Shown: in pieces, positions 1 through 64,000 of the stretch | Layout of the letters: the number at the start of each line of letters is the position of its first letter | Position numbering within the stretch: the first letter of the stretch is position 1 | Assembly (NCBI GenBank): GCA_021927905.1 | Contig: BLLK01000062.1 | Span: 2,170,001-2,234,000 of the forward strand | Origin: Chaetoceros tenuissimus | Lineage: Eukaryota; Bacillariophyta; Thalassiosirophyceae; Chaetocerotales; Chaetocerotaceae | Direction: 5' to 3' | DNA: 64,000 nucleotides | Translations under genes and position numbers: made by a program | Notes under the pieces: generated by a model | Told to the model about the DNA's origin: nothing | The model's input: only the letters and a program-made list of their open reading frames with translations | Databases searched by the model: none

Positions 1-570
1 ACCGGAAGATGTAGTGTCAAGTGTGTGTGATTGATTTGTTTGAGTCAAGGCGGAGGCTACCATTTTTCTTTCCTTCTAGTAGAGCGATAGATTTTTATAA
101 AAGTAAAATGGTAAGAAGATCCAACAAAGGCGACAGATATACTGCAAGAGATAGAAACACTGAAGTATGTGTTTTATGAACCTATTGAACCTTTCTTTAG
201 CCTTAGTCTCTTCGATGTTCTAAGTGTGCTTTTTGAACTATGTTGAAGTTCAACGCACTTCGAGACATCAGATTGCGTTCGTGCGGCCCAGAGAGAGTAT
301 CTCATGTTTGACGTCACTTATCTCTGATTACTTGGTACTTGGTAGACCACACCAACCTGGTAAAGGTTGAAGTCGTATCTTTCAAAGGGGGGATAAAAAA
401 GAGTTTGTTTATACACCCCACGCCCAAAATCAAGTCGTGTGTATTACTATTGCCCTTCAAATTTTGATTTTTTATGGCGGAAAAAGAGTTTCAGCCTCGA
501 TCGAGGCGCTCTGTTAGACCACTGAATACCATCACATCATAATTCATGAAGACAACGTTTCTCGTAAAAT
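1..570. other. intergenic, upstream of kelch gene
   Basis: No supported gene. It presumably holds the promoter and 5' UTR of the kelch gene that follows. An ATG directly followed by a GTAAGA donor-like sequence occurs at 108, but no convincing downstream exon could be joined to it. Confidence 0.5.
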
Positions 571-2542
571 ATGCCATCAAGAATAGCGTCTGAAGTAGCT
601 TCTGAAACTAAGGTAGTCAAGAACATGAAAGCTGAGATAGTTGGTGCTCAAAATTCAATCACGCTCTCTTTCAATGGAGTAGACTTTCGTCTAATCCCTT
701 CTAGTTCTAAGTCGAACAGTAAGAAGTCAAACATTTCTCTCTCATCCATCAATGGGGAATATACTTCTATCAATCTTGAATCCTTCACTGGAACCCTTGT
801 TGTATCAGGTGCTGTAGGAAATGAAATTGTCAATCAATCTGTAACTCGTTCTCCTAAAGATAAGAAGGCTGATAACATATGTCTCATTGATGATGAACCA
901 AATACTCCAGAATCATCAGTGCTTCCAAAGGAAGTTATCGAATTGGACAAGGGCCAACAGCAAATCTCATTCGAGAGAAAGGCTGGTAAGAAGAGGGTGA
1001 GTTTCATAGTTTGCTATACTTTTTTTGTTCCTCAATTCCTCATATGTCCTAACTTCATTCTTTTCCTACCTTCTTCTTTGGTTCCATAAGAAACAATGCA
1101 ATGATGATGATGTAAGCAATAAAGTACCGACTCTTGGTCAGTCTTCTCAAATGACACAGAGTGTCGGAGACACAGAAAGCAATCAAATGCAAACTCAAAG
1201 TGATGATCTACTTGTTGAGAAAATCGCACCTGAAGTGGAAGTAAATGCAAGTCAAGGACAACCAACACAAATACTAGAACACGATGACGAAAAACGCAAC
1301 AGCACATTGATGGAAATTGATACTAATGAAGATGATGATGATATTTTGATGGAAAATATTAGTCAGGACTCGATTTCTCAGAAAGAATCCTCGTTGACTG
1401 AGATTGCTTCTGGAGAGACTAGCCTTGTCGCTCAACCTGATAAAAATCTTCCTTGTGATAGGTGGGGACATACAATGACTTTGATCGATGGTAGCAGATT
1501 GCTGGTATATGGAGGGCAGTCCTTTAGTGATAAAGATGGATGTTCTATCACTCTTTCAGATCTTCATGTGTACGACATGAACAAAAATTCCTGGTCAAAG
1601 CCGATCAACTGCGAAGGCATGCCTAGATGTTGGGTAAGTTTCGATGATCACTACCGTATCATAATCTATCATATTTGTTGGCAAGTGCTTACATCCGCAT
1701 TCTTTACATGAAATTAGCATTCTGCGACTTTCCTCCCAGATAGACAATTATTGATTTCATTTGGTGGAGAATCATACAATCCAAAAACAAAAAAAACAAC
1801 TACCACGGATCAAGTCATGGTTCTAGACACTGAAATCATGCTTTGGTATCCTCCATCGGTGTCTGGTTCTGTGCCAACCGGTCGAAGTGGACATACTGCA
1901 TCACTTATGCACAATGATCTTGTTGTATTTGGAGGAGTTAAGAATAACAAATGGCAGAGAAGTTTAGCTGTTCTTGATACTATGCTATGGAAGTGGAGCG
2001 TGCCAAAGATCACCGGGGATGCACCACGTGCTCGCTCCTACCATTCTGCTACACCAATTCCTGATTCTAATCTTCTTCTCATTTTTGGAGGAAATAATGA
2101 AACTCAATGCTTCAATGATGTAGTTGTACTTGACACTAGTAAGGAGAAGTGGACTTGGTTCTACCCTGATGTAAGTGGTGAAAAACCATGTCCAAGAACA
2201 GGCCATAGTGCAGTCCTCTTAGAGGACGGGAAGACTGTCCTTATCTATGGAGGATGGGATCCAAATGATGAAGATGCGGGAAGTGACGAAGACATGATTT
2301 TCGGAGATTCGTTCCTTTTGAACACATCAACTTGGACATGGAAGGCTGGACCAAAGCCAAAATTTGCAGCAAATCAGGAGGGTGTCAAAAACGGTGGTCT
2401 TAAAAGAGTCGGAACATCGTCTGCACTGGTTCCAGGAGAAGATGTGACACAAATGCTCATGTTTGGTGGAAGAGTTCCAAATGACGAATTCTCAAACGAC
2501 TTCCAGACAATTACTGTGCCACACAGAATGATGGGTATGTGA
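571..2542 (+). CDS. Kelch-repeat beta-propeller protein
   Basis: Three exons, 571-996, 1091-1633 and 1718-2542, join in phase 0 at GTGAGT and GTAAGT donors to give 597 residues. Residues 1-260 are polar and low complexity (Ser, Asp, Glu, Gln rich) with no recognised domain. From about residue 260 six kelch motifs follow, each with a GH-T/S-A or HSAT segment and a hydrophobic strand ending in GG (ending LLVYGG, LLISFGG, LVVFGG, LLLIFGG, VLIYGG, MLMFGG). This is the number expected for a full propeller. The second intron falls inside kelch repeat 2, just before its HSAT segment, which supports the splice. Kelch propellers are protein-binding platforms. No BTB, F-box or acyl-CoA-binding domain is visible, so the partner and pathway are unknown. 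The start is the first ATG in frame. Confidence 0.85.
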
Positions 2543-2677
2543 ATGGACAGATTTTAGGGATATGCTACTTAAAATCGATTCCACAAGCAAATGTTTAATT
2601 GTAGATAAAACAGATAAGTAGTTTTACAAATGTTAAAAATACATCAATGAGTCAGTTTGTAGTGAGAGATCCATGAT

Positions 2678-3620
2678 CTAAATAATCTGCATCTGAATCT
2701 GATGATCAGTAACCACAGATCGTTCGACCTCTTGAAATAATCGAGAATCACCGGAAACCTTTCTTCTCTGGAAAGACAGTGAAATTGAGTGTCATACCAT
2801 AGTAGTAAATTTTAATTATTCTGATATATGTACTTACCCTTTCACTGACCACCCAACATAAAGGTCTCCATGAAAACCGAAAGATGAACAAAGGAATACC
2901 TATGATTAGCATCAACTTCTTTGTGATTACATATTCTTCATCCAGCAATGCCAAAATTACGATGTATACCACAAGAACTAAGAGAAGGGGAAATAGACCT
3001 TTATCTAACAAATCACACCATGTACCAAAAAACAATGCACATCGCTCTTTATGAAAATGAAGAGTAGCTTCATCTGGTAACGCAAGCAGTCTCTCTAACC
3101 TTTTTCTTTTCGTTTCATTTCTGGCATCTTGAATTCTATAATACAATCTTTTTACTGGTGATTCTCTTGACCAAAATCCACCATTAGCCTTATGACCCGA
3201 GAGACTGATGCTTCTTTGACGGTATGAATTACTTCTTGGATTTGGTATGTTTCCATGTCTACCTAAAGATTTATTGAATGCTATTGAATACTTTCCCAAA
3301 TCTTCATCGTCACTATTTGAATTATATGGGTCTTTTTCTTCATTCAAGTCCAAAGACTTGTATTCTTCTGGTCCTGTTTCGATGGGTGAAGGAGGCGCTA
3401 AGTTCCGCAGACTCAAAGGCTTCGAAGATATTCTTTCCCTACTGTTGTGTAGAGTCGTAGGTAAGTTGTTTGAAAGAGGTACATCTCTATACATATGAAA
3501 CTCTTCTTCTTCTTCTCCGAGCAAAGCATTATCATCATTTGTCGGAACCTTTTTGTAATGAGAAGGACTCAAGCTTGACATTATTTCTATAGTCGGGGTT
3601 GTGTTTTCAAGTCTGTGCAC
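2678..3620 (-). CDS. Two-pass membrane protein, unknown function
   Basis: Two exons, 3620-2838 and 2767-2678, give 290 residues. The split uses a GTAAGT donor after ...VSER and a CAG acceptor. Without splicing the frame runs on for about 30 residues through intron sequence. The first 150 residues are hydrophilic with an acidic run (EEEEEF) and Ser/Pro-rich stretches. A basic segment (RNETKRKRLERL) precedes two hydrophobic helices at roughly residues 205-222 and 237-253, separated by a short acidic loop. The tail is short and polar. The second Met (MSSLSP) is an alternative start. No family was recognised; the topology suggests a cytosolic N-terminal regulatory tail on a small integral membrane protein. 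Confidence 0.65.
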
Positions 3621-4955
3621 AGAAAACTAAATGTGATTGAGTAATACAGGATCGTAAGTTGCAGATGAAGATTGCAATCTTGTCTACTCATATGTTTATT
3701 ATACGAGCATCACGAACACAGAGAGAGGGCAGAGAGGACGATCAGAAGGAACAAAAAGAAGGGAAGAAAGCTTTTCCTCACTTTCCATGTTTATTTCTAT
3801 CTATTTAGCCAATTGACACTTTTGAATTTTTATACCTAGCCGGTTAAATTCAATCCCATCTTGTTACACGGCCTGCGCCTCAGCACTACCGCCATCATAT
3901 ACCCCCCGCGCGATGGGGGAGGGTCCTGATCGCGCTGCCAAATAACAGAATATAGGTAAACTAGAGAAAATCGGAGCAAAATAAATTTGAATTTTCTACC
4001 AAAACCCACCGTTATTACATGACACCTGTCATAAAGCCTTTTTAATTACCTAGCCAAAATGTACATAGCTATATACTATTTACGTATTCACTTTTCTACT
4101 CTACGTGGTACTGAGAACGCGACAAACATCACAAACGCTCCACATCTACTACGGTACTACTCGTAGTTACAATACACAACAACAGAGATGGATGTAGACT
4201 AGTCAAAGCTCAGTATGAAGAGATTACACATTATTACAACCACACGTTGTGCAATCAATTTGATTTATAGCAGGTTTCTACATTCACATTTACAAACAGG
4301 AAGACGAGAAGATCATTCTTTATTTTGTATTTTGTTGCTTGCCAAGAGAGGAGAGAACAAAATTTTCTCAACAATCAACAATTTTACAACTAGGATCGGC
4401 CAAGCTGTTCTGCTTTGTGCATCTAGCATAATGATAAAAGGAGGTTGGCCATAAAATTTCAATAAATTCTTCAGCAGTATGCACTTCGTGCGATTGCTAC
4501 ATAGTGTATGATACAAATATCACGACGACGTACTGTATGACATAATTATTACGCACTCACCTTGGCAAATTAGGACAACATTTTTATATGGAGCTACAAT
4601 GAAATCTATTAGTGAATATTCTAAAACCTTTTCAATGTTTCTTTTTTGGATATTTTTTGCAATGATACTTTCTTGAAAACGTATTAGCTACAAATATGGT
4701 TCCCTTAATTTGTTTACTTAATGCGACTTGCTACTTTTTGGTAGTCAGTTGTATTGCAAAAATCTTTGATATTCTTATGATGATGAGAAGAGGTAGTTTG
4801 AGTAGTTTTTATTTGACTGCTCTGAGTGTCCGTGGGATATCATTACATGAGAAAACGGCCTCAAATCTGATTGAATTATTCTTTTGAGAGCCATAGATAC
4901 CATTATTTATTAATTCAACTTTCAATTTTAAATACGATTTCAATAAAAAAGATCC

Positions 4956-4999
4956 AGCCACGCATCACACTTCGCTTGCCGAAAAGTGTGTGCGTGGCT
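4956..4999. repeat. Strong inverted repeat (hairpin)
   Basis: AGCCACGCA-T-CACACTT at the left pairs with AAGTGTG-TGCGTGGCT at the right. That makes 16 base pairs with one bulged T and an 11-base loop. It lies in a gap with no gene and is the strongest compact hairpin I saw in this part of the window. It could be a structured RNA, a remnant of a palindromic element, or chance. Confidence 0.6.
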
Positions 5000-5056
5000 G
5001 CAAAACAAATAAAAACATTTCGTAATCTTTCTTACCTCTGTTTCTTTCAATATGAT

Positions 5057-5086
5057 TCTGTGCGAAGCACATCTGTGCGAAGCACA
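5057..5086. repeat. Two tandem 15-bp palindromic units
   Basis: TCTGTGCGAAGCACA occurs twice without a gap. Each unit contains GTGC-GAA-GCAC, a 4-bp stem with a 3-base loop. It lies 57 bp after the 4956-4999 hairpin. Confidence 0.6.
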
Positions 5087-5394
5087 TTAAAGTGCTTGAA
5101 TTCGAAAATATTCTTTGTCATACCCCACACTATTGTAGAAGCAACTCTGAAAGCAATGACAAAATATATTTCGGAAAAAAGAGGGGGGAAATGATTCCAT
5201 CATAACAAGCATAACCTATTATTTGAAAATACTAAATACGTAGGTATTTTTCCTATCTCGCAAATGCAGCTACCTCGTCCTTGGACCAACCCCAACCACC
5301 CAATCACCAATCACAAAGAAATCTGTCAAGATTGGATTTCTTTCTTTTCCACTCTACAACTTACAATTGATTGCAATTTCTTCTTTTTCACAGT

Positions 5395-7517
5395 ATGTTC
5401 ATTATGACTAAATCAATGCTTCTATATAGTAGTGTTTGTGTTGTCGGGTTTCTAGCGGTACTCTCAAACGCATTTGTACAAAATTCGTTTGGGATCACAA
5501 GTTCGTCTACAAACAAAAAACTAATCAAAAGAAGAAGCTATCATTTCATTCATCGGCCAGCATATCATCCAAGATATAAAACATTAATCCAAGCAACACA
5601 AGAGGATGAGATATCTGATGAAGATCTGTTACAAGAAATAGATATTTCCATGTTACAAGATTTATGCAAACAAAATAATTTATCTTCAGAAGGAGAGAAG
5701 GGAGATCTCCTTGCCAGACTACGTGATTTCGCATCTCAAGAAGCAGAAGCTGATAAGGAGAGAAGAATGAATCAAAAAGAGAGAATTGAGAGCGGTTTTG
5801 ATGATTATCAAGGAAATGGGAAGGCGAAACATCGTGTATCAAGTGAGGATATGTTGGAAGATGAAGATGATGAAGTTGATGGAGTGTTTTACTTTTCATT
5901 ACCTGGACAAGTTCCTGCAAGTCAAAATAAGACATTGGCAAAAGTGACAACAACAACAATAGACAAGTCTATCAATCCTCAAAATGATCCGAGAAATAGT
6001 ATTACTGCTCCGCTACCTCCTCCGGGTGTTGAACCTAATGAGGATGGAGAGATTGTTGTAACGACATACTCCTCAACAGATCAAAATGACTTGACTGGAA
6101 TTGCAGCACAGCAAGCCGCTGCCAGTGGAAATGAAAGAGCTATGGCTGGAGGCTACAGTAGGGATGAAAATATTGGAGGTGTTGATCTTGAATCTGGTGC
6201 AAAACGGAAAAAAGCTACCGAGAAGGAGTTTGATGATGCGTGTGATATCATTTCAGAACTAGTGTTTTCTTTGCTTTCAATGACGGGAGCACCTGGTTTC
6301 CAAGAAGAATTTTCAGAGGGTGTAACACCATTTATGACTGACGAAGAGAAAGAGGCATATGCATCATCTAGCAAGTCAGCATCGGCACCAAAGATTGATT
6401 TTACTGGTTTTGATCCAAGTCGAGTACCAACTCAATTAATTACACAAGCATCTACAGCTCTTCGAGTCAATAATGGGGATGCTTTACGCAAAGTCTTGAA
6501 TGAAGTTGAGATGCAAGCAATTGGTTTTGATGGAATGAATGGTGATGACAAAGAAAAGGGCGGTGGACATTACAATGAAGTTACAAAGGTCGGGACGTTT
6601 CTCGAAGGTTTTAGAAAAGCTGAAGTTCGTCGAATTGCCCGCGAGACTGCAACTATGTTGCTGGATCAACTTGTAAGTACGGGGGTCAAAGGTCTTGATG
6701 AAATGCTCATGACAATGACACGTGGTGGGGTAGAGACTGGAGAAAGAGGAGAACTCAATGATTCACTTGTTAGATATCTTGACGACGCTATCAGAGATCA
6801 AGAAAAAAGAATAGAGCAAATGTTTGGCCAGACAGGGGCGCTGTCACGCAATAGTGAGAAATTAAATGGAAAGCAAGAGACAGATAATCTATCTGGATTG
6901 TGGAATGTAACTAGAGATGAACAAGGGAATGTTGTCGAGGAGACTTTGGACCCAAATGATCCGCAAGTTAAAAAAGCATTGGAGGCCGAATTAAAAGTAG
7001 CTCAGGGTCAAAAAAGATCCAGTCATGCTGAACCGGCCCAACAACTCCTGAACTTGCTCATACTACTTCGAGAAAGAGTCAAAGCTGAGGCTGTTTTCAC
7101 TAATGATGAAAAGGGTCGCAATCTCCGAATGTTGGCATACTGTATTCACGCAGAAAATGATAGGGAAAGAGAAAAAATTATCGTCGATAATATGGGAAAT
7201 AGCTTGGATGTAAGTATCTCTTTGAAACACTTATATATGATAAGTTTATATGTTGTATCTGTCAAATATTTACTCACCAAAATGTGGTTTCATTTCAGAA
7301 ACTGGATTCATTTTCGGAATTACTTCAAAGTAGTATCGATTATGCTGAGAGTACATCGGCCCAGTTGCAACCTGGAAAAGCAGGATCATTAAATTCGAAT
7401 TTACTGAATTCAATCAAGGACTTAGTTGACGATGTAAAGGAAAGACAAGCTTGGAAGGCGAGTGGTGTTACACAAAATGAACAGAATAGACCTTTGCCAA
7501 GAAATACGAAATCGTAA
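5395..7517 (+). CDS. Plastid-type SAP-domain protein
   Basis: Two exons, 5395-7209 and 7299-7517, join in phase 0 (GTAAGT donor, TTTCAG acceptor) to give 677 residues. The N-terminus (MFIMTKSMLLYSSVCVVGFL...) is a hydrophobic signal peptide ending in LSNAFVQN. That resembles the ASAF-type cleavage motif of diatom plastid presequences and is followed by a Ser/Lys/Arg-rich stretch. At about residues 75-120 comes a SAP-like helix-extended-loop-helix (MLQDLCKQNNLSSEGEKGDLLARLRDF), a fold that binds nucleic acid in many proteins. The remaining 550 residues are hydrophilic and helical, with no other family recognised. A nucleoid or RNA-binding role in the plastid is plausible but inferred. The start is the first ATG in frame; ATG 5404 is an alternative. 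Confidence 0.75.
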
Positions 7518-7763
7518 GTTTGGCTAGTAATGTAGAAAAGGCACTCCAAGATTATAGGCAAAAGAAACGGAAAAAAAAAGATAAAAATACTTTTTGATTA
7601 TTTTACAATATAATCCATTAATGTAATATGTAGGGTACTGTTTCATCGGTAATTGGTAATGGTAGACACATAGGTCAAGTAAATCTTCGCACAAGTTGAC
7701 CATATTTACAATTTTTTTCAGAGATTTTACATGGGCTGGGATTTATAGTTGATATACTATGCC

Positions 7764-8339
7764 TCAGTCGAAATATGTGTTGTGGAGAGAAAAGGATACC
7801 TCGTTACTGCTGTTATGTGTCTTTGGAGGTCCTCGAAGCTTCATAGATCGTATCTTCGAGTTCCTCTTAGGTGTATTTGGAATAGGGGAAAAGGAAGGCA
7901 TAGACACAACGAAATCAAGATTCTCTTGATTTCTGGGAGTCTTTGGAGTTAGAGTAAATGTGCTTGGAGTTGTGGATGTGATAGGTGTATTCTTTTCAAA
8001 GCTAAAGTTATGACTTGATTTTGGTTTAGGGGGCGGGGTACATAAAATTAGTTCGTCTTGAGAATATTCTTGGCTGTCAATACTACTGACATCATCATCA
8101 TGGTCTCTAGATATAGTTATATCGAGACCTTGAAGATCAAACACTTTCTTCTCTGCTGCAGACATGGTGTCATTGCCAAAAATATTTTCATTGAAAGAAG
8201 CTTCTATTTCCATCAAGAGAAGATCTTTTCGTAGGGGGTCCTTCATCTTTATGGTCCTTCTACTTTGTGCAAGTACATCACTTTTATGTTGTAAAAAGTA
8301 CTGTGATTGATTTGTTGGAGTAAGTATAACATCAGTCAT
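7764..8339 (-). CDS. Ser/Pro-rich protein, unknown function
   Basis: A single-exon frame of 191 residues with an ATG start and TGA stop. It is hydrophilic. The C-terminal half carries a cluster of proline-directed sites (CTPPPK, LTPKTPR, IPNTPKR), several fitting the cyclin-dependent kinase consensus S/T-P-x-K/R. A short acidic run (DHDDDVSS) sits in the middle. No transmembrane segment, targeting signal or known domain was seen. It lies convergent to the SAP-domain gene, 246 bp from its stop. It could be a cell-cycle-phosphorylated disordered protein; this is inference from motifs only. Confidence 0.5.
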   Translation of the reverse strand: MTDVILTPTNQSQYFLQHKSDVLAQSRRTIKMKDPLRKDLLLMEIEASFNENIFGNDTMSAAEKKVFDLQGLDITISRDHDDDVSSIDSQEYSQDELILCTPPPKPKSSHNFSFEKNTPITSTTPSTFTLTPKTPRNQENLDFVVSMPSFSPIPNTPKRNSKIRSMKLRGPPKTHNSSNEVSFSLHNTYFD

Positions 8340-9031
8340 TTTACATCACACTTTGGTTTATATGCATGAAAGATTGGATATGAAATGGTATGATGTGATG
8401 TTTTTTCATGCTGTGCTATTACCATTACATTGGACACACTCACTCATCACCTTTTTCTCATTCCCGAGGCTTGCTGGTGTGATGGCTCTTCACATTATCA
8501 ACGGATTTTAAAACATTCAATGGAGACATACACGATCAAAAGTACGACTCAGCCATCTGCCCGTAGCCCGCGCGATAAATAATACTCAATGATTAAGTTA
8601 CTCTATTCAATAAAGCACTGAATTTGAAGATAATTTTTTGTTCTTCATCTTTGCTATTACCATACTCATATTTAATGCATGAAATTACCAAGGAGTGATG
8701 CTCATAGTTTCTAAATACATACTTCCTATTTTGAATTAAAAATGATGTCGTATGTGAATGTTATCCAAAAATAATAATGAAGTTTCTATACCTAGCTAGC
8801 TAGTGCTGATTTTTCTGGATAGCTATATATCAAGGTTTTGGTCGGAGGAGGATGAGAGGGGTTGTCTCTTTATTTCCTCCATTCCCGCAAATGCATCTTC
8901 ATCTCATAACAAAAACCAAAAACGCAAAACGCAACACATACCAGTACATACCTAATCAATGTCCTTCCATACTCTTTCCATAGATATACTTTTATTTTCA
9001 ATTTCCAGTTTAAAGAGCGATATAATCCAAA
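8340..9031. other. intergenic between divergent genes
   Basis: AT-rich, no gene found. It separates the minus-strand Ser/Pro-rich protein from POLE3 and so probably contains both promoters. A CTAGCTAGCTAG run occurs near 8792. Confidence 0.5.
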
Positions 9032-9680
9032 ATGACAACAAAAGACGACGATACTGCAAAACCATCAGAGGCTGCAACTGCACAAACAAAGCAGTCTTCT
9101 AGCACAGGCTCTGCTGAATTCGAGCCTCCTTTAGCATGTGTGAGGAGAATGCTAAAGAATACATTACCTACAAATACGAATGTTGGAAAGGACGCATGTA
9201 GTGCATTTTCAAGAGCTTGTGGTATATTCATCATATATCTGACTGCATGTGCAAATGATTTCGCAAGAGAGAGCAAAAGACAAACAATTACTGCCAATGA
9301 TATCTTGGCAGCTATTGAGGTAAGTGGATACATTTTACTTTGTCTTTTTACATAGTTAAGCATCTCAGCACTATTTAATTTTCGCGAAGGAAATTGATTT
9401 TGAAGAATTCAGTCCTAAATTAAATGCTTTCATTGAGAAACATCGTGCGATGGAAAAGAAAAAGAAAGAACGTAAAAAGAGCGAAGATCTTGCAAAAGCT
9501 TCCACTACCCCCATCAAACGAGAAAGAGAGGAGGAAGGAACTGAAGATAAAGCAGAAGGAACTGATGTTGACGATACACCAAATAAGAAACAGAAGTTGG
9601 ACGAAGATGTCGAAGCTACTCCAGCAAAGGATGAGAATGAGAAAGAAACAACAGTAGAAGATGGGGAGAACGAAGAATGA
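9032..9680 (+). CDS. POLE3: Histone-fold protein, DNA polymerase epsilon subunit 3 / CHRAC17-like
   Basis: Two exons, 9032-9319 and 9390-9680, join in phase 0 to give 192 residues. Residues 35-110 form a histone fold of the NF-YB/Dpb4 kind: an ACVRRMLKNTLP-type first helix, SRACGIFIIYLTACANDFA, then KRQTITANDILAAIE. The second exon opens with EIDFEEFSP, matching the region after the fold in POLE3. The remainder is a highly charged Lys/Glu tail, as in human POLE3 and yeast Dpb4. Family members pair with POLE4-type histone folds in DNA polymerase epsilon and in chromatin-remodelling complexes. An NF-YB-like transcription factor is the main alternative, but the ANDFA segment and charged tail favour POLE3. 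Confidence 0.82.
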
Positions 9681-10359
9681 AAACATAAAATAAACTGGGA
9701 CTATAGAATAGGATTTAATTTGTCAGTTGTTTGGATGAAACGTTAGTAGCTGAAACAGAGCAATTTGTGCTCATTTCAAACTTTAGGAGGAATTGACATC
9801 AAAGGTGGTCAAGATTTTGGAAGAAAATGTGAGCGCCGCTAGATGCCAGAAATGCACTACTATGAGTTTCTCAAAGAGTTGATAGATTACAAATAATGAT
9901 CCATATGCTAGAAAGCGAGAGCCAATACCATCAGAAGCATCGTCTTCTGTGATAATTGTTTATGATATAGACTACAAAGATGGATCAAGCGCTAGAAATT
10001 ATCTCACGCTGCAGCAAGAAGGGACCATCACCAAAGCATAGTACGCTAACTTGAAAAAGAATTCATAAAGTAAAAACGACTGGATACTCAGTTTATAGAC
10101 TTTAAATGAGGAGCCCATTTCGAAGGATGCGCAACTGTAACAACTTGAACATGTCACGCAACGGCTGCCTCGTACTGAAATTTACACTCCGAGTACTATG
10201 AACTGACTTCTGAATTCCATTTTCTTCATTCCAAAGACTTTACTCCAACTCTAGAAAGATTCTGTTTGATTGTACCTACTTTTTAAAATGGTCTATGACG
10301 AATAGTCTTACTTATACTGAATGTTTTGCCTTAACTTGCTGATACCACACAACTTCGCA
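9681..10359. other. intergenic, convergent genes
   Basis: Between the 3' ends of POLE3 and the dynein gene. No open frame, repeat or structured RNA could be supported. Confidence 0.5.
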
Positions 10360-12211
10360 CTAAGTCTCAAGAGACTGGAAGAGTTTCTCAATTTCTTCAA
10401 AATTGTCATTCTCGTCACTTTCGTCAAGATCTTTTTCATCGACCCGAACCTTGTTCTTTGTCTCCAGAGACTTGAGTCTTCGAGTTTCTCTATCTAAGAT
10501 CGAAGCAAGAATTGTTTTCTCGTCCTTTTGAGGTTGAGACAAAGAGTGAGATACTTCATGAAGAGTTACTGTCCCATTACTATCCCCTACAGCTACTAAT
10601 TTTCCTTTCTCTTCAAGTGCAATAGAAGACAATGGTCGATCACCAATCTTGATTTTGAATTCAGGTTCATTTTGACGGTGAAGAAGATCCCATACAGTCA
10701 TTGTACCGGTAGTATTGACAGTGTAGAATACTCCAGCGCGAGTAGGAGACCAACAAGCACCAGTCAAATAGCTGTTGTTGTAGGAAGTGTTTATGATTGG
10801 ACTCTTGACGTCTTCTGCCCAAACTTTTGTAGTCCAGTCTCCAACACTAAGGAAGAACTTGTTATGAATCGGATTGCGATAAATGGAATGAACTGGTCCA
10901 TGATGTTTGCTTCCAGGACCCTCATCGTACATGGAGACTCCATTGTTGAGCTTTCTATTTCTAAGATTTATGGATGCTATGGTACCTTGCTCAGTTCCAA
11001 CCAAATATTTTGTAGGTCCTGCCTCAGAGTTGTACTCGAGACAACTTCCACCCAAAAGGACGCTTTTATTCTTTGCATCGGGATAAAGACTGATAGAGTC
11101 AAGAGGTTCGATCAAATTTCTAGTGTCCCACCACATCATCTTTCCATCTGTTGAAACAGACGCAGCTTGGTGACCTGTTTTGGAAGAAATCCAAAAGACG
11201 TCGCTAACCGGATCATGGTGAGAGTTCTCTAGAGTTGATGTGGCTAAAGGTAAACATGAACCAGTGCTTCCATTTGGTTTTCTAATGTCAAAGTAAGTGA
11301 TTTGACCGTTGTAGCATCCTCCAACAAGTGTATCACTATTTTTGGGATTAAAACGAAGTGAAGTCAAATGAGAAGATGGACTTAGCTCTACAAGAGGCCT
11401 ATTAGAGTTTGAAATGTCCCAAATGTAGGACTGAAGTAGTGGGTTTTAAAAGAACATTCAAGTTAGCTTCACATGAAAAATTCATCAAGATTCGGTTCAA
11501 ATGAAAATCTCATCGAGGTTCGAAAAGTAGACTTACAGACATTGAGAGATTTGGATCACCAAGTCTCTCATCTTGAAAATTCGTGATTGAATATGAAACT
11601 GCAATCTTGGATGTAGTGCTCTCAGTGTGCCAATCGATGGAAGTTGCTGCTCGCTTGACTTTGCTTGGATCGCGAAATACTGCCAGTCCTTTTGCCGAGG
11701 GTGGTCCAGAACTATGTTCATAAGTCTTGTTTTCAAAGTAATGCTCGTAAATATCGACAGTATTGTTTTGCTTCATACATCTTTCGACAACTGGTACCAG
11801 CTTTCTCAAAGCATGGAGGTATGCATCATCTTTCTCTGCCTTCTTGCGGAATCGAGTGACATCTGACTGCTCTTGGAAGTCAACATCCTTCGGCCATCCT
11901 CCTTCCGTGTGGCACATGCTTGTATTCTTGGTAACCACACTATCAGTATTGACATAGGTTTCACTCATCACTGGAATAGTGGAGACGCACTTGTCGGTAC
12001 TTTTCTTTAGAACGTAATGGTCATCGTATTCATCTGAAGGAAGAATCGATTCAAGAATCTGTGTCTCTCCATTTGAGAAGTTGCAAGGTTTGCCAAACTC
12101 GGACCTTAGCTTAGTGTAAACATAAGCGACCTGTTGCAATTTCAAATGATTGGTTAATGTGAGAAAGCAATTTTACAGCTAGTATTATTCACTTGATCAC
12201 GTTACCTCCAT
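10360..12211 (-). CDS. DNAI2: Axonemal outer-arm dynein intermediate chain 2
   Basis: Three exons, 12211-12206, 12130-11537 and 11430-10360, give 556 residues. The first exon codes only Met-Glu. Splicing to VAYVYTKLRSEFGKPCNF reproduces the conserved N-terminus of human DNAI2 (ME-VYVYVKKRSEFGKQCNF). Later matches include EGGWPKDV, TRFRKKAEKD, CMKQNNTVDIYEHYF, VFRDPSKVKRAAT, SYIWDIS, LVGGCYNGQI, STDGKMMWWD, VGTEQG and LSVGDWTTKVW. The C-terminal part is a WD40 propeller. DNAI2/IC69 sits at the base of the outer dynein arm and is needed to assemble it in motile flagella. The protein is shorter at the C-terminus than human DNAI2, lacking most of the Glu-rich tail. Its presence implies a flagellated life stage. 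Confidence 0.95.
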
Positions 12212-13453
12212 TTTCTAATGAAAAACATGAACCACGCTCTAAAAAATCAAAATCAAATGAAAGGTAAAACTTTTTAATAAAAATTTCAATTATTTTTAGA
12301 AAAGTTTGAAATTTGCTAAACTTGGTACTAAGTTCTAAGTGATTACTGTTCTTTGCCTTTCCAGGAAGAAGTGTTGTGATATTTACGGTGTTTTCATGGG
12401 TACTATTGACATCCACACACATTCGCATTATATTCACAAAGCGATTCAATATTTCACTTATTCATTCCTAAGCAGCCACCTTCTCGTGAAACCGAAGGGT
12501 ATAGTCTCGAATCCTACATAATCAACTGATGAGATCTCCTACGATATCGATATCTTGCAAAAACTTCAAATAAAAGTAAGAATTAGTAAAGATGATGAAA
12601 ATCAAAATAGTAGGTTCAGATTCAAAAAGATGTACGTTCTACGGTTATCTCCCGTTGCGTAATTGCGCCAGAGCGCTGACGCCCAGGAGTGGGAATGTAG
12701 ATCCGGTCTAGTGGAGTGCGTCAGGACGAACCCGAACAAGCTCTCAACACTTTTCCTTCTGCTATAGAGCTTTCTGCTGTCGCTTTTACCTCATGGTGGA
12801 TCCGAAAGGATCATTCAGCGCGAATGCAAGTGGTGCAGCTGACATCCGTAGTATGTTACTGTGATTACGGGCGCTGACCGAGCTCATGGTTACAAATCAT
12901 ACAGGATAGATTTCAAACTAGAGTGGAACTTACTTGATTTCTAAGAAGATCATTTTTCTCAGTTTTTGATCATGTACGTATGCCAAGATGTAGAAAGCTA
13001 CTTTTGATACTCTTGGCCTGAATTCTTGCAATTTGCAGAAACCCTCAAAAAGAGGATGTAAGAGAATCCATACTGTTTCTTTTTGTATAACGTTTCTCAA
13101 TCAGAACCACATCCTAACTCCGTCATTACAAAACTGCATTTTTAATTTTTATGAGGAAAGCTGGAAATGTGATGGAAAGATGAGATGGAAAATGGATGGT
13201 TGACAATCCCTCACAGCCAACCATTTCGATGGACTAGGAAAGATATTCGCGCAAAAATTGCACAACGTTTATTTTCCCGTCATTTTTCTATTTTTAGTTT
13301 TTGTTTTTCTAATAAATTACAATATGATCCCTATGGAATATGAATCATGTCTTCAAATTATAACAAATATTCATCCCTTTTTAAACTATAAATATATATC
13401 TTGAAAGAATAGCAAACCTTGATTTTATTTCATTTTTTATTACTGGCGATTCT
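12212..13453. other. intergenic, 1.2 kb, with a GC-richer patch
   Basis: No supported gene. The part at about 12640-12900 is visibly more GC-rich and lacks the A/T runs of its surroundings. It shows neither an open frame nor a tRNA or rRNA signature that I can recognise. The rest is AT-rich. Confidence 0.45.
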
Positions 13454-14425
13454 TTAGTCATTTTTATACAAAACTTTGTCAGCGACAAAAGCTCCAATAG
13501 GAGCACCAACAATCGGAGCAAGAACATAAACCCACCATCCTTGCATCGCAATTCCTTTCCATCCCGCCAAAAGTGCTACAATTCTTGGTCCAAAATCACG
13601 TGCAGGATTGAATCCAGCCTGAGTAAGAGGTGCAATTACTGAAATAAGAGATGCCACAGTTGCACCAATGAGTGGAGGTATCATGAATGAGTTTTTCGCA
13701 GTAGTTTCATTCTTTTCATTTGTCAATGCAAAAATAATGAATGCAAGAAATGCTGTTCCATATGCTTCAGCGAAAAAGGCTGTAATCCAATTGGACACAC
13801 TCCAATACTCTCCAAACGCTGCAGCTGACTTTACACTTTCAGCTGTACCTCTCACAATTGAAGATGCCGCTTCAAAACTTGCAATACTTTCTCTAAACAG
13901 AGCAAAGTTAACTCCAGCAGCGGCAACTGCCCCTGAAACTTGTGCGACAATGAATGGAATAACCTTTTTCCACTCAAAATCTCTTACTGCTGCAAATGCC
14001 AACGTAATTGCAGGATTCAAATGAGCACCACTAATTGCAGCTGTAGAACTGATTGCTACTGTCACAGCAATAGCCCATACTGCGGCAATTTGCCATAGAC
14101 CAACTTGAGCAGCTTTATATATTGCTGCACATACAGTTCCACAGCCAATTTGAACAATGATGAAAGTGCCAATGAATTCAGCAATCATTTCTTGTGCTAG
14201 AGTGGGGTATGATTTCAAACTTCCATCACCGCCTGCCATGTGGAGGCGATCAAGAGTTGTTTGAGATTTCTTTGGTTGAAAATGGTTTCTTTGCTCCGAA
14301 TGAAATGTTTGAGATCGAAATAGAGCAGAATTAGTGGCTCTTGTTCTTTTGGACTCTATTGAAAATCCAGATGCACTTGAGATTGCAAGTAGGAGCGTAA
14401 AAAGAGCGGGAATTCCTAACTTCAT
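13454..14425 (-). CDS. Aquaglyceroporin-type channel with N-terminal presequence
   Basis: A single exon of 323 residues. About 70 N-terminal residues precede the channel: a hydrophobic signal (MKLGIPALFTLLLAISSASGFSIE) and a Ser/Arg/Lys/Gln-rich stretch, the layout of a diatom plastid presequence with an SGF-type motif. The major intrinsic protein domain follows with both half-helix signatures, SGAHLNPAIT near residue 136 and GFNPARDFGPR near 272, and six hydrophobic helices. The Asp after the second NPAR is typical of glycerol-conducting GlpF-type members, whereas water-selective aquaporins usually lack it. The likely role is facilitated passage of glycerol, water or similar small solutes, perhaps across a plastid-associated membrane. 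Location is inferred from the presequence; a signal peptide for another endomembrane is possible. Confidence 0.9.
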   Translation of the reverse strand: MKLGIPALFTLLLAISSASGFSIESKRTRATNSALFRSQTFHSEQRNHFQPKKSQTTLDRLHMAGGDGSLKSYPTLAQEMIAEFIGTFIIVQIGCGTVCAAIYKAAQVGLWQIAAVWAIAVTVAISSTAAISGAHLNPAITLAFAAVRDFEWKKVIPFIVAQVSGAVAAAGVNFALFRESIASFEAASSIVRGTAESVKSAAAFGEYWSVSNWITAFFAEAYGTAFLAFIIFALTNEKNETTAKNSFMIPPLIGATVASLISVIAPLTQAGFNPARDFGPRIVALLAGWKGIAMQGWWVYVLAPIVGAPIGAFVADKVLYKND

Positions 14426-15945
14426 GGTTAGTTGTTTCTTGGTTACTTCAATTCAAGGGATGATGAATCTATTGAATCTTAACACGTAGTTATTAGTTCA
14501 AGTGTCAGTGGTGAGTGCTGAGCGATGTGCAATCCAATGGCATCTAAGGGCACCCTTCGATAGCCAATTATCAAAGTGAACAAAAAGATCTTCCATTTTA
14601 GCTAGGCTTCTCATTAGTTCCCACTCCCACGGACGGCAAGAATTGGGGGGAAGCAACATCCCCGTAGACACGTACAAGTTATACCAGAATAAATGGCCTA
14701 TTGCTTCATAGCCACCAATTTTTACACGATGTGAAAAATACAAGATGGGACTTAACTCGTTCAACTCAACGATAAAAAGTTAATTAACTTTCAAAATTTG
14801 ATAGTTGCGAGTGCATAACTCGTCTGAAATGTATTATCTAGCGACGGCAAGCTGTACATGTATTCATTACTAACATATCTGTATACTTGTGGCTCGCCGT
14901 CGCTGGATATTGACTATAAAAAATGTTATGGCTCACTGTGATAGCTGCTTCATGACGAAAGAAGGGTAAAAGAATTCGGTCTTTCAAGCTGTATGTATTG
15001 CAACTTCAATTTGCTAAATACAGGTACCAATTGATCATGTAGGGAATATCCATCGCTCATATGATTACAGTTTTAGTATTAGGTTGTAGAAAAACAAATA
15101 TGATTACTATATATCATTCCATGATTTAGGAACTCCTCTAGCGGCCGCCCAATGAGTCTATTCAGAAACAAAAGACTACTTTGAAAGCTTTTACAAATGC
15201 AAAGGAGACAGAATAGTTGATGAATATGGTTAAGCCGAAAGAATATGATTGAATTCAAAATAGTTACCAGCAAGATCAAGTTTCTTGACATCACAAGCAA
15301 AGGCGTAAATATTCGTTTCTCTTCTGGCACTCTTGGAGAAAACGGCAAAGACAACTGCAGCATATACAAACAAAATTGTTGCAGCAAATAAAATTCTATC
15401 TAATACGAGAATAAAAAATCTTCATTCAACTTTGTTTAACATCTTTGTAAATTAAGTAAACCAAAACTATGTATTGCACTCGTCTGTTGTTGAATGAACT
15501 TGCTCGCCACCATTTTATATTACAACAAAGTTGAACATTTTCGAAATTGCAAATAGATATTATTGAATTTTTGCGTTACATATGCTTTAGAGATGGAAAA
15601 ATGAGAAACAACATGAGGAAACAGAACGAAATGGTGAGCTATTGAAAATCAAAGAAATTAACAATGAAACGACATTGTACAATGTGACGGATAAATGGCC
15701 TAAATATCGTCAAATAGAGATATTTTAGCCCATTTATTGGGGGATTTAGCTTTGTTAGGAGATGTAACGGCTTGCCGTCCGTGTCCGTCCTCCTCCAAGA
15801 AGAAGTGAACCAACCGAACCTTCACGTTTCACGTTATCTGTGCCTCATAAAAACGTAATTAGACCGACAATTATCACCCTATTGACCATTGTTCGGATCT
15901 TTATCCCAATTCACAGATACAAGTAGAGAGATTCGTAAAGAAACT
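14426..15945. other. intergenic, 1.5 kb
   Basis: No supported gene. Open frames here begin at TTG and show no domain. An imperfect inverted repeat at 14835-14909 is listed separately. The gap separates the divergently transcribed channel and kinase genes. Confidence 0.45.
14835..14909. repeat. Imperfect 18-bp inverted repeat
   Basis: TATCTAGCGACGGCAAGC at 14835-14852 is the reverse complement of 14892-14909 at 16 of 18 positions. The two arms are separated by 39 bases. The element stands in a gene-free stretch, so it could be a structured transcript or a small foldback element. Confidence 0.55.
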
Positions 15946-17785
15946 ATGGGTAACGAGAGTTCCTCACTCCGAAAGAGTAGATCCAAGAAGAAGAATCAGA
16001 ATCACTCTTCTGAGAATAGCGCACCTAATGGAAAGAAAGATGAAACATCCAGGAAAAACAAGAAGTCTGCTCCAAAGATGGAATTGAGTGCAGATACCTT
16101 TTCTCGTCAAGTTCCATCTCGTAGATCGTATGTGAATGATAAGTATGATCCAGTCATGATCACAGACGAGTTGTCGAACGTAAAAGAGCGGTATCATATA
16201 AACCCAAAGGAGTAAGTCCGAAAAAATATGTTTTCCCCTTTATCTTTGAAAGGATAATATCTCATCATTGCAATTCAAATATAGAATTGGTCATGGTCAC
16301 TATGGTGTTGTCCGTAAGTGTATGGATCGCAAAACAAAGGAGTGGTTTGCAATCAAGTCCATCAGAAAGAGTAAAGTGAATAAGATCGAAGTTCTCAAAC
16401 GTGAAATTGAGATCTTAAAAGAAGTTAATCATCCAAATATTATTAGATTGATTGAGGTTCATGAAGACACAAAGTACCTTCACTTAATCACTGAACTGTG
16501 CACAGGAGGAGAACTTTTTGATAGGATTATTGCAAAAACCCAAAGTCCAGAAGGTCACTTTTCGGAGAAAGACGCGGCAAACCTAATTCGTTGTATATTA
16601 GATGCTATAGCTTATTGTCACGATGAGAAGCAGATTGTTCATCGTGATCTCAAGCCGGAGAATTTCTTGTTTGCTTCAAATGCGGATGATGCACCTGTGA
16701 AGATTATTGACTTTGGTCTTTCTCGACATGAGGTCAACCCTGGAAGCCTAATGAAAACAAAGGTTGGAACTCCATACTATGTTGCTCCTGAAGTATTGAA
16801 GAGAAAGTATACCAAATCTTGTGACATTTGGAGTATCGGTGTGATTACATATATTCTCTTGGTAAGTAGTCTTGGAAACGAGTGATGTAGATCGTTCAGC
16901 ATTCATTCTTTCTCACACTGTTTTGTCCTTTGAATACACAGTGCGGATATCCTCCATTCTATGGTGATAGTGACAATCAAATCTTTGATTCAGTAAGAGC
17001 AGGCAAGTTCGATTTTCCAAGTCCTGAATGGGATTCAGGTGAGTTCGATAGAATTGAGATGAATTTTTACTCTTGAAAAAAATGATTTTTGAAATTCACC
17101 GTCTTTCCAAAATATTGTAGTGTCGGATGATGCAAAAGATTTTATATGCGCATTATTGAAAAAGAATCCTTCAGATAGACTAACAGCATCACAGGCACTT
17201 CAGCATAGTTGGATCACTGTCTACGCTAACAACACGGATCCTCGTGCTGATCTTCGTCACGGCAAAAGGCGCAGTCAGCTCTTTACTCAATATATGGGTA
17301 TGCAAAAGCTCAAGAAAGCTGCTTTGGGATACATTGCAACTCATCTCACTCCTGCGGAAGTTGGAAATCTAGGCGAAATATTCAAGTCTATCAATTTGGA
17401 CAAAGACGGATCCATGTCACTTAAAGATTTGGATTCAGCACTAACTGCAGAGAATTTCTCGCCTGATCTTCTTCAAAGACTGAGAAATCTTCGAGAAGAT
17501 TTGTCTTTGACTGGAGATGAAAGATTGAATTGGAAAGATTTCCTCGCGGCAATGATGGACAAGAGTCTTCTGATGAAAGAGGACAAAATTAGAATGGCAT
17601 TTGATCATTTCAGAAAGGTACCAGATAACACAATCGACAAGGCAGAACTAATTAGTGTATTAGGTGGAGAAGTTGCCACGAAGGAAATCATAGACTTGGA
17701 GAAAATTGACGGTGACCAGATTTCATATGAAGATTTCAAAGGGGTTTTGACTGGTTCATTTACAGAAAATGCTCTAGAAAGTTGA
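15946..17785 (+). CDS. Calcium-dependent protein kinase (CDPK)
   Basis: Four exons, 15946-16211, 16285-16861, 16942-17038 and 17121-17785, give 534 residues. The chosen ATG gives MGNESSS, an N-myristoylation-type start. A basic, Ser-rich N-terminal segment precedes the kinase domain (about 90-350). Visible motifs are the glycine loop GHGHYGVV, AIK lysine near 113, HRDLKPEN, DFG in IDFGLSRHE, and the activation-loop end GTPYYVAPEVL. An autoinhibitory-junction-like segment (GMQKLKKAALGYIATHL) leads to the EF-hand region. The first loop (NLDKDGSMSLKD) keeps most ligands, but the next three are poor. CDPKs couple Ca2+ rises to phosphorylation. The last 157 bp are tandemly duplicated beyond the stop. 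The weak EF-hands make strong Ca2+ dependence uncertain. Confidence 0.93.
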
Positions 17786-17945
17786 AGTAATCGACAAGGC
17801 AGAACTGATTAGTGTATTAGGTGGAGAAGTTGCCACGAAGGAAATCATAGACTTGGAGAAAATTGACGGTGACCAGATTTCATATGAAGATTTCAAAGGG
17901 GTTTTGACTGGTTCATTTACAGAAAATGCTCTAGAAAGTTGAAGT
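17632..17945. repeat. 157-bp tandem duplication of the CDPK 3' end
   Basis: Bases 17632-17788 are repeated at 17789-17945 with a single difference (CTAATT versus CTGATT). The first copy encodes the last 51 codons and stop of the kinase; the second lies after the stop codon. Because 157 is not a multiple of three and a stop intervenes, the second copy is untranslated. It ends 28 bases before the stop codon of the convergent VDE-related gene. Confidence 0.95.
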
Positions 17946-17972
17946 AACATGCTCATTATTAATCATGACAAA

Positions 17973-19628
17973 TCATTTAGTGTTTTGTTGTTTCTTCTTG
18001 GCTAAAATGTCTCTGCGGTAGAAATCTAGTGGGGGAGGACCAGCATCAATGTAACCAGCGCTGTTTTCATCATTATCTACAACAAATAACTCCCAAGGTT
18101 GGATACCACAAGATCTGAGTTTATCGTAGATCGCCCCTCTCTCAGATTCCGGTGGCAATGATCCATCTGCTGTGCAAAGAAGACCTCCAATATATTGTTG
18201 TCCAACAGCAGTTGCTGCTCCAGAATAATGAAATATGATGTAAGATAGATCGTCAGCAACATCAACCAGCGTCCAGAATTCATTTGATGTCACTCCATTA
18301 TCAAGAACGCTGAAGTAAAATGTGCCTACTGTCGGTCCATCTCTTACACGATAATGACGCTTTGCCCAAACATTGCGACCATCAATGGTTTCGACACGAA
18401 ACACAGGGTCATACCACATATCCTTTTTATTGACACTCTCGTAAAAGATTTGGTTTTGAGAAGGAAACTGGTCGTAGGAAACATTTGCACCCCCACATAC
18501 TTTCCAGCTAATGTCTGTCCTTTTGCTTTCCTTCAGGGCAAGCTCGTCATCTAAATGACCTACCAATATAGCTCTAGCCATCTGCTGCGTTAAGGGCTTC
18601 CCTTGGAATGTTTTCATTGGTGTGACCTTTGGATATTGGGGGATCTTTGCATCACAATTAAATATGTTGTGCTTTTGCAAGATACAGAAAGAAAAGTCTT
18701 TCAAAAGCTCTGATTCGTAGGAAACAATGGTTCTATATGAAGCTACTTGATCTCTTGTATCAATTGCAGTCAAAGCATCTAAACATTTCTTGCATTGCTC
18801 ATCAGCAACGCATTTAGCAATACAATCACCACAATTTGATACCATGCTAACAAATTCTTCTGCGTTTTTCAGCGGTCCTTTCTCCCAAGTCGCGTCGATG
18901 CTATATTTTACCCAATCAATTTCATGTCCAGAATATTGGTTAAAGAACAACATCAAAGCGACAGTGAAATCGTCGGTTGTCCAACGATCAAACAAAGAAA
19001 GCATTTGTTCTTCCATACGCTTTGCACTTGCATCATTTGTCCAAGGAAGGGCTGTGCTGAATGATGGTGACTCTGGATCAAAACTCGCGCAAATAGGGTT
19101 GAAATCTTTTGCACATTCAAGTGCGTAGTGGCAAATATTCTTTCTTTCAGAACTCTTTCGTTCAGTGAAAATGTCAGAAAGAAATGACAGCTCTGTCTCT
19201 CGATTCATATTGAATGCAATCAAAACATCTGTGTCAATAAGTGCATCTTTGATGGATTCAAAAACTCTCTCCTCTTCTGGTAAGGTCATTACTTTTGCTT
19301 GGATCTTTCCATCTGAAAACCAAAGTGCCTTTTGTGTTAGATGGTGCGTGGCTTCCAACAAACCAGCTCTTCCCACTGGCGAATAATATCCAAACCGAGA
19401 CTGCAACTCATCAGCATCATGAGGCACAAGGAAGATTGCATTTCCAATAACTTTCGATAAATCAATCGACGATGTGACTTCGCTCTCAACTGCAGAAAAC
19501 AATTTGCTTTCAATTGTTGGTACCCCAGATCTTTGTTTTGGTCCTACTATTACCCATGCCGAAGTGATGGACAACAGAAAATTGAAGCACATCAATGCAC
19601 ATAACCCTATCTTTAGCTTAGGTGGCAT
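17973..19628 (-). CDS. VDR: Violaxanthin de-epoxidase-related protein
   Basis: A single exon of 551 residues from ATG 19628. The N-terminus (MPPKLKIGLCALMCFNFLLSITSAWVIVG) is a signal peptide ending in a SAW motif, consistent with plastid import. A Cys-rich segment (NCGDCIAKCVADEQCKKCLDAL, CILQKHNIFNCDAKIP) precedes a lipocalin-like domain. That domain carries SWKVCGGANVSYDQFPSQNQIFY, MWYDPVFRVET, WAKRHYRVRDGP, FYFSVLDNGV and ADDLSYIIFHYSGAA. These match the plant VDR branch better than VDE itself. A long Cys-poor N-terminal part (about 30-290) is extra relative to plant VDE. VDE converts violaxanthin to zeaxanthin in the thylakoid lumen, and diatom VDL enzymes act in fucoxanthin synthesis. 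The substrate of the VDR branch is not settled. Confidence 0.85.
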   Translation of the reverse strand: MPPKLKIGLCALMCFNFLLSITSAWVIVGPKQRSGVPTIESKLFSAVESEVTSSIDLSKVIGNAIFLVPHDADELQSRFGYYSPVGRAGLLEATHHLTQKALWFSDGKIQAKVMTLPEEERVFESIKDALIDTDVLIAFNMNRETELSFLSDIFTERKSSERKNICHYALECAKDFNPICASFDPESPSFSTALPWTNDASAKRMEEQMLSLFDRWTTDDFTVALMLFFNQYSGHEIDWVKYSIDATWEKGPLKNAEEFVSMVSNCGDCIAKCVADEQCKKCLDALTAIDTRDQVASYRTIVSYESELLKDFSFCILQKHNIFNCDAKIPQYPKVTPMKTFQGKPLTQQMARAILVGHLDDELALKESKRTDISWKVCGGANVSYDQFPSQNQIFYESVNKKDMWYDPVFRVETIDGRNVWAKRHYRVRDGPTVGTFYFSVLDNGVTSNEFWTLVDVADDLSYIIFHYSGAATAVGQQYIGGLLCTADGSLPPESERGAIYDKLRSCGIQPWELFVVDNDENSAGYIDAGPPPLDFYRRDILAKKKQQNTK

Positions 19629-20065
19629 TTTTGCTGAGAATTGAAGAATGTTCAATATTTATTGAAGTAATGATGGAGATGAAATAGGCATGTAGTACAA
19701 ATGGAAGGTGATGATGACCATCAACAACAACACAGCAACACAGCAAGAAAAGGATGACGCAGCAATGGATTCCAAAAGACATGCTGAGATTGGTATGAAA
19801 AGTACGTACGTATAAGATCCTATTTAAGAGGACAGAGGGACCGCTTTGTTTTTGCGCGATGTGTCATCTTCTTGGATTAGTGGAAGAAGAGTCCGTCATT
19901 GCCAAACAAAAGCTACAAATGCATCATTCTCATATGATAGGGAGAGAATTCACACTTGATGTGTTATGTGTGAGCTGCTTGTCAGAACACGGTTATGTAG
20001 AATTCACATTCTTCGTCATTGTTCAACGTTTCCTAAAAATTACAAATACGTAATGATCAACATCA
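19629..20065. other. intergenic, shared upstream region of two divergent genes
   Basis: 437 bp between the start codons of the VDE-related gene and the next plus-strand gene. It probably carries both promoters. No repeat or RNA gene was seen. Confidence 0.5.
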
Positions 20066-21070
20066 ATGGATAAAAAGAGACAAAATGCTTGGTCGAAACT
20101 TATTCAGAGGAAAGATGTAGAAATTTCGAGAGAGCTAAGGCAGAAATTTGATCTTTTGGAAGATGTATTTATTATATCTTTCAATCAAGAAGAGGTTACA
20201 AAGACAGTATTTCTGCAACTTCTCCACATGGATCCAAATGAAAGAGGAATATTGGCTGATTATATGCTTACAAGAGATGAGAGAGATTTTATTTTGTCCC
20301 AATGTAAACATTATGACGTTGAATTAACAAACCTACCAATTGCAAATGCAAAATCAAAGTGTCCTAGTTGTCAATTTAAAAAGGATGCATTGTGGACGCA
20401 GAAGATTTGTCACTCCTCCAGTAAGCAGTCTTATGAAAAAGAAGGATCTTTGTCATTCTCTTTCCCTTTGTATTCTTTTGATGTGGATGATTCAGTTCTG
20501 AAGTTCTCAGCAAACGCTTTGAGATATCTCTCTGATACTGATCATCGCACACTTCCAGTAATGGTACGATTGGCCTTGGTCCTTTTACTTGAGGTCTGAC
20601 TTGATTTTTCTTATCAACTTTCATCTACGTAGGACATGTGCACCAAATGTAGAATCGAGGCTCAAAAATTTTTAGTAGCATATTCCAATTCAAGGGAAGT
20701 ATCTGATGGAGAAGATATCGTCAGTCTTTGCAATACTCGTCGACTTGATATATCCAAAGCGAAATGGTTTCAAGAACTTCATCAAGTCCGTCAAAGAGAG
20801 GAGGTATGGGATCTGATTGAAAGAAACCATCACAAAGTTCAGGAGATCCAACGTGTATCAAGATTTAAAGTTATTTGCGAATTGAATGATTTATTCTATT
20901 CTCAAAATACTGAGAAACAAAGACTAATTCAGAAGCAGACTGAAATAGAGGAAAACTTACTCTGTACAAAATATGAAGAGAAATGGGCAAAATTTAGCGA
21001 GACAACCAAGGCATCACGAATTCTAGAACTGAAACATTATAGTCATATACAGAATGAGCGTTTTCTGTAG
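20066..21070 (+). CDS. Coiled-coil protein with two CxxC pairs, unknown function
   Basis: Two exons, 20066-20563 and 20633-21070, join in phase 0 to give 311 residues. The protein is hydrophilic and largely helical. CPSC lies near residue 96, and CTKC lies just past the exon junction near 169. Together these four Cys could bind one zinc ion, but they are about 70 residues apart. The C-terminal 120 residues are Glu/Lys/Gln rich and look like a coiled coil. No signal peptide or membrane segment was seen. I did not recognise a family. The intron interrupts just before the second CxxC. Confidence 0.6.
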
Positions 21071-21106
21071 TACGACGCCTTTAACTATTTTAAATGTCAC
21101 TATTTT

Positions 21107-23719
21107 TTAACATCTAATTGCATCGAGTAGGTCATACACAGTTGGAATCAGTGTGTCGTTCTTCTTCTTCTGCAGATCCAGAAAAGCTTTGGATGCAGCG
21201 TCTCTAGATCCTCTTTGTCCCGGGATAGAAGAGCAAGTATGCGCTGTCAAATAATAAATCTCTTGCAAAAGGTTCACGTCATTTATCTGTTCGATCAAGG
21301 AAGTCGCTTTCTGTAAGTCCGAAAAAGCATGTTTTCGCAAGCTCAACTTAAGATCGTCATCTTCATTTGTTTCCAAATCTTTCAGTTCTGATAGTGTACA
21401 CTTGGCAAGTGTCAACCATGCTTGGCCCTGATATAAAATATGACCATGTTCAAGTAGTACTGGTAAAGCAGCTTTGATGATTGATCTTGCCTTCTTGAAA
21501 TCTCCCATTTCTAGAAAAACTTTCGCAAGAAGGCTAAGTGCAGATGCATGTATGGAATCTATGGAGTGCTCTTCCGAAAAGGATAAGCAATCGAGAAGAC
21601 TCGGCAATGCAATCGTAGGATCGTCTTTTGATGTCTCTATTTTCATGAAAGCAAGGTTGAGCAAGAAGTGACATTTTAGATAGTGCAAACAATGTTTTTC
21701 ACAAAGAGGCAAGATGCTAGAAATTATTAGGCCTTCAGCTTCATGGAACTTTTCCTTTTTATGTAGCAGGAGACAGCAGAGCCCCATGGCACGAACAGTC
21801 GCTTTCGGTCCATCTCTTGCAAGAGAGAGGCTATTCAAAAGGTTTACAAATCCTTCTGCTTCGTGTAGGCTGTTTGATCGTATCGATGATTCAATACAAA
21901 TTTCTAATACTGCTCGATTCCAGTGTATACTGTTTGCTTTTGCCGACTTTGCTTGTGCACGCTTTATCTTGTCAATAGCTTTGGAGTAAAGATTCGGACA
22001 TTTAGACTTTCTTGTCTTTTTCGGTTCTCCTCTTTTCTTCTTCAGACTTTCCAATCGAGCACACATATCATCGTCACTCAAAGCAATATCATCATCATTC
22101 AATGTCGTTTCTAATATACCAGTGCCAAATAGAACTGAAGAACAAATCTCGGACGCAAAATTTGCCTCGTCTTCCGAAGACAACTGCATGTCATAACAAT
22201 GTAGTGCAACTTTGCTCGTAGCTGATGCCATCTTGGACCTTCCAATCGAATGCCATAAATTCGACCCAATAAGTTTCTGTTTTGCAAACACTTGGGAGGT
22301 GCCGCCATCTCGATATATATTAGGAAGGCTTGTGGGGATATCATTCGAGTAAACCGTGCCACCGATTGTATTTACAACATTAGATCTAGAAGAGGAAGCG
22401 TTTGCAAGGCTATCCCAGGTCTCAGACGGGTCGAACGCTGCTGTCATATTGTCATTTTCTAGAGGATCAGAATGATTGGTAGTGACTTCAGAAGAAAGTT
22501 GACGATTTGCTTGAAGTAAGGCATTACCAGACACAAGTGAGCTAATATTTAGACGACCTCCTCTCGCAGCAGCTCGTTCTAAAGCTTTGATTTGTTCCCT
22601 TGCTGCCGAGTCCATGGAAGCTGTAGTAGCATTCAGCCAACCAAGTGCATATGCCAAGCAAGCGTCGTCGCCACTTTGTTGAGCTACTTTGATTGCCTCT
22701 TGGCTGGCAATCTTGGACATTTCATGAAATCCAAGTTTATGAAATAGAGCCGCGAGTACCACTGAAACATATGCAACAACATTAGCCTTGCGCTTATTTC
22801 TACCGTCACTAGCTCCGTCTGTCCCGCTTTGATTGGAATTTGGATTGTTATTGTTTGTGTTGTTATCACCATTACCCTCTTCGGGTAGCACAGGCATTGC
22901 TAATCTTTGTCTACGGTCTTCAATCATGGCGTAATCAAAGTATCTATGAAAGTGCTCAAGTGCACCTACAACTTCTCCATTATTGGCACAATTAAGAAAC
23001 CTCAAGAAATGTACAAGAGTCAATTCAGGGTTCTCCCGCAAAACATCTTGTAATTGTGACTCCAACTCCTGAAAGTTATACGAGTCTATTTCTTCATCTA
23101 ATTGTCGACACTGATTCAGCATTACTTTCGATATTTGATTTGAATCCAATGGCCAATTGGAAGAACTTTGTTGTTCATTATCAGAAGCAAATGACGATAT
23201 ATTACTTGCAGAATCCCAATTTTCAGCATTATCGACAAAGTCCACACATGACTCCCAGAAGCGCCCTACACTGTCAAAACCCAATCGTTCGAATCCCAAA
23301 CATCTTTTGCGTACATATATTCCATGCGCACTTTCGCCGTCAATTACTCGTTTTCCAACTTGATCATTTAAAGCAGAAAATAGATCCATAAGAGCATCAA
23401 TGGAAGATACACTATGTTGCAAATCTTGTAGGAGGAAAGCAGCAGATTTCTTGAATTTGAAATCACCACCAGCTACAATACAAAGTAATTTTGATAGAGA
23501 CATGGTTTCAATTGCATTATTTATCCCCCCAACGTCATTTGAGTCTCCTGTTACAGCATCTACAGTGCCATCGTTGAAAATTAATTGCTTGATAACTAGG
23601 GAAAGATGATCGCCAATGCCCTCATCTTTGCTGCACGTATATATTTGCGAAGAGGGAACTGAATACAGAGCTATCAATGTACAGATCCCAATTGAGACGG
23701 GAGTTGGACGGGACGCCAT
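21107..23719 (-). CDS. ANAPC5: Anaphase-promoting complex subunit 5
   Basis: A single exon of 870 residues. The strongest family resemblance is at about residues 230-370. There a LVHFLRFLNCANNGEVVGALEHFHRYFDYAM segment, then AALFHKLGFHEMSKIASQEAIKVAQQSGDDACLAYALGWL, parallels the APC5 signature (…LNCLRHNDY…ALDSLHRYFDYS… and …AEAAIQEAIRIAQE…DHVCLQHCLSWL). The C-terminal half (about 580-860) is made of TPR-like helical pairs. APC5 is a scaffold subunit of the APC/C ubiquitin ligase that drives exit from mitosis. A Ser/Asn-rich insert and an Asn run occur near residue 285. It overlaps no neighbour and ends 37 bp from the stop of the plus-strand coiled-coil gene. APC4 or another TPR protein is less likely. 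Confidence 0.82.
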   Translation of the reverse strand: MASRPTPVSIGICTLIALYSVPSSQIYTCSKDEGIGDHLSLVIKQLIFNDGTVDAVTGDSNDVGGINNAIETMSLSKLLCIVAGGDFKFKKSAAFLLQDLQHSVSSIDALMDLFSALNDQVGKRVIDGESAHGIYVRKRCLGFERLGFDSVGRFWESCVDFVDNAENWDSASNISSFASDNEQQSSSNWPLDSNQISKVMLNQCRQLDEEIDSYNFQELESQLQDVLRENPELTLVHFLRFLNCANNGEVVGALEHFHRYFDYAMIEDRRQRLAMPVLPEEGNGDNNTNNNNPNSNQSGTDGASDGRNKRKANVVAYVSVVLAALFHKLGFHEMSKIASQEAIKVAQQSGDDACLAYALGWLNATTASMDSAAREQIKALERAAARGGRLNISSLVSGNALLQANRQLSSEVTTNHSDPLENDNMTAAFDPSETWDSLANASSSRSNVVNTIGGTVYSNDIPTSLPNIYRDGGTSQVFAKQKLIGSNLWHSIGRSKMASATSKVALHCYDMQLSSEDEANFASEICSSVLFGTGILETTLNDDDIALSDDDMCARLESLKKKRGEPKKTRKSKCPNLYSKAIDKIKRAQAKSAKANSIHWNRAVLEICIESSIRSNSLHEAEGFVNLLNSLSLARDGPKATVRAMGLCCLLLHKKEKFHEAEGLIISSILPLCEKHCLHYLKCHFLLNLAFMKIETSKDDPTIALPSLLDCLSFSEEHSIDSIHASALSLLAKVFLEMGDFKKARSIIKAALPVLLEHGHILYQGQAWLTLAKCTLSELKDLETNEDDDLKLSLRKHAFSDLQKATSLIEQINDVNLLQEIYYLTAHTCSSIPGQRGSRDAASKAFLDLQKKKNDTLIPTVYDLLDAIRC

Positions 23720-24117
23720 TTGTTGCTACTTTTATATTTGGATATACCTTAATTAAAACATACAATATGATGATGTTGGATAGCACCAGCAGATATAAGT
23801 ATAGCCGTCGTGCCGTCGTAAAAACTGCAGTCAAGTCATCATGGTAAGTCATTGGTAAATTCAAAATCTATCCTTCTTTTCTTCCCTTTTCTTTTCCTTC
23901 AAATAGTTTCAATAATTTAGCTATTGACATGAATTTAAATTTCACAGTGAATTCATTTCATTCTGTCTCTCTTTTTAATCACGATCTATGTGCCTGGATC
24001 TCTCTCTCTCATAAAATTTTTCCACGCTGATGAGAAAATACCATTCACACGCCCAGCATTCATCGTGGTCAAAGTTGTTTTCATAAAATCTAAATTCAAA
24101 GAGAAATATCATGACAG
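23720..24117. other. intergenic or undetected first exon of the EGF-like gene
   Basis: The EGF-like gene downstream has no start codon in frame, so its signal-peptide exon should lie here or further left. An ATG followed directly by GTAAGT at 23841 is one possibility, but it would supply no signal peptide. No gene could be confirmed. Confidence 0.4.
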
Positions 24118-24937
24118 ATTCTGATTCAAGAGAATTGTGCACTCTGCAATGGTGGATTCTGCGCATTGTATCCTTTCCAATCAAATGGAAGTACATCACC
24201 TGTAGATGGAACACTCAGAACTTTCTGCGTGTGTCCATTAGGATACACTGGAATCACATGCTCTGAAAAGACAGATGAGTTAGAGAAATGCCATCATGTT
24301 GATGGTACACATGTTTGTCGTCATGGAGGAACTTGCACCAAGGTGAATAATTTCAAGACGCAAGATGTAGATTGGGTTTGCGATTGCGAAGTTGCAGATC
24401 GTGTGAGTAGTTTTGCCGGTGCAATGTGTAGGAATCCTGCCACTGAGTATTGTCCAAACTCAAATGCTTTCTGTACCAATGGCGGAACTTGTGTCAAGAA
24501 TCTTGTTGGAAAAAAGTTTGCTGATATGTAAGTCTTTCGTGAATTTCTTACCTCTATTTCTTACATCCGAACTCATGTATCCATGTGAATGATGACATAG
24601 GACCGAAGATTGTATCTGTCCAACTGAATATACTGGGCCACATTGCGAATTTTTAAAAGTGTTGGTGGAGAAAAATCAAATTCATATTGATGGAGACGCA
24701 TTGGATGAGAATAATGGTACAAGCAGCAAACACAGTAGTACTGGGGCATTTATTTCTGCACTATTCGTCTTGGTTACTCTTGTGAGTGTTGGCATTTGGT
24801 GGAAAAGACGTAAAAGCACTGTCGAGAGATCATCACGTGGTTACTCCTATGCAGCACCTGAATTCATTCATGATTATGGAGAAGAAGCTGATTTTGAAGA
24901 TGATGAATATGTTATGCAAGAGGTTTCCTTGACTTAA
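24118..24937 (+). CDS. EGF-like repeat type I membrane protein (5' end not found)
   Basis: Two exons are clear: one from a probable acceptor at 24117 to 24527, and 24601-24937. They join across an interrupted codon (GAT-AT|G). The visible 249 residues begin inside an EGF-like motif (ENCALCNGGFCALYP…CVCPLGYTGITCSE). Two more follow (CHHVDGTHVCRHGGTC…VCDCE and CPNSNAFCTNGGTC…DCICPTEYTGPHCEF). A Ser/Asn-rich spacer leads to one transmembrane helix (GAFISALFVLVTLVSVGIWW), a basic stop-transfer segment and an acidic cytosolic tail of about 45 residues. Cell-surface adhesion or sensing is a typical role for this layout but is inferred. The signal peptide must be in an upstream exon that I could not place. 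Confidence 0.75.
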
Positions 24938-25304
24938 TTATTGAGGCTTTTCCTGTGATACTGATGTTTTCCAATGACATCCATACCTACTTATTTAGCT
25001 GTACTTTAGTAATAATTTGTAAAAACACCAACTTACCATCTAGAAGAAGCATTCGTACGTACTTGTTGTACTAAATATCAAAAAAGGCGCGTAAAATGCC
25101 CGCGCATTATCATGGCTCAAGAGAGGAGCAATAATGAAGCAGCTTGCTTTACCATGAAACATACTCGTAATACCAAAAGATATATGCTTTTCTCCTAATC
25201 TGCAAAGTGGAATCACTCATACAAAGTTTTAAATAATTGAAGTTCGTAGAGTCGAAAGAAACACTGAGCTTCAACTTACTTCTTTCTAGTTTCGAAATAG
25301 CAAG
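24938..25304. other. intergenic
   Basis: 367 bp, AT-rich, with no gene or repeat that I can support. It carries the 3' region of the EGF-like gene and probably the promoter of the WD40/bromodomain gene. Confidence 0.5.
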
Positions 25305-28300
25305 ATGGAAAGCTCAAGTGGTGGAGAAGGTAACAATGCCAAATCAGCTTTACCATTTCTTGTTACCCAGTGGCTATCTGAATTTAGCAGTAATACAAAT
25401 GACACCGGATCAAATCAGGATGAAGATACAAGAAAAAAGGAGGAAATTCTCATGCGCATTAGAAGTGCTACAAATGAGCTTGCTGTAGCATTTACAGATT
25501 TGGGTGCATTTGGAGTAACTCTCTCAGTAAGTAAAATATTTTCATTTGCTTTCTGTCATTTCACACATCATGGACTAAGAATACTTTCTAGACACCAATT
25601 GGAGAAAGTAAAGTCGACGACACCCAAGAAATTGAAGGAATGCCATTGAAGAATGCCAACTACTCAGATTTATCCAGAAGATACGGTGATAATTCTAATA
25701 AGCTCGAATCTTTAGTAACATCTAGCATTGAGGCAACAACGGCAGTGATGAATAATGTCAATCGTGGTCATAGTTCCATTTTGGAGAAGATATGTGAGCA
25801 ACAAAAGTATACGAATAATGATAATCATCGTGATGGAGAAGAAAATATCAGATGTGATAAAGGGGTTTACATTCCATTTCCGATGCATCAACCTGTGTTG
25901 CTCGAGTCATCGAAGGATGAAAATGACAATTCAATAATTGATATGAATCAAGAAGAAAAGACAAGTGAAATTCCAATATCTAGAAAGGCAGAGTTAGTCT
26001 TGACTTCTGATAGAAAGAAAATAGAATATCTTGCATCTCAAGCTTCTAAAAGATATCTGACAATCCTTGCTAAATTTCAGAAAGAAGAATCGACATGTAG
26101 AAGACTGTCAAAGTCCATGGCATATCAACACAGAATGCAGAAAAGGCTAGATACAAAAATCAATGACTTACTGTCATCTAGTTGTGCATCTTCAAATAAT
26201 GAAATCAATGATAATACAGAGCAAAGGTCGAAATCTGATAATTTAACTCAAGAAAAGCTAGAAAATGAGAGAGTCATTGCTCAATTAAAGAGGAAGTTAG
26301 AGAGTATCAATCAAAGTCATATATCTACTTCTAAAGAGTTGAGCATGGCAAAAAATGTGCTGGGTACAGTCTGGAATCAATGCAAGACTACATCAAAATC
26401 TTTTACGGATCCAATAAATAGTACAACACGCGGATTTCATAGTAATTGGGATGTGTACGGTTGTAAAACGGACTCTTTGATAAATCGTGTAGTGGGAAGA
26501 GAGTATGGTTTCGATATGAGTCGGAGAAGAAATGTATTGCGTCGTAAGAAAGTTACCTTCCATTCAATAGACGCTCCAATGGAAAGTAGCAAGAGCTTAT
26601 TCTTCAATAGATTGTCCCATGTTGTTACAATCAACTCTCATCTATACTGTCCAGTATATTGTTTGAAATTTGATCGCACCGGCCGATACTTTATAACTGG
26701 GGCAGATGATTGCCTAGTTAAGGTCTTTCGTATCGGAACGTCAATGAAACCAAATTCTACACATCAACAACGATATCATTCTATCAATAAGGAATTTTCT
26801 TCCCGCCGGGGTGCTATATTAGTATGTACTTTACGTGGACATGCAGGCGTAATTACAGATATTGATGTGAGCTTTGATAATAGTCTTCTTGCCACAGCTT
26901 CTGAAGATGGTGATGTAAGAGTTTGGAGTCTGAGTGATGGTTGTCCTGTTGCAATTTTAAGAGGTCATGAAGAAGGTGCAAATATGGTAAGATCAATAAT
27001 GTCGACATGCTAGTTTGTCTTTCTTTGATTCACACGTTTTCTTTCAAAGGTATCATGGTCGCAGTTGACACCCTTCGAATTGACCACTATCGCTGGGGAT
27101 GGCCTTGCACGAGTTTGGGATATTAGAAAAGCAGCGTTGAAAAGGTGTAAACAAATAAGGTCCCGTCGAGATTATTCTTCAAAATTACATTCAAACAATA
27201 GAAATGAAGAAACAAGCACAGAATGCGGACTGAACATAGACGGTGATCAAGCACTAGTTCCATCTAACAACGTGATTAGTGAGGAAGAAAGAAGGGCAAA
27301 CATGGAACAGAATAATGGCATTTTTGTCCCTCCGCTTCCAGCTGGTGCTGAATTTGGCATAGGAGCAGATGTGAACAATGCCTCATCTTCAGGTACATTT
27401 GTCGCCAATAGTGAAATTGATGAAGGGGTCACGCTTCTTTCGAGGCTTCAACATGGAGATCTACCTGACGATCAAATGCAAGGAGCGGGTACTCGTGCGC
27501 GTAGAAAGAAGGTGAAGGTAATTTGTCTTGCTAGATGCCCTTTGGGTGGACATTTTGCTACAGGTTCCGATGATGGTATTGGTAGAATATGGTATGATGG
27601 CGCAAATGATGTTATTGAAACATTGGATAAGCAGAATAATGGCAAAGTTGGGTGTCATATCGAAGATAACACAATGTCTACATCTATGCAAAGAACTCGT
27701 TCCAGTTCAAGAGGAGTCTCAAATGGTGCGTGGAAGTAGTGTCTATTGACTTTGCTTTTTGTATTTTTCCTAATTAATTATTTTCGCCCTTAGCTCCAAC
27801 GACGGCACCTTTACTTGCTCAATTACATGGTCATCACAATGAAATTACAGACATCAAATACTCCCATCAAGGTGACAGATTACTAACTGCAAGTCAACAA
27901 GACGGAGTGGTTCGAATTTGGTCGTGGGGCAGTGATGGAAATGGTGTCGATGGTACGCAAAAGTTTGATCAAATCCGCCAAGTCTTTATTCGAATGGAAG
28001 CACCAAGTTATATTCGAAAAAATGCTCATGGTAATAATCAAATTGCATCTGGAAATAGAAGACGAGGTGGTAATACATCTCCATCTTGTATAATATGTTG
28101 TGACGTTGCCAATTGGTCAAGTGATGATTCAAAAGTAATCACATCACAGACATGTATTGCAAAGATCGGAGATGTAAATATTATTGAAGGGTCTCATGTG
28201 ATTTACATATGGGACAGTAGAACCGGTGAATGCCTTCTCGGATTACCCCAGGCACACCAGGGTCCATGCCCTGTTCTTTTCACGCATCCTAGCGATTCCT

Positions 28301-31300
28301 CGATTCTTGTTTCTGCAGCTTATGATGGTCATGCAAAAGTATGGAATATTGAAAGTGGCAAATGTCTTTTTGATCACCACAATCTTCATAATCATGGTGC
28401 TCTCGAAAATTTATCTGATAAGGGGAAATCGTGCAGGTACATAGATGGACTATTCAGTAATGATGGCCTACATCTCGTTTTGACTGATGATACTGGTAGA
28501 ATCACAATGTTTGATTCTATTGAGTCTAAGGATGAACGAAAGGATAATGAGAATAGAGCACCTACGTTTATGCAGGAACAGTACTTTGGGAATGATTACT
28601 ATGATCTGTACTACGATGTCAGTGGTTATTGTATTGAAAGAGGGTCAAGACTCCCACCACATCTTGCTCCAGAAGCTGCTAGGTGCATGCACACTGGACA
28701 TCCATATGCAGATCAAATCCAACTGGCCTTTTCCAATTTAGAAGGTCCCATGCCTCTGGATGAAACAGAAGTTTGTCGCATGCGAGATAAAATCCGAGAA
28801 ATGGCTGGAAAAATGAGATGCGCTGATGGTATTCTATCTAGAAATGTGTTCGGAAAGAGACATCTTATTGAAGCCAGATGTAGAGAAACTTCACATATTG
28901 GTGGTCACATGAATTCGGGAATAAATAGTCAAAGTTCTGTCAATGAAAACACTTCGAGTGCATCTTCTAGCAATAGACCGACCCCGCAAAGAACTCGAAA
29001 CAATGGACGAAATATGTCCAGCAATTATCGTTGGATTGGATATGATGAAATGGATAGAGATGATGATGACGATGATCAAGACTCGGATGATGAAGAGTAC
29101 GAAGAAGGGAATACGCTTCGTAGAGGAGTTCGATATGAAGAAGAGAACATGTCAGAAGATGAAATCATAGATGTTGATGATTACCAACCTCGTAATAATA
29201 GAGGCAGAAGAAGAAACAATAACAATTCTTCCCGTTCCCGCAGAAGGCAAAATCGTAATAATTCAAGACGAAGAGCACAACGTGAGGAAGTGATTCCCGC
29301 TGAACCAACACGAACATCTTCTAGAAACACAACGCGTCGCCAAGACAATCAGTATGTGGACTTATCAGATGCAGAGTTTGATGAGGTTCTCAGTGCAAAT
29401 ACACAACCAACTGGTGAATTTATTGATGATTACAATGTGTATGGTCATATTTACAAACTTCCTTCTAATGCAGACGTAAATAGGAAATGGTTGAGTAGAA
29501 TAAATTCGGTTTTAGGTTATACCGGTTGGAAAACCTTTTGCCCGCAAGCTGGTGATAATGTGGTATATATTCCCAGAGCTCACGCTGAATTTCTAAAACA
29601 ATATCCTGTTTGTGAAACAGACTCTGGAGCACCTTGGAAAAAATTTCCTTCAAACGCGTCATGGTCAGTAGTTGAATGTAAAGTCAGCAGTATTCGTTAC
29701 AGATTCCCATATAGTGGATACTTTGGCCCTAAATCGAGGTATGTTGAATATTTTATTTGACAAATACAATTTATCTACAGGATATCTTACAAATCTTGCC
29801 CTACTCTTTCAGGAATCCAATAAAGAGTGTGATTGCGATACTTACACTTGAGGTCACAGGTGTCCCACAGATCAACTACCAGGAAAATCGCATTGTTCCA
29901 TGGTTGGCACCGAACTTCGTACCGAAACCTTCGACTAGATCTAACGATAAAACGTTTGAAGTTGCACTTTTTGAGAGTGGCGAAGCAGACTTTATCATAC
30001 CTTCTGCATTGTTTAAATGGAAAGTCCAATGTCTTGAGAACGTAATAGGCGAGGAAGGAACGTGTTCTGGTATTGAATTGACTGACTATTATGTCAGTGA
30101 AACTGGCCTTGAAGACTCGAAATTTGATCCATTTCCAGGTCAACTTGTGACCACAATTCCAGGTAATGAACGCGGATTTCATTTTCGAGGAAGTGGTTAC
30201 AATGCACTTCAAGTCGAATTTGAAGGGAGTGATCCAAGTCTTGCCAATACATGGGACGTGACTGTCAAAGGTACTGAAGCGGAATGCCCACTTCCTACCT
30301 GCTTGACAGATGAACAGGAAAAAATAGTATTCAGCGTCCTAGACTTCATCGAGTCCGATGAATACTTGAAAAGCCACTTTTCGTTGCCTGTGGATTCAAG
30401 ATATTTTGCTGACTATGATCAGATGATCGAAGTTAAAATGGACCTGTCCATGATACGCCGCAGACTTGAACAGAAATATTATACAAACATTGAAAGTGTT
30501 CTATCTGATGTGAAATTAATCCGGGACAACTGTTTCAAGTACAATAAGTTGGGGTCGGATATTACCACGGAGGCTCAAAAATTATTTGACACATTTAAAG
30601 ATTCCCTCGACGAAAAACTTCTGAACGTAGACCGTGATCCTTGCTCTAGAGAGGAGAGTAAGGAATTCAATGTTGCTTTGAGATCAATCACATTAAGATC
30701 ATCATCGAGGTTGAGACAACAGGATACTCTTGTTAATTTAGGAGGAAGTCTTGTCGATGATAGTGACTTGAATACGAGACAAGATAGAAGATCAACTAGA
30801 AATAACAGATCATCTCGAGCAGCTTCTCTCCGGAATGAAGTTCCGAGAATAAGAATCAACATGAGACGTGCAAATAGGCAACAAGAAGAGTATATTTCTG
30901 AGGAAGATGATGATAGTTCTGTTGATGACATGAGTATTGTTAGTAGCGAAAATGAAGGTGATATTTCAACATTTGATATGTCCACAACAAACTTAAAAGT
31001 CATCGTTGGTGGTGTGCAATTCATCGAGTCTTCTTCTAGTGAAAGTGAAACTGAATTAAAAAATGATTCGTCTAGTCGTAGAAGATCGACAAGGGCGAAG
31101 CGATCATCTTATGCAGAATCTGATTATGAAAGTTCTGACTTCTCAGATGAAGAAAAAGCTGAAGTTATAGCAGTCCAGAAGAAGTCGTCTCGAGATACAA
31201 AAAGTAGAAATGATATGAAACAACCTTCTGCAGTTGGTACAAGACGATCCACTAGAACCAGAGGTGCTATAGCCAAAGAGTCAGAGCAGAATTATGAACA

Positions 31301-32609
31301 CTCTCAAATAGATCTACAATCCGAATCAGATCAAAGTGAAGATGGAAATAGCTCGGACGAATCTGACGCATCAAGTACACTTCAGGTAGAGGCTACAACG
31401 GAATTAAGACGGTCTTCTCGAACAAGAGCCTCTAAAGTAAAGTTTGAGGAGAATCAAGAAGAACCAGAAGAACCTGATCCGGAACCAGAGTACACCGAAA
31501 GGAGGTTGCGAACAACGCGCTCGTCACTGAGGTCGACAAATTTTGACCACAATGGTAGAAGAGCGTCATCTAGGATAGCAAGAAACGAATCTCCTGCCGT
31601 TGAGTCTCTTCAAGCAACATTCAACAGGAGGAGGAGGGCATCTCCAAGACAGTCACGGTATTTCATGGGAGATGATACAAGATCTGAAGTGAACAACACC
31701 TCCGGACTAAATAGGCGCACTAGAACAAATCGCTCTTCCCTCGAAAATCTGCCAAGTTCGTCTCCACCTTCTCCATCAAGATCATCTCCTCGCCGTCAAA
31801 GATCTATCGCTAACTATCACGATTTATCTGATAGTGAAGTGGATATGATTGCTAATGAAGAAGACTATGTGCAGGATACTGACTTTCCTGCACTTCCTAG
31901 GTTAAAAAGAAAGTGCACAAGCACGTCGAGACAAGGTACGTTTTCTTGCTATCACCTCGCTTATGAAGCCCTTTTCAATAACTAAAAATTTCAATATTTC
32001 TACAAATAAAGGTCAATCACCAGCTAGAAAAAAGAGTAAAAAGAAGAAGACAGATGTTAAAATTGTGAACTATCCAACATTAGAAAAATGGCCTGGGTAT
32101 GCTGTTAAGGAGGACATGTTGGAAAAGGTTTGCGAAGAAATAGTAAATAGAGTGGTGAGTGCTTTCTTATTTGTTAAAGCTACAGTTTGTATGTGGTATT
32201 TCGTTTTTCTTACAAAAGGTGCAACTTTTAAACAGGGAATTTACGATACCAATGAAACTTTCCATAGACCGGTGATCGAAACCAATCCTGAGGTTGCAGA
32301 GCGCTACCTCAAAAAGATTGAGCGTCCGATGGACTTGCAAACTATCCGCGACAAATTTTCGTCTTACAGGGTAATCAGTGAACTACAAGAAGATTTAATA
32401 CTCATGTTCAAGAATTGTTATGATTTCAACACAAAGTCTTCTGGCTATAAGCAGTATGCAATGTAAGTATACTTTCCTTTCACTATTGTATGAATTCATT
32501 GGGACTTATACTCACATTTTTCTTCAGAGAGATATGGGGAACTCTTGATACTATTTTTGTGGAGACACTTCAAGATTTGGGTATAACCTTGCCTAGAGGC
32601 TTCGCATAA
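25305..32609 (+). CDS. WD40 / double-bromodomain protein, PHIP/BRWD family
   Basis: Eight exons (25305-25526, 25592-26986, 27050-27725, 27794-29738, 29813-31935, 32012-32154, 32236-32462, 32528-32609) join in frame to give 2270 residues. After a Ser/Asn-rich, coiled-coil-prone N-terminus, WD40 repeats begin near residue 427 (YCLKFDRTGRYFITGADDCLVKVF; LRGHAGVITDIDVSFDNSLLATASEDGDVRVW). They are interrupted by acidic and Arg-rich inserts and continue to about residue 970. A conserved PHIP-type region follows, then bromodomain 1 (about 1585-1660, with …PVDSRYFADYDQMIEVKMDLSMIRRRL…DNCFKYN). A long Ser/Arg/Asp-rich linker comes next, then bromodomain 2 (about 2150-2245, with …IERPMDLQTIRDKF…FKNCYDFN). 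Metazoan members read acetylated or methylated histones and serve as CRL4 receptors. The role here is inferred to be chromatin reading. Confidence 0.9.
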
Positions 32610-33231
32610 ATAATAACATGAAAGATTTTTTGAGTTGTAGATTTAGTGCGCATTCAGGTCTTTTATTAGATTTGGTCTCATATTTTTTGTCTTCGAACTC
32701 GCCAGTTGATTTGAAAGAGTCGAACAGGGAGTATTGATGGACATAAGTGTCCAAGTTAAGATAAAGGAATGCAAGGCGACTTTGTTACAGCGACAAGGGT
32801 TCGAGAAGAATCGAAATGAATTTTTTGAAGAGTTTTCTTGTCAAGATTCAAACTGAAAAACAGCATATAGAATTTCTAATTATAATCTTATTCATTCAGA
32901 GCCTCACAGACAAGGTTTGGGAATACCAAGATGCACAGCTGAAGAAGGGGACTATGAATTGGGGAACACGACGCTTGTTTCAGTAATAAACACTAAAAAA
33001 CTGTTAAGGGTGTCATTGTTTTCAATATTTACCCCAAGCATTGAAGGGGTTAGCTTTAAAGCTAAAGCCCAATTTGAGTTTTGACTACAACGAGTACAAT
33101 AAAATTTGCTTGGAAATGAGAAATGAAGTAAAAGAATAGTTTGATTGAATTTCGAAGAGATATTACAAAGACCGTAGACAATAACAGTTTTGAAGAAAGC
33201 TGAGATCAAACCTAGAACTGAAAAATACTCG
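32610..33231. other. intergenic
   Basis: About 620 bp without a supported gene; the short minus-strand frame here has no domain. It includes the 3' UTR of the bromodomain gene and the upstream region of the glycosyltransferase. Confidence 0.5.
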
Positions 33232-34236
33232 ATGATACTTCGGATACGTTTGCTGATTTCCCTTTGTTTGTTGTTGAGTCATTTCGCATGTGTTTTTGTT
33301 TCGGCTAATGAAGAAGAACTTGAAGAAAACATTTACAAAGGACCAAAGACAGGATCATGGGCGAACTGTACAAATGAGATAGGTGAATCAGAACCAATAG
33401 ATCACCTAGATTCATCCTTTACACAAGTTTCCTGCAACAATATTCACTACAGAATACCCCAAAAATCGTTGGATAGGATAGACCAATCTATAGTCATTGG
33501 TGTTTTGTCTGGTTCAGCAATGAGAAATAGAAGAGACATCATCCGATCGACATGGGGGTACAAAAAGAACAACATATTCTTTATAGTCGGAGGAAAATTC
33601 GAAGATATAGAAGGAGAATACAATAGATTCGGAGATTTGCTTTGGATTGACAAAGAAGAGGTATACGTGACAGAGACGTCTGTGCTTACTTTCAAAACGG
33701 AATCGTTTTTATCTATAATGTATGAACGTATCATGAAATTAAGCGACAATGTGAGCTACTTGTTCAAAACTGACGATGATTCCTACGTTAATATTAGAGC
33801 ATTGAATTCGCATCTATTGCATGACAACTCTATTCATTATTGGGGACATTGCAGAACCGATATACAACCAAAACCTCACAGAAACAACGTCATTCCATGG
33901 CAAAAGAAATGGTATATCTCATATGATGTCTACCCAGAGCCTTACTATCCCTATTACTGTAAAGGTGCCGGCTACGCTTTATCAAAGAAATTCATGAATT
34001 GTGCTTCGAGACACATTGCAAAGATAAGGTATTTGCCGAACGAGGACGTCGCTGTTGGAATGCTTGCTGAAAGATGCAACATCGAAGTTACCAATGATGA
34101 TAGGGTTTGGATCAGATGGGAAGATGAAGATGTTATTTCGATGGATGGAAAAATCGTACAGCACTATGTGAAAAGTGAGGAAGAAATGAGACTTCATCAT
34201 AAAAGTACAACAGGCGTTCGAGGAGTTCTACTATAA
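33232..34236 (+). CDS. GT31-family beta-1,3-galactosyltransferase-like enzyme
   Basis: A single exon of 334 residues from ATG 33232. The N-terminal hydrophobic segment (MILRIRLLISLCLLLSHFACVFV) acts as a signal anchor or signal peptide, as expected for a Golgi type II enzyme. GT31 motifs in order are IGVLSGSAMRNRRDIIRSTW, YLFKTDDDSYVN near residue 180 (the metal-binding DxD motif as DDD), YPYYCKGAGYALS, and LPNEDVAVGML near 270 (the conserved EDV motif). The fold transfers galactose or N-acetylhexosamine from UDP-sugars in beta-1,3 linkage; the acceptor cannot be told from sequence. The length is close to the family norm, so the gene looks complete. Confidence 0.9.
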   Translation: MILRIRLLISLCLLLSHFACVFVSANEEELEENIYKGPKTGSWANCTNEIGESEPIDHLDSSFTQVSCNNIHYRIPQKSLDRIDQSIVIGVLSGSAMRNRRDIIRSTWGYKKNNIFFIVGGKFEDIEGEYNRFGDLLWIDKEEVYVTETSVLTFKTESFLSIMYERIMKLSDNVSYLFKTDDDSYVNIRALNSHLLHDNSIHYWGHCRTDIQPKPHRNNVIPWQKKWYISYDVYPEPYYPYYCKGAGYALSKKFMNCASRHIAKIRYLPNEDVAVGMLAERCNIEVTNDDRVWIRWEDEDVISMDGKIVQHYVKSEEEMRLHHKSTTGVRGVLL

Positions 34237-34581
34237 CTTACTTGGTAATTGTAGACATTAATTTTACCTATCGAAGGGTTCTGTCATTTCCATGATTTAA
34301 TATACAGTAAAAGCTTTTCTAATAAAGGGAGCTAGTTGAATTCATTATTTGAATGTAGAAATTTACCTGTCTATCTAACTAGCTAGATAGAAGAAAGAAT
34401 ATCGATGAATATCGATGAATTCGCAGTTCGCATTTCGCATAGTCTACACAATACACAGCATACAGCGTGGTAAAAATCTTTGCACCACTATGGATTTGAT
34501 AGTCCACCCTTTAAAGTGAGGTCGATAAAAGTTATCGTTGGGTTATCGAAAGAAGCAAACGGAATAGACATAAATTAGAAA
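34237..34581. other. intergenic
   Basis: 345 bp, AT-rich. It contains a short near-palindrome around 34372-34391 (CTATCTAACTAGCTAGATAG) and a small tandem ATATCGATGA repeat just after it. No gene was seen. Confidence 0.5.
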
Positions 34582-35232
34582 ATGGCAAACTTTGGAGAGC
34601 TTATGCTTGTTGTGGGCGATTTCAATATTCCTGAAAAAGCAAACTTTATCCCAGAAAAGTTCAAGAGAATGCTGGTTCCGAATAAGATGCAACATGTGAT
34701 TTGCACTGGAAATGTTGGGTCTAAAGAACAATATGATGAATTGAGACAACTCGCTCCAAATGTACACATCGTAGCAGGGGACACAGATAAATCTAATAGT
34801 TTATCTTTCCCAGAAACAAAGGTAGTTCAAGTGGGAGAATTCCGGTAAGAGCCTTTATTAGGAATTTTATTTTCGTCTCTAGATTGAAGCTGATCTATAT
34901 CTATCATACAAAGTATTGGAATTGTTCATGGTCACCAAATTCTTCCCTTTGGAGATCACACATCTTTAGCTGCCGTACGTCGAAAGCTTGACGTCGATAT
35001 ATTAGTGAGTGGACATACTGGAAAGAACGAAGTTGTAGAGCACGATGGATACTATCACATTAATCCAGGTTCAATAACAGGTGCATTTTCACCATTTCAA
35101 GAGAATAACATTCCATCGTTTATACTTTTGGCAGTACAAGGAGAAAATGTTGTGGTATACTTGTATGAACTAATTGATGGAGAATTAGAAGTGTCCAAAA
35201 CCGAGTTTTCAAAGAAGTCACTGTCAAACTAA
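34582..35232 (+). CDS. VPS29: Retromer subunit VPS29
   Basis: Two exons, 34582-34844 and 34914-35232, join across a split Arg codon to give 193 residues. The whole protein follows the VPS29 metallophosphoesterase-like fold: LVVGDFNIP, CTGNVGSKEQYD, VAGDTD, IGIVHGHQILPFGD, ILVSGHTGKNE and YHINPGSITGAF. VPS29 binds VPS35 in the retromer complex, which recycles receptors from endosomes to the trans-Golgi. Human VPS29 has 182 residues, so the length fits. The HGHQ and SGHT metal-site residues are kept. A phosphodiesterase of the YfcE type is the only alternative and is less similar. Confidence 0.95.
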
Positions 35233-35387
35233 ATCAATATGAGACGAAAAAGCACTATATAATCTGATGGATGGAAGTATTAATACAAGAAATCAATACA
35301 CCTTCCGACATTTTCTTATGTAACAACATTATACTAAAAATTATTCTACAGATAAAGTAATCTTTCTCGCAAATTCTTATTTTGTAA

Positions 35388-36137
35388 TCAATTCTTTTTT
35401 TTCTTAATGATTGCAATAAGAACTGTAACATTAGCAAGAATTAGTACAGCGATAACTCCCTTCAGAAATCTCTTGTTCCTCAGTGCTTTTTTGGTCCTGA
35501 ACAGCAAAAGAATATGAGAAAAATTACAATCATTAGAATGAGTGAGAAATACAAATGAACGCAAAACTTACATGTCTTGCAGAATATCTCCAGCTTCAGT
35601 GAAATATGCTTGAGCTCCAGTCAGATGACTACTTGCATTTTGCAATTGTTCTCTTTGTCTGCCCATCAAGTTCAACGTTTCTGATCCGAGTTGTTCCGAT
35701 TCGTTACACATGTTCTGAGCGTGGCGTAGCATATCCTCCGAGTTACGAATCAGCATTTCCATATCATCTCCCTCATTATCACTCTGTCCAAGACTTGGTG
35801 CTCTATATCCACTAAACAATTCAGTCCTCTGTCGTTGTTGTTGTTGCTGTTGTTGTTGAAAACCACCTTGTTCTCGTTCAGCAATTGTTCTATCAACCTC
35901 TTCCAAAAGAGGCATAATTTCCTGTTCTACTCTCCTTTTTGCCTCATTCAACTGGAAACTATCCCCGGAATTATTAGCAAGTTCTTCCATAGAATTTGCA
36001 TTTCTTCTAGCCTCAGCCAAAAGGCGCTCACATTCCCGAAGAGTTGTCAGAGACCTAGCGTTTGAAGACAGGAAAGACCGGACTTTTGATAAGCTCTGCT
36101 CGTATTCTTCTTTGTAGACTGCATATTCGGTGCTCAT
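35388..36137 (-). CDS. VTI1: Qb-SNARE, Vti1-like
   Basis: Two exons, 36137-35572 and 35496-35388, give 224 residues. The second exon supplies the membrane anchor. The order is an N-terminal helical region (YEQSLSKVRSFL… to …EVDRTIAEREQ), a polyglutamine run of eight, a SNARE motif (about 125-185) with a central Gln in LMGRQREQLQ, and a C-terminal transmembrane helix (GVIAVLILANVTVLIAII) ending in KKKN. This matches tail-anchored Qb SNAREs of the Vti1 group; Membrin/Gos28 is the alternative. Vti1 works in fusion at the Golgi, endosome and vacuole. The frame reads TTG before the chosen ATG, so the first true Met was used. Confidence 0.78.
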
Positions 36138-36550
36138 TTTCAATTATTAAACTATGTAGATATTTCTTTATTCTTAGTAAAGAGAAACGGAGGTAGCAAT
36201 TAGATGGTGTTGTAATAGAACTACGAGTAGTTCAATACTTGCCAATTAGTCATCAGTACCATACGTACACGAGTTTCAGTCTCTCCTTCGTCGTTGTTAT
36301 GAAACAGTACTGTGAGAAGTACGTACATAAATACAAAACGAACTCTTTTCTTTCCCTTTTCTTTACTTTTGTTATAAAAATAGAGTTCTCACCTCCTTCA
36401 TTTTTAAGGTGCACAGAACAGATGGCAATGTCAGTATCTTTTCAGAGTTGAATGATGAAGGAATGTTTGAATCTGAATGTAAAATCTTTCCTTACATTCC
36501 AAATACAAGGCAGATACCATTTCTACGAAAAACCAACTGAAAACTGTAGC
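36138..36550. other. intergenic, divergent promoter region
   Basis: 413 bp between two divergently transcribed starts. No RNA gene or repeat was seen. An in-frame ATG at 36452 would extend the next gene by 33 residues. Confidence 0.45.
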
Positions 36551-37003
36551 ATGTCGAAATTTCAATCTCTTTTCGTGCTTCTTATACTTACATTTTCTCT
36601 ACTTTGCGAAGGACGCAAACAACCATTGTCTATTCAGAAAGTTAGAACATTAAATGAAAAGGTTCTTTCGAAAGAAGACCTGCTATCTCTCTCATATCTA
36701 GACTTCAAACTCACAAGGCAAGCAATTAGACTTCCGCGAGGTGGTGGGTTATTGGCCGGATTCAATCCCTTTGGTTACAAAATTACTCAGTTAGGTCTAG
36801 ATTTTCTTGATTTCGATGGTTCTTTAGATTCAGATGTTGGACGATTTCTGGCTTCATTGAAAAGTTCTAGAAAGAAGAGGAGCGTTATCAAAGAGCAATG
36901 GGTCGAGATTGTTCGAGTTTCCAAAAGTGGACAATCAATGCGAATCCTCAGGACACTCGACGATCTTATTGCTTTTTGCCTGTCAGCAGGATTTCTTGAC
37001 TAG
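36551..37003 (+). CDS. Small secreted-type protein, unknown function
   Basis: A single exon of 150 residues from the ATG at 36551. This ATG puts a clear signal peptide at the N-terminus (MSKFQSLFVLLILTFSLLCEGRK). The upstream ATG at 36452 would bury it. The mature part contains a basic, glycine-rich stretch (LPRGGGLLAGFNPFGYKI) and a Lys/Arg cluster (SSRKKRSVIKEQW). It ends with a short helical domain finishing in LIAFCLSAGFLD. No known family was recognised. Targeting could be secretory or a plastid route; no clear ASAF motif was seen. Confidence 0.55.
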   Translation: MSKFQSLFVLLILTFSLLCEGRKQPLSIQKVRTLNEKVLSKEDLLSLSYLDFKLTRQAIRLPRGGGLLAGFNPFGYKITQLGLDFLDFDGSLDSDVGRFLASLKSSRKKRSVIKEQWVEIVRVSKSGQSMRILRTLDDLIAFCLSAGFLD

Positions 37004-37499
37004 CTCATTTTTGATCGTGGTTGTTTTGAAATTATTTAGTTTCGTATGGATGTATACTTTGTAGCTCATTGTACATTGTACCATTCAATAAGAGTACATC
37101 GGTAGCAAGAAATGATAACTTTATTTAGGAATAAATTCTTGAAAGTAAGATTATCTTTAATGATTAGTAAAACAATGAAAAAGGGGAAACTAACTGCTCT
37201 TTCATCTTCCCAACTCTTTTTGTCACACCAACACGAAAATACGAAAGAATATAATGTTTCTATATAATTATCTCGATGACATCTAATTTTCCAGACATGA
37301 ATTTCATTTAATCAGAAGTCATGGTCATCTATCGTTTCAGAGCGTTCATATATTGGAACAATGTTCGATTTCCATTCAAAACTGTAGGTAGTGTCGCACA
37401 TGGCAGTAGACTACATACACACAATTATATAGACACTTGAAGTAGATAGCTAATAATATACATTTCTATAAAGATTTCATCCTTTCATTTGTTTACGAT
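37004..37499. other. intergenic, convergent genes
   Basis: About 500 bp, AT-rich, between two 3' ends. No gene, repeat or RNA could be supported. Confidence 0.5.
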
Positions 37500-38148
37500 C
37501 TACAACTCCGCTGGAATTGCTCCCTTCTCGGAAACATAGATTCCATCAAGGAACTTACGGATATCCTTGTTTCTTACGTTAGTAGATTGCTGGATTCTAG
37601 CAGCAGTAAGGGATACAGCTGCGATATCGTTTCCAGACAACTCAATCTGATCCTTAACATCAGCGGATCTTACGTAAGTAACTCCCTCTGGAAGCTCAAC
37701 CTTGCGTACACGACGCTCTCCCAAAAAGTTACGAATCTCAATGTGGTTTCCAGACAAAGCAACGTTGATAGGGAAATGGGAGTATACGAATCTCATCTTG
37801 TAGAGGAAACCTCTGGTAACTCCAACGATCATGTTGTCAATGTGGGAAACAACAGTACGAACACATGCAAGCTGCTTACGGACAGCGAACCAAAGGTCTA
37901 CACGAACGTATTTTCCTCCGATGATCTTAAGATCCATATCAATGTGCTTGAAGTCACGGGTAAGAGATCCACGTGGTCCGGTTACGGTAACCTTACGTGC
38001 CTTAATCTCAACAGTTACTGTGGACAAAGAAAGAGAGTTGTAAGCATTTGATATCTACACGAAGATATGTTGCCAAAAATCATAAACATCAACGACACTC
38101 ACCTCCCTCAGGGATTTCGATAGAACGAGATGCAAGAACGGTCTTCAT
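37500..38148 (-). CDS. RPL9: 60S ribosomal protein L9 (uL6)
   Basis: Two exons, 38148-38103 and 38017-37500, give 187 residues. Exon 1 encodes [15 protein letters not shown], matching the conserved RPL9 start. The intron splits a Val codon. Exon 2 carries [62 protein letters not shown] and [19 protein letters not shown], all standard uL6 segments. It is a structural protein of the large subunit near the GTPase-associated centre. Codon use is visibly more C-ending than in neighbouring genes, as expected for a highly expressed gene. It is divergent from RPL31. Confidence 0.97.
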
Positions 38149-38739
38149 GATGACAACACTAGTTTTAACAAAAGGAGTGGCTGGCCAAAAGCGGGGGCTA
38201 ATTGTGAGTTACATGGATGTTGGAGCGGAGCTGAAAGAAAACAAGCGGACATGAAAATAGTAGAGAGGTAAATATATGAAACCCTCACCCGATATGGATA
38301 AATACATTTCTTTTCTTCCCTTCCCTTCCCTTTTCTTTTCTTTTCTTTTCTTTGGTAACCGTCAAAGGTAGGGGTCTATTTACCTCTCTTACTATGATTT
38401 TGGAGAAGGAAAAAAAGCCAAAACAACAGATACCAACACCAATCACCCTCACAAAATTTTATTGTCAACGTAAGTATTGAGATTAGGAGAACAATGGAAA
38501 CCTAAAAAGAAGCTACGTAAAATTGAATTGTGGCGTAGGCCTGTATTCTACTCTATTCAACAATGTGAAGCTGGATTTCTACGCTTAGAGGATACATGTC
38601 TTACACTGGAGGCTTGTGATTCTCAATCCTTGCCTCCAAACCACTTTTCAATTCCTGGCGTTGCTTACGCGGTATTTTACCCGTAATGCTCAGACTGCTC
38701 ACAGGAACTTTTTCACTTATACTTGTAGGTATTTCTATC
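38149..38739. promoter_or_regulatory. Divergent RPL9-RPL31 upstream region with pyrimidine tract and 5' UTR intron
   Basis: 591 bp separate the two start codons. The middle carries a long CCCTT/CTTTT tract on the plus strand at about 38316-38353. A GTAAGT donor at 38470 and TAG acceptor ending at 38728 suggest a 259-bp intron in the RPL31 5' UTR, 11 bp before its ATG. The arrangement suggests a shared promoter for two ribosomal-protein genes. This is inferred from layout. Confidence 0.55.
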
Positions 38740-39072
38740 ATGTCCAAGCCAGACCTTGTATCCCGCGACTACACCATCCACCTAGCAAAGTACACCCACC
38801 GTATCACCTTCAAGAAGAAGGCACCTCGTGCTATCAAGGAGATCAAGAAGTTTGCACAAAAGGCTATGGGAACCAAGGATATCCGTATCGACGCAAAGTT
38901 GAACAAGTTCATCTGGTCCAGAGGTGTAAAGAACGTTCCAAACCGTGTACGTGTTCGTCTTTCTCGCAAGCGTAACGAGGATGATGAGTCTGATGAGCAG
39001 CTTTACACTCTCGCTCAGCTTGTTGAGGTCGACGGCTTCAAGGGACTTCAGACTGAGACTGTAAATGCTTAA
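38740..39072 (+). CDS. RPL31: 60S ribosomal protein L31 (eL31)
   Basis: A single coding exon of 110 residues. The sequence is a full-length eL31: [73 protein letters not shown], then [10 protein letters not shown]. eL31 sits near the peptide exit tunnel of the 60S subunit. The ATG is just after a probable 5' UTR intron acceptor. Codon use is biased in the same way as RPL9. The pairing with RPL9 head-to-head may allow common expression. Confidence 0.97.
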
Positions 39073-39282
39073 GTCTAAGTTAAGAAAAGAAAACGTGACC
39101 CTCTACTACTTGTAAATTAGCTATTATCTACACTCATTCATTTTTGTTGAATTTTAACATTAGCTTATTTTCACTGAGTGACCTAGGGCCAAGCTTGAAA
39201 AAACTCAAATGAATTCAAAATTGATTTCAGTTTGATACCTCTACTCATGTCATCATGATTACTTTATTCTGTTCTAAAAACT

Positions 39283-40521
39283 CTAGATGTCCATAATCTT
39301 ACAATCACACATATACGGTGAATTGAAACAGGTCATCTCTCCAGAGTTTTGTCCAGGACAAAGCAGGAGTCGACAAGAGAGACTCTTGCTGTAGCGGAAC
39401 GCCAAAGCAGCAACATCAAGGATCAAACTCAATATCTCCGACTCTGAAACAAACCCGCTAATTGGAACAGTATCTAAACCTACTCCACATACACTTGATA
39501 GCGCCAAAAGTTTTGTAGTATCCACATCATTTTGTGACACAAGAGTTGCAAGTCTTTCGTCTTCACAAACTGGTAACATCAAACCACTGTAACCGACATG
39601 TTGTATGTTTGGTAAATTTTTGACTGCGTTTGTAATTTCAGCAACTGTTGCGAGAGAGCCTCTATTTCCAAATTTGCCAACTACATCAATTTCTTCGATT
39701 GCTGCAATGACACTTCCTCCCTCATCTAATGATGGATTCAAACTAGTATCGAAGCCTTGAAAGACTGTAGCTCTTTCACTGTCTTCAGCAATTGATTTAC
39801 ACAACTCAGATAGTGGAGAAAGTGCATCTGCCATACCAAGGCGAAAGGTTGATGAAATGTTTTCCCAAGTTTTTGTTTCTTTCAACAATCTTTTTGCCAG
39901 TTTACCATTTTCTAATCCAACTGCGAAGCAAATGGCATTGTGATCTATAGAGCGATCACTAATTGAAGCTGATCTTGCAGCAGGAAAGAATGGTGTGAAA
40001 TTTTTCACACAAGCTGTAGCACAAAATTGAAAGTTGCCAAGACCGTTCTTCACATGTTGTGCACATTCCAATTCCGAAATAATTTTCATACACGCTGCTG
40101 CTTTCTTTGCCATTGACACATCATTTCGATCGAGATCTGCACAGCAAGAAAGACGATGGGATGTTGACACTATCTGTGGGCAGCAATCAACCTCTTCTAC
40201 AGTTGTAGCTGGCCCTAAGGCACAAAACTCAATTCCATTACTTTTCAAACAGGAGTCCAATCTTTCTAATTGTTGTTTTAGTGTTTCTTTTTCTGTGGCC
40301 TTTGCTAGATATTCTCCAAAAGGATTTGTTGCTATTCTCACCGTCTGGACTTCGTAGCCATTATTTATAAGCTTCGTTTTTGTATCTTTCAGGAAACTTG
40401 CGTATTGTGCAATCTTTCTCTCTAGAGAAAAGGTTTTCTCGTCATCCTGTACAAAATCACTTGATTCCAAAGTAAGGAATGCAGTTACTGCTCTCACTCG
40501 AAACTCTTCTTGAACAGACAT
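39283..40521 (-). CDS. DUF711 / UPF0210 family protein
   Basis: A single exon of 412 residues with ATG and TAG. The N-terminal part reads RVRAVTAFLTLE…, KTKLINNGYEVQTVRIATNPFGEYL, the start signature of the DUF711 (UPF0210, PFL-like) family. Later come FCATACVKNFTPFFPAARS and CFAVGLENGKLAKRLL, the latter also found in family members. The C-terminus has VCGVGLDTVPISGFVSESEILSLILDVAALAFRYSKSLSCRLL, ending in a metal- or cofactor-like Cys-containing tail (MTCFNSPYMCDCKIMDI). The biochemical role of the family is not known to me; bacterial members are often next to ACT-domain proteins. No targeting peptide was seen. Confidence 0.72.
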   Translation of the reverse strand: MSVQEEFRVRAVTAFLTLESSDFVQDDEKTFSLERKIAQYASFLKDTKTKLINNGYEVQTVRIATNPFGEYLAKATEKETLKQQLERLDSCLKSNGIEFCALGPATTVEEVDCCPQIVSTSHRLSCCADLDRNDVSMAKKAAACMKIISELECAQHVKNGLGNFQFCATACVKNFTPFFPAARSASISDRSIDHNAICFAVGLENGKLAKRLLKETKTWENISSTFRLGMADALSPLSELCKSIAEDSERATVFQGFDTSLNPSLDEGGSVIAAIEEIDVVGKFGNRGSLATVAEITNAVKNLPNIQHVGYSGLMLPVCEDERLATLVSQNDVDTTKLLALSSVCGVGLDTVPISGFVSESEILSLILDVAALAFRYSKSLSCRLLLCPGQNSGEMTCFNSPYMCDCKIMDI

Positions 40522-40854
40522 ATCACAAATCTGACTTGTGGTGAGTACGGTATTGCAAAATGAAGATAATCAATGAAGAATCCGTGATCGCTGATCTCTG
40601 ATCTCCAGTTTCATTGTTGGATGTTGGATGTTGGATTGCTCATTGCTCTTGCTCTCTCTCTGTTTACGTATGTACTTATACAATGCCCTCCTTTTATATC
40701 CATTGATGATGTCATCATTGTCAGATTCAATGGCCTATTGATTCGATTCGATTCTGAGATGTTCCTGACATCTGAAAAAATGCGAACCTTTTCTTTTTTA
40801 ATCACAAAAACTAATTCATAGTTGCTCATTTTATGAATATAAAACATTAAAACA
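40522..40854. other. intergenic, divergent promoter region
   Basis: 333 bp between divergent starts. A tandem GTTGGAT repeat (three units) lies at about 40615-40636. No gene was seen. Confidence 0.5.
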
Positions 40855-41637
40855 ATGAAACAACAGAAAACAATTGCAATATTCTTTTCCAAAGGAGCAT
40901 TTGGAGATTGTGCTAGACATGCAATTCTACAGTCACTGCAAAATGAATCTGTGGAGAAAGTTAAAGTGTTCTCAACTGCAACAGAAACCCTTGAAGATCA
41001 AGACTGGAAGTGTGGATGTACTGTTGACCACAGCGAACAGTTGAAGTCATCACCTAATCTGCATAAGATGAAGGTCTTCAAAATAAATAGTTTTGTTTGC
41101 GACTACGAAACTTTCTCAAAAGAGGTGGATCTTCAAGGAGTCGATGCTGTGATTACTGGTATTGGGAATAGACAGATCTTCCTTGGAGATAGAGTGGCGT
41201 CAAAGGGGATTTCCAATATCTTGAGATCTATGAAAGAAAATGGAATCAATCGTCTAGTAGCAATGAGTAGTATGGGCTTGGATTCGATTTTAGGTAATGA
41301 CAAACCATGTATGGAGTGGAGAAGAGAAGGAAAATTCATGGAAATGCTTTTCAAGACAATTTGTCGTCGAGAATATAATGATCTTGTTGGCGCAGAGAAT
41401 GAAATTGCAACTAGTGGTATCGACTACACAGTTGTGCGACCTGTTGGACTTGGTGAGAAAGTCTTTCCTTCAGAAGAATACTTCATACAAAAACAGAAAT
41501 TTGAAGACGTACTTTGCTCCAATATGGCAAAATCTGACGTTTCAAGATTCCTAATAGATGAAGTACTTCATCCTTCCTACATCAAGAAAGCTGTGGTTAT
41601 TGGTGGAGATCCAAAAGATTCCGAAATTAGCTTTTAA
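40855..41637 (+). CDS. NAD(P)-binding Rossmann protein, atypical SDR / NmrA-like
   Basis: A single exon of 260 residues. It opens with a beta strand and loop (TIAIFFSKGAFGDCARHAIL) in the place of the dinucleotide-binding GxxGxxG. Later come VDAVITGIGNRQIF, INRLVAMSSMGL and IDYTVVRPVGLGEK, the order seen in NAD(P)H-binding atypical SDRs such as the NmrA or BVR-B-like group. The glycine motif is degenerate (KGAFGDCA), so cofactor binding is not certain. No catalytic YxxxK is obvious. Redox sensing or a reductase role is inferred. It lacks a targeting peptide and is probably cytosolic. Confidence 0.72.
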   Translation: MKQQKTIAIFFSKGAFGDCARHAILQSLQNESVEKVKVFSTATETLEDQDWKCGCTVDHSEQLKSSPNLHKMKVFKINSFVCDYETFSKEVDLQGVDAVITGIGNRQIFLGDRVASKGISNILRSMKENGINRLVAMSSMGLDSILGNDKPCMEWRREGKFMEMLFKTICRREYNDLVGAENEIATSGIDYTVVRPVGLGEKVFPSEEYFIQKQKFEDVLCSNMAKSDVSRFLIDEVLHPSYIKKAVVIGGDPKDSEISF

Positions 41638-41781
41638 TTGATGTCATCCTATAATGTATACATTGGAAGGGATCCTGCATCTTATTATATGACATACATT
41701 GGCAGCTTTTGCTCCATCTTTTCATTCATAATTGCATTTAAATTAATTTACAAGAGTTATGACATACATACATCAATTAAT

Positions 41782-43761
41782 TTATACTGACATCTTTTTG
41801 TTTCTTCGATTAGCCCATAATTCAGCCAGCATTCTCTTCCTTTCTTCAGCTTCTTTTTTGATTCGAAGGTCCTCTTCATCAACTTCTGTGGGAAGATGCT
41901 CAAATTTGATACCTCGAATACGAGTTAGTGCTTGCAGAATTTCATATCTGCGTGGGCGAACGATATGACCAATACTATGGATCACGTCAGAGTGAATATT
42001 AAAATGCGATGATAAAGAGGACGACGATAAAGACTCAACAATTGCCATCATTCCTCCTTCATTATCAATTCCCTTTTCGAGATCATTAACGAGTTCGACC
42101 AAGTCCAATTCTGGCTTTTCTTGAGATTTGATTAGAATCCAAAGACAGCATATACCACAAGCAAAAAGTTGATGATTACCACCAAATAATTGCTCTGATC
42201 GCGACATATCAATTATACCGGTATCATCATCACTATCGTATCCATTCATAGAATCATCTCCATCCTCTTCTTCTACTTGGTGGATAGATAATTTCTTGCC
42301 CCCATCTAAAATGTCTAATCTACAGCTTTTGAAATCCGTAATTGATTCCACTCCTACTGGTCGTCTCCGACAAGGAGTACCATCACTATCCCATTGTAAA
42401 CGGTGTACGGTACCTCGACCAGCGTACTGAACTTGATGATGACTAAACTGGCGACTTATACTTTGGGCTTTCGCTAATGCATCGCTTGCAACATACCTAT
42501 CAAGTTTTATGACAGCATTTGGAACATCTAACCAATCACCAACTCCTCCAACGACAACAATCGAGGAGATTCCATGCTTTGAATACAGTCCGTTTACACG
42601 ATATATAAGTGGAGTAATACTCTCATCCATAACTAATGCTCGCATCTTACCATCCCGAGACATGAAGTTGGCAGCAGACACATCTTCATCTACAAGAAGT
42701 GCAGTTGCTTTCATTTCAATACTTTCGGCGACATTTGTATTGTTTACATATCTACCATCTTCTGCTCGAACAGATACTGCACCTATATCTGTCACACAGA
42801 ACTCTCTACCATCGCCAAGTATTTTGTCATACACCCCGCACATGATAGCTCTAAGCATTGTTGATTTACCATGGTATCCACCTCCGACAATCAGAGTGAC
42901 GCCTTTGGGTACAAGTAAACCTGACACAGTGACCAAGTTGGAATTTACTTGAATGCTGTCATGCTTCAAGTACTTTGCAAAGCCTCCAACATCAACACAA
43001 AGACTTTGTGAAAGCTTACTATCCTGAGGTGCCAAGAAAGGAATTGCTGGTGGACTTTTCATTGGTGCAAAACTAACACCACTTTTTCGAGGTATGATAC
43101 TCCCATCTGCAAGGAAAGCAATTGCATCGTTTGACTGCAAAGATTCTCTCAACTTATTTTGAAGTAAAACACAACCAATATGTGCAAGAATGTCAGAACT
43201 TGACGGCAGAGATTTTGTCATTTCTTTCATATAATCTAAAATGACAGCTTCTATATGATTCTGGGTGATAGTTTTATTACGATCGCCCTTTTGATGATCA
43301 AAAATAAGTGCAAGTGATATATGCAAGTGTTTCGCGTCACACCAAATGTCGCTTCGTTCAAATATAAATGGGGGGATATTATTAGAAGCACTTCCTGACG
43401 AATCTAATCTTCTTAGTTTCCTTCGCTTCGCTTGCTTTCTTTTATCTGATGCTTGTCTCATGAGACTTAAAGGCTCTACTGTGCACGTTGTATCGGTGTT
43501 ATCAATAATGAAACTTCTTGCAGTATCATAGATTGAAAGCACGACAAGATGCGCTAATGTAACCCTTGCTACTTTCCCAGCATATTGAAAGAGGTCCAAG
43601 AATTCCGGTTCATGTTTCTTTTTGTTTACCTCATTCAAGAAACTATCAAGTGATACAGATACTTTCACCAAACAACTATCCAATGAAGAGAAATCGCTCA
43701 GTTTCTCCGGTGGGGTATCTCCCAGGCTCAAGGCATCTTCTTTGAATGTTATAGACCACAT
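41782..43761 (-). CDS. ABC-class ATPase of the COG3044 / PF09818 family (N-terminus uncertain)
   Basis: 659 residues from the first ATG. The open frame continues 25 codons upstream without a Met, so an upstream exon is possible. The core is diagnostic: AFLADGSIIPRKSGVSFAPM, GLLVPKGVTLIVGGGYHGKSTMLRAI (Walker A, near residue 290), VRAEDGR, LLVDEDVSAANFMSRD (Walker B, near 350), and a VVVGGVGDWLDVPNAVIKLD segment. Two things are odd. The usual N-terminal domain with IDGxxY is not visible. The loop between VRAEDGR and the Walker B strand is about 30 residues shorter than I recall for bacterial members, lacking the Ser/Gly-rich ABC-signature segment. The C-terminal 200 residues are acidic. Function in eukaryotes is unknown. 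Confidence 0.85.
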   Translation of the reverse strand: MWSITFKEDALSLGDTPPEKLSDFSSLDSCLVKVSVSLDSFLNEVNKKKHEPEFLDLFQYAGKVARVTLAHLVVLSIYDTARSFIIDNTDTTCTVEPLSLMRQASDKRKQAKRRKLRRLDSSGSASNNIPPFIFERSDIWCDAKHLHISLALIFDHQKGDRNKTITQNHIEAVILDYMKEMTKSLPSSSDILAHIGCVLLQNKLRESLQSNDAIAFLADGSIIPRKSGVSFAPMKSPPAIPFLAPQDSKLSQSLCVDVGGFAKYLKHDSIQVNSNLVTVSGLLVPKGVTLIVGGGYHGKSTMLRAIMCGVYDKILGDGREFCVTDIGAVSVRAEDGRYVNNTNVAESIEMKATALLVDEDVSAANFMSRDGKMRALVMDESITPLIYRVNGLYSKHGISSIVVVGGVGDWLDVPNAVIKLDRYVASDALAKAQSISRQFSHHQVQYAGRGTVHRLQWDSDGTPCRRRPVGVESITDFKSCRLDILDGGKKLSIHQVEEEDGDDSMNGYDSDDDTGIIDMSRSEQLFGGNHQLFACGICCLWILIKSQEKPELDLVELVNDLEKGIDNEGGMMAIVESLSSSSLSSHFNIHSDVIHSIGHIVRPRRYEILQALTRIRGIKFEHLPTEVDEEDLRIKKEAEERKRMLAELWANRRNKKMSV

Positions 43762-44200
43762 CAATATGTGTGTCAAAGTAGATAGTTGTCTCAGTTTTCT
43801 TCCTGATTGTTTGTGGATTAAAATTTGTAATTTCAATGTTTGTTTTTCTTCTTTATCCTCCGATCTCTCATTATTGTTTGTCTGCGACGATCATTGATTG
43901 GCTCAAATTATTTCAAAATAAAACAAGTACGTACGTAACCTGATGTTCTGGGAAGACCGGTATATTAACGTTATTTTTAGGATATGAGCTCTCGTTTGAG
44001 AGCCCTACAAAAAATACAGTAAAAAACTACAACCTTGCTAGCTTGGCTGAAGGTGTGAGCTCATTTTTAATTTCAATCATTTCAAAGAATGGACTGACCC
44101 TGCTACATGAAAAAATGAACAATTACGTTGAGTATCAATGAAGATTTATCAAAGCAGTGGTACGTAATAAAGGTTGTTAAAATCTGTTTAGGTTCATAAT

Positions 44201-44314
44201 CAAGCTTTTCAAGTGATTAAGACGTTTTTTAGATGACGAGTCAGAGAGGATCTTACCTGCGTTATGCAGAGTAAACCTCTGTGTTGATTCAAGAACGAGG
44301 CATTTGTATGATGG
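44201..44314. repeat. Copy 1 of ~115-bp intergenic direct repeat
   Basis: The core from 44215 matches 44504-44603 almost exactly, with two or three small differences (one extra T, a T/C change and one missing A near the end). The outer CAAGCTTT at 44201 also matches. It contains CAGAG-TAAAC-CTCTG, a possible small hairpin, and no open frame shared by both copies. Confidence 0.85.
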
Positions 44315-44488
44315 TAAAGCTATAGGAACATTGATGATATTTGCGATTGGCATCGTATGCATTCTTTTTCTCACAACACTTTTTTTTAGATATTTCTCCT
44401 CTAGAGGGTTGAAATCACAATTGAACTCCCGCCGCTCTCAACTTTTTCAGTAAAGAAAGTAAGTGTTGTGTAAAACCATTGCGATACA

Positions 44489-44603
44489 AGCTTTCCTCCA
44501 GATGATTAAGACGTTTTTAGATGACGAGTCAGAGAGGACCTTACCTGCGTTATGCAGAGTAAACCTCTGTGTTGATTCAAGAACGAGGCATTTGTATGAA
44601 TGG
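44489..44603. repeat. Copy 2 of ~115-bp intergenic direct repeat
   Basis: Direct-orientation copy of 44201-44314, about 289 bp downstream. High identity and clean ends suggest a recent segmental copy, or two related small non-coding genes. No target duplication was recognised. Confidence 0.85.
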
Positions 44604-44959
44604 AGATATTATTATCATGATACTATCCAAATCTATGCTTAACTTCCACAAACTGACAATTGTTTTTGCTCATAGGAATGCCTTACTTTTTTCATTGAGT
44701 ATGATGCGAGATTATTTAACATCGAGATACAGAAGCCTTTTACATACTGTACTTTGTATGGATAGTTCATAATTTGACATGGAAATTTGTAGACTCTACT
44801 ATATTGATAAGGAATGGATCGAATTGAATCATCTCACAGGCAGAATCTTCCAGAACCATCAGGCTTGTCAGCGCATGGAGACTAAAGTATGAATACACCC
44901 TCATTGTAAAGTAATATTTTACTATTTTCATTTGTATTTATACATGCGCATTATTTTCT

Positions 44960-46156
44960 TTATATATCTTTGTAAATTTGAATGGTCCATTCGTTATTTT
45001 CATTGGACCACTCGATATTTCTAACTTTGTATGCACAACTATGTGCAAACTTGTTAGAGTCCCGTAGAACAAAACTCTCACCCGACATGAGCCCATTCTC
45101 AAAGCAGGATGCAAAAGTTTTCAGTTCTTCTTCCCGTATTGGTAGATTCATTTCTTCCCACGAACGCCAATCCTCAATGTCAGAAAAATCATAATCAAAA
45201 TAAGGTCCAATCTCCCAACTCATATGATCTAGAGATGAATCTGGAACTACGACTTCATAGTCGATACCAAACTGACCAAAACCTATGGCAATTGACTGAG
45301 CGTTTCCCTCCTCTAAAACTGGTTGAACTTGCCATGCTTCTCCGTACGGAGTCATACACCATCCAGTAATTAGAAGCTCGTGTGTTGAGTTAATCGCTTC
45401 CTCCACAAAGCATTTCTGATTTGTATGCAATTGGTTAAAGTAAGCTTTGGTCAATTCAAAACTTGTTGAAATAACCGGGCCACAATGCATCAATTCAACT
45501 TTTATTGCTTCGATTGAGTCAAGAAGTCTAAAACCACCATTTTCTTCAAAAATATCAGCTACAGTTTTCTTTTGTTTTGCCATGATTTTAATTGTTTCAA
45601 ATGAAGTATATTTCGTAATAGCTTTTCCATGCACAATTGCACCTCGAGCATGAATACATTTAAATGCTTGATAGATAGGAATTTCTTCTTTTTTCAAAAT
45701 GCCATCAAGGGGTATTGGAGGATATTCTCTTTTCGACAAATGTACAGTCTTTGCATCTACTTCCACCATCAGTGACTCTTTCATATGTGGCCACTTTTCA
45801 AAACAGCAAAAACTCTGAGGATAAGATCTATTCACAGCAATCTGGTCTGATCGAGGTCTTTTCTTTCTTTTTCTAGGTGTATCCATCATATATTTCAAAC
45901 ATTCTTCATAAAAGTTCTGCACCTCTTGAAATAGCTCAGTCACTTCTGTATTATTTGGATGTTTATCTGGATGTATTCTTGATTTTAAAAGCTTAATCAT
46001 TTTACTCTGTTCCTTCTGTGTCATGCTATGTAGTTCTTCCAAGGTTAGTGTGGGACGAACATATTTGAAAAGAGCTTGCAAAGATTCCTCGCTTGCAGGC
46101 GATCGTAACGTTGCTTGTAGCGACTCTATGAAGAACTGCCTAAAGGGGTCAGTCAT
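44960..46156 (-). CDS. J-domain protein, unknown subgroup
   Basis: A single exon of 398 residues. The J-domain lies within residues 30-95. Its second helix and loop are KMIKLLKSRIHPDKHPNNTEVTELFQEVQNFYEECL, with the HPD motif that stimulates Hsp70. It is not at the extreme N-terminus, and no Gly/Phe or zinc-finger regions follow, so it is a class C J-protein. A basic stretch (PRKRKKRPRSD) after it could be a nuclear localisation signal. The remaining 280 residues match no domain I recognise. The gene ends beside the repeat element at 46376, which begins 220 bp from its start codon. Confidence 0.78.
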   Translation of the reverse strand: MTDPFRQFFIESLQATLRSPASEESLQALFKYVRPTLTLEELHSMTQKEQSKMIKLLKSRIHPDKHPNNTEVTELFQEVQNFYEECLKYMMDTPRKRKKRPRSDQIAVNRSYPQSFCCFEKWPHMKESLMVEVDAKTVHLSKREYPPIPLDGILKKEEIPIYQAFKCIHARGAIVHGKAITKYTSFETIKIMAKQKKTVADIFEENGGFRLLDSIEAIKVELMHCGPVISTSFELTKAYFNQLHTNQKCFVEEAINSTHELLITGWCMTPYGEAWQVQPVLEEGNAQSIAIGFGQFGIDYEVVVPDSSLDHMSWEIGPYFDYDFSDIEDWRSWEEMNLPIREEELKTFASCFENGLMSGESFVLRDSNKFAHSCAYKVRNIEWSNENNEWTIQIYKDI

Positions 46157-46375
46157 TATGAGGAAATAATGTGACCATTAATAGGAGACGATCTCCTCAG
46201 CAATCTGAAAACGGGCTTGATTATTACAACAATTCTCTTCTATCTAGACTGCAGCTCTAATAATAGTGTGTTGAATAGAAGAAGAGAATGTTTTCGCGTT
46301 TTTGCGTTGGCGATGGGTTCGGTCGTGATTAAGAGGCTTAATTAAGAGGCTTATAACCTAGTTTTGGAATACCTT

Positions 46376-46750
46376 ACAATTATATTATAATTAAACGCAT
46401 CTACTCTATTGCTCGTTGTAACTATCGTAGTTTCCAATGGTTGGCTTCGCCGAAGCCTCTCGGGAAAGGGGGTACCTTTCCAATGTCAAACTCTACAAAC
46501 CCTAGCCAAATTCGCCCGAACTCAATCCAACTTATTTGGCTCCCGAAAGGATCTAGCTTCCTGTCATTGTTCTATCCAAGTCCTATCCAATGCATCTTCG
46601 TGTCCGTTTCTTAGTCAATGCATTGCAATGACGAGATAGCTTGATCTCTTCTTCGGTCAATAGATATTGACTTTCCGAGGCAAGATCTAACCAATCCTAA
46701 TCAACAAATTGCTAAACATATTCAACAATTGTCTAGCTTTGCTGAAAACC
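46376..46750 (+). repeat. Left end A, copy 1 (375 bp)
   Basis: Identical base for base to 47036-47410, with a period of exactly 660. It starts with ACA and an AT-rich palindrome, has the GGCTTCG-C-CGAAGCC hairpin, and ends in GCTGAAAACC. Confidence 0.97.
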
Positions 46751-46815
46751 CTTCTCACGGTGACTATTGTTGCTGTGTGAAGTTATTTGTTGTGAGTTGT
46801 TGGGTGGGTGGATGG

Positions 46816-47038
46816 TTAAAAACATTCGGCTGAAACTACTAGAGTTCCAACTTGCAACCTTCAAGAGAATGAGAGTAACTAGAAAGATCTTTTGCTCTCT
46901 CTTTCTTCGTCTCTCTCAATCTCTCTCGTTTGAGTCTTGTACGCGCTATTTATCAGAGGAAGTCATTGATGTGAGTGATCGCTCCCGCTCCCTTCTCTTC
47001 CCTTTCTCTTCTCCGAGCTTTCCCGTAGATACACCACA
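46816..47038 (+). repeat. Right end B, copy 1 (223 bp)
   Basis: Identical to 52929-53151. It begins TTAAAAACATTCGG, has a long CT-rich run in the middle, and ends GATACACCACA, where the last ACA is also the start of the second A copy. Confidence 0.97.
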
Positions 47039-47410
47039 ATTATATTATAATTAAACGCATCTACTCTATTGCTCGTTGTAACTATCGTAGTTTCCAATGG
47101 TTGGCTTCGCCGAAGCCTCTCGGGAAAGGGGGTACCTTTCCAATGTCAAACTCTACAAACCCTAGCCAAATTCGCCCGAACTCAATCCAACTTATTTGGC
47201 TCCCGAAAGGATCTAGCTTCCTGTCATTGTTCTATCCAAGTCCTATCCAATGCATCTTCGTGTCCGTTTCTTAGTCAATGCATTGCAATGACGAGATAGC
47301 TTGATCTCTTCTTCGGTCAATAGATATTGACTTTCCGAGGCAAGATCTAACCAATCCTAATCAACAAATTGCTAAACATATTCAACAATTGTCTAGCTTT
47401 GCTGAAAACC
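47036..47410 (+). repeat. Left end A, copy 2 (375 bp)
   Basis: Second identical copy of the A block. It joins directly to copy 1 of B at the shared ACA and leads into the long unique middle. Confidence 0.97.
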
Positions 47411-50339
47411 ATTAGAGAATTCTTATTCGATGGTTCAATGGAATGATTGATCTTTCTATTGGACTCAGCAAAGCTGAAGACCATTTGGAGAATTGAATTC
47501 TTGAATTTCATTATTTATCTTTCTTGTTCAAGTGTCTGATGGTTTCTGTGTGGAAAGGATCATCACGTCAATATTCTTTTCAGAGTCCAACGTTTCTTTT
47601 ATACGGAAAGTGTCTCTGGCGAGAAAGTTTCTCTCTGAGTGTGTAGTTTTGCCCGTAAGCTGTTCCTAATTATTGTTATGAACTTAGTTTCTTTTCTGTC
47701 CCTGTTGTGATGTCTGATTACGATTCTGTTTCTACTGTATATCGTCAATGAACTGTTTATAGGCCTGAATCGTGCTGAGTAGTAATGTGTTTGTTAGTTC
47801 TAGTTGTTCGGAATCATGATTTTAGACTAATGCCCTAAATATGTATCGTAAATTAATCGTGGCGAGAATGAAGGACTGTCCCAGAATCATGTCTTTGTAG
47901 TGAGTGTCTTCCCCTCTTCCTTTCTTAGCTTGCATCCGAATCAGTCTTGTCAATGGGCAGCATTGAGTGAGAATTGACTACTCTAACTGAGTTGTTCTTG
48001 TTCGTTGGAACGTTCTTGTATTAGATTTGTCTCAAGGTAATGTGCTGTGTAAGCTGAATCACGTTTTGATCATCCTTTTGTTAAATCTGTGTTGTGAGCC
48101 GGGGAACATATTTAGATATCGTGCCGAAGCATGATGGTCGAGTGATAGTCCAATCCGGAGGTATGATGAATTGTATCTCTTCATTGTCCTTGATGTAGGT
48201 GATGTGATATTCATTTTTAAGTCTCGTGGATTTACCGTAATGATGTTCATCTTTGTCTTTTATTGTTGTTATTCTTAATTGACCCCGTTGTTCACCTCTG
48301 ACTCGTGTTGGACTCGTATGGCTCATTATTGCCAATGAATTTCTTGTCGAAGTCGGAAAGGAACTTCTTTATTGTCAAATGTGACATGCCTTCTTTGTGT
48401 AGTCTATTGGCTATAAACGGTTGAATAAATTGGTCGAATTTTCGATGAAGGCTTTGAGTCGATATCCGCTCGCACTCATAGTTTGCAGCTGGGTTAGGGG
48501 TCACTGATTTCCTCCTTAGGTGTAGGTGTGGTTTCTGTTCGAGCTTGCAGGTTCCTCATAATTCTTATTGTGATTCTTCACCTTGATGTAGCGGTGTTTG
48601 TAACGTGCTGGTGATGATTGCGATTAATAGGGGTTAGATTCGTCAGGTTCGTGAGGCATAGAAGAGTGTTGGTTCCTATGAGTCTGAAACTGAGCTATTT
48701 GCGGGTTACTGACGATTTTTATGTTACTATTGTTTCCCTGTCCCTTCATCGGGGTCTCAGAGTGTTGTATTTTCCCGGTCAGGTATATCTTTCCCATGCA
48801 TGCCAGTGTTTGTGTTTCTTGAGAACTGTTCCTCTTCGTGACTCTCACTGATGTCGATATGTTGCATCTAATTTTGTGTCTACCTGCTGTGAAGTGACAG
48901 GAGTAGGCGTTGGTGGGTATTGTATGTCGAAGTTACTTATCTATCTTCTATTTCACGAATGTCCTTTCATGGTTCTTACTCGCTGAGAGAGATTCCTTAC
49001 TTTTAAGCTGCTAATTAGTGTTTCAAATTGCCTTACTATAGTTTAAGATTTAGCTCCTGTACATGAGTTTGCTCTTGACAGAGGATTGTTTCCTTTGTTC
49101 TGTGAACATTTCTTTTCAGGCTTTTGTCATCCAGACGTTCGTTGGTCTTCCTATGGATCGTCTGATTCACTGATATGAGTCTATGTTTCAAAATTCTGTT
49201 CCCTTTATGTCTAAGCTTATTGTCCGTTCAGGCTCTGTCTCCCTATACGGAGAAATGTCTGATCTATTGTTTTGTCGTTGGGGGAGTGTTGGCTTGTTTT
49301 TTTTTCTATTTTCGGTGAGGAAGGTGTTTGTCGACTTCGTGCTGTATCGATCATTTATGCTATCTGACAATGAATCTGTCATGCATTGCTCAGTATTTTC
49401 TATTGTGTAGCTCTTGTCGTGGCTTCATCATGGTTGCAGTGTATACGAAGTTGTCAGCTTTGTTATCGCTTTCTTTGGTTGTGCTAGTGATTTCTACTTT
49501 GTTCGTTATAGCGATGCTCTTAATGGTTACCTATCTAGTAGACGAGCCTTGTACTTTTGCTCTCCTTCTAAGTTCATCTTGGTCACTTTATTTCTTGGTC
49601 CATTTGTTGTATACGATTTCTATCCTTTGCTTTGATTTTGACTTCAGTATTCGTCAACTGTGATTCCCGTGGTTCAGATAACTATTGTTATGTTTAGTGA
49701 TTCTTGTCCGTGCCTCTCGTTAAGTTGAGTTGGTTGGTATGTTCCATTAGTTTCTAATCGATCTAGGTTGTAAATGGTGTACGAAATCTCGTTTCTCATC
49801 TTGGTTTGCTTGTTGGATGTGGATCAGAGTGTCTGTCCTGGTGTACTGTATTGATTCTGTCAGCGAATAGCACTTTCACTCGAAGTGCGAAATGATGTTT
49901 GTTCAGTGGTTCCGACGTTAGGATTGTATTCCATTCCTGGTTCCTATTGGAATTCTACCGAGAGTTGCTTTCATTTAATTATCATGTCTAAGAATTCTAT
50001 TGGCTAAACTACATTGAATGCTATGCGAAGAGTTGCTAATAGTTACTCATTATAGGGTTACCGTGTCATTGAGATTGTCGTGATTACGTTCGTACTATGT
50101 CTTGCAGTTTGGTATTCACGGCGTTGCTCCTTGAGGGGTCGAGCCACGTCCTTCCTTTCTCGAGGATTTTGTATTGTTATGATTTAATTTCTTGACGTAT
50201 CTGCTCGTATGATGCTATGATTAGAAGTACCTCCCTCTGCGTAGATCTTGTTAGTCATAGATCTACGTCGTGATAGTTGTCCAGTTTGCTATGAATAGTA
50301 GTATTATGTTACTCTCTGAGGAGTCGAGTTATTGCCTTG

Positions 50340-50650
50340 TCTTTTCCAGTATTGGTATCTGCTGTGAGTAGCATTGCTTTGTGTGCAGAGTTAAGTGCGT
50401 CCTTTTCAAAGGTTGTTATGACCTCTTATCGTGATATCGATTAGTCCTTCCCAGTCTTTGTATTTGCTGTGAGGAGCATTACTTTGTGTGTGGACTTGAA
50501 TGCTTTCCCTTCGAGGTTGTTATGACCTCCTATCGTGATATTGCTTAATCTTTTCCAGTATTGGTATCTGCCTTGAGTAGCATTACTTTGTATGTAGAGT
50601 TACATGCTTTCCCTTCGAGTTTGTTACGATCTCCTATGGTGAGATGTCGT
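50340..50650. repeat. ~104-bp decayed tandem repeat, three units
   Basis: A CCAGTATTGGTATCTGC-like sequence starts each unit near 50348, 50451 and 50556. The same order of segments follows: GAGTAGCATTRCTTTGTRTG, TTTCCCTTCGAG, GTTGTTATGACCTCYTATCG. Confidence 0.75.
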
Positions 50651-51019
50651 TAATAGTAGTGTCATGTTGCTCTCTGTAAGAAGACGAGTCACTGCTTATC
50701 CTGGCTGGAGGATTCTATGTGGCTTAGATTAGAATTGTTCTTTGTAGGCTACTGTTCTTCGTGATAACTCGTTCCAGATAAATAGAGTTATGTTACCACC
50801 AGAGGAGTCGAAATGTTGCTCCGTATCTCGTATTGATATCGCAATGATAAGAGAAACGCTCTCTGCGTAGTTAATGTTTGGATTTGAAACCATCAGGGTA
50901 ATTTAGTCCCCATACTCGTTCCATTTGATGATTTGATGCGGCAGTAGTCAAGCTTACTCTCTGCGGAATTGCTGTTCTTTCTAGGTTGTTATTTTTCATC
51001 ATGATACGTCGTGCAGCTT

Positions 51020-51430
51020 GGTTTGAATCGTGTTATCTCACTCTCTGTGGAGTCAAGTTAATAAGACAAATCCCGTCGCTAGGATTCTATGTTGATATGA
51101 TTAATATTACTCTCTGCAGAGTTACTGTTCTCTCGAGTTATCATGTTTTTCATTATGATGTGCGTGGAGTCTTTGAATGAATCGTATTATTTTTACTCTC
51201 CTGAGTAGACGAACTTACTACTTATCCCATCGTTAGGATTCTGTGTTGATATGATTAATATTACTCTCTATCGGGTTGTGGTTCTTTCGAGGTTATCATT
51301 CTTCTTCATCATGATGTAACATGTAGATTTTGAATGAATCGTGTTATATTTACTCTCCTGAGTAATCAACTTACTACTTGTCCCATCGTTAGGATTCTAT
51401 CTATGTTGATGAGATTAATGTCACTCTCTA
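51020..51430. repeat. ~155-bp decayed tandem repeat
   Basis: Units share TGAATCGTGTTAT (near 51026, 51179 and 51335), a CGTTAGGATTCT segment, GTTGATATGATTAAT, and TTACTCTCT. They are spaced 150-157 bp apart. Confidence 0.75.
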
Positions 51431-51549
51431 CCGAAGTCAAGTCAGTTGTGAGGATTTTATTCTGTTGTGATTTGAGTTGTTCTTTTGCAGAGATTCTGGT
51501 CTTTGAAGATATTGAATATTATCAATTCGTTTAGTTCAGAGGGTCATTG

Positions 51550-52325
51550 CATAAATCTTTCCAATGCTAATGGACTCGAAGAGCCCAACTATGTATTCTG
51601 TTTGAAGCGCTGCGGCTAATGAACTTGAAGAGCTCGACTATGTATTCTATGTTTAAGCCATGAGGCTAAGGACTTTCTTGCTGCCTTGAAAGGCTGAAGC
51701 GCTGCAGCTAATGGAGTAGAAGGTCTCCTTATACATACTGTGTTGCATCAACTAGTTGGAAGATAGATTTTTCCGTCTATGTTAGAGCGTTGCGTCTAGG
51801 AGTCGGTCTATAGTCTGAAAACAAATCCCATATTTGTAAGCAATGTGGCTAAGGACTAATCTGCAGCCCTATCATCTGTTCTATATTTGGTATTTAGTTT
51901 ACGGACTGCTTGTCCAAATTTTTATTCTATATTTAAGCACTGCGGCTAAGGACTGTTTGCCCCAATATTTACTCTATGTCTCAGCCTCCAGGCCGGGACT
52001 GTTATGCAGCCCAACAATGATCTCTGCGTTCGAGAACTGCAGCGAAAGGACTAAATTGGAGCCCAACTATTATTTCTTTCTATATTCAAGCTCTGCGGCT
52101 AAGGACTGAGAAGCAGCCCGACTATGTATTCCATAAGTATCTAAGCACTGAGGCCAAGGACTGTTGTGAGGTCCAACTGTGTATTCGTATTTGAGCACTG
52201 CGGCTACGTGTTAGTCATACCATCTGTATTGAAGCACTGCGGCTAAGGGTTAGTCATCCCATCTGTATTGAGGCACTGCGGCTAAGGGTTAGTCATCCCA
52301 TCTGTATTTAAGCACTGTGATATCT
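51550..52325. repeat. CTGCGGCTAAGGACTG tandem family, 39-65-bp units
   Basis: The motif GCACTGCGGCTAAGGACTG, with variants, recurs more than ten times between 51.6 and 52.3 kb in units of 50-65 bp. The last three units (TTAGTCAT at 52211, 52250 and 52289) settle to an exact 39-bp period and are nearly identical, so they are the youngest. Confidence 0.85.
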
Positions 52326-52510
52326 CTTTGAGCTGGAAGTGGCTAATCTGCTTTCTGGTATGCTCGTTACGACTATGTATTTCTCTGCACCGGGAGTGGC
52401 TGGTGTGATCTCCTGCATGCTCGACATGGCTGTGGTGTATTCTTAGACTGGAGTAGCTTATCTGATTCAAGTGCATACTCGACATGACCTCAGCTGTGTA
52501 CAGATATTCC

Positions 52511-52855
52511 TAATACATGACTGTAATGTGTTCCTAGGCTGGAAGTAGCCCGTCCATTCCACTCCTGCATGTTATACTGTACATGACTGTGGTGTGCTCT
52601 TGGGCTGGAGCCCGTCTAATTCAGGTAATACATGCCTGTAATGTATTCCTAGGCTGGAAGTAGCCCGTCCATTCCACTCCTGCATGTTATACTGTACATG
52701 ACTGTGGTGTGCTCTTGGGCTGGAGCCCGTCTAATTCAGGTAATACATGCCTGTAATGTATTCCTAGGCTGGAAGTAGCCCGTCCATTCCACTCCTGCAT
52801 GTTATACTGTACATGACTGTGGTGTGCTCTTGGGCTGGGGCCCGTCTAATTCAGG
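52511..52855. repeat. 115-bp tandem repeat, three near-identical units
   Basis: Units start TAATACATG at 52511, 52626 and 52741, a period of exactly 115. The second and third differ by one base in the stretch read (GCTGGAGCCC versus GCTGGGGCCC). The first differs at a few positions near its start. Confidence 0.93.
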
Positions 52856-52928
52856 TGCATGCTCGACATGACCTCAGCTGTGTGCAGCTATTCCTTGTGA
52901 TCCAATGGCCAAGCCTTTGGAGATCCTC

Positions 52929-53151
52929 TTAAAAACATTCGGCTGAAACTACTAGAGTTCCAACTTGCAACCTTCAAGAGAATGAGAGTAACTAGAAAGA
53001 TCTTTTGCTCTCTCTTTCTTCGTCTCTCTCAATCTCTCTCGTTTGAGTCTTGTACGCGCTATTTATCAGAGGAAGTCATTGATGTGAGTGATCGCTCCCG
53101 CTCCCTTCTCTTCCCTTTCTCTTCTCCGAGCTTTCCCGTAGATACACCACA
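52929..53151 (+). repeat. Right end B, copy 2 (223 bp)
   Basis: Second identical copy of B, ending in ACA. It lies 157 bp upstream of the TEX10/Ipi1 start codon and so may now form part of its promoter or 5' UTR. Confidence 0.97.
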
Positions 53152-53307
53152 GTCTCTTTTCAAAGACACACACTCAACCACTCATTTTTGCAGAGAACAT
53201 CATGTTTTTTTCATCCAATGTTTCTATTTGATGTTTCAGTGTTGTAATTGAAATTACTTGCAAAAACATACCACTTACAGTTTACTGATTATCCAAGATA
53301 TCAAAAT

Positions 53308-56300
53308 ATGAAAAGAAGTAGTAATGCCAAGAAGAATCAGGGGGACTTCAAACGGTTAAAAGCAAAAGTTGGTAAAAGAGCTCCCAAAAAGCTCAATGAA
53401 ACAGAGACGAAATTCAAAACAGCAACTGTACAGGTACAAACACAAAGTATTTCTAATGAAGATATCGCAAAAGAAACACAAAATGGTTCGCTTATATCTT
53501 CAAGAGGAAAGCATATTACACAATTAATTTCTCAAATGAATCATCATGCGGCAAAGGCTAGGGCCTCGGCTGTTCAAGGGTTGAAAGATGTCATCATTTC
53601 TTCTCCTGCTGCTGCTATACCGTTTCATCTTTCGTTGCTTGTACCATCTCTAGCAAAAGGCATCGTAGATGAAGATTTTTCAGTACGAAAATTAGCTATC
53701 TCAACATTCTTTGAACACATGGCTCCAAAACTTGAACTTTGCAATATGAGTGTTAGTATGAAGCCTTTTCTTCAGCTTGTATTGGCGTATATTGGGTCAG
53801 CATTACATAGTCTTGATCAAGATATTAGATACAGCGGATGCAAAGCTTTGGAAATGTTGTGTCAGTCGTATGAAGCAATCTTTCTTCAGAAAGGTTCAGA
53901 GGAAGAAATTGCAAAGCTTAGAACAACAATTTTGGCATTTGTTAATCTGTTTGACGATGTTAGTGGTGGTCTAGCTTCCATGTCCCGTCGAGGAGTTGGG
54001 ACGTTGGAAGCGGCTAAAGAGAGTACGGATTCTGCAAAAAACAAACAGAAGCAGAAGAAGAGTGCAAGAGCAATAACAGTGTTAAAATCATTTCTTGTGG
54101 TGACCAAGATTACAATAACGTTTGAAGGTGGAGACAATCTTCTCGACGACAATATTCAAAGTACATCCAACTTCCAATCATCTCTCTCAAAAGAGGATTT
54201 GAATTATATATCTAAGGGGATATCAAATTCATTGGTGTGGAAGAAGAGTCTCGCCCGGCATGTCCCAAAGGCATCAACTCTACATGGTTTATCAATACGA
54301 CAATCGATATCATCAAGCAATGAATCAACAAGATCTACGAAACTGAGCGTTGATAGTATCCTCCATTTATTTACAAAACTTCGAGATCGCCTTGTTGAAG
54401 TTTCACAACGAAGTCAATCAAGATATTTTTCTCCTAGTGATGCTAGCGAGTGCCATCTTATTGTAACTTGTATTCGTTATTTATGGAAGGGCTTTAGCCT
54501 TGTTGATGTATCTCCAGAAATTCCAAAGAAGAGTTCAAATCACAAGAAGTTGCAGATATTAGCAGCAAATACATTGTCGTTATTGATGGAAATATTTCCG
54601 GTGAGCGATGTCAGCGGTAATGCTGAAAATGTACAGATCTATGATTCTCTGAATGCATCTTTATGTATGGTATTTAGCGAGCTGGGATGTTGTCTCGATA
54701 ACTACGGAGAAGATTTAGATGACGAGAGAAAATGGGTACAGACGATATTTTCTTATGTAGTCCCCCATATGGATATTGATCTTGGTGAAAACTCGAAGAG
54801 TTTTTCATTAACTGCATCCAATACAAGAAACACTCTTCTGAATGTGATTGGGAAATTACTTCTTGGAAGTGGTTCTCTGGTAAGCAAGTCAAACCTTGAT
54901 GAAACAAAGAAAATTGAACTAGTCACAACAGTTGGCGAAATCTACTTTAGTCCAAAGAATTTTCATCGAAATATATGCAAGAGTGATGAGGGAAGAAAAG
55001 CTGTTGGTCTGTTAGTTTCTCTTATTAATTGCACTGATGACAATGACGACTCCGAGTTAAAAATGAAACTTTTAGACATGCTTTCATTCCTACCACGCTA
55101 TCTGCTTGCTTGGAGAGGCAAATTCCCAAAAGATACAGCAGTATCATTGGCATCTCTATTATCCATATGTCGGAAGTGCGGTGATAATCCATGCTCCGAG
55201 AAAAGTGACAGTAGCCTGTTCAAATTCTGCGATAATCTACGATCGTCTTTGGAGCCACTGTTTGAATCTTCGAAAACAAATAAAGTTATGAAAGTTAAGC
55301 TTTCTGTCTTTGAGGAGGTATCCTATGTTTCACAAAAGTTACTTTTGAGTTTGATTGGGTTACTCAAGAATCCATCAGAAGATCTTCTTGATTTCTTGGC
55401 CCATATTTGTTCAAGAAAAGCTACCCCCACAACAAAAATTGCTGGAATTGAAGATATTCCTGTTATCAGCGAAGATATGATAGACACTATCATCGGAACT
55501 ATTCACTCAATCAATCGAACAATTCCATTACATCAATATCTAACATTTTTGATTGATTCATCTGGGATAAATGATGCTACTTTTCAGAATAAATTGGAAA
55601 TGAACGCAGAAGATTCAAACCAATCAAGTTATGAATCGCTATTTATTCATGATAAATCAATAGCGAGACTCTGCCGATACTTGGTTCTCACCGGTAGCAA
55701 GAAAGCTCTTACAATGATCACCCCTATATTGTCGATGTGGATTACTCCACAAAAGGAAGATAATCTCAGCTTTCGTTTACTAAAGACGAGAGCCGCCCTT
55801 GCAATAATATCTTGCTTCTCGATCCAATTCAAAGTGAAACATCTACAGGATTTATTGCCAAACCAAGATTTTGTCGTGGATATCATTGAAGCATTGTATC
55901 TAACAATGTTCTATTCGCCCAGAGGAGTAGTCGATGATAGGAACTCAAGAGAAATCCAAACTCGAATGATGTCAACTTCATTGGTAAGATCTTTTCTTTC
56001 AACCCCACTGATATTTTATGTTTTATTCACTAAACATTTTCGTTGCACTGCATTAGGTTTTACTTCAAGCTCATCCTGAAGTTGCTACTGACGTCATGAA
56101 CAAATTAACTGCAATAGTCTCATCAAGCGATGACAGCAATACATTGGACGATAAGTTACACGTAATTCATATCATGATTTTCCAACTGATTTTCCTCACA
56201 AAATCAAAAGAATTCACGTATTCTATTAGATCAAATGAACGCAACATGAAACATTTGCAACTAAAATCCAACGAAATTGTTGAAGCTACAGAAAATTCCT

Positions 56301-56365
56301 CGTCATTACGGACATCTGCAGGAATGCTCGCTGTTCAAGTCAAAGTTTTGCTTGGATTTGATTGA
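53308..56365 (+). CDS. TEX10: Ipi1/TEX10-type pre-rRNA processing factor
   Basis: Two exons, 53308-55983 and 56057-56365, join in phase 0 to give 994 residues. The start is the first ATG; the frame upstream begins at TTG. The N-terminus (GDFKRLKAKVGKRAPKKLNETETKFKTATVQV) is the TEX10/Ipi1 signature seen in human (DFQKVKLKVGKKKP…NATPTNFKTKTI). HEAT-like helices follow (LISQMNHHAAKARASAVQGLKDVI, LVPSLAKGIVDEDFSVRKLAI). The rest is helical and less conserved. Ipi1/TEX10 with Rix1/PELP1 and Ipi3/WDR18 forms the Rix1 complex, which acts in ITS2 processing and 60S maturation. The repeat element ends only 157 bp before the ATG. Confidence 0.83.
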
Positions 56366-56632
56366 GGTACATAACACATCTGTAAAATTGTTCTAGCAAA
56401 TGAATAGTAATTTAAATTTATTCATTTCATACAAATTCTAAAATTTTTGAAATATCAAAATATCATGGTTTCGGAGTGTAGTACTAATCTATCGGATAAA
56501 CTCCAAAACAGAAGCCCTGGCATGCGGTAATACTATCGGTGGTCGGCCGAGCTAAATTTATTTCAATGGAACAAGGTTCTTGGACTCATATTCTCTGAAT
56601 ATTTATCATCAAGATTCCAAAGATTCTCTCTT
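56366..56632. other. intergenic, convergent genes
   Basis: 267 bp, no gene seen. Confidence 0.5.
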
Positions 56633-56956
56633 TTAATAAGCTGAGACTTCAGACACATGTGTTTTGCCACTCGTTTCTAAACTATCGGCTTTTTGCTTCT
56701 CAGCTTCAACTTGTTGTAGAGCAGCAAGTACATGGTTTTGCCTAGGACGGTAGAAACTGCCATCTTTCTGCAAAGCAGCACCCTTAGCACTTGATCTCCT
56801 CATCATAACATGTCTACTATCGCTCAGATTTGCGAGGGAAGAGCCTTGCCTTCCAAAGCTAGGTCTACTTCTAACGACTGGTGCTTCCGGTTGAACAACG
56901 GCATCGCTTTTATTGTCAATTGATTTATCATCTTGGACTGAAATACAGGAACCCAT
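56633..56956 (-). CDS. Small lipid-anchored-type protein, unknown function
   Basis: 107 residues from ATG 56956. The N-terminus is MGSCISVQ, a classical N-myristoylation site (Gly2, Ser5-type position) with an adjacent Cys suited to palmitoylation, so the protein is probably attached to a membrane. The rest is Ser/Arg/Gln rich, with a basic RRSSAKG site and a helical C-terminus (HVLAALQQVEAEKQKADSLE). No domain was recognised. The frame extends upstream to a further Met (MKHIVF), but that start would lose the lipid signal and is less likely. Confidence 0.6.
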   Translation of the reverse strand: MGSCISVQDDKSIDNKSDAVVQPEAPVVRSRPSFGRQGSSLANLSDSRHVMMRRSSAKGAALQKDGSFYRPRQNHVLAALQQVEAEKQKADSLETSGKTHVSEVSAY

Positions 56957-57407
56957 TGTAATGTTTATTCTGTAACAAATAGGGAATGAAGTTTGATTGT
57001 ATAATATGAGTACGTAGTAGGCCTCGTTACCACTCTGTGTAAAAACTATGTGTTTCATGTTCTCTTTTCTCCTTTCCCTTCCTCCATTGGTTTGCTGCGA
57101 ATGTTGGTGACACTTACCTTTGGTGACACTACTGTTCCACTACGACATGATGACAGCAGGCAGCAGGCAGAAGGCAGCAGAACCTGTAAACCTTCACACA
57201 TGACCTTCCTTCCCTACTACCTCTTGGGATTTTCGGTGTATGACGTGTGGATGACGTTGTCAAAAATGAAATTGCAAAATATACCACGCCCCCTTGCTAG
57301 TTAAAGTCGTACTTAATAACAAATAAAAAGCCAAAAACATGTCCTTGGTGATACTGTCATTGTTGAAATGCTTCTGAGAACTCCAAAGAATGATTACGTA
57401 TTGTTGA
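56957..57407. other. intergenic
   Basis: About 450 bp with no supported gene. A CAGCAGGCAGCAGGCAG microrepeat lies near 57152-57180. The left copy of the hAT target duplication (ATTGTTGA) ends it at 57400-57407. Confidence 0.5.
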
Positions 57408-57979
57408 CAGAGGTGGGACCAATAATATTGCAAACGATTGCAATAATTTCAGGTCTGTACCTGTAGGTATTGGAAATCCGGCTAATAAATTATTGCATAT
57501 TGTTATTGCTACCAAATGATTTTGCAATAATTATTGCAATAATTCAGTATTGCAATAATATTGCACAATAGAAATATTGCTAAAAAAATATTGCATACCT
57601 AATCAATATGACTCGATTTCAGTACAACGAAGCAAAATATGATTCACTTTCAATGCGACGTAAGCAAAACACTCAGATATGACTCAGAATGCACTTTGAA
57701 GAAGCGTAAGTGGGTAGAAAAGGTACAGAATGTTGTCTTTTCCTTCATCTTTGAGCATTCGTTTGACAGACAAAGTCAAGATAATTTAGTAGAAGAGTAT
57801 TTCTGCAATGTCATTGTGTATTGCCATTGTTCTCAAGATTATTGTTATTGCAATATTTTCGTCGTGGTCTCAACAATAATTATTGCAATACTTGCAATAA
57901 TATTATTGCATATTGGTATTGCAACAATACCAATATATTGCTACAATAAAAAAATGCAATAGTATTGGTCCCACCTCTG
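57408..57979. mobile_element. Non-autonomous hAT-type transposon (MITE-like), 572 bp
   Basis: The two ends are inverted repeats beginning CAGAGGTGGGACCAATA. They agree over 25 bp with one mismatch. The element is flanked by a perfect 8-bp direct repeat ATTGTTGA (57400-57407 and 57980-57987), the target-duplication length of hAT elements, whose ends commonly begin CAGNG. The interior is packed with ATTGCAATAAT-type short repeats in both orientations. No transposase is encoded; the 107-codon frame inside has no domain. Intact duplications and near-perfect ends suggest a fairly recent insertion, moved by a transposase encoded elsewhere. Confidence 0.93.
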
Positions 57980-58088
57980 ATTGTTGATGATTAAATAGAC
58001 AGATAATTGATTGCATTCGTCAATGCATTCAAAGTTTGCTAATTGAAAGTGTATCTATTACAGAGCTACGAGTATGTATTGCAATAAA

Positions 58089-59136
58089 TTAGCTTTTATT
58101 AGACTCAGTTTCTTCATTGAAATGAATATCTCCATCCACTCCCCAATCGATTGGAGCCATATTCATTTTTACAAGTGCTTCGTTTGCCTTGGTGAAACAT
58201 TTACTTCCAATAAAAGGTGCATTTGTTTTAGTCGCGCCTAAAGGTGACGGATGAGAGGAACAAAATACTTTGGTTGGTACTTTTGACTTTCCAGTAGCAA
58301 ATCCACTGGTATGTCGATTAATGATTGATTCTGCCTTTTTCGATGCAGGCTTTCCCCACAGTAAAAATACCAACCCACCAGCATCTTCTGACCTTCTTGT
58401 ATATAGACAACGAATGATTTCATCTGTGAATTCTTCCCATCCTTTACCTTTGTGTGAGAAAGCTTCGCCTTTTCTAACAGTCAATACAGAATTAAGCATC
58501 AATACTCCTTGTTTCGCCCAGCGTTCAAGAAATCCATGAGTTGGCATAGAATTCAACCCACAGTCATTATTCAGAAGCTCCTTGTATATATTTCTTAATG
58601 ATGGAGGAATCTTGATCCCTTTCTTTACAGAAAATGCTAGACCATGACCTTGTCCTGGTCCATGGTACCTATACAGTCAGCATTGTTCAGTCATGTTATA
58701 CTGGAGAAAACAATTATATGTCTATGAATTGTGATGCAAATACTCACGGATCTTGCCCAACAATAACAACCTTGACTTTGTCTAGAGGGACCAAATTCAG
58801 AGCAGTGAATGTATCCACTGGTGGTGGGTACACAGTTTTGTTTGCTCGTTCCTTTTTCACAAATGCTGCAAGATTTGCAAATGATGGCTTTGAGATATGT
58901 TGCTGTAAAGCTTCTTTCCAGCAGGAATTGGTAAGGGTTGACATAAGTTCTTCTACATCTGGAGAAAGCGGTTTACTTTTGCTTGAAGAAGCTAAACTAT
59001 TCTTTTGCCTCTTGGACGATTCAACTTTGGCATTTCCATTTGTTGTTACTTCATCTTTTCTATTCTCACTTTTCTCGTCATTACTGCTTTCTTCAGCCGT
59101 TTTGCGTTTTTTGGGAGCGAAGAAGGAGGTGATCAT
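58089..59136 (-). CDS. UNG: Uracil-DNA glycosylase, family 1
   Basis: Two exons, 59136-58748 and 58668-58089, join inside a Pro codon to give 322 residues. The intron falls in the middle of the catalytic motif GQDP|YH (residues 127-132). Only the spliced form restores the water-activating Asp motif followed by GPGQGHGLAFSV. Other motifs are LLNSVLTVRKGE, VFLLWGKPA (near the uracil-binding Asn/Leu strand) and HPSPLGA near 269 for the DNA-intercalating loop, where most members have HPSPLSA. The N-terminus MITSFFAPKKRK resembles a PCNA-interacting motif plus a nuclear signal, as in human UNG2. It removes uracil from DNA in base-excision repair. The frame extends upstream only to a GTG, so the ATG was used. 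Confidence 0.97.
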
Positions 59137-59537
59137 GTTTCTCTTATTATGTATTCTTCGAAGTAAAGATAGGTGTGGAGCTACTGGGAGACAAACAAGT
59201 AAAGATTCATCGGCTAAATGAAGATTGCACAACAAGTGCAATATCACAAACAACACGCTCAGTCAGCAGAACAAAAAAGGAAAAAGTGGCGGGCTAAACT
59301 AATCTAGCCTTACCTATCAACGGAGATTTCAAAAATTGCTAAAATAGTTGTAGTACATACAACTTCCTTTTTTTGTTCTATTACTAGCATTCCAACTTCC
59401 TTTTTGTTCTAGCGTATTATCAAGATAATTTACGAATAGAAACATAAAACTAATAGGAAGTAAAGAGTCTACATTACTCATTTCCTCTAACTTCATGACC
59501 ATAGTTTTCACAAAAATAGGAAGAAGAAGTAAATAAT
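59137..59537. other. intergenic, divergent promoter region
   Basis: About 400 bp between two divergent starts. A short imperfect repeat of AACTTCCTTTTTTTGTTCTA-type sequence occurs twice near 59360-59410. No gene was seen. Confidence 0.5.
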
Positions 59538-61147
59538 ATGAGCTTGGAACGAAAGGTTCGGAGACTTGAAAGATGCTTAGTGTAAGTTATCGAGTAAATC
59601 TCCTTGTTGCATTTTACTTGTGTAGTGACACTGATTCTAACTGTTCCGCACCTCTATCAGCGTTCAATGTTTCACATTTTCAATACTAATTGTATCGTTG
59701 TGTTTCATGTTTTATGCTTCGTTCACCTCACTTAGGAAAGATCTATCCTCTCGGATGAAAACTGTTGAATTACTCCATGAGAAATTTGATTTGGAATTAA
59801 ATGAAACAATCACAAACTTAAATACTACTGTTGGTACGGTGCAAGAGGTAGTTGAACAAACAGCTGATGATGTTCATAGTCAAAATTCACTCATCGCATA
59901 TCAAACTGCGGGAACATTTACTGTCCTTGGATGCATGATCTCTTGCTATCACATGAGCTCACATTTACGGCATCTCCATCAACCTGAAATACAAAGAAAA
60001 GTTATTTCAATTCTTTGGTTTCCTCCTATCTACTCTGTATGTTCCTTCTTCGCACTTTTGATGCCCAGTATAAGTGGATATTTTTTCTTAATCACAGAGC
60101 TTTACGAAGCATTCAGTATCTACAACTTTTTAAGCTTTCTTATCAACCTACTTGGCAAAGGTGATCGAAATGCTGCTATCGACCAATTAGCGAAACATGC
60201 TGATCATATGCACCCTCCTATGCATTTCAATCCATGGCAACAACCAAGAACATATGCTACATCAAGACTGAAAGCAGAAGCAGTTCTAGATCAATGTCAG
60301 GTGAGTGACCTCTAATTGAAATTGTCTTCATGAAAATGCAGCATTGTCAGTATTAAATTCCTCAATCTTCACTCTACAGTTCTTTTCAATGCAATTTGTT
60401 TTCGTGCGACCTGTTACTTCCATTATCATGGCGATTTCAGATTCCTTCCACGAAAGTAGATGGGATTTTCAGTACCCGCAAGTTTATGCAAACATAATAA
60501 TGAATATTTCGATTTTCTTCGCATTCAATGGATTACTAACATTTTATCATGCCGTGAAGGATGATCTGAAATGGTGTAATCCATTTTCCAAGTTTTTATC
60601 AATAAAAATGGTTGTATTTGTGACATTTTGGTGGCAAGGCATAGCTGTAAGTTTCATTGTGCATTCCATCTATCTTCATAACGATGACGAAAACGTTAGC
60701 AAAGATTCTACGGATTGGGCAAAAAAAGCCCAAAGTTTCTTGATCTGTTTGGAAATGTTCATTTTTGCTATTGTGCATGTGAGTGTTTTTCCTGCTGAAG
60801 AGTGGAGACCTGGCTATAAGGAAGAAGAAATGAAGAGAAATAAAACTACATTGACAGAAAGCATGGCCTTGAAAGATTTTGTATCCGATGTCAAAACTGT
60901 GATTAGATCTCAGAAGAAACGAAAAGCAAAATATCACAAGGTAGAACGGAGTCCGTCTCCTGAAAAGAAGCTTGCTAGTAGTGGTTATGATGCTCACTTT
61001 GAAATTGGTTCTCTTGATGATGAAGAAGAAAATGAAGACGATCCAGATTGGAGCCAAAAATGGACAAGAATAGAAGAGTTTATTGAACAGATAGGCTCAG
61101 GAGATAGCGACGAGGAAAGGTCTGTATCTGGAAGTCAAATAGTTTAA
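59538..61147 (+). CDS. TMEM184 / DUF300-family membrane protein
   Basis: Three exons, 59538-59581, 59736-60300 and 60380-61147, give 458 residues. The first exon of 44 bp encodes MSLERKVRRLERCL, and its last codon is split. Seven hydrophobic helices run from about residue 70 to 335. Family markers include LHQPEIQRKVISILWFPPIYSV, ELYEAFSIYNFLSFLINLLG, QFVFVRPVTSIIMAI, IIMNISIFFAFNGLLTFYHAVKDDL, SIKMVVFVTFWWQGIAVSFI and FLICLEMFIFAIVHVSVFP. These match the TMEM184/LAZ1/OST-alpha (solute_trans_a) family, one branch of which carries organic solutes such as steroids. The C-terminal 120 residues are polar and acidic. The transported substrate cannot be inferred. Confidence 0.85.
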
Positions 61148-61186
61148 ATTTCTTTTACATTAGACTAGTTGATGCATTTTTAAAAA

Positions 61187-63798
61187 TTACTTCACACGCT
61201 TGAACATTCTCCCTTGGTTCTTCTCTTGTAATTCACCCCTACTTGTCATGATGGAAATTGCTCTTGCAACTACTGTAGCATCATAACCTTGACTTGCAGC
61301 TTCTTCAACAATTCTTTGCTTGTTTACCATCTGGTGCATGACCAATCTTGACCTCAAAAATGCTTCTGAGCGCAAGAGCTCTTCTCTCGATGGCAGAGCA
61401 CTACGCATCATACCATTCTGTGTACCACTTGGCCCATCTACAGGGTTGCCACTATCAGCAGCATTCGCAGCCATGGTAGAAACCTTAAATAGCCTCAAAG
61501 CTTCAGCAATATCCTGTGCTTGGACCTCATCTTCTAACCTCATTTTTGCCAAACTCTCTGAGAGACGAATTAATGCCTCCAATTGACGCACAGTGATTGG
61601 GATAACAGCCTGGTCACTTCCATCGTCATCACCATTTTGAGCAGATGTTGCCATTGCATTACGTCTTACGTCATCTCTAATCTTCACATAGGAGCTTGCA
61701 AGAATATCACCTGAATCTTCACTTAATCTTGGAGAGCATTTAGCCTTGCAGTATTGAACGTACTTCTTCATTGTCGGTACATCAAGTTCGCCATTTCCTG
61801 TAGTTGCAACTTGCATTGCATTGTCAGCGATTGCTTCAGGCGATGTATTCGCATTTGAGATCTGTGCTCTTGCTTGCTGATCTAGTAATCCGCCATCTGG
61901 GGCTGACGAATCAAAACCTGCCCCCAGAGTATCACCAGCTGCAGCTAATCCACCACGAGAATTATTAATGTGCACACCCATTACATGATGACAAATCATT
62001 TTATCCAATTCCTCATCTCTAACATCTCGAACTAAAAAGATCAGGTCAAATCTGGACAAAATAGTTGTCATCAAATCAATGTTCTCACTAGCTGACTTGA
62101 GCTCGTCATATCGACCAAAAACTGGATTCGCAGCAGCGAGTACTGAACTTCTACTGTTCAATACTGTAGTGATTCCAGCCTTTGCCACAGAAATAGTCTG
62201 CTGTTCCATTGCCTCGTGAATAGCTACTCTATCAGCCGGTCTCATTTTGTCGAACTCATCAATTGCTACAATGCCACCATCTGCTAGAACCATAGCTCCT
62301 CCTTCAAGATAAAACTCTCCCCTCTGATCCTTCACAACAGAAGCCGTTAAACCTGCAGCACTTGATCCCTTTCCAGAGGTGTAGACCCCAACAGGTGCTA
62401 CACGGGTTGTATACTTCAGAAACTGACTCTTTGCCATACTTGGATCACCAAGAAGCAAAACATTGATATCTCCACGAAGTCTCATTCCATCTGGAAGACG
62501 CTTTCTCGACCCAGAAAATAATTGACAAGTGATGGCTTTCTTTATATCATAAGTGTAAGATCCCGAAATAGAAGGGGCGATGGATCTAGATAGAATTTCA
62601 TATACATCTGATCGTCTGGCCAGCATTCGAAATGCTTCTTCTTCTCTTGGAGTAAAGGTCACATGATCACCCGCACCTTGGTCTTTCTGCATTCCAAGGA
62701 CACGAAGGTAAACAGTTTTAACAGATGTTCCATTTCTACCACCACTTGAATTGAACAAGCTTACTATAGCCAAGATACTAACCCTTGTTCCAGGTGGTGC
62801 TTTATCAACGACGCCACGTTCTACAGCCAGCAACACACTTCTTGGCATCTCTCCAGTTGGAACGACCTCAGGCGCTTCTTGAAGCTTCAAAGTTTGGTGA
62901 TCAACAAAGTGACAATCATCTGGTACAACCGCATAAGGAGTAGGTCCACAATCATCAGGTTGAGCACCCATACATCTCTGTGGAAGTGGAATGGCACCAA
63001 ATGGACCAGAAGTGGCACGAACAGAATGAGCATGTTGGCAACGTGAACAACGAAGATGTATTTTTGTCGCACGCGAACGAACTTTCGATGCAGAAATTAC
63101 AATTCCTGTGCATCTAACAAGAGTATTAAGATGCATAGATTGAATGGATCGAAGTGGAGTTGGTGTCATATTTCCACGAAGTAATATTTGAATGGAACTC
63201 CCATGAAACATATCTTCATTTTGCCTCTGACTGTTATCATTTTCCTCTTGCCCTTCTGCATTTTGTGTTAATCCTTGTTCAGGAACATCATTCTCTTCTG
63301 CTTGTTGATCATTTCGGTTTTTACGAATAATTGTGTTGAGAGCATCAACTGCGGCTGTTTCAAAGACAGGCATTACCAATGCAGGCTGACGAAGAATCAG
63401 ATCTAACAAAGTGATGTCATATTCTCCAAGATGAGCCAAGTCGACATGTATAGCTGCTTTATTGTCGATAACTTTCTTTGATAAGTTTGTTGTATTTCCA
63501 TCTCCCGAAGTTCGTTGATGCATTCGAAGAAGCCTTTCACGGTATAAATACCTTTGCTTTTGACGATAATTTCCTATGAAAGTACAATCAGATGAGCATC
63601 GAAGAAATTAAATAATAGCTACTGTTAAGTATATCCTCGTCTTTACTTACTTAGGAACTCTCTAAAATGCCTCTTTACTGCTGGTAAATTAACATCATCA
63701 TTGTTGTCATCATTGTCAGCAACTACTTCAGCTGCATCTCCTCGATCCGATTCCAGATTCTGATAGGAGTAGTAAATGCGATCTTCGTCGTAGTCCAT
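61187..63798 (-). CDS. MCM5: MCM5, DNA replication licensing helicase subunit
   Basis: Two exons, 63798-63651 and 63573-61187, join at FREFL-RNYRQKQRYLYRERLLRMH, the standard MCM5 N-terminal helix, to give 844 residues. A zinc-finger-type segment (CSRCQHAHSVRAT…PQRCMGAQPDDCGP…) is present. AAA+ motifs are Walker A GDPSMAKSQFLKY near residue 424, Walker B VAIDEFDKM near 486, LNSRSSVLAAANPVFGRYDE (sensor 1 region) and arginine-finger SRFDLIF near 556. MCM5 is one of six subunits of the replicative CMG helicase. Low-complexity inserts (a Gln/Asn/Glu run near 140, Gly/Ala stretch after 590) make it longer than human MCM5 (734). The N-terminal MDYDEDRIYY start is the first ATG. Confidence 0.96.
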
Positions 63799-64000
63799 TA
63801 TGTTTCTACCAATACTATTGATCTAATCTAAGTCAAGGAAAGTTGAGATGAGCTGTAGAATGCACAAGAAGTTGTAATAGATGGATACACTATTTCTTGC
63901 ACATAGTATTATTCAATAGCATTTCATCAACTGTGTACGGTACTTCTTCACTACAAAAAAATGGCGCCATTTTGTCTCAACTATTTTGGTCATATTCATT
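63799..64000. other. upstream of MCM5, window edge
   Basis: 202 bp without a supported gene; presumably the MCM5 promoter. Confidence 0.5.

Follow-up and report, generated by a model that had tools for sequence, protein, structure and literature searches.

The repeat region at positions 46376–53151 of the Chaetoceros tenuissimus DNA analysed in this work (a stretch of 64,000 nucleotides, referred to here as the window) most likely represents a single non-autonomous tyrosine recombinase (YR) retrotransposon of the order DIRS, which carries split direct repeats (SDR) and runs on the minus strand between 53148 (5′ end) and 46378 (3′ end). We assign a probability of about 0.85 to this reading. 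The placement of this element in the SDR class is based upon the geometry of its repeats, its relatives, the occurrence of coding elements with the same geometry, a C-rich tract, its lack of coding capacity and the lack of any target duplication longer than 3 bp.

On the plus strand, the order at this locus (on contig C48) is A–65 bp–B–A–5.5 kb–B, with both A and B present twice. The two A copies (A1, 46378–46750; A2, 47038–47410) are identical at 373/373 bases and the two B copies (B1, 46816–47035; B2, 52929–53148) at 220/220 bases, and the identity within each pair extends to the very edge of the repeats. The original prediction, which was made from the sequence alone, had described this order and the 100% identity of both ends correctly, although the lengths it gave for them were slightly too long, as they took in the boundary trinucleotide ACA. 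It had also interpreted the locus as two head-to-tail copies, one short and one long. When read on the minus strand, however, the locus forms one 6.77-kb element with the order a1–5.5 kb–b1a2–65 bp–b2, which is the SDR arrangement A1–internal–B1A2–B2, and the supposed short unit corresponds to the 3′ terminal part of this single element. Its parts, all on the minus strand, are the 5′ terminal repeat a1 (52929–53148, the second B), a non-coding middle of 5518 bp (47411–52928), an internal copy of the 3′ terminal repeat, b1 (47038–47410, the second A), an internal copy of the 5′ terminal repeat, a2, which abuts b1 (46816–47035, the first B), a 65-bp a2/b2 spacer (46751–46815), and the 3′ terminal repeat b2 (46378–46750, the first A). 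The ends of the element read GGTGYATCTACG...GTAGATGCGTTTAATTATAAYATAATT. Gene conversion is a process that could also keep repeat pairs of this kind identical.

Comparison of the boundaries revealed the trinucleotide ACA at the left edge (46376–46378), at the b1/a2 junction (47036–47038) and at the right edge (53149–53151), and a target duplication of more than 3 bp was not found at this locus. Among the non-coding elements, the bases shared at the boundaries are the 3-bp ACA on C48, the 2-bp AA in a relative on contig C34 and none in another on C14, and in the coding YR copies described below they range from 0 to 6 bp. The element thus resembles the SDR YR retrotransposons in having a short shared sequence and no target duplication (TSD), and ACA is a candidate 3-bp recombination core.

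The middle region has no recognizable coding capacity, in agreement with the original prediction. Its longest stop-to-stop frame is 114 aa, which is at the chance level (mean of 121 aa in 60 Markov resamples). Ten of the 24 frames of at least 60 aa (nine in the middle and one in A2) were scanned against Pfam, and they yielded no match above the curated cut-off and two matches below it. No match was obtained in tblastn searches with three coding YR families (I, II, and IV), and the middle showed no similarity to these families. As neither RT/RNase H nor tyrosine recombinase coding sequence was detected by these searches, the element is regarded as a non-autonomous relative rather than a coding member of its class. 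On the minus strand the middle is A-rich and C-rich (AT skew of +0.28), and tandem arrays of 104, 154, 39, and 115 bp span about 1.1 kb of it. Parts of it also match a 140-bp array region of contig C24 at 73–78% similarity. Searches against Rfam gave only sub-threshold matches (the window at the gathering threshold, and the element and its relatives on C34 and C14 at E ≤ 5), and no tRNA was detected by ARAGORN in its bacterial setting.

Several other types of sequences were considered and rejected. An LTR retrotransposon (including the LARD and TRIM forms) was rejected because two different types of repeats are present in the order A–B–A–B, and a TIR DNA transposon because the locus contains no inverted pair of at least 30 bp; the original prediction, which had set aside both a normal LTR element and a TIR transposon, is supported on this point. 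Its statement that no terminal inverted repeat is present is nearly right, the sole inverted similarity being an 8-bp subterminal pair (GTAGATGC/GCATCTAC), which is exact in the C34 element and has one mismatch in the C48 element. A viral insert was rejected in view of the absence of any viral protein in the frames that were scanned; a structured RNA gene and, by eye, a Helitron-like tandem were likewise set aside.

Genome searches with A and B showed that these sequences are not confined to this locus, and relatives were found on contigs C34, C14, C24, and C54, in support of the proposal that they belong to a family of non-autonomous mobile elements with conserved ends and different middles. 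The C34 relative is a diverged element with the same repeat order (the two elements are 6.77 and 6.97 kb in length), and its repeats differ strongly from those on C48. The C14 relative consists of the long unit only, with one A and one B; as the short part is absent, it lacks split repeats. The C24 and C54 sequences are remnants. The a1 end CGTAGATRCACC is conserved in the C48, C34, and C14 elements, and the outermost 27 bp of b2 differ by one base among them. With up to 3 mismatches allowed, this 27-bp end motif was found at only 5 places, every one of them in non-coding elements, and it had no match in IMG/VR. The b2 repeat contains two consecutive predicted hairpins, whose order is kept in all three elements, with stem bases on C48 changed relative to C34 and C14. 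The 65-bp spacer of the C48 element aligns with that of the C34 element better than did all of 2000 shuffles. Only one or two recognizable loci are present per subfamily, and hence no sister copy is available as proof of movement.

The same genome also contains coding YR retrotransposons. The PF00589 profile gave no match at the default E-value and nine weak matches at E ≤ 10, and the latter led to these elements. A search with one YR protein as query produced 43 match rows, comprising several families with near-identical copies, which are possible helpers for the gene-less element, and an RVT_1 profile search gave 73 matches, none of which was taken as the partner of the C48 element. The RT and YR in the coding elements were recognized by sub-threshold profile matches only, and a PDB sequence search with the RT frame of family II returned only weak matches. 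In four copies that were fetched whole, viz. family I (C54 and C17), II (C16), and IV (C34), the order is A1–ORFs–B1A2–short spacer–B2, the geometry seen in the C48 element, and their repeat pairs are 99.3–100% identical. The lengths of the coding copies, as determined from their coordinates, are 6.5, 6.1, and 7.2 kb, and their spacers measure 15–23 bp, compared with 65 bp in the C48 element. In these three families the YR frame lies behind long open frames within SDR-bearing elements; in families I and II the frame preceding it gives a weak RT signal, and in IV it gives none. For families Ib, III, and V, about 0.9 kb of the 3′ end was examined in each case; B1 and B2 are 100, 98.7, and 89.8% identical, respectively, and the end of A2 is putative as A1 was not seen. 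The YR match of family Ib contains one stop codon. One of the seven YR families looked at (C21:1005001–1018000), a nested tandem in which a clean A1/B1/A2/B2 set could not be read, yielded no readable SDR and was left out of the SDR count. The coding families resemble the C48 element in their total length and near-identical repeat pairs, but they differ from it in their long ORFs and dissimilar terminal sequences. No similarity to the non-coding elements was detected for families I, II, and IV by blastn and tblastn; for the 3′ ends of Ib, III, and V, the sole matches were short and weak, and all of them fell on the C24 contig. A coding element with the terminal sequences of the C48 element was not found among the three families compared whole and the three compared at their 3′ ends, a sampling that leaves room for an unseen partner.

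A further feature shared by these elements is a tract rich in C at the boundary between A2 and B2. In the C48 element this tract (CCATCCACCCACCCAAC) forms the first bases of the spacer on the minus strand. A C-rich tract is found just before B2 in all six coding families with an identified B1...B2 pair (I, Ib, II, III, IV, and V) and likewise in both non-coding elements with a spacer. By comparison, 276 of 302,941 background 20-mers contain at least 11 C and no more than 2 G. The motif CCCACCC occurs a single time in the window when both strands are counted together (about 128,000 positions), at the spacer of this element; in this exact form it is absent from the C34 element and from families I and Ib.

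The locus had been put forward as an undescribed system. However, its order, when viewed from the opposite strand, is the published arrangement of split direct repeats (PMC4157794, PMC6681497), and what differs from known elements is its large gene-less form. Split direct repeats of the type A1...B1A2...B2 are described in excerpts on Ngaro, PAT, and VIPER, members of the order DIRS (PMC4157794, PMC6681497, PMC8547959), and for VIPER and TATE no TSD is stated in the excerpted source (PMC12278014). The defining feature of these elements is their RT and YR genes, both of which the C48 element lacks. SIRE, a short form of VIPER in Trypanosoma cruzi, consists of A2, an exclusive region of about 30 bp and B2, according to part of the source (PMC6681497). 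As there described, it is a short SDR derivative with the layout of the supposed short unit, but it comprises only the A2–B2 part, whereas the C48 element keeps the full SDR set and a non-coding middle of 5.5 kb. LARDs, the large retrotransposon derivatives of LTR elements, also possess a long non-coding middle between functional ends; they have plain LTRs, in contrast to the split direct repeats and the resemblance to YR elements seen here.

An old local tandem duplication, in which the first copy was internally deleted and gene conversion maintains the identity of repeats that are not currently mobile, is an unlikely explanation of these observations. The 100% identity within loci together with strong divergence between them would also fit such concerted evolution, as would the failure to find a sister copy in the assembly, but the same order and an alignable 65-bp spacer that bears a C-rich tract are present at two unrelated loci, the coding YR elements share both the order and the tract, no repeat of at least 30 bp connects the spacer with the long middle, and the identity reaches the repeat edges. 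Slightly less probable still is a DNA-only circle replicon or Crypton-like element, which would employ a tyrosine recombinase without reverse transcription and whose short and long units would be separable circles sharing the b|a junction. The long unit found alone on C14 is expected if the units move separately, a TSD is lacking, and Cryptons are known from a diatom, according to part of the source (PMC3212892). Against this, in families I, II, and IV the YR frame follows long open frames in SDR elements, with a weak RT signal in I and II, the C-rich tract is common to the C48 element and the SDR YR elements, and SDR retrotransposons are characterized by internal B1A2 blocks, which are not described for Cryptons in the source excerpts. 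Collapsed or misjoined repeat copies, a possibility that the original prediction had raised, are very improbable. The assembly is a hybrid of short and MinION reads of a genome with 1.56% heterozygosity, as indicated in part of its description (PMC8613185), but the geometry was assembled independently on C34, where the repeats are strongly diverged, and in four coding copies of different sequence.

As the SDR retrotransposon on C48 has no genes of its own, its enzymes are probably borrowed, and it is probably mobilized in trans by those of gene-bearing relatives in the same genome. Following the circle model of SDR element replication, a minus-strand transcript from a1 to b2 would be reverse-transcribed by an enzyme that a coding YR element supplies, and both ends may be joined into a DNA circle with the internal b1a2 block as the template. 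Recombination by the YR would then take place between the b|a junction of this circle and a short target of matching sequence (ACA on C48, AA on C34). In every cycle a single template would be used to rewrite the two members of a repeat pair, and this would account for the identity of the repeats within the C48 locus despite their strong divergence between loci. To our knowledge, models are the main source of what is known about how SDR retrotransposons replicate, and a gene-less element makes the bridging-template model directly testable, since it isolates the DNA that is presumably needed in cis, viz. the two split repeats, the 27-bp end, the C-rich tract and a short core.

More tentatively, and at somewhat less than even odds, these elements may represent a class of full-length gene-less SDR elements, a DIRS-order counterpart of the LARDs, which have the size of coding elements and an array-rich non-coding middle and have kept only the split repeats and the C-rich tract. 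The tract would then act in cis as a signal common to YR retrotransposons in general, e.g., by being complementary to a purine tract from which synthesis of the second strand is primed; this step of their replication is unsettled. A narrow literature search, limited to open-licence papers on non-autonomous DIRS/Ngaro and LARD-like forms, found no large gene-less SDR element. Such elements may be missed elsewhere, as discovery usually proceeds via proteins, and in the present case the repeat order alone resembled an unclassified tandem.

The window (bases 2170001–2234000 of contig C48) harbors two repeats, A and B, each of which occurs twice, in the order A-65 bp-B-A-5.5 kb-B. The two copies of A showed no mismatches over 373 bases and those of B none over 220 bases, and both the repeat order and the identity of the repeat pairs stated in the original prediction were thus borne out. 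The same prediction had described two head-to-tail units. Upon reading the minus strand, where B becomes a and A becomes b, the order is instead a1-internal-b1a2-spacer-b2 and a single element, extending from 53148 to 46378, replaces these units. This element is one large, gene-less split direct repeat (SDR) retroelement. Two divergent ORFs flank it: a minus-strand ORF that begins at 46156 and is J-domain-like by our reading and, at the other side, a plus-strand ORF listed from 53248. By our reading, plastid-type leader sequences are also present among the ORFs of the window. Slightly beyond the left end of the element, at 46328–46353, a 13-bp unit ATTAAGAGGCTTA is found in two tandem copies.

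Published accounts describe split direct repeats of the form A1-ORFs-B1-A2-B2 for the PAT, Ngaro, and VIPER retrotransposons (PMC4157794, PMC6681497, PMC8547959, PMC12278014), an order which, ORFs aside, matches that of the element on its minus strand. SIRE, a short element corresponding to the A2-B2 part of the T. cruzi VIPER with ~30 exclusive bases between the repeats (PMC6681497), has the layout found in what had been predicted as a short unit. In the open-licence literature searched, no large gene-less SDR element was seen, SIRE being the short SDR form there.

Related sequences were detected on contigs C34, C14, and C24 when the genome (41.03 Mb in 68 contigs) was searched with A, B, and the middle of the element, and on C54 when it was searched with the C34 end; these counts are lower bounds, and they uphold the proposal of an element family. 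On the minus strand of C34 the order is the same as in C48, with this locus having its own repeats, which are again identical within pairs (A, 422/422; B, 201/201). The C34 and C48 elements are alignable, but match well only over the first ~80 bases of A and in portions of B. The outermost 27 bases of their ends agree except at one base, and this 27-base end, allowing up to 3 mismatches, was found at five places in the genome (two each in C48 and C34, and one in C14), compared to none for the reversed control pattern. When the 65-bp C48 and C34 spacers are aligned, the result beats all 2000 shuffles and, in view of this and of the common order, the arrangement as a whole, with the spacer, looks inherited in these two lineages, within each of which the repeat pairs are identical. 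The C14 relative consists of the long part only and shares 79–95% similarity with C34 over its main collinear pieces, C54 contains a decayed B, and C24 contains an interrupted B plus repeats of the middle. In C24 (21.0–22.0 kb, minus strand, within the stretch 20001–30000), a 686-bp insertion splits the B repeat; its terminal inverted repeats are CCCCGTGCACAAATTGGGG, and it is probably a MITE-like element. This small contig (1–56547) also has, close to its two ends, a 6-kb direct repeat (91.5%), together with several tandem arrays that have diverged, a content as might be seen in subtelomeric or unplaced repeat DNA. A ~315-bp direct repeat in C54:3225001–3232000 (5849–6163 and 6282–6593 of that stretch; 98% identical, ~120 bp between) showed no match to the element.

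The C48 element has the bases ACA at its left edge, again at the b1/a2 junction, and once more at its right edge. The C34 boundaries have AA in common, those of C14 have no bases in common, and 0–6 bp are common at the boundaries of coding copies. No TSD of fixed length was found at the C48, C34, C14, or coding-copy boundaries, and this pattern fits recombination at a short core, as in tyrosine recombinase (YR) elements.

Coding YR retrotransposons with long ORFs and this SDR geometry were reached in this genome via weak PF00589 matches. Family I on C54 (A1, 187 bp; B1, 143; A2, 187; spacer, 19; B2, 143) is 6.5 kb in total, and its C17 copy is 98.9% identical to it overall. The repeat pairs are 100% identical in both family II (C16; A, 200 bp; B, 139 bp; spacer, 23) and family IV (C34; A, 144 bp; B, 218 bp; spacer, 15). 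The ORF order in the coding families is a first ORF of 694–723 aa, an RT-type frame (830 aa in II, 891 aa in IV; split by a stop codon into 539 + 276 aa in the C54 copy of family I) and a YR frame of 389–401 aa. The first ORF, which gave no Pfam match above the cut-off in families I, II, and IV, would be gag-like by its position only. A methyltransferase domain distinguishes DIRS from Ngaro elements. The RT signal is weak and under the cut-off (RVT_1, E 0.0053 in family II and 0.1 in family I), with no RVT_1 match in family IV. PF00589 matched the family I YR at E 0.0016, below the cut-off of that profile, and did not match families II and IV. In the alignment of these three YR frames, GRW, Y, and the R of the HxxR motif are kept in all three; the H is present in I and IV and absent from II. 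The family I YR as a query gave 43 match rows, some copies giving two. Two 4.2-kb stretches in C21:1005001–1018000, 99.7% identical and 8.4 kb apart, each carry one 496-aa frame; weak YR matches also fall in this region, which may represent a tandem or nested array of YR elements.

A C-rich sequence directly precedes B2 in all six families for which a B1...B2 pair could be identified (I, Ib, II, III, IV, and V), e.g., CCTCTCCCACCCACCCCCGCC in family II and CACCCACCCACCAACCC in family III, with CCCACCC being present in II, III, IV, and V and not in I or Ib. The element itself displays both the SDR geometry and this tract, its spacer starting with CCATCCACCCACCCAAC; the C34 spacer starts with CCAGCCCACCACACCCAAC, which has no exact CCCACCC. 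The motif was chosen after being seen, and the following counts describe its rarity and not a planned test: CCCACCC occurs a single time in the 64-kb window, counting both strands, at the spacer start, and four times in 303,101 letters of wider background (window plus C14, C34, and C24 stretches, both strands); 7 of 127,960 window 20-mers are as extreme in C minus G as this spacer start; and 276 of 302,941 background 20-mers have C ≥ 11 and G ≤ 2, a cut outside which the family IV tract (G = 3) falls. A priming role for this tract is our guess. The element probably uses the enzymes of coding YR retrotransposons, and we infer its mobility, trans-mobilization, and partner.

The 95% upper bound on divergence of the C48 repeat pairs is ~0.5% (0 differences in 593 sites; 3/593), which is below the heterozygosity of 1.56% reported for C. 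tenuissimus (PMC8613185). Provided that repeat identity dates the insertion, a young and perhaps polymorphic insertion is to be expected. This dating would be undone by gene conversion.

The total lengths of the C48 (6.77 kb) and C34 (6.97 kb) elements are near the size of the coding elements, which may hint at a size constraint that two cases are too few to establish. The middle of the element is similar to none of families I, II, and IV, and its longest frame is 114 aa, compared with 121 aa on average for 60 Markov resamples; the longest frames of the C34 (302 aa; maximum 247) and C14 (213 aa; maximum 205) middles exceed the resample maxima. By our sums, TRF tandem arrays cover ~20% of the C48 middle and ~40% of those of C34 and C14. 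The array unit differs by locus, viz. 104, 154, 39, and 115 bp in C48, 140 bp in C24, 99 and 122 bp in C14, and 100 and 43 bp in C34 (17.5 copies at 2152–3885 and 9.7 copies at 1417–1826, respectively, of the stretch L025). On the minus strand, the C48 middle is A-rich and C-rich, with AT and GC skews of +0.28 and -0.09, the corresponding values being +0.10 and -0.32 for C34 and +0.10 and -0.39 for C14.
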